IMG/VR virus record: IMGVR_UViG_3300036785_000223
Coordinates: 1-41,334 of that record
Source of the DNA: a virus
Strand: one strand, 5' to 3'
Length of the DNA: 41,334 nucleotides
The notes below the pieces were generated by a model. The model worked only from the letters and a program-made list of their open reading frames with translations. It did not search any database and was not told the origin of the DNA. Positions 1 to 41,334 of the stretch are shown in pieces. Both the position numbers and the translations under genes were made by a program. Within the stretch, counting starts at the first letter, position 1, and each line of letters opens with the position of its first letter.

Positions 1-1
1 G

Positions 2-1105
2 GCGAAGGAGATCGCGTGGACGTATCTGAAGCGTTACAGCGAGCCATTATGGGGAGAGCAGCCGAATGAAACGGAACTTCGCGTTAGCCTCTTTAACGGT
101 GCCAATATACGATTGCACGGGTCGGAAAATCCCGATCGGTTACGCGGACCTTACTTTGACGGTGTCGTGCTTGACGAGTTCGCCTCTCAACGATCTAGCG
201 TCTGGGGTGAAGTTATCCGGCCTATGCTTGCAGATCGGGCCGGATGGGCTGCTTTCATTGGCACACCGAAAGGACGTAATGCGTTCTACGACGTCTGGCG
301 GAACAGCGCTAACAACCCTGACTGGTTCCGGGTAATCATCAAGGCTGACACCTCGCACATCATTCCGGCCGAGGAGCTGGATGCGATGCAGGAGGACATG
401 TCTCCTGAAGAGTTTGATCAGGAGATGCTGTGCAGCTTTGAGGCTGCGATCAAGGGAGCGTTCTATGCGGATCAGCTTAGACGAATGGACGCAGAAGGGC
501 GGATCTGCCACTTGGACATTGACCGCGCGGTGCGGGTCCACACCGCTTGGGATCTCGGGCGCAGAGATGCGACAGCTATCTGGTTTATTCAGGCAGTTGG
601 TCGAGAGCGACGCTGCGTTGACTATTATGAAACGTCTGGAGCAGATATCCCAAAATTCGCTGAGGTCTTACAGGATAAGCGGCGAGACCGAGGTTGGATC
701 TACGGCAATCACTATTTCCCATTGGACATAAAGGTTCACATGCTTGACAGTCCGATGTCGCGGTTGCAGACGTTTCAGAGCGTGGGGATCGAGCCGACCT
801 ATCCGTTGCAGCAGCGCTCGACCATGGACGCGATCAATGCGGTGCGCCGCATGCTGGATCGCACCTGGCTGGATCCGGCCTATTGCGAGCGCGGGCTTGA
901 AGCGCTGCGTAACTACCGGCGGGAATGGGACGACCAGCTCAAGGACTTTCGCACCAATCCGCTGCACGACTGGTCGAGCCATGGGGCGACGGCGATGGCG
1001 GAGTTCGCCTGCCAGTATGATGACCCACGGTCGGTCACGGACGATGGGAGCTACCGGCGCAACCGGTTTGCGCCGAAGCCGAAGACCACGAGCTGGAGCG
1101 TGTGA
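2..1105 (+). CDS. terL: Terminase large subunit, C-terminal part (5' end outside window)
   Basis: This is the DNA-packaging motor subunit: an ATPase plus a nuclease that cuts concatemers and pumps DNA through the portal. The frame is open from base 2, so the N-terminus with the Walker A motif lies outside the window and 367 residues remain. Visible are the Walker B segment VVLDEFA, the GTPKGRNAFYD coupling motif, and a RuvC/RNase H-like nuclease region. In the nuclease region, the acidic residues of WDLGRRDA, the following LDSPMSRLQ segment and the late LHDWSSHGATA segment are candidate metal ligands. The first methionine-type codon (TTG at 113) is internal and is not the start. The stop TGA overlaps the next gene's ATG. 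P22-, Sf6- and terminase_6-like families look like this; I cannot tell which packaging type (cos or headful) applies. Confidence 0.93.
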   Translation, partial: AKEIAWTYLKRYSEPLWGEQPNETELRVSLFNGANIRLHGSENPDRLRGPYFDGVVLDEFASQRSSVWGEVIRPMLADRAGWAAFIGTPKGRNAFYDVWRNSANNPDWFRVIIKADTSHIIPAEELDAMQEDMSPEEFDQEMLCSFEAAIKGAFYADQLRRMDAEGRICHLDIDRAVRVHTAWDLGRRDATAIWFIQAVGRERRCVDYYETSGADIPKFAEVLQDKRRDRGWIYGNHYFPLDIKVHMLDSPMSRLQTFQSVGIEPTYPLQQRSTMDAINAVRRMLDRTWLDPAYCERGLEALRNYRREWDDQLKDFRTNPLHDWSSHGATAMAEFACQYDDPRSVTDDGSYRRNRFAPKPKTTSWSV

Positions 1106-1305
1106 TGGGCCTGTGGATCGAGGTTCCGGATTTACAGGGTAACCCTGTCCACATCCAGGTTGCTCACATTATACGAGTAAGACATGCGGACGAGGTTGAG
1201 GGTGAAGTTAGTGGAACGAAGGCTGTTGTTGAAACTCCGACCTATCGCCAACCGACGACGCTTTCGATCAAAGAGGTGATGACTAAGATCTATGGGAGCG
1301 TGTGA
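1105..1305 (+). CDS. Small hypothetical protein (66 aa)
   Basis: This is a 66-residue soluble protein of unknown function, beginning MGLWIEVPDLQGNPVHIQVA and rich in Val/Ile. ATG 1105 overlaps the terminase stop as TGATG and has GGAG at 1095-1098; the GTG at 1102 is in frame but less likely. The pattern WIEV-x-D-x-x-G-x-P-V near the start resembles small beta-rich phage and FlbD-like proteins, a weak resemblance only. It is translationally coupled to the terminase gene and to the next gene, so it probably belongs to the packaging and head operon. Confidence 0.7.
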   Translation: MGLWIEVPDLQGNPVHIQVAHIIRVRHADEVEGEVSGTKAVVETPTYRQPTTLSIKEVMTKIYGSV

Positions 1306-1799
1306 TGAAGAAAACCGGTATGGCGAACATGGATGAGGTGATTGCGTACGTCATGGAGGCGACTGGTTGCACGCGCGAGGAAGCGATCAAGGATATCCGC
1401 AGCAAAGTCGATAGCGGTAAGCTGCCGGTTTATGAGAAGACCCATCGGGGTGTGCAGCGGATTGATAAGTCTGACGTGCCGTGGCCGATCGAATGGATGC
1501 CAATTGGGAAGGCACGAGAGCTGATCGAGGCGGGTGATGTCGAGAGCATCGAGTTTCCGATGGCCTATATCATGATCAGTAAGATCGGTTTGACGCCACA
1601 GGAGTTGTTGGACGAGCTGCGCTCTGGTCGTTTGGTTGCGTGTGGGCCTCCGGAGGTGTTGGCGGGGGAGTTTACGCGTGCTCTGGCTGATAGGTTTTCC
1701 ATTAGGATGACGGATCTGGCGACGTGGGCCAGTAATCCGAAGACGCCGATTGCATTCCGCAAGAAGTTTGATGCGGCGATGAGCAGCCGGGTGCATTGA
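1305..1799 (+). CDS. Hypothetical protein (164 aa)
   Basis: The function is not recognised. ATG 1305 overlaps the previous stop (TGATG) and uses the same GGAGCGTGTGATG junction as the gene before it. The 164-residue protein is mostly alpha-helical by composition. Residues 7-45 (DEVIAYVMEATGCTREEAIKDIRSK) resemble the helical starts of small winged-helix or helix-turn-helix proteins, but no clear DNA-binding motif can be shown. The middle carries WPIEWMPIGKARELIEAGDVE and the end is basic. A terminase accessory role is possible from position alone. Confidence 0.7.
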   Translation: MKKTGMANMDEVIAYVMEATGCTREEAIKDIRSKVDSGKLPVYEKTHRGVQRIDKSDVPWPIEWMPIGKARELIEAGDVESIEFPMAYIMISKIGLTPQELLDELRSGRLVACGPPEVLAGEFTRALADRFSIRMTDLATWASNPKTPIAFRKKFDAAMSSRVH

Positions 1800-1846
1800 A
1801 AAACAACATGTAGTGGGATAAGGATGGATCACCCGGAGGGCTGGTG

Positions 1847-2278
1847 ATGCTCAACTTCATGTTTCGTGTTTTTGTTCCGGTCGTCATTGCTAGTTTGATT
1901 GCGCTCGGTGTGGCTCAGCATCGAGAGGCAAAAGCCCAGCAGGGCCCGATCTATTGCGATCATCAAGCGACGTCTGCGGCTGGGTTCACGACCATAGTGC
2001 AGATCGTTCCAGCGCCTGCCACGGGCTCGGCCAGGATCCTGGTTTGTGGATATACGGTCTCGGCGGCCACGGCGAGCGTGGTGACGTTTCAGAGCGGGAC
2101 GGGAACGAACTGCGGGACGGGCACGGCAGCGGTTGGTCCGACCATCCAGCTCGGGGTGACATCGACGTACGGTGAGAACCCTGGCACCTATCAAGGCTTT
2201 TCGGTTCCCGCCAGCAATGCGCTGTGCGCGACGGCGACGAGCGCGGCGAACATCTCGGTGTACTGGACGTTCAGGTGA
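1847..2278 (+). CDS. Exported four-cysteine small protein
   Basis: The protein has 143 residues. ATG 1847 is chosen over GTG 1844 because GGAGGG at 1835-1840 lies six bases upstream. Residues 1-30 form a Sec-type signal peptide: a hydrophobic core (FMFRVFVPVVIASLIALGVA) followed by an AKAQ-type cleavage region. The mature part has four cysteines in a spaced pattern (YCDH, VCGY, NCGTG, ALCAT) and is rich in Thr/Gly/Ala and probable beta strands, which suggests disulfides formed in the periplasm. I recall similar Cys-patterned proteins in phage structural regions of environmental phages. The function is unknown; a surface or virion protein exported during infection is one idea. Confidence 0.72.
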   Translation: MLNFMFRVFVPVVIASLIALGVAQHREAKAQQGPIYCDHQATSAAGFTTIVQIVPAPATGSARILVCGYTVSAATASVVTFQSGTGTNCGTGTAAVGPTIQLGVTSTYGENPGTYQGFSVPASNALCATATSAANISVYWTFR

Positions 2279-2281
2279 TCC

Positions 2282-2482
2282 ATGGCAAAGCCTCCTGGGT
2301 TTGGTCCGCATGTGCTGAAGATTGAACGGCTCAACGAGAATGTGCAGATGGTTGGGCCGTTCGAGACGGTTGAGGCGTTGTTAGGGTACATCGGGAGCCA
2401 GCTGGACATATATCCCGATCACACGTTTATGGTCAGTATTTTGCCGCTGGCCTTGCCACCGGATCCAGTTCCCAATGACTAG
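2282..2482 (+). CDS. Small hypothetical protein (66 aa)
   Basis: This 66-residue protein of unknown function begins just after the stop of the exported protein. It contains an amphipathic central helix (PFETVEALLGYIGSQLDIYP) and a proline-rich end. No strong SD is seen upstream, so it may depend on coupling to the preceding gene. Its last eight bases overlap the start of the next gene, as expected within an operon. Confidence 0.6.
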   Translation: MAKPPGFGPHVLKIERLNENVQMVGPFETVEALLGYIGSQLDIYPDHTFMVSILPLALPPDPVPND

Positions 2483-2726
2483 TGAAGAGCACGTCGTTGT
2501 GGTCTCGGTAGGGTTTGCACCGGGCATGGGTCCGCGCGGCAAGGAGTTAGGGGGCCGATGCTCGTCTGCCACGGTTGAGGTTTTTCGTGGGTCGGCGGAA
2601 GAGGCCAAGCGCATCAAGGACCACCTAGCGCCTGCCTATAATGATCGGCACAGGATAATCTGCATGCAGGCCATGTTGGGTCCGGCAGAGGACTGGGATG
2701 AGTTTCTTCAAGATCTGGAGCGATGA
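2475..2726 (+). CDS. Small hypothetical protein (83 aa)
   Basis: This 83-residue protein is not recognised. It starts inside the end of the previous gene (8-base overlap). The first third is beta-like (EHVVVVSVGFAPGMG) and the rest is helical with a FLQDLER end. It contains two cysteines but no metal-binding pattern. Gene order and overlaps place it with the small accessory genes before the portal. Confidence 0.6.
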   Translation: MTSEEHVVVVSVGFAPGMGPRGKELGGRCSSATVEVFRGSAEEAKRIKDHLAPAYNDRHRIICMQAMLGPAEDWDEFLQDLER

Positions 2727-2727
2727 G

Positions 2728-3429
2728 ATGGCCGGACACCTGCTTGCGACGGTCAATCCCGAAGCTGCTGATGCGATCGGGCGGGAGCCGACACCTGCGC
2801 GTGCAGAGACACGGCCTGGTATTGGGACGATCGTGAAGTTCTATCCCGCGCCTGGGTTCGCGCCTGGAGGACGGACTGAGTTCTGCATGTTGGTGACGAA
2901 GTGGACCAACGACGGCCGAGCTGGTGGGGTCGTTATTTTTGATGCCAATGATTTCCGCGATGTTGACGGAGTTTGGCAGTACAGCGAGACCAACAAGTTT
3001 CCGGCGTGGGACTGGTTGGAGCCGTCGCGGTTGAGGGCGGATGATGGTCCACCGAGGCCGCTGTTCCAGGATGTGCGTGCGGAGGCATTGTTTGCTGAGC
3101 TTGAGCAGCGTTTACGAGATCATGTTGCCTGGGCGAATGGATTTGCGCGCGGCATCTCGGAGCGCATCGAGAAGCTTGAGATGTGTGAGCAGATGGACAA
3201 GCGAGCTATTAATACTCTGGACGCGCGGGTGACGTTGAACCTGGAGACGCTTGGCACTGTGATTGATCGGGTTAATGCCATCGAGGCGCGGCCTGCAGTG
3301 CAGCCAGGCGATGAGTTGAGCGACACGATCCACGATGCGATCGTCGATCTAGGCAATCGCATCAAGGAGATCGAGAAGGAGTTCGGTCTTGGTGAATTTC
3401 GTGCAGAACTGAAGCCAAGGCGGAAGTAA
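2728..3429 (+). CDS. Hypothetical protein with C-terminal coiled coil
   Basis: The protein has 233 residues. ATG 2728 is preferred over the in-frame ATG 2698 because GGAG at 2717-2720 is seven bases upstream and this start follows the previous stop directly. Residues about 20-95 form a small beta domain (GIGTIVKFYPAPG ... GVVIFDANDFRDVDGVWQY ... AWDWLEPSR), of a kind common in phage accessory proteins. Residues about 105-225 are charged and strongly helical, probably a coiled coil. A scaffold-like or DNA-associated role is possible but unsupported. Confidence 0.68.
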   Translation: MAGHLLATVNPEAADAIGREPTPARAETRPGIGTIVKFYPAPGFAPGGRTEFCMLVTKWTNDGRAGGVVIFDANDFRDVDGVWQYSETNKFPAWDWLEPSRLRADDGPPRPLFQDVRAEALFAELEQRLRDHVAWANGFARGISERIEKLEMCEQMDKRAINTLDARVTLNLETLGTVIDRVNAIEARPAVQPGDELSDTIHDAIVDLGNRIKEIEKEFGLGEFRAELKPRRK

Positions 3430-3452
3430 TCTGGCAACAGCGGGAGATGGCG

Positions 3453-3797
3453 ATGGAATTGACTGAGGAGCAAGATCAGGAATTGGCGCAGGTGGAAAAG
3501 ATTTACGCTGGCGAGAAGATGGCGACGGTCACAGTTGGCCGCAGCAATGGGCGTGACACCCACTTCCCGAAGGAAGGTCGCCTGGTCGAGCGCAGCCAGG
3601 AGATCGCGAACGGCTTGCGGTCTTTGCAGATCCAGTTGGATGCGCTGCATGACAAGGTGCAGGGCGTCAGTACTGGCAGAGATCCTAGCGGTGAGAAGAC
3701 ACCGAGCTTCAATGGACTGTTGAGCGTGATGTCGTCGAGCGAGCGGTATCTCGCTGGATGCCAGAAGACGCTCGATGAGCTGATCGAAATGTTCTGA
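3453..3797 (+). CDS. Helical hypothetical protein (114 aa)
   Basis: This 114-residue protein is largely helical and charged. ATG 3453 is chosen because GGGAG at 3442-3446 is spaced six bases from it; the in-frame ATG 3447 would sit directly on that SD. Residues 44-72 form a probable coiled coil (LVERSQEIANGLRSLQIQLD). It lies directly upstream of the portal gene and its function is unknown. Confidence 0.65.
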   Translation: MELTEEQDQELAQVEKIYAGEKMATVTVGRSNGRDTHFPKEGRLVERSQEIANGLRSLQIQLDALHDKVQGVSTGRDPSGEKTPSFNGLLSVMSSSERYLAGCQKTLDELIEMF

Positions 3798-3805
3798 GGG
3801 ACTTG

Positions 3806-6130
3806 ATGGCGATAACTGGTGAGCTAGCCGGTGAGACCACCGCAAACTTTACGCCGCCCGGCATTGGCCAGCTGGGATCCGACGATAGCGAGGTTATGGG
3901 TGTTTCCGACAAGGACATCTCGCCGGAGCTTGCGGTTCAGCCATCGAAATTGCCGAAGGGGGAACTATTCGAGGTTTTAAAAGGTTGGTGGCGTGCCGAC
4001 AGCGAGCACACGTTCAACTGGCGCCAGACGGCCAAGGAATGGTTCGAGTTCCGCTCTGGCGAGCAGTGGAGCGCTGAGGATCGTCAGCTGCTCAATGCGC
4101 AGCAAAGACCGACGATCGTTTTTAATCGCGTCCTGACCGTTCTCAAGGCGATTGCGGGCATGGAGATCAATGGACGTCACGAGGTGACGTTCATTCCGCG
4201 CAACACCCAGGACACCGCGATCAACGAGGTGCTCACCGCAGCGTCGAAGTGGATGGCGGATGGCTGCGATGCCGAGGACGAGGAGAGCAGTGCATTTGAG
4301 GATACCTGCACCTGCGGGATGGGTTGGACGGAGAACAGGCTTGACTACGAAACCCAATGGAACGGCAAGTACGTCGAGGAAAAGGTCTCACCGTTCGAAA
4401 TGTACTGGGACCGGACAGCCAAGAAAAAGAACCTGTCAGATAGTCGTCGAATGGCCCGCGTGCGCAAGATGCCGCTGGGGGACGCGATGCAGCTGTTCCC
4501 AGGTTTTGACGCAGCAGCTCTCGACGCACAGTGGGCGGTGGATAATATTTACGGTGCGACCAAAACCCTGGAAGAAAAGCGGCGCCGCGAAGAAAACACA
4601 ACATCATCAACTTACGACGACACCCGCGAGGTGACGATCGTCCACATGCAGTGGTTCGAGCGCGAGTACTACTGGAAGATTGCCAACACGCAGAACAACA
4701 CGATCACCGAGCTGGACGACGATAAATACAAGGTGTTCAACGAGCGCATGCAGCAGCTCGGAGGCCAGCAGAACTACACTGCAGTGAAGCTACCGCGCCG
4801 GGTATTCAAGCAGGCCTTCATGGGCGGCTCGATGCTCAAGAGCGGCGACAGTCCGGTCAAAGATCAATTCATTTGGAAGTGCATTACCGGCGAGCTGGAC
4901 CTCGTGCACGGCACTTGGTTCGGCCTGGTCAAGGTGATGATGGATCCGCAGCGTTGGAGCAACAAGTGGCTCAGTCAGGTGCTGCACATCCTCAATACTG
5001 CGGCCAAAGGCGGGATCATTGCCGAGGAGGATGTGCCTGCCGGGGATCCGCGCGAGTTCGAGGACAACTATGCGCGGCCGGACGTGGTGACCTGGGTGTC
5101 GAAGGGCGCGATCGCGGCCGGGAAGATTATGCCGAAGCCGGGCGGTGGCGTGACTGACGGGCATGTCTCGCTGATGCAGTATGCGATCACTTCGATCCGC
5201 GATGTTACTGGGATCAACCTCGACCTCTTGGGGCAGCAGGATCAGAACCAACCGGCGCTGCTCGATCAGTATCGCAAGCAGGCAGGCATGACCATTCTTG
5301 CGACACTGTTCGATAGCTTGCGGCGGTTCAGAAAGCAGGTTGGACTGATCCGGCTCTACTACATTCAGAACTATCTGGCAGACGGTCGCTTAGTCCGCGT
5401 CGTTGGGCCAGAGGGAGCCCAGGCACTGCCTTTGCTCAAGGACAAGTGCCTGGGCATTTTTGATGCGATCGTTGACGACACGCCGACTTCGCCAAACATG
5501 AAGGAAGCGAACTGGGCGGTGATCCAGCCGATGCTGGCGGTGTTTAAGGATCAGCTGGTGGCGAACCCGGTGGTGCTGACTGCGCTGCTGGAATATTCGC
5601 CGCTGCCGTCGCGGGTGATCGAGATGTTGAAGGCGTTTGCGGCGAACCAGAAGCAGGATCCCGAGCAGCAGCAGCTCAAGCAGCTTAACATCGCGAAGAT
5701 TGTTGCGGGCATTAACAAGGACCAGTCGACGGCGGAGATGCAGGACGCCAAGGCGGGAGCGACGCAATCGACGGCGATCTACGACGTGGCGATGGCGCGG
5801 CACCTTCTAGCGAAGGGTGACATGGATGGGCTTACAGCGCATCTTGAGCATCTGCAGAAAGCTGCGGACATCGCTAAGACAGAAACGGAGACGCAGCACA
5901 CACGGGCCAAGATCGCTGGCCAGCACGCCGACACCAGAGCGACCCACGTCGGGTCGATTATCGATGCGCTTACTCCAATTCCGGCGGATGAGGGCGGCGG
6001 CCAGAACGCGATCAAGCAAATAGCCTCGGCGATGCCGCCTGGTGCGAGGCAGGCGCCTGACGGTCACTTCTACAAGCCTGATCCGAACCGTCCTGGGAAA
6101 TATCTGCGTGTTGTTCCGAGGGCTGCGTGA
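3806..6130 (+). CDS. Portal protein, P22-like
   Basis: The portal forms the dodecameric ring at the capsid vertex through which DNA enters and leaves. The protein has 774 residues, close to the roughly 725 of P22 gp1. Family features include a helical start with a WW and EFRSGEQW region (residues 59-88), NRVLTVLKAIAGMEINGR (107-124), a Cys-containing DTCTCGMGWTE segment, and a long helical C-terminal part (about 590-700) that would form the barrel and crown. It ends in a short DGHFYKPDPNRPGKY tail. ATG 3806 has GAGGGA at 3796-3801; TTG 3803 is the alternative. The stop overlaps the next ATG. Confidence 0.93.
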   Translation: MAITGELAGETTANFTPPGIGQLGSDDSEVMGVSDKDISPELAVQPSKLPKGELFEVLKGWWRADSEHTFNWRQTAKEWFEFRSGEQWSAEDRQLLNAQQRPTIVFNRVLTVLKAIAGMEINGRHEVTFIPRNTQDTAINEVLTAASKWMADGCDAEDEESSAFEDTCTCGMGWTENRLDYETQWNGKYVEEKVSPFEMYWDRTAKKKNLSDSRRMARVRKMPLGDAMQLFPGFDAAALDAQWAVDNIYGATKTLEEKRRREENTTSSTYDDTREVTIVHMQWFEREYYWKIANTQNNTITELDDDKYKVFNERMQQLGGQQNYTAVKLPRRVFKQAFMGGSMLKSGDSPVKDQFIWKCITGELDLVHGTWFGLVKVMMDPQRWSNKWLSQVLHILNTAAKGGIIAEEDVPAGDPREFEDNYARPDVVTWVSKGAIAAGKIMPKPGGGVTDGHVSLMQYAITSIRDVTGINLDLLGQQDQNQPALLDQYRKQAGMTILATLFDSLRRFRKQVGLIRLYYIQNYLADGRLVRVVGPEGAQALPLLKDKCLGIFDAIVDDTPTSPNMKEANWAVIQPMLAVFKDQLVANPVVLTALLEYSPLPSRVIEMLKAFAANQKQDPEQQQLKQLNIAKIVAGINKDQSTAEMQDAKAGATQSTAIYDVAMARHLLAKGDMDGLTAHLEHLQKAADIAKTETETQHTRAKIAGQHADTRATHVGSIIDALTPIPADEGGGQNAIKQIASAMPPGARQAPDGHFYKPDPNRPGKYLRVVPRAA

Positions 6131-6318
6131 TGTGTATGCCTGGATTTGACAACGGCAGTGTGTTCGGATCGGGAAAGCGCAAAGGACGCTGCGAACAGAA
6201 AGAGCGGCACAGCCACTGTGATCGATGCGAAGACTACGGGCTGATCTGGCTTGATGGTGTTGGCATTCTCTGCTGGGGGCATTACTGCGAAGAAATGGCT
6301 GGGCAGCGCCATGGCTGA
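6130..6318 (+). CDS. Small cysteine-rich, probably zinc-binding protein
   Basis: This 62-residue protein starts at the ATG that overlaps the portal stop (TGATG). It has a CEQKERHSHCDRCEDYG segment followed by GILCWGHYCEEM. The CxxC pair and the later C-x4-C with histidines are consistent with one zinc site of zinc-ribbon type. The basic stretch GKRKGRC precedes it. A nucleic-acid-binding or regulatory role is possible; no family is recognised. Confidence 0.65.
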   Translation: MCMPGFDNGSVFGSGKRKGRCEQKERHSHCDRCEDYGLIWLDGVGILCWGHYCEEMAGQRHG

Positions 6319-6670
6319 CGAACACGATCTAGAACCTGTCGATCACGATCCGTTTGCTGATCAAGGTCCGCAGACGCAACCGGTCGAGCATGATCCGTTC
6401 AACGGTCTGACGCCAGAGCTGAAAGGATTTTCGCCAGCGCAAGCGTTGGCAACGCTGGTGAAGATGGACGAGCGAATGCTGAACATGGAGATGGCAATAG
6501 CGCGGGCTGTCTTCGAAATCCGTGGCTCACTTGCTGGGATGGGTGCAAACGTGCAATCATTGCATCAATCACATGAGCAGTTACGGAGGACTGTTGCTGC
6601 GCCCAAGAAGATCGTGCGCGATGAGACTGGTCGACCAACGGGAGTAGTCGTTGACCAATCGTTTGCCTAA
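6311..6670 (+). CDS. Hypothetical protein with (D/E)HDPF repeat
   Basis: ATG 6311 starts inside the end of the previous gene (8-base overlap) and gives 119 residues. The acidic N-terminus has two copies of a HDPF unit about 17 residues apart (VDHDPFADQ, VEHDPFNGL). The middle (about 45-90) is helical and amphipathic. The end, KKIVRDETGRPTGVVVDQ, has the RDE-x-GR-x-x-GV pattern that I know from the C-termini of phage accessory proteins. Its function is unknown. Confidence 0.7.
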   Translation: MADEHDLEPVDHDPFADQGPQTQPVEHDPFNGLTPELKGFSPAQALATLVKMDERMLNMEMAIARAVFEIRGSLAGMGANVQSLHQSHEQLRRTVAAPKKIVRDETGRPTGVVVDQSFA

Positions 6671-6690
6671 GATCCTAGGAGGATAATTAG

Positions 6691-7173
6691 ATGGCAACCT
6701 ATCAGGTCAATGCTAACCAAGGCACGCTCTCGGGCACCGCAAAGGGCACGATGGCGCTGTGGACGGTAACCACGCTGCGTCGGCTCAAGATCTATGAGTT
6801 CGATATTGGCGCTGTGGGCGCTCCGACAACGACGGACTGTCAGTTCGTTATTGATTTGTCGCGCATAACCGGTACTTCATCGGTTACTGGGGCATCCTAT
6901 ACGCCGAACCCGACCGATCCTGCTGATGGCGCGGCGGCTGGCGTATCGCTGGTCAACATCACGGCTGAGATTTTGCCTGCCAATGTGTTGACGGGAACGC
7001 CGGAGTATCACAACGGCATCAACATGCGGAATACGGTGCGTTGGGTAGCGGCGCAGGAAAGCCAGTACTTCATTTCTCCGGCGACCGCGCTCAATGGCCA
7101 CTACATGTCGATCTTCTCAACGGCAGGCACTTACACTGCCGGTGTGTATACCAACGTCTACTATTTGGAATAA
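6691..7173 (+). CDS. Probable minor virion (decoration-type) protein
   Basis: This 160-residue protein is beta-rich and low in charge, made mainly of Thr, Ala, Gly and Val. A strong SD, TAGGAGG at 6676-6682, eight bases before the ATG, suggests high expression, as expected of a structural protein. The TLRRLKIYEFDIGAVGAPT segment and the YFISPATALNGHYMS region look like a compact beta sandwich. Composition and style resemble the protein encoded just after the major capsid gene (24135-24827). The assignment as decoration or minor capsid protein is an inference. Confidence 0.6.
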   Translation: MATYQVNANQGTLSGTAKGTMALWTVTTLRRLKIYEFDIGAVGAPTTTDCQFVIDLSRITGTSSVTGASYTPNPTDPADGAAAGVSLVNITAEILPANVLTGTPEYHNGINMRNTVRWVAAQESQYFISPATALNGHYMSIFSTAGTYTAGVYTNVYYLE

Positions 7174-7197
7174 GCCGGAACTGTCGGGAGGCGGTTC

Positions 7198-7968
7198 ATG
7201 CCCGAAACGGGCAATGTTCGGGCATTTGTGTTGGTAGCTTGCGAAGACGGGCCAATGATTGTCAACCGCCTGGACTACGAGGAAGTCCATGGCGGTTCCG
7301 GATCGGTTGGCGTTGGCACCTGGTTGCTCAACAGCGGTTATCACGAGATGCATGAGGTTGACGCGCTAATCAATCTCATGCGTGCGCGGATGAGCCATCG
7401 GGGCGGCCCGATCTCGGCAATCGACTGTGGCGCGAATGTGGGTCCGCACACTGTTCCGTTTGCGCATGCGCTGTTCGGGTGGGGCGAGGTCATTGCGATC
7501 GAAGCGCAGGAGCGGCTGTTTTACGCGCTTGCTGGCAACATCGCTCTGAACAATTTCTTTAATGCACGTGCGATCTGGGCGGCGGTGAGCGATCACTGCG
7601 GCGGGATGTTTGCGCCTGTCTTCGATTATCAGAAGCCGAAGCATTTCTCCGGTCAATCGATGAAGCAAGACGGAGGTCTGAAGCAGATGATCCCGACGTT
7701 GACGATCGACAGCCTCGGGCTTGAGCGCTGCGATCTCATTAAAATCGACATTGAGGGGATGGAGCCGTTTGCGTTGCGCGGTGCGGCGAAGACCATTGAG
7801 CGGTTTCGGCCGATTATTTCGGCTGAGCATACGACTTGCGGCAAGGAGCTGATCACAAGCAATCTGCCTGCCTATTATCGGTGCGAAGACTTCGGCATGA
7901 ACTTGCTGTGCATGGAAGTTGCTGATGTGCTTTGGCACATGGTGACTGTAAAGGATGCGGCGGAATGA
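7198..7968 (+). CDS. FkbM-family SAM-dependent methyltransferase
   Basis: FkbM-type enzymes O-methylate sugars and related small molecules using S-adenosylmethionine. The 256-residue protein has the glycine-rich SAM motif AIDCGANVGPHT (74-85), the acidic strand end VIAIEAQ (98-104) and the family hallmark DLIKIDIEGME (179-189). GGGAGG at 7186-7191 is six bases before the ATG. Its stop overlaps the start of the TPR-glycosyltransferase gene by four bases (ATGA), so the two are coexpressed and probably act on the same glycan. Targets could be virion glycoproteins or host surface sugars; the sequence does not decide. Confidence 0.9.
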   Translation: MPETGNVRAFVLVACEDGPMIVNRLDYEEVHGGSGSVGVGTWLLNSGYHEMHEVDALINLMRARMSHRGGPISAIDCGANVGPHTVPFAHALFGWGEVIAIEAQERLFYALAGNIALNNFFNARAIWAAVSDHCGGMFAPVFDYQKPKHFSGQSMKQDGGLKQMIPTLTIDSLGLERCDLIKIDIEGMEPFALRGAAKTIERFRPIISAEHTTCGKELITSNLPAYYRCEDFGMNLLCMEVADVLWHMVTVKDAAE

Positions 7969-9338
7969 GCGGGTTGTCGGAAAAGCTTTTAGAGCGGGCG
8001 CTTCTCTCGATCCGTGCCAAGAGCTTCGACCTGGCATTGAGCCAGCTCGCCGAGGCAATCAAATACGATCCAGAGTTGTATGAGGCCTGGATCCTGCGTG
8101 GGAATGTGCTCGCGGCGCAGGATAAGTATTTTGATGCGGCGTTGCATTTCAAGAGCGCGCTTGCGATCAATCCGGATGCCGTTGATGCGTTGACTAACGA
8201 GGCAAATGCGCTAGCCCACCTGGGGATGTTTAAGTCGGCGGAGGAGATTTTTCAACGGGCACTGCTTGTGCGGTCGTCCTGGGAGGCGCATTCGGGTTTG
8301 GCGGATCTCTACAGTTCGCAGATGAAGCTCGACAAGGCCGAGCATCACATGCGCTTGGCGCTGCAGCACGACAATACGGCTGATCGGCATTGGAACCTTG
8401 GAGCGGTTTTGCTCGGCCAGGGCAAGTGGGAGGAGGGGTGGCGGGAATACGCCTATCGCTGGAAAGACAACCCGCTACCGCCGCTGGCGTATAGGGCGCT
8501 TCCTCAATGGGAAGGTCAGCCATTGGATGGCAAGTCGATCGTGCTCTATCCCGAGCAAGGCTACGGGGACGAGATCCTGGGGCTCCGCTGGGGCGCTGCG
8601 GGCCTATTCCCGAACGCTCGACGGGTCTATGTCCAGGCTCGGGTGCCGATGTTGGAGCTGGCACGGTCCTTAAATACCCATGACTTCATTCCGCTGCATC
8701 GGCCTCTGCCTCGGGCTGACTACGGCTGTGCCTTGCTCGACGTGCCACGGATTTTGGGAACTCTTTCTGGCATTGAGGTGTCGAGTTGGCCTCATGCGGC
8801 CTATTTGCAGGCGCCTGTCCGGCGCATTGCGATGTGGAAGGATCGGCTGCCGAAGGGGTTCAATCTCGGGGTTTGCTGGATGAGCGGTGGGCACTTTTCG
8901 ACCACGCTGGCGATCCAGCGGGCGAAGAGCATTCCGGTCGACATGTTACGCGCGTTCAAGCAGCCTGGGGTTAACTTGATCAGTCTTCAGAAGCCAATCA
9001 TGGAGAAGGTTCCGCCAGAGCTTGAGCTGCTCGATATGATGGACGAGGTGGACGACTTTGCTGATACGGCGGCGCTGATTGAAGCGCTCGATCTGGTGGT
9101 CACGGTTGATACTGCGGTGGCGCATGTTGCCGGTGCGATCGGCAAGCGTGTGTTCAACCTGGTGCGCTTCAACGGCTACTGGCCATGGCTGTCACCGGAG
9201 GCAGCGGGAGATCCCTACAAGGCTATTTGGTATTCGTCGATGACGCTGTATCGTCAGCCGCGCATTGGTGATTGGCAGGCACCGGTTGAGCGTGCCGCGT
9301 TGGATCTGGGTAATCTGCGACAGTTGAGGACGCCATGA
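7965..9338 (+). CDS. TPR protein with GT-B glycosyltransferase-like C-terminal domain
   Basis: The protein has 457 residues from ATG 7965, inside the methyltransferase stop. Residues about 5-165 contain four to five tetratricopeptide repeats (for example AWILRGNVLAAQDKYFDAAL, NALAHLGMFKSAEEIFQRAL). Residues about 190-455 form a GT9/heptosyltransferase-like half: YPEQGYGDEI (195-204) matches the GEQGLGDEI-type motif, and DDFADTAALIEALDL...VTVDTAVAHVAGAIG (363-391) matches the nucleotide-sugar-binding end. Such TPR-GT proteins occur in bacterial and phage glycosylation loci. TPRs often bind protein substrates, so protein glycosylation is plausible. The donor and acceptor are unknown. Confidence 0.85.
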   Translation: MSGLSEKLLERALLSIRAKSFDLALSQLAEAIKYDPELYEAWILRGNVLAAQDKYFDAALHFKSALAINPDAVDALTNEANALAHLGMFKSAEEIFQRALLVRSSWEAHSGLADLYSSQMKLDKAEHHMRLALQHDNTADRHWNLGAVLLGQGKWEEGWREYAYRWKDNPLPPLAYRALPQWEGQPLDGKSIVLYPEQGYGDEILGLRWGAAGLFPNARRVYVQARVPMLELARSLNTHDFIPLHRPLPRADYGCALLDVPRILGTLSGIEVSSWPHAAYLQAPVRRIAMWKDRLPKGFNLGVCWMSGGHFSTTLAIQRAKSIPVDMLRAFKQPGVNLISLQKPIMEKVPPELELLDMMDEVDDFADTAALIEALDLVVTVDTAVAHVAGAIGKRVFNLVRFNGYWPWLSPEAAGDPYKAIWYSSMTLYRQPRIGDWQAPVERAALDLGNLRQLRTP

Positions 9339-9694
9339 AGACGGTGATTGTGAAAATCGGTGATGCTCCACCACCGCAAGTGGGCGATGTTTTCATTGTC
9401 AGCGTGGCATCGCTTCGTGGCGGGGGTCAGAGCAATTCGAGGTTTGATGTTCCTGAGGAGCATGACAGCATTCAAGTCGTTAACGGTAAGAAGATCGTGG
9501 TGAGCAGCAAGACGGCGGTTGCCGATGTGGTGGCTGGATTGATGCGGCAGACCGAAAAATATGGTCCTGGCTATCAGGCGCATCGGCGCAGCGATGATAC
9601 CTACATGATCATGTGCTCGGACGGGTGTGACCAGGTGCGGGTTTTGTCGTACGCGAGCGCTGGCCAGAAAATCGAGATCGAAGAGATTGGATAA
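9335..9694 (+). CDS. Hypothetical protein (119 aa)
   Basis: The start overlaps the TPR-glycosyltransferase stop (ATGA) and the stop overlaps the next start (TAATG). The 119-residue protein is beta-rich, beginning MKTVIVKIGDAPPPQVGDVF, with a GKKIVVSSKT segment and a YMIMCSDGCDQVRVLSYA strand pair. No enzyme motif is visible. It lies between the glycan-modification genes and a large virion gene, and its role is unknown. Confidence 0.68.
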   Translation: MKTVIVKIGDAPPPQVGDVFIVSVASLRGGGQSNSRFDVPEEHDSIQVVNGKKIVVSSKTAVADVVAGLMRQTEKYGPGYQAHRRSDDTYMIMCSDGCDQVRVLSYASAGQKIEIEEIG

Positions 9695-9975
9695 TGCCGC
9701 GATTAAGCTTGCAAGGTCCGCACGGCTATTACTGCGAGAGCGGTCCTGACGGGATCGTCGAGCACGACACCTATATGTGTCAGCACGGCGAAGGCGGGCA
9801 CATGGTGATCCAGAAGAAGGGAACCGTGCAGGCTTGGTGCAAACGCTGCATGGGCATGGTATGTGAATATCACGCGCAGTTCGGGGCGTGCAGCCCGCAA
9901 AATCCTAATCGAGAGCAGTGGCTCGAACAGATGGAAGCCAGGGAGAGGTTCCGTCGTGATTTGACTGGCGGGTGA
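9694..9975 (+). CDS. Small zinc-finger-like protein (93 aa)
   Basis: The protein has 93 residues. Cys and His are clustered: YYCESG, MCQHGEGGH, WCKRCMGMVC, then CEYHAQFGAC. Two CxxC or CxxH-like pairs around a beta turn suggest a treble-clef or ribbon-type zinc site. A charged helical tail follows (EQWLEQMEARERFRRDL). I know similar Cys/His-rich small proteins from phage late regions, without assigned function. The start overlaps the previous stop as TAATG. Confidence 0.68.
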   Translation: MPRLSLQGPHGYYCESGPDGIVEHDTYMCQHGEGGHMVIQKKGTVQAWCKRCMGMVCEYHAQFGACSPQNPNREQWLEQMEARERFRRDLTGG

Positions 9976-9981
9976 TCTCTC

Positions 9982-12426
9982 ATGGCGATGTTTCCTCGCC
10001 GCATTGTGGTCGGCAGCCACCAGGGCAAACCTGGTGGCGGGCTTACTGGTGGGTCGGGCGGCGGCGGCGGCGGCGGCGGATTTGGTGGCGGAGGGGTAGC
10101 AGGTCCGCCGGTCATAAATGGAACTCCGCAATTTGCTGCTACTTCGCCAAATGTCCCGACGATACCATCGGCTAACGCTGGTGATATGGTCATAGTCTAC
10201 ATCAGCCATGTGGGGCAGGTTGTAACTGGAATGAGTTCTCCAAATCTTCCATCCGGTGTTTGGACCAGATACGCCCGTAATCTTAAATTAGGCGATACGG
10301 GAGCATCCGAGTTTTGGTATGCCTTTGCCCCGCATTCTTTAGTGAATGAAACAATTACTCCGGCGGGTGGCGGCACGTTCTACAACATGCTGGCTTTTGT
10401 GGTCAGCAATGTGAACAACGCTTATCCATTTGATCCGTCGTACTATGCTTGGTATCCGGCGATGATGGGGCTAAATCCGCAAGACATGGCTATCCCCTAT
10501 ACTATTCGTGCTAACACGATGGTTATCAGTGGTACTCGATACAGTTCAACCACTAATCCGACTTCGGGCGCCGGTTGGACCCAACTTATTCCGATTGGTA
10601 GCGGTCAATCCATACTTGTTCAACAAAAGACCTTTACGTCTCCGCAAGCCGCTTCCTCGGTAATTCTCACGGGTACAGGCGTTAACGATATAAACGATGG
10701 CCTGTTCATGATTGTGACTTCGGATAGCAATGATCCGGCGGAAGTACCAATCCATGGTGGGCCGACGTATTTCAACGATAAGGGACTAACCAAAGCCGTT
10801 GCTGCTGGGTTTGATAGTCCAAGTTTCTTTCAAATTTCGTCATTCTTGGCAGATATTGAAACAGCTCCCAATGCTACGGCGTTCAAGAACCTTGGCTGGA
10901 ATATCATGTACGGTAGAACCGGGAACGATACAGATGCTAGTGCTGGTACTACTTCATTAAGTTTTATCAGGGGCCAAGGAGGTATTTACGTTTTTGAGAA
11001 CTTCCAGGGCAATTGGGTTGGTTTCGATAACACCGGGAGCGCGACCTACACGGTGCCCACACCACCAACCAATCAGACCTTCCAAGTCCCAAGTCATCCT
11101 TTGACGTCAACGATCGGTCCTGATGTTGGAACGAATATAGGCGCAGCTTTTGTCAGTGCCGGTATTGTCGTAGCGTCGATGAGCGGGACTGTTGTTAGTT
11201 ACACTATAAATGGTGGTGGGGCTGGGATCGATACGTTGGTCATCCACGTTACCGCAACTACTGGCAGTGGTTCGCATACAGGACTTTGGTGGTTTGGCAA
11301 TCCATATACGGACGGTTGGATACTGAATGGCAATGCGATGTCCTCGCAGATAGGCTCTGAGACCGTTGCGCTCATGTATCAGGACGAATTTGCTGGGGTG
11401 GACGAATTTGGTGTGACCCTTGCTTGGACCAACGCGGTTGATCGCCGTGTGGCCAATATGCCAAACACCTATTCTGACGGCCGTGCTTTCATTCTGCAGT
11501 TTGACGATAATTATGGAAGTAGAAAAGTCGGGAGTAATCTTGATGCCTACTTCCAACTTCAAGCTACGCAAGCCACCCCAAACACGACAGTTCGGTCTGA
11601 GGTCGATATATTTACCATCGATCAATATTTTATAACTCTGGGGAAGCAGAGCAACTTCATGGGAGCGGGTATTTATGGCGAAGAAGCTAACGCAGGAGGC
11701 GGCACGCTAACTCAAGACCAGTATACAAGAGGTTCGAACTACGGCGATACTATCGATCAGTTGGCTAACCTTCGATGTGGTCGTCCTGGGCCGGTCGGTG
11801 TAGCTATTGAAACCGGGGATGCCAAAACCAACGCTACTTTAGTTAGTCAGCTGATTACTCCGCCTGAGTATAATTGGGTGGTCTGGTCTACGATTATTCA
11901 TGGCGCGAGGCATCTTCTTAATTTTGATCACAATAATGGGCCTTCGCCATATGGTGGCAACGATTGCCTGATTACAAATTCTAACTTTGCTTCGCCGCTT
12001 CCTGGTCAAACTGTGTCGATGGTTTCGCAAGTAACCACTACCTGCAACATGGTGATTACTTACGCTCCGATCATCAATTCTCCGATTGTTGCTCAATACT
12101 GCCGAGCCTCTCCTGTCGGATATGTGGCTCCAACGCCGTTCATAAAACTCACGAATGGGATCGACGTCTGTGTCAAGCACTACACTGGCGGCGGCTCGTT
12201 CACAAACGGTTATTATATGTTCGTCACCACCCGTGGTGGGGAGACCTCTTGGGTTAGTACACTAGCTACTTTCACATTGAACTTCTTGGCTAGCGCAAGT
12301 TCTGCGACGTGTCTTTATGACAGTGAGGGCGTAGATACGGGAACTACATTCCCGATCACGTCTCGACAGTTCACGCACACTTTTCCACATCCGTGGACAG
12401 TTCGCATCTACAGGTTCAATCCCTAA
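9982..12426 (+). CDS. Large tail-associated protein: Gly linker, beta-sandwich, glycosidase-like TIM-barrel region
   Basis: The protein has 814 residues. An N-terminal peptide (1-18) is followed by a poly-Gly linker, GGSGGGGGGGGFGGGG (about 23-38), encoded by seven GGC codons in a row. Residues about 44-250 form a beta-sandwich module (AGDMVIVYISHVG ... FWYAFAPHSLVNETITPAGG) like those of the following genes. From about 260 the protein looks like an alpha/beta-barrel glycoside-hydrolase-like domain: FFQISSFLADIETAP, EFGVTLAW, YGDTIDQLANL, PVGVAIETG and, most telling, VVWSTIIHGARHLLNFDH (about 631-648). A beta C-terminal domain follows. A depolymerase-like host-glycan enzyme is an inference. 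The gene looks more AT-rich than its neighbours. Confidence 0.68.
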   Translation: MAMFPRRIVVGSHQGKPGGGLTGGSGGGGGGGGFGGGGVAGPPVINGTPQFAATSPNVPTIPSANAGDMVIVYISHVGQVVTGMSSPNLPSGVWTRYARNLKLGDTGASEFWYAFAPHSLVNETITPAGGGTFYNMLAFVVSNVNNAYPFDPSYYAWYPAMMGLNPQDMAIPYTIRANTMVISGTRYSSTTNPTSGAGWTQLIPIGSGQSILVQQKTFTSPQAASSVILTGTGVNDINDGLFMIVTSDSNDPAEVPIHGGPTYFNDKGLTKAVAAGFDSPSFFQISSFLADIETAPNATAFKNLGWNIMYGRTGNDTDASAGTTSLSFIRGQGGIYVFENFQGNWVGFDNTGSATYTVPTPPTNQTFQVPSHPLTSTIGPDVGTNIGAAFVSAGIVVASMSGTVVSYTINGGGAGIDTLVIHVTATTGSGSHTGLWWFGNPYTDGWILNGNAMSSQIGSETVALMYQDEFAGVDEFGVTLAWTNAVDRRVANMPNTYSDGRAFILQFDDNYGSRKVGSNLDAYFQLQATQATPNTTVRSEVDIFTIDQYFITLGKQSNFMGAGIYGEEANAGGGTLTQDQYTRGSNYGDTIDQLANLRCGRPGPVGVAIETGDAKTNATLVSQLITPPEYNWVVWSTIIHGARHLLNFDHNNGPSPYGGNDCLITNSNFASPLPGQTVSMVSQVTTTCNMVITYAPIINSPIVAQYCRASPVGYVAPTPFIKLTNGIDVCVKHYTGGGSFTNGYYMFVTTRGGETSWVSTLATFTLNFLASASSATCLYDSEGVDTGTTFPITSRQFTHTFPHPWTVRIYRFNP

Positions 12427-13709
12427 TGCCTACGACAATCTTTACCGCGACGCTCAGCGGATCGAGCACCGGCAATCAGACCAACAGCACGCGTAATGTG
12501 CTGCATCTGACTGGCGATACCCAAGGTCAGATCCGAGTAACATTTCAGGCAGGACCGTCTGCTAGCTGGAAAGTAACGCATGCGGCCTTTCAGCAATCCT
12601 CCGATGGATTTGGCAGCACTAGCAGTGCTGGATATCTTTTCCAGGAATTATTCTTTGGCGGATCATCTGGATTTAATCTGTCGACGGGTCAGTCTATCAC
12701 CAGTGATTGGCTTCCGGCTTGGCAAAGACAGGATGGAACCGGCGGGGGTAATAGATGCGTTATCGTTACCGATGACGATACGGCTGGTAATGGTGACGGT
12801 GGCAATATTGCGCTAGCAACCGGTGTATCTGGCGCTCAGCCTTATAATGCTGCAGCGACCTCTAGCTACAATGCAGCTAATCCCGGCGGCTTCACTTCAG
12901 GTACGGCCGGGCAAGTATTTGGTATTTCGAAGATTGAGACGCAGGGACCGACGCGCTCGGTCACGTTAAATTGGGTTCAATGGAGCGGTCCTCAAGGTAC
13001 TCCAATCAATTCGGTGACGCTAACACCGGGAACGCCTCCTCTGGGATATGGCAATGGCGGCGGGACAATAGCTTCAGGGGATCTGCTGATAGCCGTGATG
13101 TCGTGGGGAGACCAAACTCAGACTGGCATAGATGCAGGAGTTATTGTTCCGCCGAGCGGGTGGACCAGTTTTGGACAGGTTTCAACCGGGGTTTCCGAAA
13201 ATATGCGTGCCGGGTTTTTCTATAAGATTGCCGGTCCAAGCGAGCCCAGCTCCTATACGTTTACGGTTACGACTGCCGAGACTGCCGCCTATGCTTGGGC
13301 GGGCTATTCGGGTGCTTCGATAGATGCATTCGCGGCAGTGCTCGATAATGTGGGATCTGGCACTTCCTTGGCTCCCAGTGTTAGTCCAACAAATGCGAAT
13401 GATCTGTTGGTTTGCTTCTTTGCTGCTACAACCGCTCAAGCAAGCGGCTGGCCTACGAGTATGTACGTCGACGTGTCTCCACAAAACTCATTTTCCGCGA
13501 ACGTCTCGCAGGCGTATGTTGCTTTTGCTGAGCAACCACTTTCGTCCAGCGGTGCGACTGGGACGAGGGCGGTAAACTTTATCAGTGCGCGCCGAACTTA
13601 TATGCTGTCGGTAGCTTTGTCGGCTCCCTCCGGTCCTGGTCCTTCGCAGGGCGCGTTCGGAAGTAGCGGTCCCGGTATTATTCAAAGAACTCGAATGATC
13701 GGAGCTTGA
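12426..13709 (+). CDS. Two-domain beta-rich virion protein
   Basis: ATG 12426 overlaps the previous stop (TAATG) and gives 427 residues. Domain 1 (about 1-185) is a virion-type beta domain with GQIRVTFQAGPSASWKVTHAAF. Domain 2 (about 190-410) is the jelly-roll or sandwich type with SGDLLIAVMSWGD, VPPSGWTSFGQV, AGFFYKIAGPSEPSSYTFTV and AYAWAGYSGASIDAF. It ends in GPGIIQRTRMIGA, which resembles half of the repeat unit in the 963-residue protein downstream. I read it as a tail or surface protein; the exact place in the virion is unknown. Confidence 0.72.
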   Translation: MPTTIFTATLSGSSTGNQTNSTRNVLHLTGDTQGQIRVTFQAGPSASWKVTHAAFQQSSDGFGSTSSAGYLFQELFFGGSSGFNLSTGQSITSDWLPAWQRQDGTGGGNRCVIVTDDDTAGNGDGGNIALATGVSGAQPYNAAATSSYNAANPGGFTSGTAGQVFGISKIETQGPTRSVTLNWVQWSGPQGTPINSVTLTPGTPPLGYGNGGGTIASGDLLIAVMSWGDQTQTGIDAGVIVPPSGWTSFGQVSTGVSENMRAGFFYKIAGPSEPSSYTFTVTTAETAAYAWAGYSGASIDAFAAVLDNVGSGTSLAPSVSPTNANDLLVCFFAATTAQASGWPTSMYVDVSPQNSFSANVSQAYVAFAEQPLSSSGATGTRAVNFISARRTYMLSVALSAPSGPGPSQGAFGSSGPGIIQRTRMIGA

Positions 13710-13710
13710 G

Positions 13711-14076
13711 ATGTCATCCTCCGGCGTTATCATCTCGTCGAGGATCATCGAGCTGAGCGGCAAGTTCCCGTTCGCGCCACCGTCAAAGCCTGCAGCAGCA
13801 CCCTCGGTCTTCGCCTGGGCTGGGCGTTATCCATTCGCGCATGTGTTCTACCGGGTACTTGAGCACGGATACGGCAATGCATTGTTCGATAAGCCGAAGC
13901 CGCCCACACCGAACATGACATGGGCGGAGCAGCCGATTGCGATGCTGCGATTTGCGGTGATGTCGCTTCCGTCAGTTGCGCCGCAGCCGCCGCCAGCAGC
14001 TCCGCCGCCAGTTCCGATGAAGAAGACTGCGGTTTCTGATACGGTTGTTCGGCGTACAGTGATAGCCGGAACATGA
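13711..14076 (+). CDS. Dwarf repeat-unit protein (121 aa), Pro/Ala-rich
   Basis: ATG 13711 has GGAG at 13701-13704. The 121 residues divide into three to four units like those of the 963-residue protein: SVFAWAGRYPFAHVFYRVLE resembles its SLAFSGWPFPAYYRSVDE units, MTWAEQPIAMLRFAVMSL resembles its FSEPxxxxIKPR units, and the tail AVSDTVVRRTVIAGT resembles SASDVVTPQTVLSQG. Linkers are PPAAPPPVP-like. No known family is recognised. The match suggests a common origin and a shared structural role with the repeat protein. Confidence 0.68.
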   Translation: MSSSGVIISSRIIELSGKFPFAPPSKPAAAPSVFAWAGRYPFAHVFYRVLEHGYGNALFDKPKPPTPNMTWAEQPIAMLRFAVMSLPSVAPQPPPAAPPPVPMKKTAVSDTVVRRTVIAGT

Positions 14077-14085
14077 GGATCCGTC

Positions 14086-14655
14086 ATGTCTGCACAAACT
14101 TGGGTTGAAACTTTAACAACGGCGCAGGTTGATGGGCCGACGTTGTCGGCGTTTACGGCGGCGACGACGCTCCTGCCATCGGCTGCTATCTACACGTTCC
14201 CGGCGAACTACTTCTACATCGGCAGGCGCATTCACGTTAAGGCGTCGGGCCGCATCTCGACGTTCACTTCCGGTACCTTCACGGTCACCTTCACGCTCGG
14301 AACATTAGCGACGCCGATCACCGTAGCGCCCGGTACTGCTGGATCCCCGATGAATATGCTGGCCTCGCAGACCAATACGGCTTGGCAGCTTGATCTCGAC
14401 ATGACGTGCAGAGCGATTGGGGCTGGCCCGTCATCCACTATCCTTGGCATTGCTGTTTTCACATCTAATGCATTGGCCGGTTCAACTGGGGGTGCGCAGG
14501 CGACGTCCTATGTGTTGCCGACAGCAGCTCCAGCTGTAGGATCAGTGTTTGATAGCACGCTGACGCAGACGGCCAATTTGTTCATAGGCTGCTCGGTCTC
14601 GAATGCAGCGAATGGTATTACCCTGCATCAGTATTCCTTGGAGAGTTACAATTAA
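14086..14655 (+). CDS. Beta-rich virion protein (189 aa)
   Basis: SD GAGGAT at 14075-14080 precedes the ATG. The 189-residue protein is rich in Thr, Ala, Ser and Gly, with strand-like segments: NYFYIGRRIHVKASGRISTF, TFTVTFTLGTLATPI, WQLDLDMTCRAIG and a TANLFIGCSVSNAANGITL end. I recognise this pattern (grow the mean, R-I-H-V-K-x-x-G, then a length-regular beta series) from virion proteins of other phages but cannot name it. It is probably a head or tail surface protein. Confidence 0.68.
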   Translation: MSAQTWVETLTTAQVDGPTLSAFTAATTLLPSAAIYTFPANYFYIGRRIHVKASGRISTFTSGTFTVTFTLGTLATPITVAPGTAGSPMNMLASQTNTAWQLDLDMTCRAIGAGPSSTILGIAVFTSNALAGSTGGAQATSYVLPTAAPAVGSVFDSTLTQTANLFIGCSVSNAANGITLHQYSLESYN

Positions 14656-14664
14656 GGATATGAC

Positions 14665-14841
14665 GTGGCCTCTCCTCCCGGTCGCATATTTGTTCCAGGC
14701 AAAGGGCCTGCCAAGGCCTTGAAGACGACGCAGGCATTTCCGCCGAACCCGCAGACCCCGGCAACGCTAGTCTTCTCGTCTAATAGCGATGTCGAAAAGT
14801 TGCTGACTTTGACCGTGATCGCTGTTGGCAATCAGCAATGA
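14665..14841 (+). CDS. Dwarf GTG-start protein (58 aa), single repeat unit
   Basis: This frame starts at GTG 14665 with AAGGA at 14654-14658 and runs 58 codons to a TGA that overlaps the next gene's ATG (ATGA at 14838). It fills the otherwise empty 182-base gap between two virion genes exactly. The protein starts MASPPGRIFVPGKGP and ends TPATLVFSSNSDVEKLLTLT plus VIAVGNQQ. That ending resembles one unit of the 963-residue protein (IPATLAAYIVSDVTIPQLVL and so on). The alternative ATG at 14660 in another frame gives only about 20 codons. Confidence 0.62.
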   Translation: MASPPGRIFVPGKGPAKALKTTQAFPPNPQTPATLVFSSNSDVEKLLTLTVIAVGNQQ

Positions 14842-15530
14842 CTGTGATCTTGGATGCTAAGGCAGCAGCGGTAACTCTTGCACCGGGCGTAAACACGATA
14901 GCATCTTCCAATTTGACGATTGGAACCGGGAATTGCTTGGTCGCTACTTTTTTTAATAATGCTGTCGCTGCTGTGTTCCCCGTCTTTACGTCGATTACTT
15001 GGGGATCACAGAATTTGAATTTGATCCCGGATATCAGCCAGGAGGCAGGATCAGCTGGATCTGGTCTTGGCGTTGTTGCTATGTGGGTTTTGATGAACCC
15101 GACGCCTGGCGTGCAGACACTGACATTTACCTGGTCTGGCGGTGCGCAGCTTGGGGAAATCTATTCGGCTTCGTTCAACAACGTCGGAGGATTTGTTGTT
15201 GATAACGTCTCAAGTGCTGGGACGACGGCTTCCTATCTCGAAGCAAGCGGTTCTGGGCATCTTATCGTGGATGCGATCCAAAATACCAGCCAGAATATAA
15301 CTGGCAGCTCAGGGGTGGGGCAGACGCAGCTTGTTGTTGATAATACGTCGGTTCATTTCGGACAGAGCTATATTGCGAACCAAACCTCGCCGCACTTTTT
15401 TTGGACATTTGCGGCATCAGCATCGTGGTCAGCTGTTACGGTTGATCTCTTTCCTCAACCTGGGCCTTCTGCACTATCGTTTGAGGGCAGTCCGGTGATG
15501 AAGCGGCAGTTCGGCGTGATTAATACGTAG
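14838..15530 (+). CDS. Beta-sandwich virion protein, paralogue 1
   Basis: This 230-residue protein overlaps the dwarf gene's stop (ATGA). It shares with the next gene the blocks SSNLTIGxGNCLV, FTSITWGSQNLNL, MNPxPGxQTLTFxWxG and GVGQTQLxxDN, in the same order and spacing. The DNA is also similar in these blocks, so this is a tandem duplication. The fold is probably the beta-sandwich type seen in domain 2 of the 12426-13709 product. The C-terminal tail SPVMKRQFGVINT matches the tail type of its neighbours. A surface or fibre role is inferred. Confidence 0.75.
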   Translation: MTVILDAKAAAVTLAPGVNTIASSNLTIGTGNCLVATFFNNAVAAVFPVFTSITWGSQNLNLIPDISQEAGSAGSGLGVVAMWVLMNPTPGVQTLTFTWSGGAQLGEIYSASFNNVGGFVVDNVSSAGTTASYLEASGSGHLIVDAIQNTSQNITGSSGVGQTQLVVDNTSVHFGQSYIANQTSPHFFWTFAASASWSAVTVDLFPQPGPSALSFEGSPVMKRQFGVINT

Positions 15531-15540
15531 GAATTGTGAA

Positions 15541-16212
15541 ATGGCTGTAACATTTGATGCCAATGCAACGGCTGTAACCACAGGCAGTAGCGTGACGACG
15601 ATATCGTCTTCCAACCTGACGATTGGATCCGGGAATTGTTTGGTTGTGAGTTTTATTACCAGTCCTTCCATCGCACTTCCTCCTTTCACGTCGATCACTT
15701 GGGGATCGCAGAACTTGAATTTAACTCCTAACGTATTGCAGGCGGCGCCTGGAGCTAGTTCAGGCATTGTTGGAATGTGGATTTTCTTAAATCCTGTGTC
15801 CGGAACTCAAACGCTGACCTTTAATTGGACTGGGACGCGTTTTGTGGACATCTATTCGTCTTCCTATAACGGGGTGGGTGGTTTTAGTACCTCATCTGCT
15901 TCTGGTACTAGCGCGGCCCCATCCTATTCCATTACTAGTGGCGCTGGCCATTTTGCGGTCGATGCCGTTCAGGGTGGGAACACGTCCGTGATTGGTTCTG
16001 GAGTTGGTCAAACGCAACTCGCGCTGGACAATTCTTTGATTGCGATGGGACAGAGCTATATTTCGAACCAGCCGACTGCTTCGTTCAGTTGGACACTTAG
16101 TCCATCAACGAACTGGTCGGCGGTCCTGGCGGATCTTGTCCCAGTGTCTATGACGGCTGGCCTTGCCACTGGCGAGGCGGTTGTTCAATCGTTCCGAACG
16201 CTGAGCTACTGA
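15541..16212 (+). CDS. Beta-sandwich virion protein, paralogue 2
   Basis: SD AGGAA at 15529-15533 precedes this 223-residue protein. It is the tandem copy of the gene just upstream: SSNLTIGSGNCLV, FTSITWGSQNLNL, GTQTLTFNWTG and GVGQTQLALDN align without large gaps, while loop regions differ strongly. Conserved core strands with variable loops would suit a binding protein under diversifying selection, which is an inference. The tail GEAVVQSFRTLSY again resembles a half repeat unit. Confidence 0.75.
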   Translation: MAVTFDANATAVTTGSSVTTISSSNLTIGSGNCLVVSFITSPSIALPPFTSITWGSQNLNLTPNVLQAAPGASSGIVGMWIFLNPVSGTQTLTFNWTGTRFVDIYSSSYNGVGGFSTSSASGTSAAPSYSITSGAGHFAVDAVQGGNTSVIGSGVGQTQLALDNSLIAMGQSYISNQPTASFSWTLSPSTNWSAVLADLVPVSMTAGLATGEAVVQSFRTLSY

Positions 16213-16225
16213 AGTGAGGTGATGC

Positions 16226-16921
16226 ATGAGCGCGGGATTTGTTCAGGGACAACTGTCTCAGCTTAGCTTTACCTCGGTTACAAGTTTTAGTTTTGGCTTA
16301 GGCATGTCGTCGGGTGGCGTGGTTGGCGGTGCTGATCATATGCTGGTTGCTTGTATCTGCTGGCTTTTTGATCCTAGCTCTTCATCACCAGCGACGTGGG
16401 ATGGGGTTAGCATGGATTTTGTGACCACCAGCGTCAATACGAATGGGTCCAATTCTTGGATGCGGATATTTGCACTACGCAATCCTAACGCTGGTAATTT
16501 GCTGCTCAATCTTAATTGGACAAACAGCTCTACTGGTTTGGTATTTGCGGCTGAATTTAGCGGGATAAGTGGATGGCGTAATTTTACGAGCGCTTCACCT
16601 ATCGGTACGTCGAGCGGGGGGGTTACCCAAATTACTTCGCCGGGAGACATTGCGGTTGCTATGTTGATGCTAGAGAGCGCGGCGATCAATTCTCGTACCC
16701 AATCCCTGATTTTTCCAGGGTCTCTCGGTGGCTATTTTATGGAACTGGAATACGGCGTTGCTGCGCCTGGAACCACCTTCACGACGTTCTCCAATACTTT
16801 TAGCGGGTCCACGAATGGGTTGTATGGGGCAGTGGATCTTCAACAAGTCTTAATAACTCCAGGTCTCCAGAGCGGGGGCGGAGGGGGTGTGCGTAAGTCT
16901 TTTAAGACGGTGACCTACTAA
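16226..16921 (+). CDS. Beta-sandwich virion protein, diverged paralogue 3
   Basis: GAGGT at 16216-16220 precedes the ATG. The 231-residue protein keeps the general plan of the two upstream paralogues (DHMLVACICWLF, PATWDGVSMDFV, NPNAGNLLLNLNWTNSSTG, a GDIAVAMLM strand and a closing YGAVDLQQ strand) but little exact identity. It ends GGGGGVRKSFKTVTY, a tail like those of the neighbouring proteins after a poly-Gly linker. The next gene starts one base after its stop. It probably belongs to the same surface structure. Confidence 0.7.
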   Translation: MSAGFVQGQLSQLSFTSVTSFSFGLGMSSGGVVGGADHMLVACICWLFDPSSSSPATWDGVSMDFVTTSVNTNGSNSWMRIFALRNPNAGNLLLNLNWTNSSTGLVFAAEFSGISGWRNFTSASPIGTSSGGVTQITSPGDIAVAMLMLESAAINSRTQSLIFPGSLGGYFMELEYGVAAPGTTFTTFSNTFSGSTNGLYGAVDLQQVLITPGLQSGGGGGVRKSFKTVTY

Positions 16922-19813
16922 ATGCAGCGTAAGTTTATCTATCAAGCTGTAGCTAACGTCATTCCGCCGGTTGCGGCGGCGCTGACCGTTGTGACAGCGA
17001 TGTCACCCGACATCGTTGTAACGCGCAATGTTATCTATCAGACGAATGCTTGGGTGCCGGGCCCGCCTCCTCCGCCACCGCCAACAATCGCATCTTATTC
17101 TGCATCGGATGTTGTTACTCCGCAGACGGTGCTGAGCCAAGGAAACGGGTTTGTTGCGGCACCAGCAGCGGCGATTGTCCCCTCGACGTTAGCAACTTCG
17201 TCATCTTCGATTGTTGTCGCTCAGCGAACGGTGCTCAATCAGACCGTTGCTGCGGTGCCGACCCCACCGTTTGCACCGATTACGGCAATGGGTGGGGTCT
17301 CGACCGAGATCATCGTTCGCAGCTGGGTTATTAACCAGACTGTTGCTGCGGCGCCGACGCTACCGTCAGCGCCGCCGATTACATCGATTTTTGCTCCTTC
17401 CCCTGAACGGCAGATAAGGGCGAGGTCTATACCTTTCGACGGATTTGTCTTTGCGCCTCCGGCGCAGACCTGGAGCTTTACGGGCGATCAGCCGCGTTTG
17501 GTTACGGTCAGGCTGAAGATCGGCCAGGACGGATTTATCGGCGCGCCGTTTGTGACGGTGACCGCGCTGTTCTCGCCGTCTGACCTGATCAGAAGATTGC
17601 CACGGCAGCTGCTACAGGATGGCTTTGTCTCGTCTGTGACGGCAGCGGCGGCAACGCCATCAGTATTTGGGTTCTCTGATAGTCCGGCAGCAATTATCAA
17701 GCCGAAGTCTCAGCCGAGCGATCCCTTTATTTCGCAAGCAGCGGCGGTCATTGTAACGCCATCTGCGTTGGCATTCTCTGAACCGCAGTTCGCACGCATT
17801 AAGCCGAGGCCGGTGGAATATCCGACTGCGGCGCCTCTGTTCCCGTCAGTCACGCCTTGGGGTTGGGCCAGCGATCAGTTGTTTGCTCGTCAGCTGTCGC
17901 ATCCACCGCAATTTGCTGATGGATTTGTCTCGCTGCAAGTGACGTTCACGCCTTCGGCGCTTTCGTTCTCGGAGCCGCCATGGACTTTGATCAAGCCGAA
18001 GGCGCGTGAATATCCAGCCTGGGCGCCGTTCTTCCCTCCGACTGGCGCGGTAACGCCATCGAGTTTTGGGTTTAGCGAACATCCGATATCCGTCACACGG
18101 CCGCGAGCGCGTGAATATCCGGCCTTTGCGCCCGCTGTGCCGCCCGTCGTAATTCCGCCGACGCTCGCGTCCTATGTGACCAGCGTTGTTGTAGTTCCAC
18201 GGGTCGTGTTGAACCAAATAACCGGTTTTGTGCCACCGTCTCCGGCTGCAATTCCAGCGACCTTAGCTGCCTATATTGTTAGCGATGTCACTATTCCGCA
18301 GCTGGTGCTGAACCAGGCAAATGGGTTTGTGGCTGTTCCGACAGTAGCGGTCACCACACCATCAAGCTTTTCATTTGTTGATCAAGTCACCACGCATCTC
18401 GGCACGACGGTGCTGTTGATGGAAATTCCGTTTGCGTTAATTCCGCCCGTTGCTACGCCCAGTTCACTAGCGTTTAGCGGGTGGCCATTCCCCGCCTATT
18501 ATCGCAGTGTTGATGAACGACAGCCGCCGCTTGGCTTCTTCTTGCCACCGGGGGCGGTGACAACGCCGTCGAATTTTGCATTCAGTGAGCAGTCTTCTGG
18601 GCATCAGGTTGTCAGTGTGATGCTGACTGATGTTCCGTTCGGGCTAATCGTGCCGACCGTAACGCCGGGACCGTTAGTGTTTAGCGGATGGCCATTTCCG
18701 GCCTATTACCGTGTCGTCGAGGAACACCAGCCACCACTTGGCTTCTTTCTTCCGCCGGGGGCGGCAGTAACTCCGTCGGCGTTCCAGTTCAGCGAACCGG
18801 TTACCGAGCATCAGATCGTCAGCGTGATGCTGACGGATGTGCCGTTTGCGTTTATTCCGCCTGCGCCAACTTCAACGACGTTCCCATGGAGCGCGCAGCC
18901 CGAAGTTATTATCAGACCGAAAGCGCTGGAATATCCAACCAACGCGCCTACGCTTCCGCCGGGCGTTACTATTACGGCGACGTTTTATTCGTGGAGCGCA
19001 TCGCCTGAACTGATCAAAAAGCCGACGCCGTTACTTGCTCCCGACGTCGCGTTCCGGTTGCCGCCTACGCCAATCAATATTTGGGCTTGGAGCGCATCCC
19101 CTGAGCGGATTATTCGGCCGCGACCATTATTGACGCCGTCGGCGGATATTTCGTTTCAGCTGGTGACGCTGGCTCCTTCGTTCTATCCCTGGAGCCCGTC
19201 GCCGGAATTACTCATTCGGCCTAAGCCGCGTGAGTATCCAAGCTACACACCACAAGCGTTCCCGCCCTTCTCGTTTTATCCGTGGAGCGCGTCGCCGGAA
19301 TTAATCATTCGGCCGCGACCGCTGCTAACTCCGGCTGCTGACTTCCAGTTTGTGCCGCCAGCTGCGACGGCGGCGTTCTACCCTTGGAGCCCATCACCCG
19401 AGCGGATCATCAGGCCGCATCCACTGCTGACGCCCGATGTTCTCTATGCGCTTGCGTTCCGGATACCGTTAGTCACTACGCCGTCGTTGTGGCCCTGGAG
19501 CCAATCGCCGGATCCACGGCTTAAATATTGGTTCAACGTTGCGTTGTTGCCGCAGCCGTTTGTGTTCCTGCCGCCATTGCCGCCGCCGGTAGTTGTTGTT
19601 CGACCGGTGTCGCAGGTTGGAACCGGTGGCACGGGTTACGGTAGTCGCACGGTCGGCATGCGCACTGGGCGCATGCATTTGCCGATGAACCTCGGGCGCG
19701 AGGAGATGATGCGATTGATTGTTTCACTGCCGCTGGAAGAACAGGCAGCAATGATGCAGGAACTAGATGATGAGGAGGTTGCTTGGCTGTTAGCAAACCT
19801 TGGTGATATATGA
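16922..19813 (+). CDS. 963-aa protein of about 26 tandem units (Pro/Ser/Thr/aromatic-rich)
   Basis: The protein consists almost entirely of units of about 30-36 residues. A unit has an aromatic strand ([FWY]xFSxxP), a basic strand (xxIIRPRxL or VVxPQTVLNQ), a hydrophobic stretch (GFV, PFAF or AAPxFP) and a TPS/PPT linker. Early units read SDVVTPQTVLSQGNGFVAAP; late ones WSxSPExIIRPRPLLTP. Between 18365 and 18871 the DNA repeats with a 207-base (69-codon) period. Residues from about 890 are a Gly linker (VGTGGTGYGS) and a charged helical cap (LGREEMMRLIVSLPLEEQAA and on). There is no signal peptide, transmembrane segment or cysteine. No family is recognised; a beta-type fibre is likely. Confidence 0.78.
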   Translation: MQRKFIYQAVANVIPPVAAALTVVTAMSPDIVVTRNVIYQTNAWVPGPPPPPPPTIASYSASDVVTPQTVLSQGNGFVAAPAAAIVPSTLATSSSSIVVAQRTVLNQTVAAVPTPPFAPITAMGGVSTEIIVRSWVINQTVAAAPTLPSAPPITSIFAPSPERQIRARSIPFDGFVFAPPAQTWSFTGDQPRLVTVRLKIGQDGFIGAPFVTVTALFSPSDLIRRLPRQLLQDGFVSSVTAAAATPSVFGFSDSPAAIIKPKSQPSDPFISQAAAVIVTPSALAFSEPQFARIKPRPVEYPTAAPLFPSVTPWGWASDQLFARQLSHPPQFADGFVSLQVTFTPSALSFSEPPWTLIKPKAREYPAWAPFFPPTGAVTPSSFGFSEHPISVTRPRAREYPAFAPAVPPVVIPPTLASYVTSVVVVPRVVLNQITGFVPPSPAAIPATLAAYIVSDVTIPQLVLNQANGFVAVPTVAVTTPSSFSFVDQVTTHLGTTVLLMEIPFALIPPVATPSSLAFSGWPFPAYYRSVDERQPPLGFFLPPGAVTTPSNFAFSEQSSGHQVVSVMLTDVPFGLIVPTVTPGPLVFSGWPFPAYYRVVEEHQPPLGFFLPPGAAVTPSAFQFSEPVTEHQIVSVMLTDVPFAFIPPAPTSTTFPWSAQPEVIIRPKALEYPTNAPTLPPGVTITATFYSWSASPELIKKPTPLLAPDVAFRLPPTPINIWAWSASPERIIRPRPLLTPSADISFQLVTLAPSFYPWSPSPELLIRPKPREYPSYTPQAFPPFSFYPWSASPELIIRPRPLLTPAADFQFVPPAATAAFYPWSPSPERIIRPHPLLTPDVLYALAFRIPLVTTPSLWPWSQSPDPRLKYWFNVALLPQPFVFLPPLPPPVVVVRPVSQVGTGGTGYGSRTVGMRTGRMHLPMNLGREEMMRLIVSLPLEEQAAMMQELDDEEVAWLLANLGDI
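18365..18871 (+). repeat. 207-bp in-frame tandem duplication, 2.4 copies
   Basis: Copy 1 starts at 18365, copy 2 at 18572 and a partial copy 3 at 18779. Each full copy encodes two structural units (69 residues), with shared words such as FSGWPFPAYYR, QPPLGFFLPPGA and VSVMLTDVPF. The DNA is clearly similar between copies, whereas most other units of the gene are only similar as protein. This marks the most recent expansion in the gene. Confidence 0.8.
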
Positions 19814-19829
19814 GGCGTGCGAGGGTCTC

Positions 19830-20147
19830 ATGGTGGTGAACATGGCTGATGCGATGCGGAGGAACCTGCAGCGCTTTGTCGAGCAGGACCTGGCGGGCGT
19901 CGTGCGGTGGGACGAAGTGCACGTTCGCGTTCCTGCATCTGGCGAGGGAGAAGTTGTCGAGATTGAGTTCGATGTTGGTCCCGAACATTATCTCGTCGCA
20001 GTCTCGTCCTCAGATGCCAAGCCGCCACTGGGTGAGGTCGCCGTGAACCTGGTTGCGCGCGGTCCGATCGATGAAGGTGTTTGGAGAAACATTGCCGAGC
20101 AGATCAAGGCGATTGCCGCCAGAACTGCGGGAGACTTGAATGGCTAA
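19830..20147 (+). CDS. Hypothetical protein (105 aa)
   Basis: Three in-frame starts exist (19800, 19830, 19842). ATG 19830 is favoured because it lies outside the previous gene and has GAGGG at 19821-19825. The 105-residue protein looks alpha/beta: a helix NMADAMRRNLQRFVEQDL, strands VHVRVPA and VVEIEFDVG, then a C-terminal helix NIAEQIKAIAARTAGDL. It ends inside the start of the scaffold-like gene (8-base overlap). Its function is unknown. Confidence 0.62.
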   Translation: MVVNMADAMRRNLQRFVEQDLAGVVRWDEVHVRVPASGEGEVVEIEFDVGPEHYLVAVSSSDAKPPLGEVAVNLVARGPIDEGVWRNIAEQIKAIAARTAGDLNG

Positions 20148-21279
20148 AGACGACGCGCTGGGGCTGCTGGGCGAAGCCTTAACCCCGGAAGAGCAGAAGT
20201 ACCTGGACAGCCGTGGTGAGACGGAGCTGCCGCCAGAGCCTCCTGCGCCTGCTCCCGAGCCTCCGGTAGCTCCGAAGGCTGAAACTGCACCAGCGAGCAC
20301 GCCTGCCCCGGAGCCGACCCCTCCGGAGGAGGAGGAAGACGACACCCCGGAGCCGATAGACCCCAAAACCGGCAAGCAGCCGCCGAGAAGGGTGCCCTAT
20401 CGTAAGTTTAAGGCGCTGGAAGACCAGCTCACCTCTAAAAACCAGGAGTTCGAGACCACCCGAGCCAGGGTGCAGGAACTGGAGCAAACGATGGCGCGTG
20501 CCGACGAGCGCATGCGCATCATCAATGAGGCCTTGGCGGAGCCCAGTCCTGCGCAGGCGCAAGCCGAGGAGGAGGATCCACGGCCGGATCCGCGCGAGGA
20601 CGTGTTCGCCTACATGGAATGGCAGGAGCGCCAGACCGGACGACTGTTCGAACGCTTCAACGAGCAGATCGAGGGACTGTCCAACCGGCAGGAAGAGGCG
20701 GATCAGTATGCGCAGGTCAGTTCGGAACAGGCACAGCTTGAAAACCAATACCGGCGGGATGCCGGGGCTTATGCGGCGACCAACACCAAGTTTGTTCCGG
20801 CTTACACCTACCTGATGAACATGCGCGATCGGCAGTACACGACGCTCGGTATTAGAGATCCGAACGAGCGGATGGCGCGTATTGTCAATGAAGAGCGCGA
20901 GATCATGCATTCGGCTTACGCCGAAAGGGTCAACCCGGCGCAGCGGATCTATGAGCTGGCGCTGGCTTCAGGATTTAATCCAGACGCGGCACCGGCTGTT
21001 GCAGGAAACGGTGCCCCGGCAGCGGGCTCCTCTGCGCCTGCTGCTGCCGCAGCCCCGGCCTCGGCCCCTGCAGCTCATGCCGGGGCTGCTCCTAACGTAG
21101 CGGCGGAGATCGAGGCGGTGCGTAGAGGGCAGGCAGCAGCGCAGAGCTTGAGCCACGGCGGCGGCGTGCCGCCTGACCAGCTCACGCCCGACATGCTTGG
21201 CAATATGAGCGATGAGGACTTCCAGCATGTGATGAACCGGCTGTCGAAGTCGCGGCAGCGGGAGTTGTTGGGCGGATGA
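20140..21279 (+). CDS. Scaffold-like protein
   Basis: A scaffold directs assembly of the coat protein into a procapsid and then leaves. This 379-residue protein is acidic, Pro/Glu-rich at 30-75 (EEEEDDTPEP) and helical or coiled-coil at about 83-135 and 165-210. It is Ala-rich near 285-315 and ends in a conserved-looking helical segment (LTPDMLGNMSDEDFQHVMNRLS then a basic LSKSRQRELLGG tail). A basic helical end is the coat-binding part in P22-type scaffolds. Its position before the major capsid gene supports the call, but three to five small genes lie between them. Confidence 0.75.
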   Translation: MAKDDALGLLGEALTPEEQKYLDSRGETELPPEPPAPAPEPPVAPKAETAPASTPAPEPTPPEEEEDDTPEPIDPKTGKQPPRRVPYRKFKALEDQLTSKNQEFETTRARVQELEQTMARADERMRIINEALAEPSPAQAQAEEEDPRPDPREDVFAYMEWQERQTGRLFERFNEQIEGLSNRQEEADQYAQVSSEQAQLENQYRRDAGAYAATNTKFVPAYTYLMNMRDRQYTTLGIRDPNERMARIVNEEREIMHSAYAERVNPAQRIYELALASGFNPDAAPAVAGNGAPAAGSSAPAAAAAPASAPAAHAGAAPNVAAEIEAVRRGQAAAQSLSHGGGVPPDQLTPDMLGNMSDEDFQHVMNRLSKSRQRELLGG

Positions 21280-21461
21280 GCTACCCCGAGAACATTGTGC
21301 CGATTGTTTGGGTCGGAACGAACATCGAGCGTTTGGCAAAGATGTTCGACGACATTGACAATGCTAAGCGGGAACTGGACCGAGCGAATGGAATTGTCAA
21401 AGAACACTTGCGGCAAATAACACGAGATCCCGCACGAGGAGGCGGCGACGGCAATGATTGA
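21276..21461 (+). CDS. Small helical protein (61 aa)
   Basis: The start overlaps the scaffold stop (ATGA) and the end overlaps the next gene by eight bases. The 61-residue protein has a helical core (NIERLAKMFDDIDNAKRELD and RANGIVKEHLRQI) and a Gly/Asp tail. Nothing identifies its function; coupling to the scaffold gene suggests an assembly role. Confidence 0.6.
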   Translation: MSYPENIVPIVWVGTNIERLAKMFDDIDNAKRELDRANGIVKEHLRQITRDPARGGGDGND

Positions 21462-21747
21462 TATTCCTGAGAAGGCCAAGGAGTTACGGGCGCAGCTTTC
21501 GAACATGTCGGCTGGAACAATCAGCGATGAGCATATCGAGGCGCTGCAGGAGACCGCGAGGCAGTTGGTGGAGGCGATTGAGGAATGGTATGCAACCGCA
21601 GCTGTTGCTGCGGCAAAGCCAGCAGCACAGCCTGCGACAGCTCCCGAGCCGGATCCGGTGGAAGTAGAGCCCGAGCCTGAAGAGGAAGAGGATCCAGAGC
21701 CGCCTTCGCATACTGGTCGTGGGGGTCGCGGGGGTCGTCACCGATGA
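21454..21747 (+). CDS. Helical protein with acidic Pro/Glu tail (97 aa)
   Basis: SD GAGGAGG lies at 21436-21442, inside the previous gene. Residues 1-45 are helical (PEKAKELRAQLSNMS, EALQETARQLVEAIEEWY). Residues 50-85 are Ala/Pro then almost all Pro/Glu/Asp (EVEPEPEEEEDPEPP), and the end is Gly/Arg (GRGGRGGRHR). The composition echoes the scaffold-like protein, so a scaffold accessory is possible. The stop overlaps the next start. Confidence 0.6.
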   Translation: MIDIPEKAKELRAQLSNMSAGTISDEHIEALQETARQLVEAIEEWYATAAVAAAKPAAQPATAPEPDPVEVEPEPEEEEDPEPPSHTGRGGRGGRHR

Positions 21748-21902
21748 TGGCGAGGCTTGGAAAGTCGCCGCTTGAACTGTGGCGGATTGCGATGCTGGCG
21801 GGCATCATTGCGTTGATGCTGCTTACTGGCGTTCACGACTACGACGACTTGATTTGGTATGGGCTGGGCTGCGCGACCGGTTTCATGGTTTTCGCGACAT
21901 AA
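21744..21902 (+). CDS. Small two-helix membrane protein (52 aa)
   Basis: This 52-codon frame starts at ATG 21744 (ATGA overlap with the previous stop; a second ATG follows at 21747). It contains two hydrophobic stretches: LWRIAMLAGIIALMLLTGV and LIWYGLGCATGFMVFA, separated by the acidic turn HDYDD. A positively charged start (MARLGK) fits an inner-membrane protein. Holin or superinfection-exclusion roles are possible; the sequence does not choose. Its length hides it from many gene callers. Confidence 0.6.
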   Translation: MMARLGKSPLELWRIAMLAGIIALMLLTGVHDYDDLIWYGLGCATGFMVFAT

Positions 21903-21962
21903 ACGCGCGGAAATTTATCAGGAAGTTCAAGATGGGGGGCCGAGCAAATCGGCCCTTTCGGC

Positions 21963-21991
21963 TGATCAGCAACTAGCGTCTGTGATATAAT
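21963..21991 (+). promoter_or_regulatory. Probable promoter with extended -10 TGATATAAT
   Basis: A perfect sigma70-type hexamer TATAAT lies at 21986-21991, with the extended -10 TGn directly before it (TGA at 21983-21985). The -35 region at 17 bases spacing (TGATCA, 21963-21968) is weak, as is usual with extended -10 promoters. It sits 57 bases before the ATG of the gene at 22049 and directly before a long palindrome. This is the clearest promoter that I can see in the window. Confidence 0.6.
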
Positions 21992-22024
21992 GAACCCGTC
22001 AGTCGATGAGCGGCTGACGGGTTC
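21992..22024 (+). promoter_or_regulatory. Perfect 11-bp palindrome overlapping the expected transcription start
   Basis: GAACCCGTCAG (21992-22002) is exactly inverted as CTGACGGGTTC (22014-22024). With one G-T pair and two more pairs the stem becomes 14 bp around a five-base loop, ATGAG. No T-run follows, so it is a poor intrinsic terminator. Its place immediately after the -10 box makes an operator, or a 5' RNA hairpin, more likely. Which protein would bind it is unknown. Confidence 0.55.
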
Positions 22025-22048
22025 TGACAAACAAGACGGAGACCAAAC

Positions 22049-22294
22049 ATGACCCTTTTAGAACGAGCGCAGGCGCAACACAAGGACGCAGTCAAGAAGT
22101 GGGAGAAGTGTACTGAAGCGCGGGAGTTATCGCTGAAGAAACTATTCCAGGCCCAGGCTCGGCTGCAGCAGTCGGTCAAGGAGATCACGCGGGCTCATCG
22201 TAAGGTGCAGAAGATCCGGGTCGAGGAGAAGGCCGCGAACAAGCTGAAGGCATTGAAGCCGCGCGTGGAAGGTGTTAGCGATATCATCGTCTAG
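22049..22294 (+). CDS. Basic coiled-coil protein (81 aa) in an independent cassette
   Basis: SD CGGAGA at 22037-22042 is six bases from the ATG. The 81 residues are almost wholly helical, rich in Lys, Glu, Gln and Ala, with heptad-like spacing (ARELSLKKLFQAQARLQQSV) and a net positive charge. It has one cysteine. The gene has its own apparent promoter, palindrome and terminator, unlike its neighbours, which is the layout of a phage moron or early-expressed gene. It may bind nucleic acid, but no family is recognised. Confidence 0.7.
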   Translation: MTLLERAQAQHKDAVKKWEKCTEARELSLKKLFQAQARLQQSVKEITRAHRKVQKIRVEEKAANKLKALKPRVEGVSDIIV

Positions 22295-22311
22295 CACAAT
22301 CGTCGAACTTA

Positions 22312-22344
22312 GCCGCGTCTCTTGCAGGGGCGCGGCCTTTCTTT
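22312..22344 (+). terminator. Rho-independent terminator after the 81-aa gene
   Basis: GCCGCG (22312-22317) pairs with CGCGGC (22331-22336); G-T and C-G pairs extend the stem to about 10 bp around the loop TTGCA. The stem is followed by CTTTCTTT. It lies 18 bases after the stop of the preceding gene. Confidence 0.7.
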
Positions 22345-22394
22345 GTGGGAACTGTTTATCGTAGCTATGAGTTATCGGATTGGAGGAACGTCCG

Positions 22395-22664
22395 ATGTGT
22401 TTCACCTGGGGCTGGCTCGAACAGCTCTTGATCTGGGTCGTCATCGTTGTTGCGATTGTGGCGATCCTCAAGCTCATCGTTCCCTACATACTCTCCAAGT
22501 TGGGTGCGCCTGCCAGTGAGGGTGTGGCCGTTGCGTTTCGTGCGGTCGATATTGTAATCTGGGCAGTCATTGCGATCTTTGTGATCTACTTCGTGTTTGC
22601 GCTAATTGCTTGTCTGTGGAGCCTGGGCGGAGGATCTTTCCCGCTTTTCCCTCATCCTCGGTAA
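22395..22664 (+). CDS. Two-helix membrane protein, holin-like
   Basis: ATG 22395 has GGAGG at 22382-22386. The 89-residue protein has two long hydrophobic helices: LLIWVVIVVAIVAILKLIVPYIL (about 10-33) and AVDIVIWAVIAIFVIYFVFALIACLW (about 50-76), with a Ser/Gly/Ala link and a Pro/His-rich end. This length and topology suit class II holins. However, it lies beside the major capsid gene, far from the two lysins, so another membrane role cannot be excluded. Confidence 0.62.
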   Translation: MCFTWGWLEQLLIWVVIVVAIVAILKLIVPYILSKLGAPASEGVAVAFRAVDIVIWAVIAIFVIYFVFALIACLWSLGGGSFPLFPHPR

Positions 22665-22966
22665 GTCAGATACCGGAGCTGCCTCCGGTGCCACCTGCTC
22701 CGCCTGACATCTGCAGCGGGTGCTGAACTATCGCTTGACGGCTCGGACTGCACGGTGCTACCAATTGTATTGCGAGATGTGTCGATAAGGCTGCTCACGC
22801 GGTAATCGATAAGGCGTCTTGCTCCCACACCGTCGCGGCTCGGACAAAAACCGCCTCGAACTGATCCCCGTTAGAGGATCGCTGTCGCCCTGGCGACTTG
22901 AAAGCTCCAGGTCTCGTCCGCTCCGAACGTAAATCGGCGCACCACTGAACGCTCAGAGGTGCCGCG
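22665..22966 (+). other. 302-bp noncoding leader of the major capsid gene
   Basis: No credible reading frame was found. A hairpin ACCGGAG/CTCCGGT lies at 22672-22689, flanked by GTCAG (22665-22669) and CTGAC (22704-22708), which could close an outer stem. A second hairpin, GTCGC/GCGAC, lies at 22884-22897. Two 10-base direct repeats are nested: CGGCTCGGAC at 22739 and 22836, and TCGATAAGGC at 22782 and 22806. A capsid gene SD, AGAGGT, lies at 22955-22960. A structured 5' leader or a promoter region is possible, but I see no good -10/-35 pair. Confidence 0.45.
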
Positions 22967-24073
22967 ATGGCGATGACAAATTTCGGGCTTAACGACGCCC
23001 TTGCCGTTAAGCTTTGGTCCAAGACGCTCGATCACGAAGCTCTAAAATACACCGACATCTTCCCCCTCATCGGCGACGACGCTAACTCGATCATCCATCG
23101 CAAGGTGGAGACGTCGAAGGGCGCTGGCGACAAGGTCACCTACGGGCTGCGCATGCAGCTGACCGGGGCTGGCTTTACCGAGAACCAGCTGGCGGAAGGC
23201 AACGGTGAAAGTCTGACGATCTTTTCGGACGCGATCGTCATCAACGAACTGGGTCATGTTGTTGGTGTAAAAAGTAACAACACAATTGACCAACAGCGCG
23301 TTCCGTTCGATCTCCGGATGGAAGCGCGGGATGGCTTGGCTGACTGGTACGCCAAGCGGTTCTCGCAAGCGTTCTTCAACCAGGTTTGCGGTTACACACC
23401 AGCGACCGACATTCGGTTTACCGGTCTGCAGGCGACGTTGGGCGCAACGACTGGTCGCATCATTCGGCAGACCTCACGCACTGACGATGCTCTCCTCGTA
23501 TCGACCGACGTGTTCACGCTCAACCTGGTCGACAAGGCCAAGGAAGCTGCGATCACGGCAACCCCGAAAATCCGTCCAGTGCGGGTGATGGGGAAGGGTG
23601 GCGAGGATCGTCGCGACTACAACGCCACGCTGACCGACAAATATGTGATGTATCTGCATCCATATCAGGTCACCGACATGCGTACCTCGACGTCGACGGG
23701 TCAGTGGCTCGACATCGTCAAGGCCGCTTACATTGGTTTGGAAGAGACCGGCAATCCGATCTTCTCCGGCGCTATTGGTGAGTACAACAGCGTGATCCTG
23801 CGGCAGGCCTTTGACGTCACCAACGGCGTTGCTAACGCGGGTACCCCGGTTGCTAACACTTACCGCGCGGTTTTGCTTGGTGGTCAGGCCGCGATGATGG
23901 CCTTCGGTCAGAAGGACAGTCCAAACAAATATAGGTGGAACGAGGAACTGTTTGATCACAAGCGGCGCCTTGAGGTCTCCGCCTGGACGATCCACGGGAT
24001 CAAGAAGACCCAGTTCAATTTGCTCGATTACGGCACGGTCGTGGTTTCGACCTACGCCGCAGCTCACACGTAA
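22967..24073 (+). CDS. Major capsid protein, N4 gp56-like family
   Basis: This is the main shell protein of the head. The 368 residues have the order typical of N4 gp56-type coat proteins: an N-terminal arm, GDKVTYGLRMQLTGAGF (54-70), an LAEGNGESL loop (75-83), the HVVGVKSNNTIDQQRVPFDLR region, then the helix MEARDGLADWYAKR (118-131). The HK97-like core follows, with DKYVMYLHPYQVTDMR, and the end is YGTVVVSTYAA. SD AGAGGT lies six bases before ATG 22967. A long leader, and a decoration-type gene and terminator downstream, fit high expression. Confidence 0.94.
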   Translation: MAMTNFGLNDALAVKLWSKTLDHEALKYTDIFPLIGDDANSIIHRKVETSKGAGDKVTYGLRMQLTGAGFTENQLAEGNGESLTIFSDAIVINELGHVVGVKSNNTIDQQRVPFDLRMEARDGLADWYAKRFSQAFFNQVCGYTPATDIRFTGLQATLGATTGRIIRQTSRTDDALLVSTDVFTLNLVDKAKEAAITATPKIRPVRVMGKGGEDRRDYNATLTDKYVMYLHPYQVTDMRTSTSTGQWLDIVKAAYIGLEETGNPIFSGAIGEYNSVILRQAFDVTNGVANAGTPVANTYRAVLLGGQAAMMAFGQKDSPNKYRWNEELFDHKRRLEVSAWTIHGIKKTQFNLLDYGTVVVSTYAAAHT

Positions 24074-24134
24074 TCGGTCCTAGCGCATCTGTTCGTATTA
24101 GACGGCAGGTGGGCGGACTTTAGGAGGCACTTAC

Positions 24135-24827
24135 ATGCCTATCAGCAGCGGCGGTTCCGGGATTGCTGGCGACAGTGCACGGCTCTTTCCTTGGCAGGTT
24201 TCGCACTACATCGTTCGCGGTGGTCCAAACGATCCGGTCTTGCAGACAACGCCTGCGGTGCCTGCGGTGCAGACCGGTGGCGGTACGCTCTCGTTTAATT
24301 CGACGGTGATCCTGGGCCCGGTTCCTGGTCAGCAGCCAGCGCTGAACCGCACTATGACGCTCAATTCGACTGGCACGCTCACTGCGGGTCAGCTCACCAC
24401 GAACACGGGCGGCATTTACATCGGCACGATCCCGCAAGGGGCGTGGATCCTCGATGTCGGGTTGTTCTGTTATGCGGCGCTCTCGGTCGGCACTTCGACC
24501 TCGGTCGGTGTGTTCTACACCAACGAGCCTGGTGATCTGACATATCCGCCACCGACGCTAAACCTCTTGGGTTACATCACGACGCCTGCGGCCAACACCA
24601 CGTACGGCGTCAAGAGCGGTTCGGGTATCACGGCGTTCACTGCGGTCAACGCTGCGGTTGGGCCTACGGGGCTCGGCAATGCAGCGGTGGCTGGTGGCAT
24701 CGCGGCGCTGGCGAGCTTGAGCGATATCGATCTCTACGTCGCATCGTTCCTGGTTGGTGGTACCGGGACAGCATCTTCGACCGGCTGCTTCGCATGCCTG
24801 GTCGAATTTACGGGTCTTGAAGGCTAA
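24135..24827 (+). CDS. Probable capsid decoration or stabilisation protein
   Basis: A strong SD AGGAGG (24122-24127) lies seven bases before the ATG. The 230-residue protein, made largely of Gly, Thr, Ala, Val and Leu, directly follows the major capsid gene, the usual place for a head decoration protein. Segments GGIYIGTIPQGAWILDVGLF and LSDIDLYVASFLVGGTG look like strands of a beta barrel. The terminator-like hairpins directly after it suggest that the capsid transcript ends here. The exact role is inferred from position and composition. Confidence 0.68.
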   Translation: MPISSGGSGIAGDSARLFPWQVSHYIVRGGPNDPVLQTTPAVPAVQTGGGTLSFNSTVILGPVPGQQPALNRTMTLNSTGTLTAGQLTTNTGGIYIGTIPQGAWILDVGLFCYAALSVGTSTSVGVFYTNEPGDLTYPPPTLNLLGYITTPAANTTYGVKSGSGITAFTAVNAAVGPTGLGNAAVAGGIAALASLSDIDLYVASFLVGGTGTASSTGCFACLVEFTGLEG

Positions 24828-24893
24828 CCGGTCCTCCCACCGGTTTGCCGGAACAAGGGGCGGCGGTTTGCACGAGCCGTCGCCCTTACTTTC
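24826..24893 (+). terminator. Two tandem hairpins, the second terminator-like
   Basis: Hairpin 1: AACCGGT (24826-24832) and ACCGGTT (24839-24845) around six bases. Hairpin 2: GGGCGGCGG (24858-24866) pairs fully (one G-T) with CCGTCGCCC (24877-24885), loop of 10 bases, followed by TTACTTTC. The second fits an intrinsic terminator closing the capsid transcription unit. The next gene begins with AGGAGG directly after it. Confidence 0.62.
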
Positions 24894-24906
24894 ATAGGAG
24901 GACGGG

Positions 24907-25398
24907 ATGAAGCGACTTCTCCTCGCCTTGCCTGCGATGGCTGTTGTTGGCTATGCGCTGGCTTTGCAGGGCACGCTGACGCCGCCTGTTCCGCCGGAGA
25001 CTGGCGAAGATAGTCTGCATCAGGCCGAGATCTTCAACATGGCCCGGCTTAAGGTTGGGCTGTGCACGGCTACTGCGACCGGATCGGGCGCTGCGGCTGG
25101 AACCGAAACAGCGACTTGCAATGGTGGCTCTGGCTCGGTGACTACCGTCACGTTGACGTTCGCCGCGGTGGGCGCCCTCAATACGGTCACTATCACCAAC
25201 AGCAAAGTTAATCTCGGCGATATCTGCATGGTCACGGTTGATCCGTTGGCGACGGCTGCTGGTGCGGCGCCAGAAGCGATGAGCTGCAAGGTGGCGGCGA
25301 ATACATTGACGGTGATCCTGATCAATAACTTGGCGGTGTCTCCTGCTGGTCCGGTGAACGTCAACTTCTTGGTGATCACCAAGGGTAACCCGAACTGA
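24907..25398 (+). CDS. Exported or membrane-anchored small protein (163 aa)
   Basis: AGGAGG at 24896-24901 precedes the ATG. Residues 1-21 (MKRLLLALPAMAVVGYALAL) are a Sec-type signal or anchor. The rest is Thr/Ala/Val/Gly-rich and beta-like, with four cysteines (LCTAT, TCNGG, ICMVT, SCKVA) in the probable exported part, suggesting disulfides. It recalls the exported four-cysteine protein at 1847-2278 in architecture but not in sequence. The function is unknown. Confidence 0.68.
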   Translation: MKRLLLALPAMAVVGYALALQGTLTPPVPPETGEDSLHQAEIFNMARLKVGLCTATATGSGAAAGTETATCNGGSGSVTTVTLTFAAVGALNTVTITNSKVNLGDICMVTVDPLATAAGAAPEAMSCKVAANTLTVILINNLAVSPAGPVNVNFLVITKGNPN

Positions 25399-25406
25399 GG
25401 TGACCG

Positions 25407-26153
25407 ATGCCTGGTATCGGGATCAATCCTCCGCTCATCATCTTCGGTGTTGAAGCATCGATGCAGAACAGCGTGCAGCTCACGCTGTTCAATGCTGAGA
25501 GCACGGATGACAACATAACAGCGCTTGGCACTACGGCGGCCACTTCCTATCCGATCCACGCTGCCAACACACGGTTTACGACGGTTGCGGCTGGGACCGG
25601 GGCGGTGCTGCCGCCGACAGTCTCTGGCGGCATTGGAGGGTTTCCGCTGGCGGGGCTCAGTCTCGACATTGTTGTGGATATTGCTGCCGCGAACAATCTG
25701 ATCGTTTATCCGCACCCCAACGATGTCGGCGGCACGATCAATGCGGTGTCGTCGGTTGTTCTGATCCCAGGTTCCATTACGCCGTTCCAGGTTATTCAGA
25801 ACGGCCGCTGGTTTGCTGACAGTATCGGCACCGGAGCGTCCGGGTCGTTGGAAACGATTGGTAGTCAAGGAAACATTGCTTCTTCTGGAACCAGTCAAGG
25901 CACAGCGACGGTGATTACCCAGGCGATGGCAAACGTCTCGTCTGGAGGGGGCGCTCCTGCCGGGGTGACGCTGCCAGTAGCGGCGCGTGGATTGCAGGTT
26001 GCAATTGCAGTTAATAACGGCACCGGCATTCAGGTCTATGGCAATGGCTCCGATACCATCAATGGAATTGCCGGAGCGACGGGTATTCCGGAAGGCAATG
26101 CTCTTATCGTGTTGTACTACTGCTTCACTGCGGGTGCGTGGTTGACCAAGTAG
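25407..26153 (+). CDS. Beta-rich virion protein with duplicated domain
   Basis: GAGGTG before the ATG overlaps the previous stop. The 248 residues hold two similar halves. The first reads AGTGAVLPPTVSGG ... LIVYPHPNDVGGTINAVSS ... LIPGSITPFQV; the second AGVTLPVAARGLQVAIAVNN ... IQVYGNGSDTINGIAGATG ... IPEGNALIVLYY. The pattern (L)xVYxxxxDxINx recurs in both. I know single copies of this domain from phage structural proteins, without a function. It is probably a head or tail surface protein. Confidence 0.7.
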   Translation: MPGIGINPPLIIFGVEASMQNSVQLTLFNAESTDDNITALGTTAATSYPIHAANTRFTTVAAGTGAVLPPTVSGGIGGFPLAGLSLDIVVDIAAANNLIVYPHPNDVGGTINAVSSVVLIPGSITPFQVIQNGRWFADSIGTGASGSLETIGSQGNIASSGTSQGTATVITQAMANVSSGGGAPAGVTLPVAARGLQVAIAVNNGTGIQVYGNGSDTINGIAGATGIPEGNALIVLYYCFTAGAWLTK

Positions 26154-26162
26154 GGGCCTGGC

Positions 26163-27140
26163 ATGACATGGCCCTCAAGCTTTCCACCCGGCACGCTCGG
26201 CTATATGAAGGATCGCATTGCTGATGAGCTGATGCGGGCTGACCTGACGACGCAGATTGCCGCGGCTATCAACGACGCCATTACGGTCTATCAAAAGGAG
26301 AGGTTTCGTTTTAACGAGACTTTCACGGCGACGTTCCAAACGGTCGTTGGTCAGCAGAACTATACGAGCTTCACCGACGTTAATTACAGCAATGTCGCTG
26401 GGCCGATGCAGTTCTATCACATCGACTGGTGCACGATCACGATCCCGCCTGCGGTGTTTGACTTGCCGAGGATCCAGCCGGAGGAAGTTTTAATTCTAAC
26501 GCAGACCGGCACCCAGCAGGGGCAGCCGTATGTGTTTGCTTATAGCAATGAGACAATCATGCTCTATCCGATCCCATCGAGCGGCGGGGCGGGACAGATC
26601 GGCTCGTTTGGAAGTCTCATTGGCGGGGCCGGTTACAGCAATGGCTCGTTTACCAATCAGCCGCTGAGCGGGGGTACGGGCACTAGCGCGACAGCGAACT
26701 TTATTGTTAGCGCGGGCTCTGTGGTCAATATAGCCATCGTCAATCCCGGAGTTGGGTTTACTGTCGGCGATGTACTCACCAGCACATCAGGTGTGCTTGG
26801 ACCCGGCGGTGGGTTCTCGATTACGGTGACCAGCGTGTTCACGGGGGCGACCGGGCCATACACGATCAGCTTTGGTGGGCATGTGCAGTACCAGGCGCCT
26901 GCGACCGACAATACGCTCGGCAATCGGTGGATGACAGACGGTGAGCGATTGATCCGGAGCCGAGCGAAGTATCAGATCGCTACACACGTAACGCGCAATA
27001 ACGCCATGGCGTTGGCGATGTCGCCGGATGAGAACGGGCCGGGGCAATTGCAAGGAGAGAGCTACGCTGCATTCCGCAGGCTGCGGGTTGAAAGTAATCG
27101 GATGCAGCGTCGCGGCATAATCCGACCGATGTATTTCTGA
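26163..27140 (+). CDS. Head-tail adaptor, P22 gp4-like, with inserted beta module
   Basis: P22 gp4-type adaptors bind below the portal and prepare tail attachment. The 325-residue protein starts with helical blocks DRIADELMRADL, AAINDAITVYQKERFRFNE and a GQQNY turn, and ends with WMTDGERLIRSRAKYQIATHV, all typical of podovirus adaptors. Residues about 148-225 are an extra Gly/Ser-rich beta module (GGAGYSNGSF ... NPGVGFTVGDVLTS ... GGGFSITVTSV) interrupting the usual body. The same kind of module sits in the next gene. Without it the protein is near 245 residues. Confidence 0.75.
   Translation: MTWPSSFPPGTLGYMKDRIADELMRADLTTQIAAAINDAITVYQKERFRFNETFTATFQTVVGQQNYTSFTDVNYSNVAGPMQFYHIDWCTITIPPAVFDLPRIQPEEVLILTQTGTQQGQPYVFAYSNETIMLYPIPSSGGAGQIGSFGSLIGGAGYSNGSFTNQPLSGGTGTSATANFIVSAGSVVNIAIVNPGVGFTVGDVLTSTSGVLGPGGGFSITVTSVFTGATGPYTISFGGHVQYQAPATDNTLGNRWMTDGERLIRSRAKYQIATHVTRNNAMALAMSPDENGPGQLQGESYAAFRRLRVESNRMQRRGIIRPMYF
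26604..26837 (+). repeat. Inserted G-x-GY beta module, copy in adaptor gene
   Basis: This stretch encodes about 78 residues with the plan GxGYxxGxFxNxPLxGGTG, A-rich strand, VxIxNPGxGFTVGDVLTS, GxGGGFSITVTSV. A homologous module occurs in the adjacent tail-hub gene at 27321-27548. The DNA of the two copies has diverged considerably; the protein pattern has not. Confidence 0.7.
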
Positions 27141-27149
27141 GGTGCGTTT

Positions 27150-29141
27150 GTGCAAGATGGACCGTTGCTCAAGTTCGAGGGTTGGGCGCCCGACATTTCG
27201 GCGATCAATACCAATGTGACGTCGATCGTCAGCAACGTCATTCCGCGCTCTGATGGCTATGGTCCGTTTCCCTCATTTAATACGCTGACGAAATCGCTGC
27301 CTGGGTCTGGACTAATAGTATCGGTTGGTAGTCTTGTTGGAGGCTCTGGTTATACCAACGGTTCATACACCAACGTCCCTCTGACTGGTGGCACGGGTCA
27401 CGGCGCAGCGGCTAATATCACTGTCGCTGGTGGTGCTGTGACGGTTGTGACGATCATCAATCCTGGTGCTGGGTACACAGTAAGTGATGTGCTCACCAGC
27501 ATAGCGTTTGGTCCGGGTAGCGGATTTTCGGTCACGGTAACAGCGGTGCGGTCCCCATCGCCTACCTGCCGGGGCGGGATCTTTGCTCGCAACCTCGACG
27601 GTTCGATCACGGTGTTTGCGGCGACTGCGACTGATCTCTATGAGCTGAATAATACAGATTTTTCTTGGACCAATGTTTCCAAAGCAGGAGGCCCCTATAC
27701 GGCGGTTGTCAATGCTGATAACTGGCAGTTTGTTCAATACAACAACGTCGTGTTTGCGACGCAGGTCAACACTATTCTGCAGAAGTTTACGCTTGGATTA
27801 GACACGGCGTTTTCCGACCAGTCCTTCAATCCTCCTCTCGGCCCTCCGCAAGCAAGTCACATTGCGATCATCAATGGATTTGTAGTGCTGACTGGGATCA
27901 TATCGAACCCGTCACTAGTGCAGTGGTGCGATCTCAACAATCCGCAGGAATGGAACCCTGGCGTTGGACAAGCAGACAACCAACAACTCCCGGACGGGGG
28001 TGTTGTGCATGACATCCGTGGTGGTGATCAGTACGGGATTATCTTCCAGGACGCTTCTATACGGAGCATGGTCTACAATCCCGGTAGCGCAGTGGTGTTC
28101 AACATTCTCCGTATTTCCACCCAGGACGGGATCTTCGGACAGTACAGTTCGGTAACTGCGGGCGATAAGATCTTCTTTTGCTCGCCGCAGGGGTTCAAGA
28201 AGATCGAGAGCGGCGGATATCCAACGCCGATCGGCAAGGAGCGGATTGACCGCACATTCTTTGCCGATGTTGATAGCAGCGCGTTGCAGCTCTTTCTTGC
28301 TGCGACCGATCCGACCTCGACGCGGGTTTATTGGATGTATAAGTCGCAGTCGGGGTCAATAGGCCTCGCTGACAAAATCTTGGTCTATGATTGGGCGCTC
28401 GATCAGTGGACGATCATCATTGGTCAAGCGCTTGAATTTCTGATGTACCTGACCAAGCCTGGGCTCACGCTAGAAGGGCTCGATGCGATTGCGCCTGGGA
28501 TCATTACGATCACGGCTGCAGCAAACAACGGCTCCGGCAATATCCGGCTGACGCTCTCTCCTGGCTTGACTGCTGGCACGCCGCCTTCAAACACCAACCT
28601 CAATGTTGAGAACACGGTCGAGATCTATAACGGAACGGGTGGGGTTCCGAACGTCAATACCCCATTTACGATTTTCGACAGCACGCACATCGATCTTCCG
28701 ATTGCGTTTACGACGACCGGGACCGGCTCGATCGGTGGATCGGTTGATCAGCTCGCGTTCTCGCTTGATAGTTTTGGTGCAGCTCCGCTGGCACAGTTCG
28801 CTGCGTTTAATTCAGGGCACATGTTGGGGACGTTTAGCGGAGCAAATTTAGAAGGGATCATCGAGACACCGGACAACGATTTGGGCGAGCGTTATGCGAT
28901 CCTGTGGTTGCGTCCGATGACTGATGCGGTGAACTGCTTTGGCTCGCTTGGGGTGCGGGATACGGCGCAGGCGACCGTGATCTACACAGGCGAGCAGGCG
29001 ATTACGCCGCAAGGGCTGATCCCGGCGCGGATTGAAACCCGGTATGCACGCGGGCGCCTGCGAGTTCCGGCCTCGATGGTGTGGACCTATGCGATGGGAA
29101 TGAAGGCGCCGGATGCACAGCCTGGCCAGGGGGATCGGTGA
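27150..29141 (+). CDS. Tail hub or DNA-stabilisation protein, P22 gp10-like, with two inserted modules
   Basis: GTG 27150 with GAGGTG at 27139-27144 gives 663 residues. The body looks like a beta-propeller-type tail protein of the gp10 kind: FPSFNTLT at the start, RGGIFARNLDGSITVFAAT, NNVVFATQ, PDGGVVHDIRGGDQYGIIF, SPQGFKKIESGGYPTPIGKE and RIDRTFF, LVYDWALDQWT, then FSLDSFGAAPLAQFAAFNSG. Residues about 58-133 are the G-x-GY insert also found in the adaptor. Residues about 449-533 are a second insert (NGSGNIRLTL ... IFDSTHIDLPIAF). Both inserts break otherwise continuous tail-protein sequence. Confidence 0.75.
   Translation: MQDGPLLKFEGWAPDISAINTNVTSIVSNVIPRSDGYGPFPSFNTLTKSLPGSGLIVSVGSLVGGSGYTNGSYTNVPLTGGTGHGAAANITVAGGAVTVVTIINPGAGYTVSDVLTSIAFGPGSGFSVTVTAVRSPSPTCRGGIFARNLDGSITVFAATATDLYELNNTDFSWTNVSKAGGPYTAVVNADNWQFVQYNNVVFATQVNTILQKFTLGLDTAFSDQSFNPPLGPPQASHIAIINGFVVLTGIISNPSLVQWCDLNNPQEWNPGVGQADNQQLPDGGVVHDIRGGDQYGIIFQDASIRSMVYNPGSAVVFNILRISTQDGIFGQYSSVTAGDKIFFCSPQGFKKIESGGYPTPIGKERIDRTFFADVDSSALQLFLAATDPTSTRVYWMYKSQSGSIGLADKILVYDWALDQWTIIIGQALEFLMYLTKPGLTLEGLDAIAPGIITITAAANNGSGNIRLTLSPGLTAGTPPSNTNLNVENTVEIYNGTGGVPNVNTPFTIFDSTHIDLPIAFTTTGTGSIGGSVDQLAFSLDSFGAAPLAQFAAFNSGHMLGTFSGANLEGIIETPDNDLGERYAILWLRPMTDAVNCFGSLGVRDTAQATVIYTGEQAITPQGLIPARIETRYARGRLRVPASMVWTYAMGMKAPDAQPGQGDR
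27321..27548 (+). repeat. Inserted G-x-GY beta module, copy in tail-hub gene
   Basis: About 76 residues: GSGYTNGSYTNVPLTGGTG, an A/V-rich strand, NPGAGYTVSDVLTS, then GSGFSVTVTAV. It aligns along its whole length with the module in the adaptor gene at 26604-26837. It sits between the SFNTLTKSLPG and CRGGIFARNLDG segments of the tail protein. Confidence 0.7.
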
Positions 29142-29581
29142 TGGCGATGGCTCCCGTCGTCAGGCAAGCCATTCGCGACAAGTTTACGTCGGGTGGTGGG
29201 ACGCGCGTGATGCGCGATGCGTTCTTGTATCTCGATGGCAGCTCGCACGAGTTTGCACAATGCGGACGGTGCTGGCTCTACGTCGAGGGGAAGCGGCGAT
29301 GTGCGGTGCTCGGCTCGCAGCTCGATGTCGATGCCGCCGATAGCTGCGGTTATTTCGGGCCTGGACCACGTAATCCTGATCAGCAGATCATCAAGCGATT
29401 TACGCCCGAGGAGGTTGGGTTCGTACGGCACAAGGTCCGTTGCGAGAACTGCAAGTTTTCCAGGGATCATGTGTGCGGGCTCTACCAGGCCCTCAATGCG
29501 ACGATGCCAGCGAAGTTCAATCTCGATACGCGGATTAAGCCGACGGGTTGCTGCAATGCTCAGACGCCGGGGGTCGGGTGA
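29141..29581 (+). CDS. Twin four-cysteine-cluster protein (146 aa)
   Basis: ATG 29141 overlaps the previous stop and the stop overlaps the next start. The 146 residues hold two like clusters. The first is C41, C44, C54, C69 (CGRCW ... RRC ... SCGYF); the second is C101, C104, C112 and C137/C138 (CENCKF ... VCGLY ... GCCNA). The CxxC-x(7-9)-C-x(14-25)-C spacing resembles that of high-potential iron-sulfur (HiPIP-like) or zinc-binding folds. Which metal it binds cannot be told from sequence. It lies among tail genes, which is unusual for a metal-cluster protein. Confidence 0.72.
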   Translation: MAMAPVVRQAIRDKFTSGGGTRVMRDAFLYLDGSSHEFAQCGRCWLYVEGKRRCAVLGSQLDVDAADSCGYFGPGPRNPDQQIIKRFTPEEVGFVRHKVRCENCKFSRDHVCGLYQALNATMPAKFNLDTRIKPTGCCNAQTPGVG

Positions 29582-32055
29582 TGGCGAACGGCGACGACCT
29601 CACCCCATTGTCATCCAATGCGCTGGCACTGATACGCGGCAGGTTGACTGGCATGGGACCGTTTGGTTCGACTATGCCGCCGCAGGATGTACAAGCGCTG
29701 CTGCGAGCCGCAGCTCAGCCAGCGCAGCAGCCCGTCGCGGATCCTCGCACCTACGTTGATCCGGGTACTGGGGTGTCGATAGCCGATATTGGCAAGGTTG
29801 GGGCGTATGGAGCCCACGTTGCTGAGCCCTTTGCTTATCCGGGAGAGGTTTTCCAGGCTGGTATGCGCGGCAACATTCCACGCCCGGAAGAAATGATCCC
29901 CTGGGCTACCAGTCAGGCGCTGGGTATGCTAGGAGGTACGCCATTCGCCGAGGCTGGAGCGGTTGGCGCTGGTGGCGGCAGACTGGGAGTTGGACGTGCG
30001 AAACCTACAGCACCCGGAAGAGCAGGCCGAGGCGCAGGCATACCGGAAGCACCGGGAGCGCCAGAGGCAGCCGTATCGGTATCAGTCCGTCCCCTCGAAG
30101 GCCTCCCCCAAGAGCCCATCGATCTCGGCGAGCACGGCACATTCACCCCCGGCCCGCACGAACCCGCGCGAGTAGCGGCGCAGGACTACGCCAGCAACGC
30201 TGGCCTTGATTACAAACCTCCGAAGATCTACAGCCAGGTTGATCCCAAGCGCGCCGAGCGCATTGCGCAGGCGTTTGAGGACATGCCGCACGACCCGGAT
30301 AACCCGAAGGTCAAGGCGTCCTACAATGCGCTGATCAACGAAACGCAAGCGCAGTGGGACGCAATCAAGAAGACCGGGCTTAAGGTTGATTTCATCGAGC
30401 CTGGCAAGGCGGATCCCTACGCAAAGTCTCCCAGGCTGGCGCAGAAGGATGTCGCCGAGAATAATCACTTGTGGGTTTATCCGACCGATAGTGGTTTCGG
30501 CAGTGGACCAGAGGCAGCGGCTGCCGTACGCGATAATCCGATGCTGCGGCCAGCGGGCGATATCAACGGGCGGCCGGTCGTTGCCAACGACGTCTTCCGC
30601 ATCGTTCACGACTATTTTGGCCACATCAAAGAGGGCCACGGGTTCCGTGCGACCGGCGAGGAGAACGCCTGGCGTTCGCATGCGGCTATGTATTCGCCGG
30701 AAGCGTTGCCTGCGATGACGGCGGAAACGCGAGGTCAGAACAGTTGGGTTAACTACGGGCCACACGCTCAGGCAAACAAGACGGCGAGTGCTGCCGACAC
30801 GGTCTACGCGCCGCAGAAGATTGGTCTGCTGCCGGACTGGGCGATGCATGAGGGACGGCTGGATCCGGTGCAGCGTGGCATCGTCACGTCCGAGGGCTTT
30901 GCGGTTCCTGGCAAGGCGTTCGACAAGGCTGCTGCGGAGGCAGCGAAGCAGGTTAAGGCACTTCCTCCCGGCTCTGGTCCTATCAATCTGACTGAGCGAT
31001 CTGGGTTGCCATTAGTCGAGCAGAAGCCGCTTGAGCGCTACGTGCCGCCTCGGGGTGTGTCCGAGCGGCTGACTGATGCGCTCAACAATCCGGATGTCGT
31101 CAATGGCGTACATGAGAGCGTGCAGCAGGGAATGCAGCTCGGGGCGCACAAGTGGTACCACAACGATCCGGTGCATCAGGCATTTAGAGATGAGCTTGGG
31201 CCGGAGGAGGGTTCAAAGGCATTTCGTCAATACATCAATCAGATCGGCGCTACTTCGCCGCAGATGAAGGTGCCTGCCAACATCCGCACCGGTTCGTTCT
31301 TCTACCAGGTGGCGCGCAATCGTGGTGAGTTGCCGAAGCCGTATCCATTCCCCTACGGCAGTAAGGGACAGGCTCTGCACCGGCAGAACTTTGAGACGTT
31401 GATGCGCGGCGGCACTGGTGTCGGTGCGCAAGCAGCCGGTGGGTTTGACGTGCTACGCAATCCGAAGCCGCCGTCGTTTGTAGAGAACCTAATGGGCAAT
31501 CTCGAACCTGGAACTATCGACACGCATGCGGTTCGCAATATCGGAATGCGGACTGGTGATCCACGTTGGTTGGAGCCTTCTGTTCAGGAGAAAGTCAAGC
31601 CGGGCAAAGCTCTGAGCAATTTCCAGCAGCGGTTCGGTGAAGCTAGGGTCAACAACAAGGGCGAGACGATCGTCACCTACCGTCCACAGCAGTTGCACAA
31701 GCAGGGGCGGTTGACGATGGAGGAGGCCAAGGAGATCCCGACATTTTGGGTAAGCCAGCCTAGTGCCAATGAATATGCGGCGATTGAGCGGTTCTACAAG
31801 GACGTCGGTGGTCGCTACGGATTACCGACTGCCGACACGCAAGCTGCGGCGTGGGCCGGAGGAGGCAAGCTCACTGGGTTAGGAACTCCTCCCGACAAGA
31901 CCTTTGCGCAGATGCTTAATGAACGGATCCTGCAAACTGCGCTGATACGTGGCGAGAAACCTGCCAATACGTTGAAGTGGATGATCCGTGCGCAGAAGCC
32001 ACTGCTGACACCTCCCGGTGTTGGGCTTTTGGGACAGAAGGATCAGACGCAATGA
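29581..32055 (+). CDS. Large multi-domain virion-associated (polyvalent-type) protein
   Basis: The protein has 824 residues from ATG 29581. The N-terminus (1-180) is low-complexity, Pro/Ala/Gly-rich. A domain at about 220-430 contains HDYFGH (343-348), GEENAWRSHAAMYS and ETRGQNSWVNYGPHA (from 382), motifs that I know from large phage proteins but cannot assign an activity. The C-terminal region (about 500-815) has PPSFVENLMGNLEPGTIDTHAVRN and a YGLPTADTQAAAW segment, which look like a helix-hairpin-helix glycosylase-type fold. Such proteins are often packaged and ejected with the DNA. Enzyme activity is not established. Confidence 0.65.
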   Translation: MANGDDLTPLSSNALALIRGRLTGMGPFGSTMPPQDVQALLRAAAQPAQQPVADPRTYVDPGTGVSIADIGKVGAYGAHVAEPFAYPGEVFQAGMRGNIPRPEEMIPWATSQALGMLGGTPFAEAGAVGAGGGRLGVGRAKPTAPGRAGRGAGIPEAPGAPEAAVSVSVRPLEGLPQEPIDLGEHGTFTPGPHEPARVAAQDYASNAGLDYKPPKIYSQVDPKRAERIAQAFEDMPHDPDNPKVKASYNALINETQAQWDAIKKTGLKVDFIEPGKADPYAKSPRLAQKDVAENNHLWVYPTDSGFGSGPEAAAAVRDNPMLRPAGDINGRPVVANDVFRIVHDYFGHIKEGHGFRATGEENAWRSHAAMYSPEALPAMTAETRGQNSWVNYGPHAQANKTASAADTVYAPQKIGLLPDWAMHEGRLDPVQRGIVTSEGFAVPGKAFDKAAAEAAKQVKALPPGSGPINLTERSGLPLVEQKPLERYVPPRGVSERLTDALNNPDVVNGVHESVQQGMQLGAHKWYHNDPVHQAFRDELGPEEGSKAFRQYINQIGATSPQMKVPANIRTGSFFYQVARNRGELPKPYPFPYGSKGQALHRQNFETLMRGGTGVGAQAAGGFDVLRNPKPPSFVENLMGNLEPGTIDTHAVRNIGMRTGDPRWLEPSVQEKVKPGKALSNFQQRFGEARVNNKGETIVTYRPQQLHKQGRLTMEEAKEIPTFWVSQPSANEYAAIERFYKDVGGRYGLPTADTQAAAWAGGGKLTGLGTPPDKTFAQMLNERILQTALIRGEKPANTLKWMIRAQKPLLTPPGVGLLGQKDQTQ

Positions 32056-32363
32056 GCGGCTATCCCCTTTCTCCTGCCGATCGTGATCCGCAGCAGCACG
32101 TCAATGCGATCCGCGCCACCTATCAGGGTCAGGTTGACTTCACTGGTGACGTTACCTTGGCGACGGGTGCAGCGACGACGGTAGTGAAAGCGCCGACAGC
32201 GGGTGTTGGTCAGAGGGTATTCCTCTATCCGCAGACCGCAGCTGCAGCGGCTGAGGCGGCGACGACATGGGCGCCGAAGGTATCGACGCCCGCGCAGTTT
32301 ACGGTTCATCACGCCAATAATGCAACGGCGGGCCGGACGTTCTCCTGGGAGGTTTTGGGATGA
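32052..32363 (+). CDS. Small virion protein (103 aa)
   Basis: ATGA overlaps at both ends. The 103-residue protein has the pattern VDFTGDVTLATGAATTVV, then VFLYPQTAAAAAEAATTWAP, then QFTVHHANNATAGRTFSWEVLG. This order of strands and the closing HAN...RTFxW pattern recur in small phage structural proteins that I recognise without a functional name. A decoration or tail-fibre-attached role is likely. Confidence 0.72.
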   Translation: MSGYPLSPADRDPQQHVNAIRATYQGQVDFTGDVTLATGAATTVVKAPTAGVGQRVFLYPQTAAAAAEAATTWAPKVSTPAQFTVHHANNATAGRTFSWEVLG

Positions 32364-32800
32364 ACGTGCGCCCTAACGGTGAGCAGTTCGAGGGGCACGA
32401 GTTTGCGTGCGTGCCACCGATGTTGATCGACGGGGCGATCCTGTTGGTGCGCGGGATGCTCAAGCGTGGGCAGGAAGCGGGTGGGCAAGTCTACGATGAG
32501 GTGTCGACGATCATCGACCTCAAGAGCGGACGCCTATTGTTGTGGGTGGCGTATCGCGCCAACCAAATCGATGCCGCGCTGCTGACGCGGTTGGTGCGAG
32601 GACCTGATGGTTTGGTGTGTTGTTTGATCGCGATTGGTGGACGTGGATTGAAGTGCTGGTTGCACTTCCTTCGCGAGGTCGAAACCTATGCAAGAGCGGA
32701 GGGATGCGTTAAGGTTCGGTTAGAAGGCCGCGTGGGATGGACGCGGATACTTGCCGACTACGTGCAGACCGGCGTGATCCTTGAACGAAGGATAGGCTGA
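32360..32800 (+). CDS. GNAT-like small phage protein (146 aa)
   Basis: The protein has 146 residues and its start overlaps the previous stop (ATGA). Its alpha/beta order and the late block GGRGLKCWLHFLREVETYAR, EGCVKVRLEGRVGWTRIL (about 93-133) resemble the acetyl-CoA-binding and end regions of GNAT-fold proteins found in podovirus tail regions. The classical Q/RxxGxG/A loop is not clear, so catalytic activity is doubtful. The stop overlaps the next start. Confidence 0.6.
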   Translation: MNVRPNGEQFEGHEFACVPPMLIDGAILLVRGMLKRGQEAGGQVYDEVSTIIDLKSGRLLLWVAYRANQIDAALLTRLVRGPDGLVCCLIAIGGRGLKCWLHFLREVETYARAEGCVKVRLEGRVGWTRILADYVQTGVILERRIG

Positions 32801-33894
32801 TGCCTGGCAGCACGCAGGGTCCGTCCCAGCAAACCAATCAAACGCAGCAGACGCAGACGTCGCCGTGGGCGCCAGCAATTCCGTTGCTGCAGAACCTGCT
32901 CAATCAGACTGGCGCGGTTGGCACTGGTGTGACGCCGGAACAGTCGGCTGCGACGCAGGCGCTGATCCAGCAGTCCGGTCAGGTGCCTTCCTATGCTGGG
33001 CAGGCGACGGGTGCGGTTAATCAACTGTTTGGTGCCAACACGTTGCCGCAGCAGGGTATACTAAGTGATGCTTACAAGAAGCTGCAGGCTTCGACTGCCG
33101 GTCTGACTGATCCGAATAATCTGAACCCGATGAATACACCGGGGTTCGCGCCTGCGCTTGCGACGCAAACGCAGGACATCACCAATCAGATCAAGAGCAT
33201 GTTTGCGGCGTCGGGTCGGGCGTTGTCACCGGACGAGGCGCAAGCTATTGCGCGTGGCGTACTGCAGGGAACTTCACCGACGATCGCAAGTCAGTACGGT
33301 GCGAATGTTTCTAACCTGCTGAATGCTGCAAATTCACAGTTTGCTGCGGGTGGGTCAACGGCTGGGGGCATTACAGCGCAGCAGTCGCAGCAACTTCAGG
33401 ATCAAATCAATGCGTTGTCAGCGACTGGGATGATCCCTGGCATTCTTACGCAGCCTGCCACGACACAGCTTGGTGCTGCGAACACGGCCTTTGGATTGCC
33501 TTACAGCAACATCGGTACGGCAGAGAACCTGGTCAATCCGATTGCCGGATTGGGCTCGTCCTCGGTTGGATCCGGGACATCGACTACGACGTCGCAACAG
33601 CCGCTGCTCAACACCATCATCAGCGGGCTCGGGCTTGGGCTGGGCACGTTCGGAGCGCTCAAGAGCGACGTGCGTGCGAAGACCGATCTGCAGCCGGTTG
33701 GACTGCTGTTTGATACGACGCCTGTCTACAAGTTCCGCTACAAGAGCGATCCCACACGCACCACGCACATCGGGCTGTTGGCGCAGGACGTCGAGAGGTA
33801 CGCGCCGGAAGCTGTGCTGCAAGACGAGACCGGCACGAAGTACGTCGACTACGGGCTGGCAACACTTCCCGCAGCCAATCGGGTGGCAGCATGA
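32800..33894 (+). CDS. Gln/Ala-rich virion protein with C-terminal S74-type chaperone domain
   Basis: The protein has 364 residues. Residues 1-285 are Gln/Ala/Thr/Ser-rich and helical, as in ejection or fibre proteins. Residues about 288-360 match the intramolecular chaperone of the endosialidase (peptidase S74) type: SDVRAK with Ser289 and Lys294, PVYKFRYK, IGLLAQDVERYAPEAV and KYVDYGLATL. In that family the domain guides trimer folding and then cuts itself off before the Ser. The pairing with a helical, Gln-rich protein rather than a beta helix is less common. Confidence 0.78.
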   Translation: MPGSTQGPSQQTNQTQQTQTSPWAPAIPLLQNLLNQTGAVGTGVTPEQSAATQALIQQSGQVPSYAGQATGAVNQLFGANTLPQQGILSDAYKKLQASTAGLTDPNNLNPMNTPGFAPALATQTQDITNQIKSMFAASGRALSPDEAQAIARGVLQGTSPTIASQYGANVSNLLNAANSQFAAGGSTAGGITAQQSQQLQDQINALSATGMIPGILTQPATTQLGAANTAFGLPYSNIGTAENLVNPIAGLGSSSVGSGTSTTTSQQPLLNTIISGLGLGLGTFGALKSDVRAKTDLQPVGLLFDTTPVYKFRYKSDPTRTTHIGLLAQDVERYAPEAVLQDETGTKYVDYGLATLPAANRVAA

Positions 33895-34085
33895 GCAACG
33901 CTCCCACGATCGAAGCATTTAGGCGCGCGCAGAAAGTCATAGAGCTTCTGGAGCAGAAGAACATTCCGTTCCACGAGGAGATTATCACCTACGTTCCGCG
34001 CAAGCTTTACGAACGTGCGGCGGCGCAGGGTTTCGACATGCGCTATTTCCGGATAACGGAGGAGGCCGATGCCGGGCTTACTTGA
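33891..34085 (+). CDS. Small hypothetical protein (64 aa)
   Basis: The start overlaps the S74-domain gene (ATGA), and the end overlaps the next gene by 17 bases. The 64 residues form helices (IEAFRRAQKVIELLEQKNIP and RKLYERAAAQGFDMRYF). No motif is recognised. Confidence 0.62.
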   Translation: MSNAPTIEAFRRAQKVIELLEQKNIPFHEEIITYVPRKLYERAAAQGFDMRYFRITEEADAGLT

Positions 34086-35067
34086 TTTCCTCGGCCTTGG
34101 CGGCGGGCTGCAGCTCGATCCTGTGGGCGAAAATGCTGGCATTGGGATCCTGGATCCCGAGACGCTCAAGCGCATGCGGCGGATGGCTGGGTACACCGGA
34201 GATCCGACGTTCGGCCCCCGGCCTGTGATTGGTACTCCGGCGCCTGCCGCACCTGCCGCACCTATGGATCCGAATGCGGTACCGCCAGCAGTTATGCCGC
34301 AGTCGATCGGTTTGGGTGGTGGTGCTGGCCAGACAGTGACCTCGACAGGCGGACGTGAGCCTGGTCCTGCTTTCGTGCCGCCTGGATCGCCATTCCCGGT
34401 GCGCTCGAACATGGAATTTTCTGGCGTTCCTCCTGGAGCGGTTCCTCCTGCAGCGCCCGGGTTGCTGTCATCAGGCGGCGGCGTTGCTCCCGGCTTCCAG
34501 AGCGTTTCTCCAGGCTATAGCGGTTATAGGGGTGGCCCCAGTCTGCCTTCGTCGACGTCGATGCTTGAGGATCGGCCGCGGCGAGAGCCTGGTGCGCCAT
34601 TGCCAGCGACGGCTTCGGCGCCAGATCTGCTTGGTCGCGTTGGTGACTTCTTGCAGAAGCACAGCAACGTCTTCCTCGGCATCGGGGCAGGCTTTGGTGG
34701 TGCGCGTAGTCTTAGTGAAGGGCTAGGGCGCGCGTCTGCTGGTGTGTCTGCTGGGCAGCGGGCTGATGTCGAGAACCAGGCCTACAATTCAACTATCGAT
34801 GCGCTGATGCAGAGGGGCATGTCGCGTACGGACGCAGAGGCAATTGCAGGTCAGCCGACATTGCTCAAGCAGGTGACGCAGCAGATCTTTCCTCAGCCTG
34901 AGTTCAAGACCATCACCGATGCGGCTGGCAATCAGCGGCTGGTGTTGGTGAACCCTGGTCGTGGAACGGTAACCCAGCCGACAGCTGGGCCGCAGCAGGG
35001 TCAAACCGGCTCATTCCGTGGCCGTGAGGCGATCTTCATGGATGGCAAGTGGTATTACCCGGATTAG
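34069..35067 (+). CDS. Probable ejection-type (internal virion) protein
   Basis: SD GGAGGAGG (34058-34065) precedes ATG 34069, inside the previous gene. The 332 residues begin MPGLLDFLGLGGGL and are Pro/Gly/Ser-rich at 50-180. They then contain a Gly/Ala-rich, weakly hydrophobic segment (NVFLGIGAGFGGARSLSEGL, about 204-223) and a helical part. The end FRGREAIFMDGKWYYPD has a Gly-Lys-Trp tag. Low complexity plus a Gly/Ala hydrophobic helix is typical of proteins injected with phage DNA. The call rests on composition and position. Confidence 0.6.
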   Translation: MPGLLDFLGLGGGLQLDPVGENAGIGILDPETLKRMRRMAGYTGDPTFGPRPVIGTPAPAAPAAPMDPNAVPPAVMPQSIGLGGGAGQTVTSTGGREPGPAFVPPGSPFPVRSNMEFSGVPPGAVPPAAPGLLSSGGGVAPGFQSVSPGYSGYRGGPSLPSSTSMLEDRPRREPGAPLPATASAPDLLGRVGDFLQKHSNVFLGIGAGFGGARSLSEGLGRASAGVSAGQRADVENQAYNSTIDALMQRGMSRTDAEAIAGQPTLLKQVTQQIFPQPEFKTITDAAGNQRLVLVNPGRGTVTQPTAGPQQGQTGSFRGREAIFMDGKWYYPD

Positions 35068-35070
35068 GAC

Positions 35071-36036
35071 ATGCCGACAGAAATCACAGATCCGGTTGCG
35101 ATTGCGCATCTCAACTTCACCTCTGGCAATCAGAACCAGGCTGGGGGCGTGCCCGGCCTGACGCCGGACACCGAGGGGCTGACCGGTGAGGATTATCTCA
35201 ACGCGGTTTTTCCTGGTGACAATGCGAGCAAGGCGGCGGTGCGCGCGATCTCGCAGTACAAGATGGCTGGCACCGGTCGCAATATCCAGAAGCTGATGCC
35301 GCACGCGGCGGCGTACGATCCGACCTTTGATCAGACCCGGTACCTGCCCAACATCGCCTTGCGGAAAAGCTTTGAGAGCGGTGCGGATGCGGACAACGTC
35401 AAGAGCTACATTACGGCGATCAATCATGCGAGCGGACTGGATGATGCCGTTAATCGCATGAACAATTTTACCAGGGCGCCGCACCTGCTCAATTCGATCT
35501 CGCAATCCGTCAAGTACAACAGCGGCAATGAGCAGTTCCAGGCGGCGCTGGAAGATTTCCGGGCGCACAAAACAGGTGTGGCCTCGGAACTGGCCAAAGC
35601 ATTCCGCAATGCCGGGATGGCCGAGGCGGATGTCCAGCATTGGATGGATCAGATCCAGGAGACCGACAGCCCGGTGGCGCTGCACCAGGCGGTACGCTCG
35701 GCCATGGGGATGCTCGGAGGCCGAATGGAGGCGACGCTCAACAAGTGGAACTCGGCGATGCCGAACCAGCCAAAGACGGTCGACCAGCTCCTGGGCCCGT
35801 CTGCGGCGAACTACCATCGGATCCTCGCCCCTGGCCTAATGGGGGGCACGCAGGGAGCCCCACAGAGCGCGCAAACGCCTCAGGGTGGCATGGGGATAGC
35901 CTCCGGCCCTCAAAACGCACCAGCGGCCGCCCCAGGCCGTGCGCCGGGGGCCTACACGGAGGGGCAGACGGCAACCAACCGGTCCACGGGGGAGCGGATG
36001 ATCTTTAGGGGAGGCCAATGGCAACCCCTGCAGTGA
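35071..36036 (+). CDS. Probable ejection-type (internal virion) protein with GGQW tail
   Basis: The protein has 321 residues. The N-terminal region GLTGEDYLNAVFPGDNASKA is followed by long helical stretches to about 255, then a Gln/Gly/Ala/Pro-rich linker, and the end STGERMIFRGGQWQPLQ. The G-x-R-x-x-x-x-G-x-W end parallels the tail of the preceding gene product (GREAIFMDGKWYYPD). The gene overlaps the next by 19 bases. An internal virion role is inferred. Confidence 0.6.
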   Translation: MPTEITDPVAIAHLNFTSGNQNQAGGVPGLTPDTEGLTGEDYLNAVFPGDNASKAAVRAISQYKMAGTGRNIQKLMPHAAAYDPTFDQTRYLPNIALRKSFESGADADNVKSYITAINHASGLDDAVNRMNNFTRAPHLLNSISQSVKYNSGNEQFQAALEDFRAHKTGVASELAKAFRNAGMAEADVQHWMDQIQETDSPVALHQAVRSAMGMLGGRMEATLNKWNSAMPNQPKTVDQLLGPSAANYHRILAPGLMGGTQGAPQSAQTPQGGMGIASGPQNAPAAAPGRAPGAYTEGQTATNRSTGERMIFRGGQWQPLQ

Positions 36037-37763
36037 ATGAGCTGCCTCCAGGCTTTGAGCTGGACCAGGATGACGGGATGACCCCGGCGCCGTCCCGGCA
36101 GCGCGTGGATGAGCCGAATACGGTTTCCGGAGCCCCCTGGACTAGGACGACCCTGCCTTCGCTACAGGCGCAGGAGCCGACCCTGAAAGCAGCCGAGCTG
36201 CCGCCTGGGTTCGAGCTGGATGATCACGGCGACCACGACCGGATCGGAGCTGAGACTGGCCGGACCAAGCCAGGAGTAGGGACGGGTGAGGCTCTAATCA
36301 GGGGAGCTGTCGATCAGCCGATCGTTGGTCCTATCATCGGGAAGGCTGACGCGGCTCTGTTGGCTTTGCGAGCTTCGCTGCATCCCGAAGATCCCAACAT
36401 CTCCCACGCTGATACGTTCTCGCAGCGGATGGCGGAGAACGAGGCCATTCAGAAGGCCAGGACCGCTGCGGCCTACCAGGAGCACCCGGTTGCGGCCAAT
36501 GTGGCCAACATCGGCGCTGGGATCGCGCTGCCTGCTGGGATCATAAAGGCTGGCCCGATAGGAGCGAGGCTTCTTGGAATGGTAGGCGGAGGGCTCACCC
36601 GACAGATCCCGGCTATGGCAGCCTCAGGAGCTGGGATTGGCGCCCTCGATGCGGCGTTGCGGGGCAATGATCCTGTACGAGGGGCTGAGTTCGGTGGTGC
36701 ATTCGGTGCTGTGGCTCCAGTGATAGGGCGCGGTATCGGAGCAGCTGCAGGAGGTCTTGCTAATCGTGCCATCAACGCGATGCCAGGATTGGGAACGGCT
36801 GGGATCAAGCAAGCAGCACAGAACGGCTTTCAGTCACTTGATCGAGATGTGCGGTTCAATCCGAACACGATCGATACTGCGCTCGACGATATTCAGAAGG
36901 AAATGGGCACGAGAGGATTTGATCCTGGCTATCAGAAACCAGTGTTTGACATTCTCGACAACATCAGACCGAAACCTTCTGGTCTTCCTGGAGTAGGCCC
37001 AGTTCCAACCGGGTTCGGTGACATCATCAATGCGCGACAAGCGCTCAATGATCTGACACGCGGGATCCCGACCAAGGATACGACAGCAGCACATGCAGCG
37101 CGTGATCTGGTCGATGAGATGATGGACAAGTTCACCACCAAGATCGGCCTAAAAGATGTTATTTCCGGTGATGCGACGGCAGCCTTGCGTGGCCTCAATA
37201 CGGCTAACAAGAATTGGGCTTCTTACAAGACGGCCGATATGCTGGAACAGGCAATGGAGCGGGCTGAGCTGCGGGCATCTTCAACCGGCAGCGGTCGCTC
37301 GAACTATGCCAATCAACTGCGCCAGCAATTCCGTCCGATCCTAGACAAGATCATCGCAGGCAAACTGCGGGTTCCGGCCGATGTGGAAGCTGGAATTAGG
37401 GGTGTTGTGAGCGGCTCGGCCTATGGCACACGCTGGCTGAGCAAGCTGGCACCGACCGGAATTGTTTCTGGAGGCATCGAGGCTGGTATCTCACACATGA
37501 TGGGTGGTGGCATTCCGGGAGCCATTGCTGCGGCGGGAATAGGGCATGCGGCTAAGGTGGCGCAGGATCGCTTGGTGCTAGGGCGGGTGATGCGGGCGAT
37601 CCAGGCGGCACAAAGGCAGGCACCTGCAGAACAAGCTTATCGAGCAGCATTACCGCCGCCGCAGACAGCGAGGGTATTGCAGCGGGTGGCGCGCTACGCA
37701 CCGATTACGTCAGGTGTACGGGTTCCGCTCCTGACTAGTTATGCGAATAACCAGCAACCCTAG
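36018..37763 (+). CDS. Probable DNA-ejection pore or internal protein (581 aa)
   Basis: GGGGAGG (36008-36014) precedes ATG 36018. The 581 residues carry two LPPGFELD motifs (9-16 and 61-68), a short motif recurrent in phage ejection proteins. A long Ala/Gly-rich hydrophobic region follows (about 155-255: NVANIGAGIALPAGIIKAGP, GAEFGGAFGAVAPVIGRGIG) that could enter membranes, then charged helical parts and a second Gly/Ala stretch near 480-520. This looks like a P22 gp16/gp20-type ejected protein, but there is no direct sequence match that I can claim. Confidence 0.68.
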   Translation: MATPAVNELPPGFELDQDDGMTPAPSRQRVDEPNTVSGAPWTRTTLPSLQAQEPTLKAAELPPGFELDDHGDHDRIGAETGRTKPGVGTGEALIRGAVDQPIVGPIIGKADAALLALRASLHPEDPNISHADTFSQRMAENEAIQKARTAAAYQEHPVAANVANIGAGIALPAGIIKAGPIGARLLGMVGGGLTRQIPAMAASGAGIGALDAALRGNDPVRGAEFGGAFGAVAPVIGRGIGAAAGGLANRAINAMPGLGTAGIKQAAQNGFQSLDRDVRFNPNTIDTALDDIQKEMGTRGFDPGYQKPVFDILDNIRPKPSGLPGVGPVPTGFGDIINARQALNDLTRGIPTKDTTAAHAARDLVDEMMDKFTTKIGLKDVISGDATAALRGLNTANKNWASYKTADMLEQAMERAELRASSTGSGRSNYANQLRQQFRPILDKIIAGKLRVPADVEAGIRGVVSGSAYGTRWLSKLAPTGIVSGGIEAGISHMMGGGIPGAIAAAGIGHAAKVAQDRLVLGRVMRAIQAAQRQAPAEQAYRAALPPPQTARVLQRVARYAPITSGVRVPLLTSYANNQQP

Positions 37764-37895
37764 GCCGAGGACGATAAGAGTTGCGAGGAGAATACCGGGA
37801 AAGCCGTAAGTGTCCTGCATCCAGTGCAAGAGCTTGGCATAACCGGCCATGACGAGAGCGAATGTGATTAGGACGGCATAGTGAATGGCCGACAT
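37710..37895 (-). CDS. Antisense two-helix membrane protein (61 aa), holin candidate
   Basis: Read on the minus strand, this frame gives 61 residues: helix 1 AIHYAVLITFALVMAGYA, a turn KLLHWMQDTYGFPG, helix 2 ILLATLIVLGLGLLVIRI and a polar tail. A GAGGT SD lies five bases before its ATG. It covers the whole 121-base gap between two + strand genes, where no + strand frame exists. Its start overlaps the start of the lytic transglycosylase gene by 11 bases in divergent orientation. A holin or antiholin role fits the position beside the lysins. Being the only complete minus-strand gene, it needs confirmation. Confidence 0.5.
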   Translation of the reverse strand: MSAIHYAVLITFALVMAGYAKLLHWMQDTYGFPGILLATLIVLGLGLLVIRITSQERNPYT

Positions 37896-38760
37896 TCAAG
37901 ACCTCATTCGGATGCATGCGGCGGCGGCTGGTATTGATCCTAAGCTGTACGCTCGCATTGTCCATATCGAGAGCGGCGGTAATCCCAACGCACGCACCGG
38001 CAGCTATCACGGGTTGACGCAGCTTTCGCAGAGCGAATTTAACCGTTATGGCGGCGGTAACATCTACGACCCGAGCGATAATCTTTCTGCTGGAGCAGGC
38101 AAGATTGCGGCGGAGAGCGCAGCGTTCAAGGCCAAGTATGGTCGCGATCCTACCGGTACCGACATCTACATGACCCACCAGCAGGGCGAAGGTGGGTACG
38201 GCATGCACATGGCCTATCCGGATCGTCCGGCCTGGCAAAACATGTACATGACCGGCGAGGGTCAAGAAAAGGGCCCGGACTGGGCCAGGCGCGCGATCTG
38301 GGGGAACGTGCCGAGCAATATGCGCTCGCAATTTCCTGGTGGTGTGGAAAACCTCACCAGTCGGGACTTCGTCAACATGTGGCACGACAAGGTCGAGGGA
38401 GGGGATGCTCCGTCCTGGACCCCGACCACCCCGACTGGGGAAGTTGCGAACAGATTTCCGCCGCAGCACATCGGTGGTTTCGGTGGCGGTCTATTGGCAT
38501 CAGCGGTTCCGGCGGCGAGCCCTTCGTCCCCAGGCCTCCTCGGCGGCCTGTTCGGGTCGTCACCGGATGCGACAGCGGCGACAGGAACCGAAGCTGACCA
38601 AGGCGCACAAGCGGCGAACTTTGGGCGCGTCATGTCGGCTCTGGCCCAACCTGCGCCGCTGCCTGCACCTCCGCCGCTGCAGTTGAATTTCCCACAACCA
38701 GTTGGGATGCGAATGGCGCAGATCGCTGCACAACGCGGTTTGTTGGGAGGGCCTAGGTAA
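37885..38760 (+). CDS. Lytic transglycosylase (SLT-like) virion or lysis protein
   Basis: The protein has 291 residues. Residues 5-130 form an SLT/lysozyme-like domain that cuts peptidoglycan glycan strands: a helix, then RIVHIESGG with the probable catalytic Glu29, SYHGLTQLSQSEF (the GLMQ-type motif), and YDPSDNLSAGAGKIAAE. The C-terminal 120 residues are Pro/Ala/Gly-rich with no clear domain. It may act in virion entry (as in ejection modules) or in lysis; its place between ejection proteins and tail fibre favours entry. The SD is weak (AGGA, 11 bases before the ATG). Confidence 0.82.
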   Translation: MADIQDLIRMHAAAAGIDPKLYARIVHIESGGNPNARTGSYHGLTQLSQSEFNRYGGGNIYDPSDNLSAGAGKIAAESAAFKAKYGRDPTGTDIYMTHQQGEGGYGMHMAYPDRPAWQNMYMTGEGQEKGPDWARRAIWGNVPSNMRSQFPGGVENLTSRDFVNMWHDKVEGGDAPSWTPTTPTGEVANRFPPQHIGGFGGGLLASAVPAASPSSPGLLGGLFGSSPDATAATGTEADQGAQAANFGRVMSALAQPAPLPAPPPLQLNFPQPVGMRMAQIAAQRGLLGGPR

Positions 38761-39773
38761 TGCCACTGTGGAGATGGTCGAAGACACCGACAGCGAACGC
38801 TACGGCTGACCCCACGATTAATTTTGCCGAGGGCCAGGCGCCGTCTTCTTTGAATGATAGTACCCGTTCAATGATGTCCTCGCTCGCGCAGTTTCGCGAC
38901 GACAGCAATGGTTCGTTGCTTACGACAGGAACTTCGACGGCTTACACGGTGACGACTAATTCCGGGCTGGCGACGGTGCCGAATGACGGGCAGTTTTTGC
39001 GTGCCAGGGTGCATACGAACTGCGGTGCATCTCCGACATTAGCGGCAGATGGTGGTACTGCATTTCCAATTCTAACAGCGGTGGGTGTTCCGGTTACCAC
39101 CAATGTTTTGGTTGGCGGGTCGCCTTATGGTTTCACATTCAGCGTCAGCAATAGCGCGTGGCTGATGAATGAGTTCTTTACTGATCCGGCAGCGGTTCCA
39201 GTTGGTGGCACGATTGTTTGGTGGGCTGCTGCATTACCGGGCTCTGCTTGGTTTTGGTGTAATGGAGCAGTGTTATCCGCCGCGACGCATCCAGCGTTAG
39301 CTTTGGTGCTGGGATCATCGGGCGGCAACATTACCCTGCCTGACATGCGCGAAGTATCACCGATGGGCTTGGCTGGCATGGGTGGCACTGGCGGGCGCGG
39401 GCTCATGTCCTTCGCTGGGTTCAATGTGCTGTTCACTGTTTTCGGAGAGCAGAACCACCAGCTGAGCCTAGGAGAGTTAGCATTTCACGTCCATGTGGCA
39501 ACGCTTAATGATCCTAGCCACGAGCATCAGGCAACTATCGATAATGCGTTTGTACCTGGTGGCTTTCCAAATTTTAGTACAGGTGGCGGACATGCTCAGA
39601 CAACGCTTACAACCGGGGGAGCAATTCCGTTCGGCGGGTCTGGTGTAAATACTGGCATTCAGTTTGTAGATGGTCTTGGTAACGTCAATCAAACGCAAGG
39701 CGCTGGTAGCAATGCCGTACACAACACCACCCATCCGATCGTAACCTGTAGTTGGATCATTCGGGTTTTATGA
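38760..39773 (+). CDS. Tail fibre protein with collar domain
   Basis: The start overlaps the previous stop (TAATG). The 337-residue protein begins with a widespread phage fibre start, WSKTPTANATADPTINFAEG and LNDSTRSMMSSLAQFRDD (4-48). A beta stem follows (TGTSTAYTVTTNSG) and then a tail-collar-type region from about 158: AWFWCNGAVLSAATHPALAL, ITLPDMRE, GEQNHQLSLGELAFHVH. His-rich segments (FHVHVATL, SHEHQA, HNTTHP) may bind metal ions along the trimer axis, as in other phage fibres. It would contact the host surface. Confidence 0.83.
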   Translation: MPLWRWSKTPTANATADPTINFAEGQAPSSLNDSTRSMMSSLAQFRDDSNGSLLTTGTSTAYTVTTNSGLATVPNDGQFLRARVHTNCGASPTLAADGGTAFPILTAVGVPVTTNVLVGGSPYGFTFSVSNSAWLMNEFFTDPAAVPVGGTIVWWAAALPGSAWFWCNGAVLSAATHPALALVLGSSGGNITLPDMREVSPMGLAGMGGTGGRGLMSFAGFNVLFTVFGEQNHQLSLGELAFHVHVATLNDPSHEHQATIDNAFVPGGFPNFSTGGGHAQTTLTTGGAIPFGGSGVNTGIQFVDGLGNVNQTQGAGSNAVHNTTHPIVTCSWIIRVL

Positions 39774-40879
39774 TGGTCAGCATCGCCATTTCGTCAGGGC
39801 ATGGAAAATATGTGGCCGGGGCAAGCTCGTCCCCCCGACCTCCAATGCTTGATGAGCATCCGGAAGCTGTTCGTGTTGTTGATCAGGTCTATGCCGATCT
39901 TCAGGCGGCTGGGGTGACATGCTTCAAGCATGAGGATGTGACGTCACATAGCCAGAACGCAAATTTAAATGAGCTGGTGAATTGGCATAATTCGCTCGGG
40001 GATCAGCGCGATTTCGACATCAGCGTTCACTTCAACGCGGGAGCAAACAACACATCGGCTCTCGTCGGCACTGAGGTCTACTACTACTCAAACTCGCAAA
40101 AGGCTTTGGCGAACCAGGTGTCGGCGGCGATCGCCGCCGCAGCGTCCTGGCCAAACCGAGGAGGAAAGCAAAATACCGGGTATTTCTTTCTGGCCCATAC
40201 GACCAAACCTGCATTGCTACTTGAGGTCTGTTTCGTGGACAGCAGTGCTGATGGTACCAGATATCGGGAGCGGTTTTCGCAGATAGCCCGAGCCATCGCT
40301 GAAACGCTCAGCGGTGTACAGGCGCCACCTGAGCCGATCGAGCCTCCCGTTGAGCCCCCGATCGACGCTGTCCCTGCCAGCGTCGACATCGTGGTTAAAG
40401 GCAACGTCAGGATTACGGTGAATGGTCAGGAGATCGTAATCGAGCCGGAGGTTGTAGCCGGAAGGCACGTGAACATCTTCGCGACTTGGTTCGGAGGTTC
40501 GCAGGATCCAAACAATTCAGCGTACAGCCCTTATGGTCCGCTAGATGACGTCAGCTACTACGTTGCATTGCCTTGGACGGTTCCTGATCCACGGCCGAAG
40601 GTGCGGGTGACCCGTGGCGATCGCAGCTTCGAGGCTAGCGTAGCTGACAAGGGTCCCTGGACCACCATGGACGAGGCCTATGTCATGGACCCAACCGGCA
40701 AGGTTCGTCCCGTCGCGGAGACTTGCTACGACAACGGCGATCCATTGCCACATGGCCCGCATGCGGGCGAGGTGCCGGGCAATCCAGCAGGCATTGATCT
40801 CTCGCCTGCGTTGTTCAAGGCGCTGGGCATGACCGACAATGGTCCAGTCGATTGGGAGTTTGTGGAGGCAGTGGCGTGA
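39770..40879 (+). CDS. Endolysin: N-acetylmuramoyl-L-alanine amidase (amidase_3) fused to double-psi beta-barrel-like domain
   Basis: The start overlaps the fibre stop (ATGA) and gives 369 residues. Residues 1-185 match amidase_3 enzymes, which release the peptide from muramic acid: zinc ligands probably His11 (SSGHGK), Glu29 or Glu32 and His87 (SVHFNAG), with catalytic Glu152 (LLLEVCFVDS). A Pro/Glu linker (186-200) and a small beta segment follow. Residues about 235-365 (IFATWFGGSQDP, YVALPW, VADKGPW, NPAGIDLSPALFKALGM) resemble the double-psi beta-barrel of RlpA-like proteins. No signal peptide is present, so release by a holin is expected. Confidence 0.85.
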   Translation: MMVSIAISSGHGKYVAGASSSPRPPMLDEHPEAVRVVDQVYADLQAAGVTCFKHEDVTSHSQNANLNELVNWHNSLGDQRDFDISVHFNAGANNTSALVGTEVYYYSNSQKALANQVSAAIAAAASWPNRGGKQNTGYFFLAHTTKPALLLEVCFVDSSADGTRYRERFSQIARAIAETLSGVQAPPEPIEPPVEPPIDAVPASVDIVVKGNVRITVNGQEIVIEPEVVAGRHVNIFATWFGGSQDPNNSAYSPYGPLDDVSYYVALPWTVPDPRPKVRVTRGDRSFEASVADKGPWTTMDEAYVMDPTGKVRPVAETCYDNGDPLPHGPHAGEVPGNPAGIDLSPALFKALGMTDNGPVDWEFVEAVA

Positions 40880-41172
40880 ACTCTGGTGTGGTGGAAGAGG
40901 GCGGCAAGGTTGCAACATCGGTCATTGATGCGATGAAATCCCAGCCGATGACGCTGGCCCTCATTGTGTTTCAGGCGGTGTTCGTAGGTGCTGTAGTTTA
41001 TGCCAACGCTGACACACGTCAGCTACACCATGAAGAAATGATTGCGATGCTGGCTCAGCAAAAGCAAATGTCTGAATGGCTTTATCGCTGTACACCAACT
41101 GGGCAACCTCAGCAGCATACCTTGTACGACCATCCTACTTTGGGGGAGGCGCGGAACGGGGAGCAGCCCTAA
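40876..41172 (+). CDS. Single-helix membrane protein downstream of endolysin (98 aa)
   Basis: GTG 40876 is chosen: GGAGG at 40864-40868 is seven bases upstream and the start overlaps the endolysin stop (GTGA). The 98 residues have one transmembrane helix (MTLALIVFQAVFVGAVVYA, about 25-43) then a charged helical part (HHEEMIAMLAQQKQMSEWLY) and a polar tail. The topology resembles small membrane proteins near lysis genes (holin or spanin-like), but there is no firm family match. It converges with the minus-strand gene, stops overlapping. Confidence 0.65.
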   Translation: MNSGVVEEGGKVATSVIDAMKSQPMTLALIVFQAVFVGAVVYANADTRQLHHEEMIAMLAQQKQMSEWLYRCTPTGQPQQHTLYDHPTLGEARNGEQP

Positions 41173-41334
41173 GCAACCCTGCTGTGTTTAACGAGATCTA
41201 TTGCTTTAGCGTGTTGCTTCTCGGCTTCATCCCAGGTTGAACTGCGGGTTTGATATAGGTCGTGCACGCCGCCGAAGATCATCGTTTCAAATATCAGCGG
41301 CGGTCCCTTGCCCCACTGATGTTTGAAACGATGA
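41169..41334 (-). CDS. Small phage protein, C-terminal part (5' end outside window)
   Basis: On the minus strand, 54 codons are open from the right edge to a TAG at 41171-41169. The product has GKGPPLIFETMIFGG then TRSSTWDEAEKQHAKAI. I recognise the GPPxxFETMxFGG ... STWDEAExxH pattern from small conserved phage proteins of unknown function, so this is coding despite its short visible length. Its stop overlaps that of the + strand gene by four bases, tail to tail. It marks the change to minus-strand genes. Confidence 0.75.
   Translation of the reverse strand, partial: HRFKHQWGKGPPLIFETMIFGGVHDLYQTRSSTWDEAEKQHAKAIDLVKHSRVA
41279..41334. repeat. 19-bp inverted repeat (18/19) at the window edge
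   Basis: TCATCGTTTCAAATATCAG (41279-41297) is inverted at 41316-41334 with one mismatch. The spacer is 18 bases. It lies inside the minus-strand gene, where HRFKHQ and LIFETM codons form the two arms, and it ends exactly at the last base of the window. Confidence 0.8.

What the first reader, a model, noticed from the sequence alone, without database searches (positions are those of the whole stretch)
12426..19813. The repeat unit of the long protein appears as single copies in the tails or bodies of its neighbours
Consecutive products end in short, similar tails: IIQRTRMIGA, VVRRTVIAGT, DVEKLLTLTVIAVGNQQ, VMKRQFGVINT, VVQSFRTLSY and VRKSFKTVTY. The units of the 963-residue protein contain VVTRNVIYQT, VVTPQTVLSQ and VVAQRTVLNQ, and that protein itself starts MQRKFIYQA. 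The 121- and 58-residue proteins consist of little else than such units. A common strand-like tag could let these proteins add to one another by strand exchange, or reflect repeated duplication and break-up of one fibre gene. The similarity is short, so chance must be excluded.
Basis: partly seen in the sequence, partly recalled or inferred. Interest (0 to 1): 0.8.

Follow-up and report, generated by a model that had tools for sequence, protein, structure and literature searches.

The report
Split phage adhesin genes, similar tails
A soil-type phage carries a block of co-translated surface-protein genes whose products end in short, similar peptides next to a long proline-rich repeat protein; related phages fuse the same parts into one protein, so this looks like a broken-up modular adhesin, and the peptides may be docking tags whose function is still untested.

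Summary
The six tails exist where stated and resemble one another more than chance allows (p about 0.001 against 1,297 other phage-ORF C-termini; p 0.0002 against the phage's own other proteins). The 121- and 58-residue proteins do contain units of the 963-residue protein. The stronger claim, that every tail is one unit, holds only weakly for 230 and 427 and not for 223 and 231.

What is there: three tandem copies of a beta-sandwich domain of the phage minor-tail-protein type (230, 223, 231 aa), each followed by a disordered linker and a short basic tail. Beside them lie unit-only ORFs and a 963-aa array of proline-rich units. Most genes are translationally coupled; 231 and 963 share a frame across TAA-ATG. 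Related phages fuse sandwich and repeats in one polypeptide, so the window is a split modular adhesin. The phenomenon recurs elsewhere: in contig L178, four neighbouring proteins share a different tail (LMGQxW-like, p<0.0002).

By-product: a tag, (E/D)W(I/L)IRARRRGRR, is the exact C-terminus of about 24 otherwise unrelated phage proteins, one per contig. No genuine case was found in 84,980 bacterial and archaeal genomes. Docking, strand exchange and glycosylation remain untested.

The parts
7198..7968 (+). FkbM-type methyltransferase, upstream in the same run of genes
   Evidence: Pfam PF05050 E=3.8e-17
7932..9338 (+). TPR + glycosyltransferase-9 (heptosyltransferase-like) protein; homologues lie near the tail clusters of L178 and L179
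   Evidence: Pfam TPR and PF01075; phmmer E 3e-49 and 9e-34
9982..12426 (+). 814-aa protein, C-terminus PWTVRIYRFNP; stop overlaps the next start (TAATG)
   Evidence: no family hit
12426..13709 (+). 427-aa beta-rich protein, tail PSQGAFGSSGPGIIQRTRMIGA at 13641-13706
   Evidence: PSSM p=0.024
13711..14076 (+). 121-aa, proline-rich; contains units of the 963-aa protein; tail VVRRTVIAGT
   Evidence: p<0.002
14086..14655 (+). 189-aa protein within the block, without such a tail; resembles by eye a protein next to a tagged repeat protein in L146
14665..14841 (+). 58-aa, about one and a half units; TGA overlaps ATG of the next gene
   Evidence: p=0.011
14838..15530 (+). 230-aa: beta-sandwich (1-206) + disordered linker + tail PSALSFEGSPVMKRQFGVINT at 15465-15527
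   Evidence: AlphaFold; fold search; PSSM p=0.0016
15541..16212 (+). 223-aa paralogue (about 50% identical to 230), tail VVQSFRTLSY
16226..16921 (+). 231-aa paralogue (about 20% identical), GGGGG linker, tail VRKSFKTVTY; same frame as 963
16922..19813 (+). 963-aa array of about 26 proline-rich units (16% Pro) + C-terminal 3-helix domain; starts at the ATG abutting the TAA of 231
   Evidence: partial homologue in L006 at the same place

Best explanation
The block is a split, duplicated form of a modular phage surface (adhesin-like) gene. Heads: three tandem beta-sandwich proteins of the minor-tail-protein type (230, 223, 231 aa) and probably the 427-aa protein. Stalk/tether: the 963-aa array of proline-rich units, with short offcuts of it in the 121- and 58-aa ORFs. 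Shown: paralogy of the heads, units in 121 and 58, mutual similarity of the tails, stop/start junctions typical of coupling, and fusion of head and repeats into one polypeptide in relatives. Inferred: the proteins sit on the virion. The sandwich heads meet the host surface, the array is an extended flexible spacer, and each head's linker plus short basic tail is what is left of the junction to the repeats and serves as a non-covalent docking peptide that brings the separately made heads to a common partner (the array or a virion site). Coupled translation would supply the parts together. The helical C-terminus of 963 would be the anchor. Likelihood: about 0.8 for 'split modular head + repeat gene'; about 0.4 for 'tails dock the heads'.
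For: Head domain family: an HMM from 230/223/231 finds L022 (1.6e-12), L045 (8e-14, two copies) and L133 (1.4e-6) in the first round. PHROG 553 'minor tail protein' hits the L133 722-aa protein (4.4e-7) and L178 218 aa (3.2e-12). Foldseek against viral models gives mycobacteriophage minor tail proteins, E down to 4e-8, TMq about 0.6-0.7. Fused arrangements in L133, L045, L178-777, L180. TAA-ATG in frame for 231/963; ATGA, TAATG and TGAGATG junctions elsewhere. Tail lies outside the fold. Tail statistics. Recurrence: L178 ORFs 65/218/353/206 aa share tails SIPLMGQICL, GALMPQIWM, TITLMGQAWI, SPAILLGQRLL (p<2e-4, z=6.8; the 206-aa body matches other families than the heads and is joined by GGGGGS), and 65 and 353 carry units of the 777-aa neighbour. 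L155: the tail of the 374-aa polyglycine protein matches a unit of the 122-aa neighbour (p=0.007, shuffle <1/300).
Against: Tails of 223 and 231 show no unit similarity. The 223/231 tail match (p=0.0012) may be plain paralogy. L022 has the head without a tail. Window units are not recognisable by sequence in the repeats of other phages except weakly in L006, so the parallel with the fused proteins is homologous for the heads and only architectural for the repeats. Virion location is inferred from gene position and fold only. The PDB fold search gave nothing significant. The AlphaFold model is of medium quality (mean pLDDT 66), and the 963 half modelled alone is mostly unfolded.
Confidence: 0.55

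Rival explanations
1. The tails have no shared function. They are the left-over C-termini of tandem duplicates and of a broken repeat array, similar by descent and by being short, basic and beta-prone.
For: 223/231 carry the best tail match and are paralogues. Near-neighbour ORFs in general show a 1.1-3-fold excess of similar tails, many of which look like duplicated domains. Tail-unit similarity fails for 223 and 231. L022 lacks a tail.
Against: Bodies and tails disagree: 230 and 223 are 50% identical with unlike tails, while 231 is only about 20% identical to 230 yet has a tail like that of 223. In L178 a protein with a different body (206 aa) shares the tail of its neighbours.
Confidence: 0.25
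2. The tails are recognition or modification sites for the TPR-glycosyltransferase (and FkbM methyltransferase) encoded just upstream, so that heads and repeats are glycosylated on the virion.
For: TPR + Glyco_transf_9 and FkbM genes precede the block in the same run of genes. Homologues of this glycosyltransferase lie within about 5 kb of the stand-alone sandwich+tail proteins in L178 and L179, and elsewhere among the held loci only in L026/L030 and L005. Glycans at C-termini of mycobacteriophage capsid and tail-tube proteins are reported (PMC12619734, citing Freeman et al. 2023, which I could not read).
Against: Only three phages support the co-occurrence. No common acceptor motif is visible across window, L178 and L179 tails. 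Glycosyltransferases can act on other targets.
Confidence: 0.13
3. Strand exchange: tails are donor strands that complete a unit or sandwich of the next protein, giving a non-covalent fibre.
For: Tails mix hydrophobic and basic residues in a strand-like way, follow flexible linkers (GGGGG in 231, disordered in the 230 model), and the 963-aa protein itself starts with a strand-like segment.
Against: The sandwich is predicted with 15 strands and no obvious gap. Repeats model as disordered without partners. No complex prediction was possible with the tools.
Confidence: 0.07

Closest known systems
Phage minor tail proteins of the PHROG 553 type (Mycobacterium/Gordonia phages)
   Same: Beta-sandwich head: viral fold matches with E down to 4e-8 for the window's 230-aa protein and direct PHROG 553 hits for its relatives in L133 and L178
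   Different: Window proteins themselves give no PHROG or Pfam hit; here they sit in a podovirus-like genome between portal and scaffold, with linker, basic tail and a separate proline-rich array
Fused sandwich-repeat proteins of related uncultivated phages (L133, L045, L178 777 aa)
   Same: Same head family followed by many proline-rich repeats
   Different: One polypeptide instead of several ORFs; repeat sequences not recognisably homologous to the window's; L133 ends in the EWIIRARRR tag
Domain mosaicism of receptor-binding and tail proteins (PMC10684548)
   Same: Reuse and reshuffling of domains among phage surface proteins, receptor-binding proteins being among the most active classes
   Different: That work describes N-terminal anchors and whole domains; here a short C-terminal peptide is the shared element and the domain order is reversed
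Cargo-loading or docking peptides (encapsulins, carboxysomes; from general knowledge)
   Same: Short terminal peptide after a flexible linker on otherwise unrelated proteins
   Different: No partner is known here and binding was not tested

Membership tests
Phage minor tail protein (PHROG 553 type) | Sequence match to the PHROG profile | tested here: not met
   No PHROG hit at E<=0.1 for the window proteins; met only for the relatives L133 and L178 218 aa
Phage minor tail protein (PHROG 553 type) | Same sandwich fold / homology through intermediates | tested here: met
   HMM of 230/223/231 finds L133 at 1.4e-6, which hits PHROG 553; viral Foldseek hits to minor tail proteins
Phage minor tail protein (PHROG 553 type) | Located in the virion tail | not testable with these tools
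   Gene position between portal and scaffold/MCP only
Donor-strand-complemented fibre (chaperone-usher type) | Head fold lacking one strand, completed by a neighbour's strand | tested here: inconclusive
   15 strands and disordered tail in a monomer model with mean pLDDT 66; no complex prediction available
Tandem unit array with single-copy neighbours | 121 and 58 contain units of 963 above chance | tested here: met
   (p<0.002 and 0.011)
Tandem unit array with single-copy neighbours | Tails of 427, 230, 223, 231 are units | tested here: inconclusive
   230 p=0.0016 and 427 p=0.024 by PSSM; 223 and 231 not significant; plain alignments not significant
EWIIRARRRGRR C-terminal tag proteins | C-terminal W(I/L)(I/V)RARRR within the last 11 residues | tested here: not met
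   No window protein has it; nearest is PWTVRIYRFNP of the 814-aa protein

The most novel reading that the evidence does not exclude
Phages of this wider group mark surface-type proteins with a short C-terminal peptide that is docked (or modified) by a common partner. In some genomes a phage-specific peptide is shared by several consecutive, partly unrelated proteins (window; L178 LMGQxW; perhaps L155). In many others one conserved peptide, (E/D)W(I/L)IRARRRGRR, ends exactly one protein per contig whose body varies completely. This would be a C-terminal anchoring system for interchangeable adhesins, the reverse of the usual N-terminal anchor.
Probability: 0.3. Interest if true: 0.75.

Novelty: new variant of a known kind. 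Interest (0 to 1): 0.5.

Why it matters
If the tails dock, phages would have a simple way to swap or add adhesin heads: any domain ending in the right peptide joins the virion. That would explain how unrelated bodies come to share a C-terminus and would be directly testable by binding assays. Even without docking, the locus shows head, spacer and tail of one fibre-like gene turning into separate coupled genes. The EWIIRARRRGRR signature is a practical marker for finding such proteins in uncultivated phages where no profile library names them.

Tried and rejected
Pfam and PHROGs on all block proteins: no hit. tblastn of 963, 230, 231, 427 and 814 against isolate phages: no match. Viral scans with 230 alone, with 230/223/231, and with the 963 C-terminal domain: no relatives; an alignment led by the L045 and L133 heads did find six loci. 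HMM of late 963 units against 14,885 ORFs: nothing above reversed decoys outside 963 (L006 scores 8.1, within the decoy range), so the idea that units, RARRR tags and other phages' repeats are one sequence family was dropped. The visual likeness of SEWIIRARRR to SPELIIRPRP is at noise level. Genome-contig scan for the tag: three matches, none at the end of a plausible gene. PDB fold search: nothing below E 0.001. AlphaFold of the 963 C-terminal half: only the terminal helices are confident. Literature searches for the tag string and for shared C-terminal tags on phage structural proteins found nothing.

Full report
Setting. The window is a 41,334-base IMG/VR virus record. It holds a podovirus-like structural module: terminase fragment 113-1105, portal 3803-6130 (PHROG 156), scaffold-like 20140-21279, major capsid protein 22967-24073 (54% identical to Rhizobium phage RHph_Y1_10), then further virion genes, a tail-fibre-like gene at 38760 and an endolysin. 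Several relatives (L009, L013, L014, L015) have the portal followed at once, or after one or two small genes, by the homologue of the 115-aa gene and the scaffold. Here about 13 kb are inserted between them (6251-19813), and the finding lies in the second half of that insert.

Observation. I tested the claim in three ways. (a) Tail against tail: the mean pairwise score of the six tails is 13.0; random sets of six C-termini of other phage ORFs give 8.3 +/- 1.0 (p=0.0012), shuffles p=0.0006, and the phage's own other proteins p=0.0002. Leaving out paralogous pairs gives p=0.003-0.017 against real C-termini. (b) Units: the 121- and 58-aa proteins contain units of the 963-aa protein (p<0.002 and 0.011). 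(c) Tail against unit: only weakly supported for 230 (p=0.0016) and 427 (p=0.024) with a two-block profile that I aligned by hand, and absent for 223 and 231; plain alignments show nothing for these four. The tails are also where many of the few basic residues of 230 and 231 sit. So 'similar tails' and 'unit-only ORFs' are real; 'all tails are units' is not shown.

What the heads are. 230, 223 and 231 are tandem paralogues (about 50% and 20% identity to the first). AlphaFold with seven homologues gives a beta-sandwich for residues 1-206 and an unstructured end, 211-230, pLDDT 38-39. The fold matches predicted minor tail proteins of mycobacteriophages. The profile of the three proteins finds homologues in L022, L045 and L133 and, through these, in L178, L179 and L180. 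Two of these match PHROG 553, minor tail protein. The 963-aa protein is a proline-rich array (16% Pro) ending in a predicted helical domain; a partial homologue of that end is found only in L006 at the same position.

Why 'broken-up'. In L133 the head, many proline-rich repeats and a C-terminal tag form one 722-aa ORF. In L045 two heads, separated by one short proline-rich stretch, precede about ten repeats in a 938-aa ORF. In L178 a head and repeats form a 777-aa ORF beside smaller head and unit ORFs. In the window, 231 ends TAC TAA and 963 starts with the very next codon, ATG, in the same frame; 814/427 and 58/230 overlap by stop and start, and 427/121 are one base apart. The simplest reading is that the window carries the split form of such a gene after head duplication. 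Translation coupling is read from the sequence; actual re-initiation is not shown.

Recurrence. L178 (contig 3300020021_000031) is the best parallel. ORFs of 65, 218, 353 and 206 aa end in SIPLMGQICL, GALMPQIWM, TITLMGQAWI and SPAILLGQRLL (group p<2e-4, z 6.8). The 65- and 353-aa proteins carry units of the 777-aa neighbour, while 218 and 206 share only the tail. The 206-aa body matches other PHROG families than the heads do and is joined by GGGGGS. So a shared tail and shared units are two separable features. L155 shows a third case, weaker: tails THRFLYRRPWR, KVWRVYVTRPRR, VYEWIIRARRRHRR (p=0.017; first tail against a unit of the 122-aa neighbour p=0.007). A scan of neighbouring ORFs in all loci found an excess of similar tails, much of which looks like tandem duplication, so this alone does not prove a tag.

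A conserved tag in other phages. Two degenerate DNA patterns that did not demand a stop codon found the peptide W(I/L)(I/V)RARRR in viral contigs. 12 of 18 stretches with the first pattern and 25 of 26 with the second end at the same distance from a stop codon, that is, exactly at a C-terminus. About 24 distinct sequences are listed, with varied synonymous codons, so selection is on the peptide. Bodies include laminin-G-like, polyglycine, proline-, alanine- or acid-rich repeats and very short ORFs. There is exactly one match per contig in each of 14 contigs that contain the pattern (one of these, G036, is the off-register match), and no genuine case in 84,980 bacterial and archaeal genomes, searched with a pattern that did require the stop. 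The window has no such protein. Sequence tests do not link this tag to the window's units or tails; the parallel is one of anatomy.

Mechanism. Best-supported: a modular adhesin-like gene split into coupled head, offcut and array genes. The tails would be the remnants of the head-repeat junction and plausibly docking peptides. Steps shown: paralogy, head family, coupling signals, fused relatives, tail similarity. Steps inferred: virion location, receptor contact, docking. Rivals are ordinary descent without function, recognition or modification by the TPR-glycosyltransferase that precedes the block, and strand exchange. For the second, glycans on C-termini of mycobacteriophage virion proteins are reported (PMC12619734 citing Freeman et al. 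2023), but the link here is only gene proximity in three phages.

Known context. Reshuffling of domains in receptor-binding proteins is well documented (PMC10684548). What differs here is that the shared element is a short C-terminal peptide and that the head is N-terminal. I found no description of the RARRR tag, but that search covers open-access papers only and matches exact strings.

Limits. No isolate carries close homologues, contigs are mostly fragments, the unit alignment was made by hand after seeing the tails, the null C-termini come from unannotated ORFs and so include some that are not genes, and no complex prediction was available.

Noticed in passing
L131-L137, L140, L144, L151, L152, L155-L163, L009, L015/L053, L059, L062, L086 (C-termini listed): C-terminal peptide (E/D)W(I/L)IRARRRGRR on about 24 otherwise unrelated phage proteins, one per contig, varied codons, no genuine case among 84,980 bacterial and archaeal genomes.
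   Followed up: partly
window 7198-9338: FkbM methyltransferase and TPR-glycosyltransferase-9 genes precede the adhesin block; glycosyltransferase homologues lie near the tail clusters in L178 and L179.
   Followed up: partly
window 34069-35067 and 35071-36036; also L007 8292-10489: Two neighbouring proteins share another C-terminal pattern (AIFMDGKWYYPD / MIFRGGQWQPLQ), also seen in the corresponding pair of L007.
   Followed up: no
window 16913-16924: 231-aa gene and 963-aa gene are in the same frame with TAA directly followed by ATG and no clear Shine-Dalgarno; re-initiation or read-through possible.
   Followed up: no
L086 9983-12591: The portal gene end (HHKDAFPPQPKQTAPA) is repeated at the end of the overlapping next 101-aa ORF, which itself contains a 33-residue repeat.
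   Followed up: no
L155 5663-7744: 693-aa array of very basic repeats (NLSWKKPAYLRPKIKRARLFISLQ) between a polyglycine protein and a tagged protein.
   Followed up: partly
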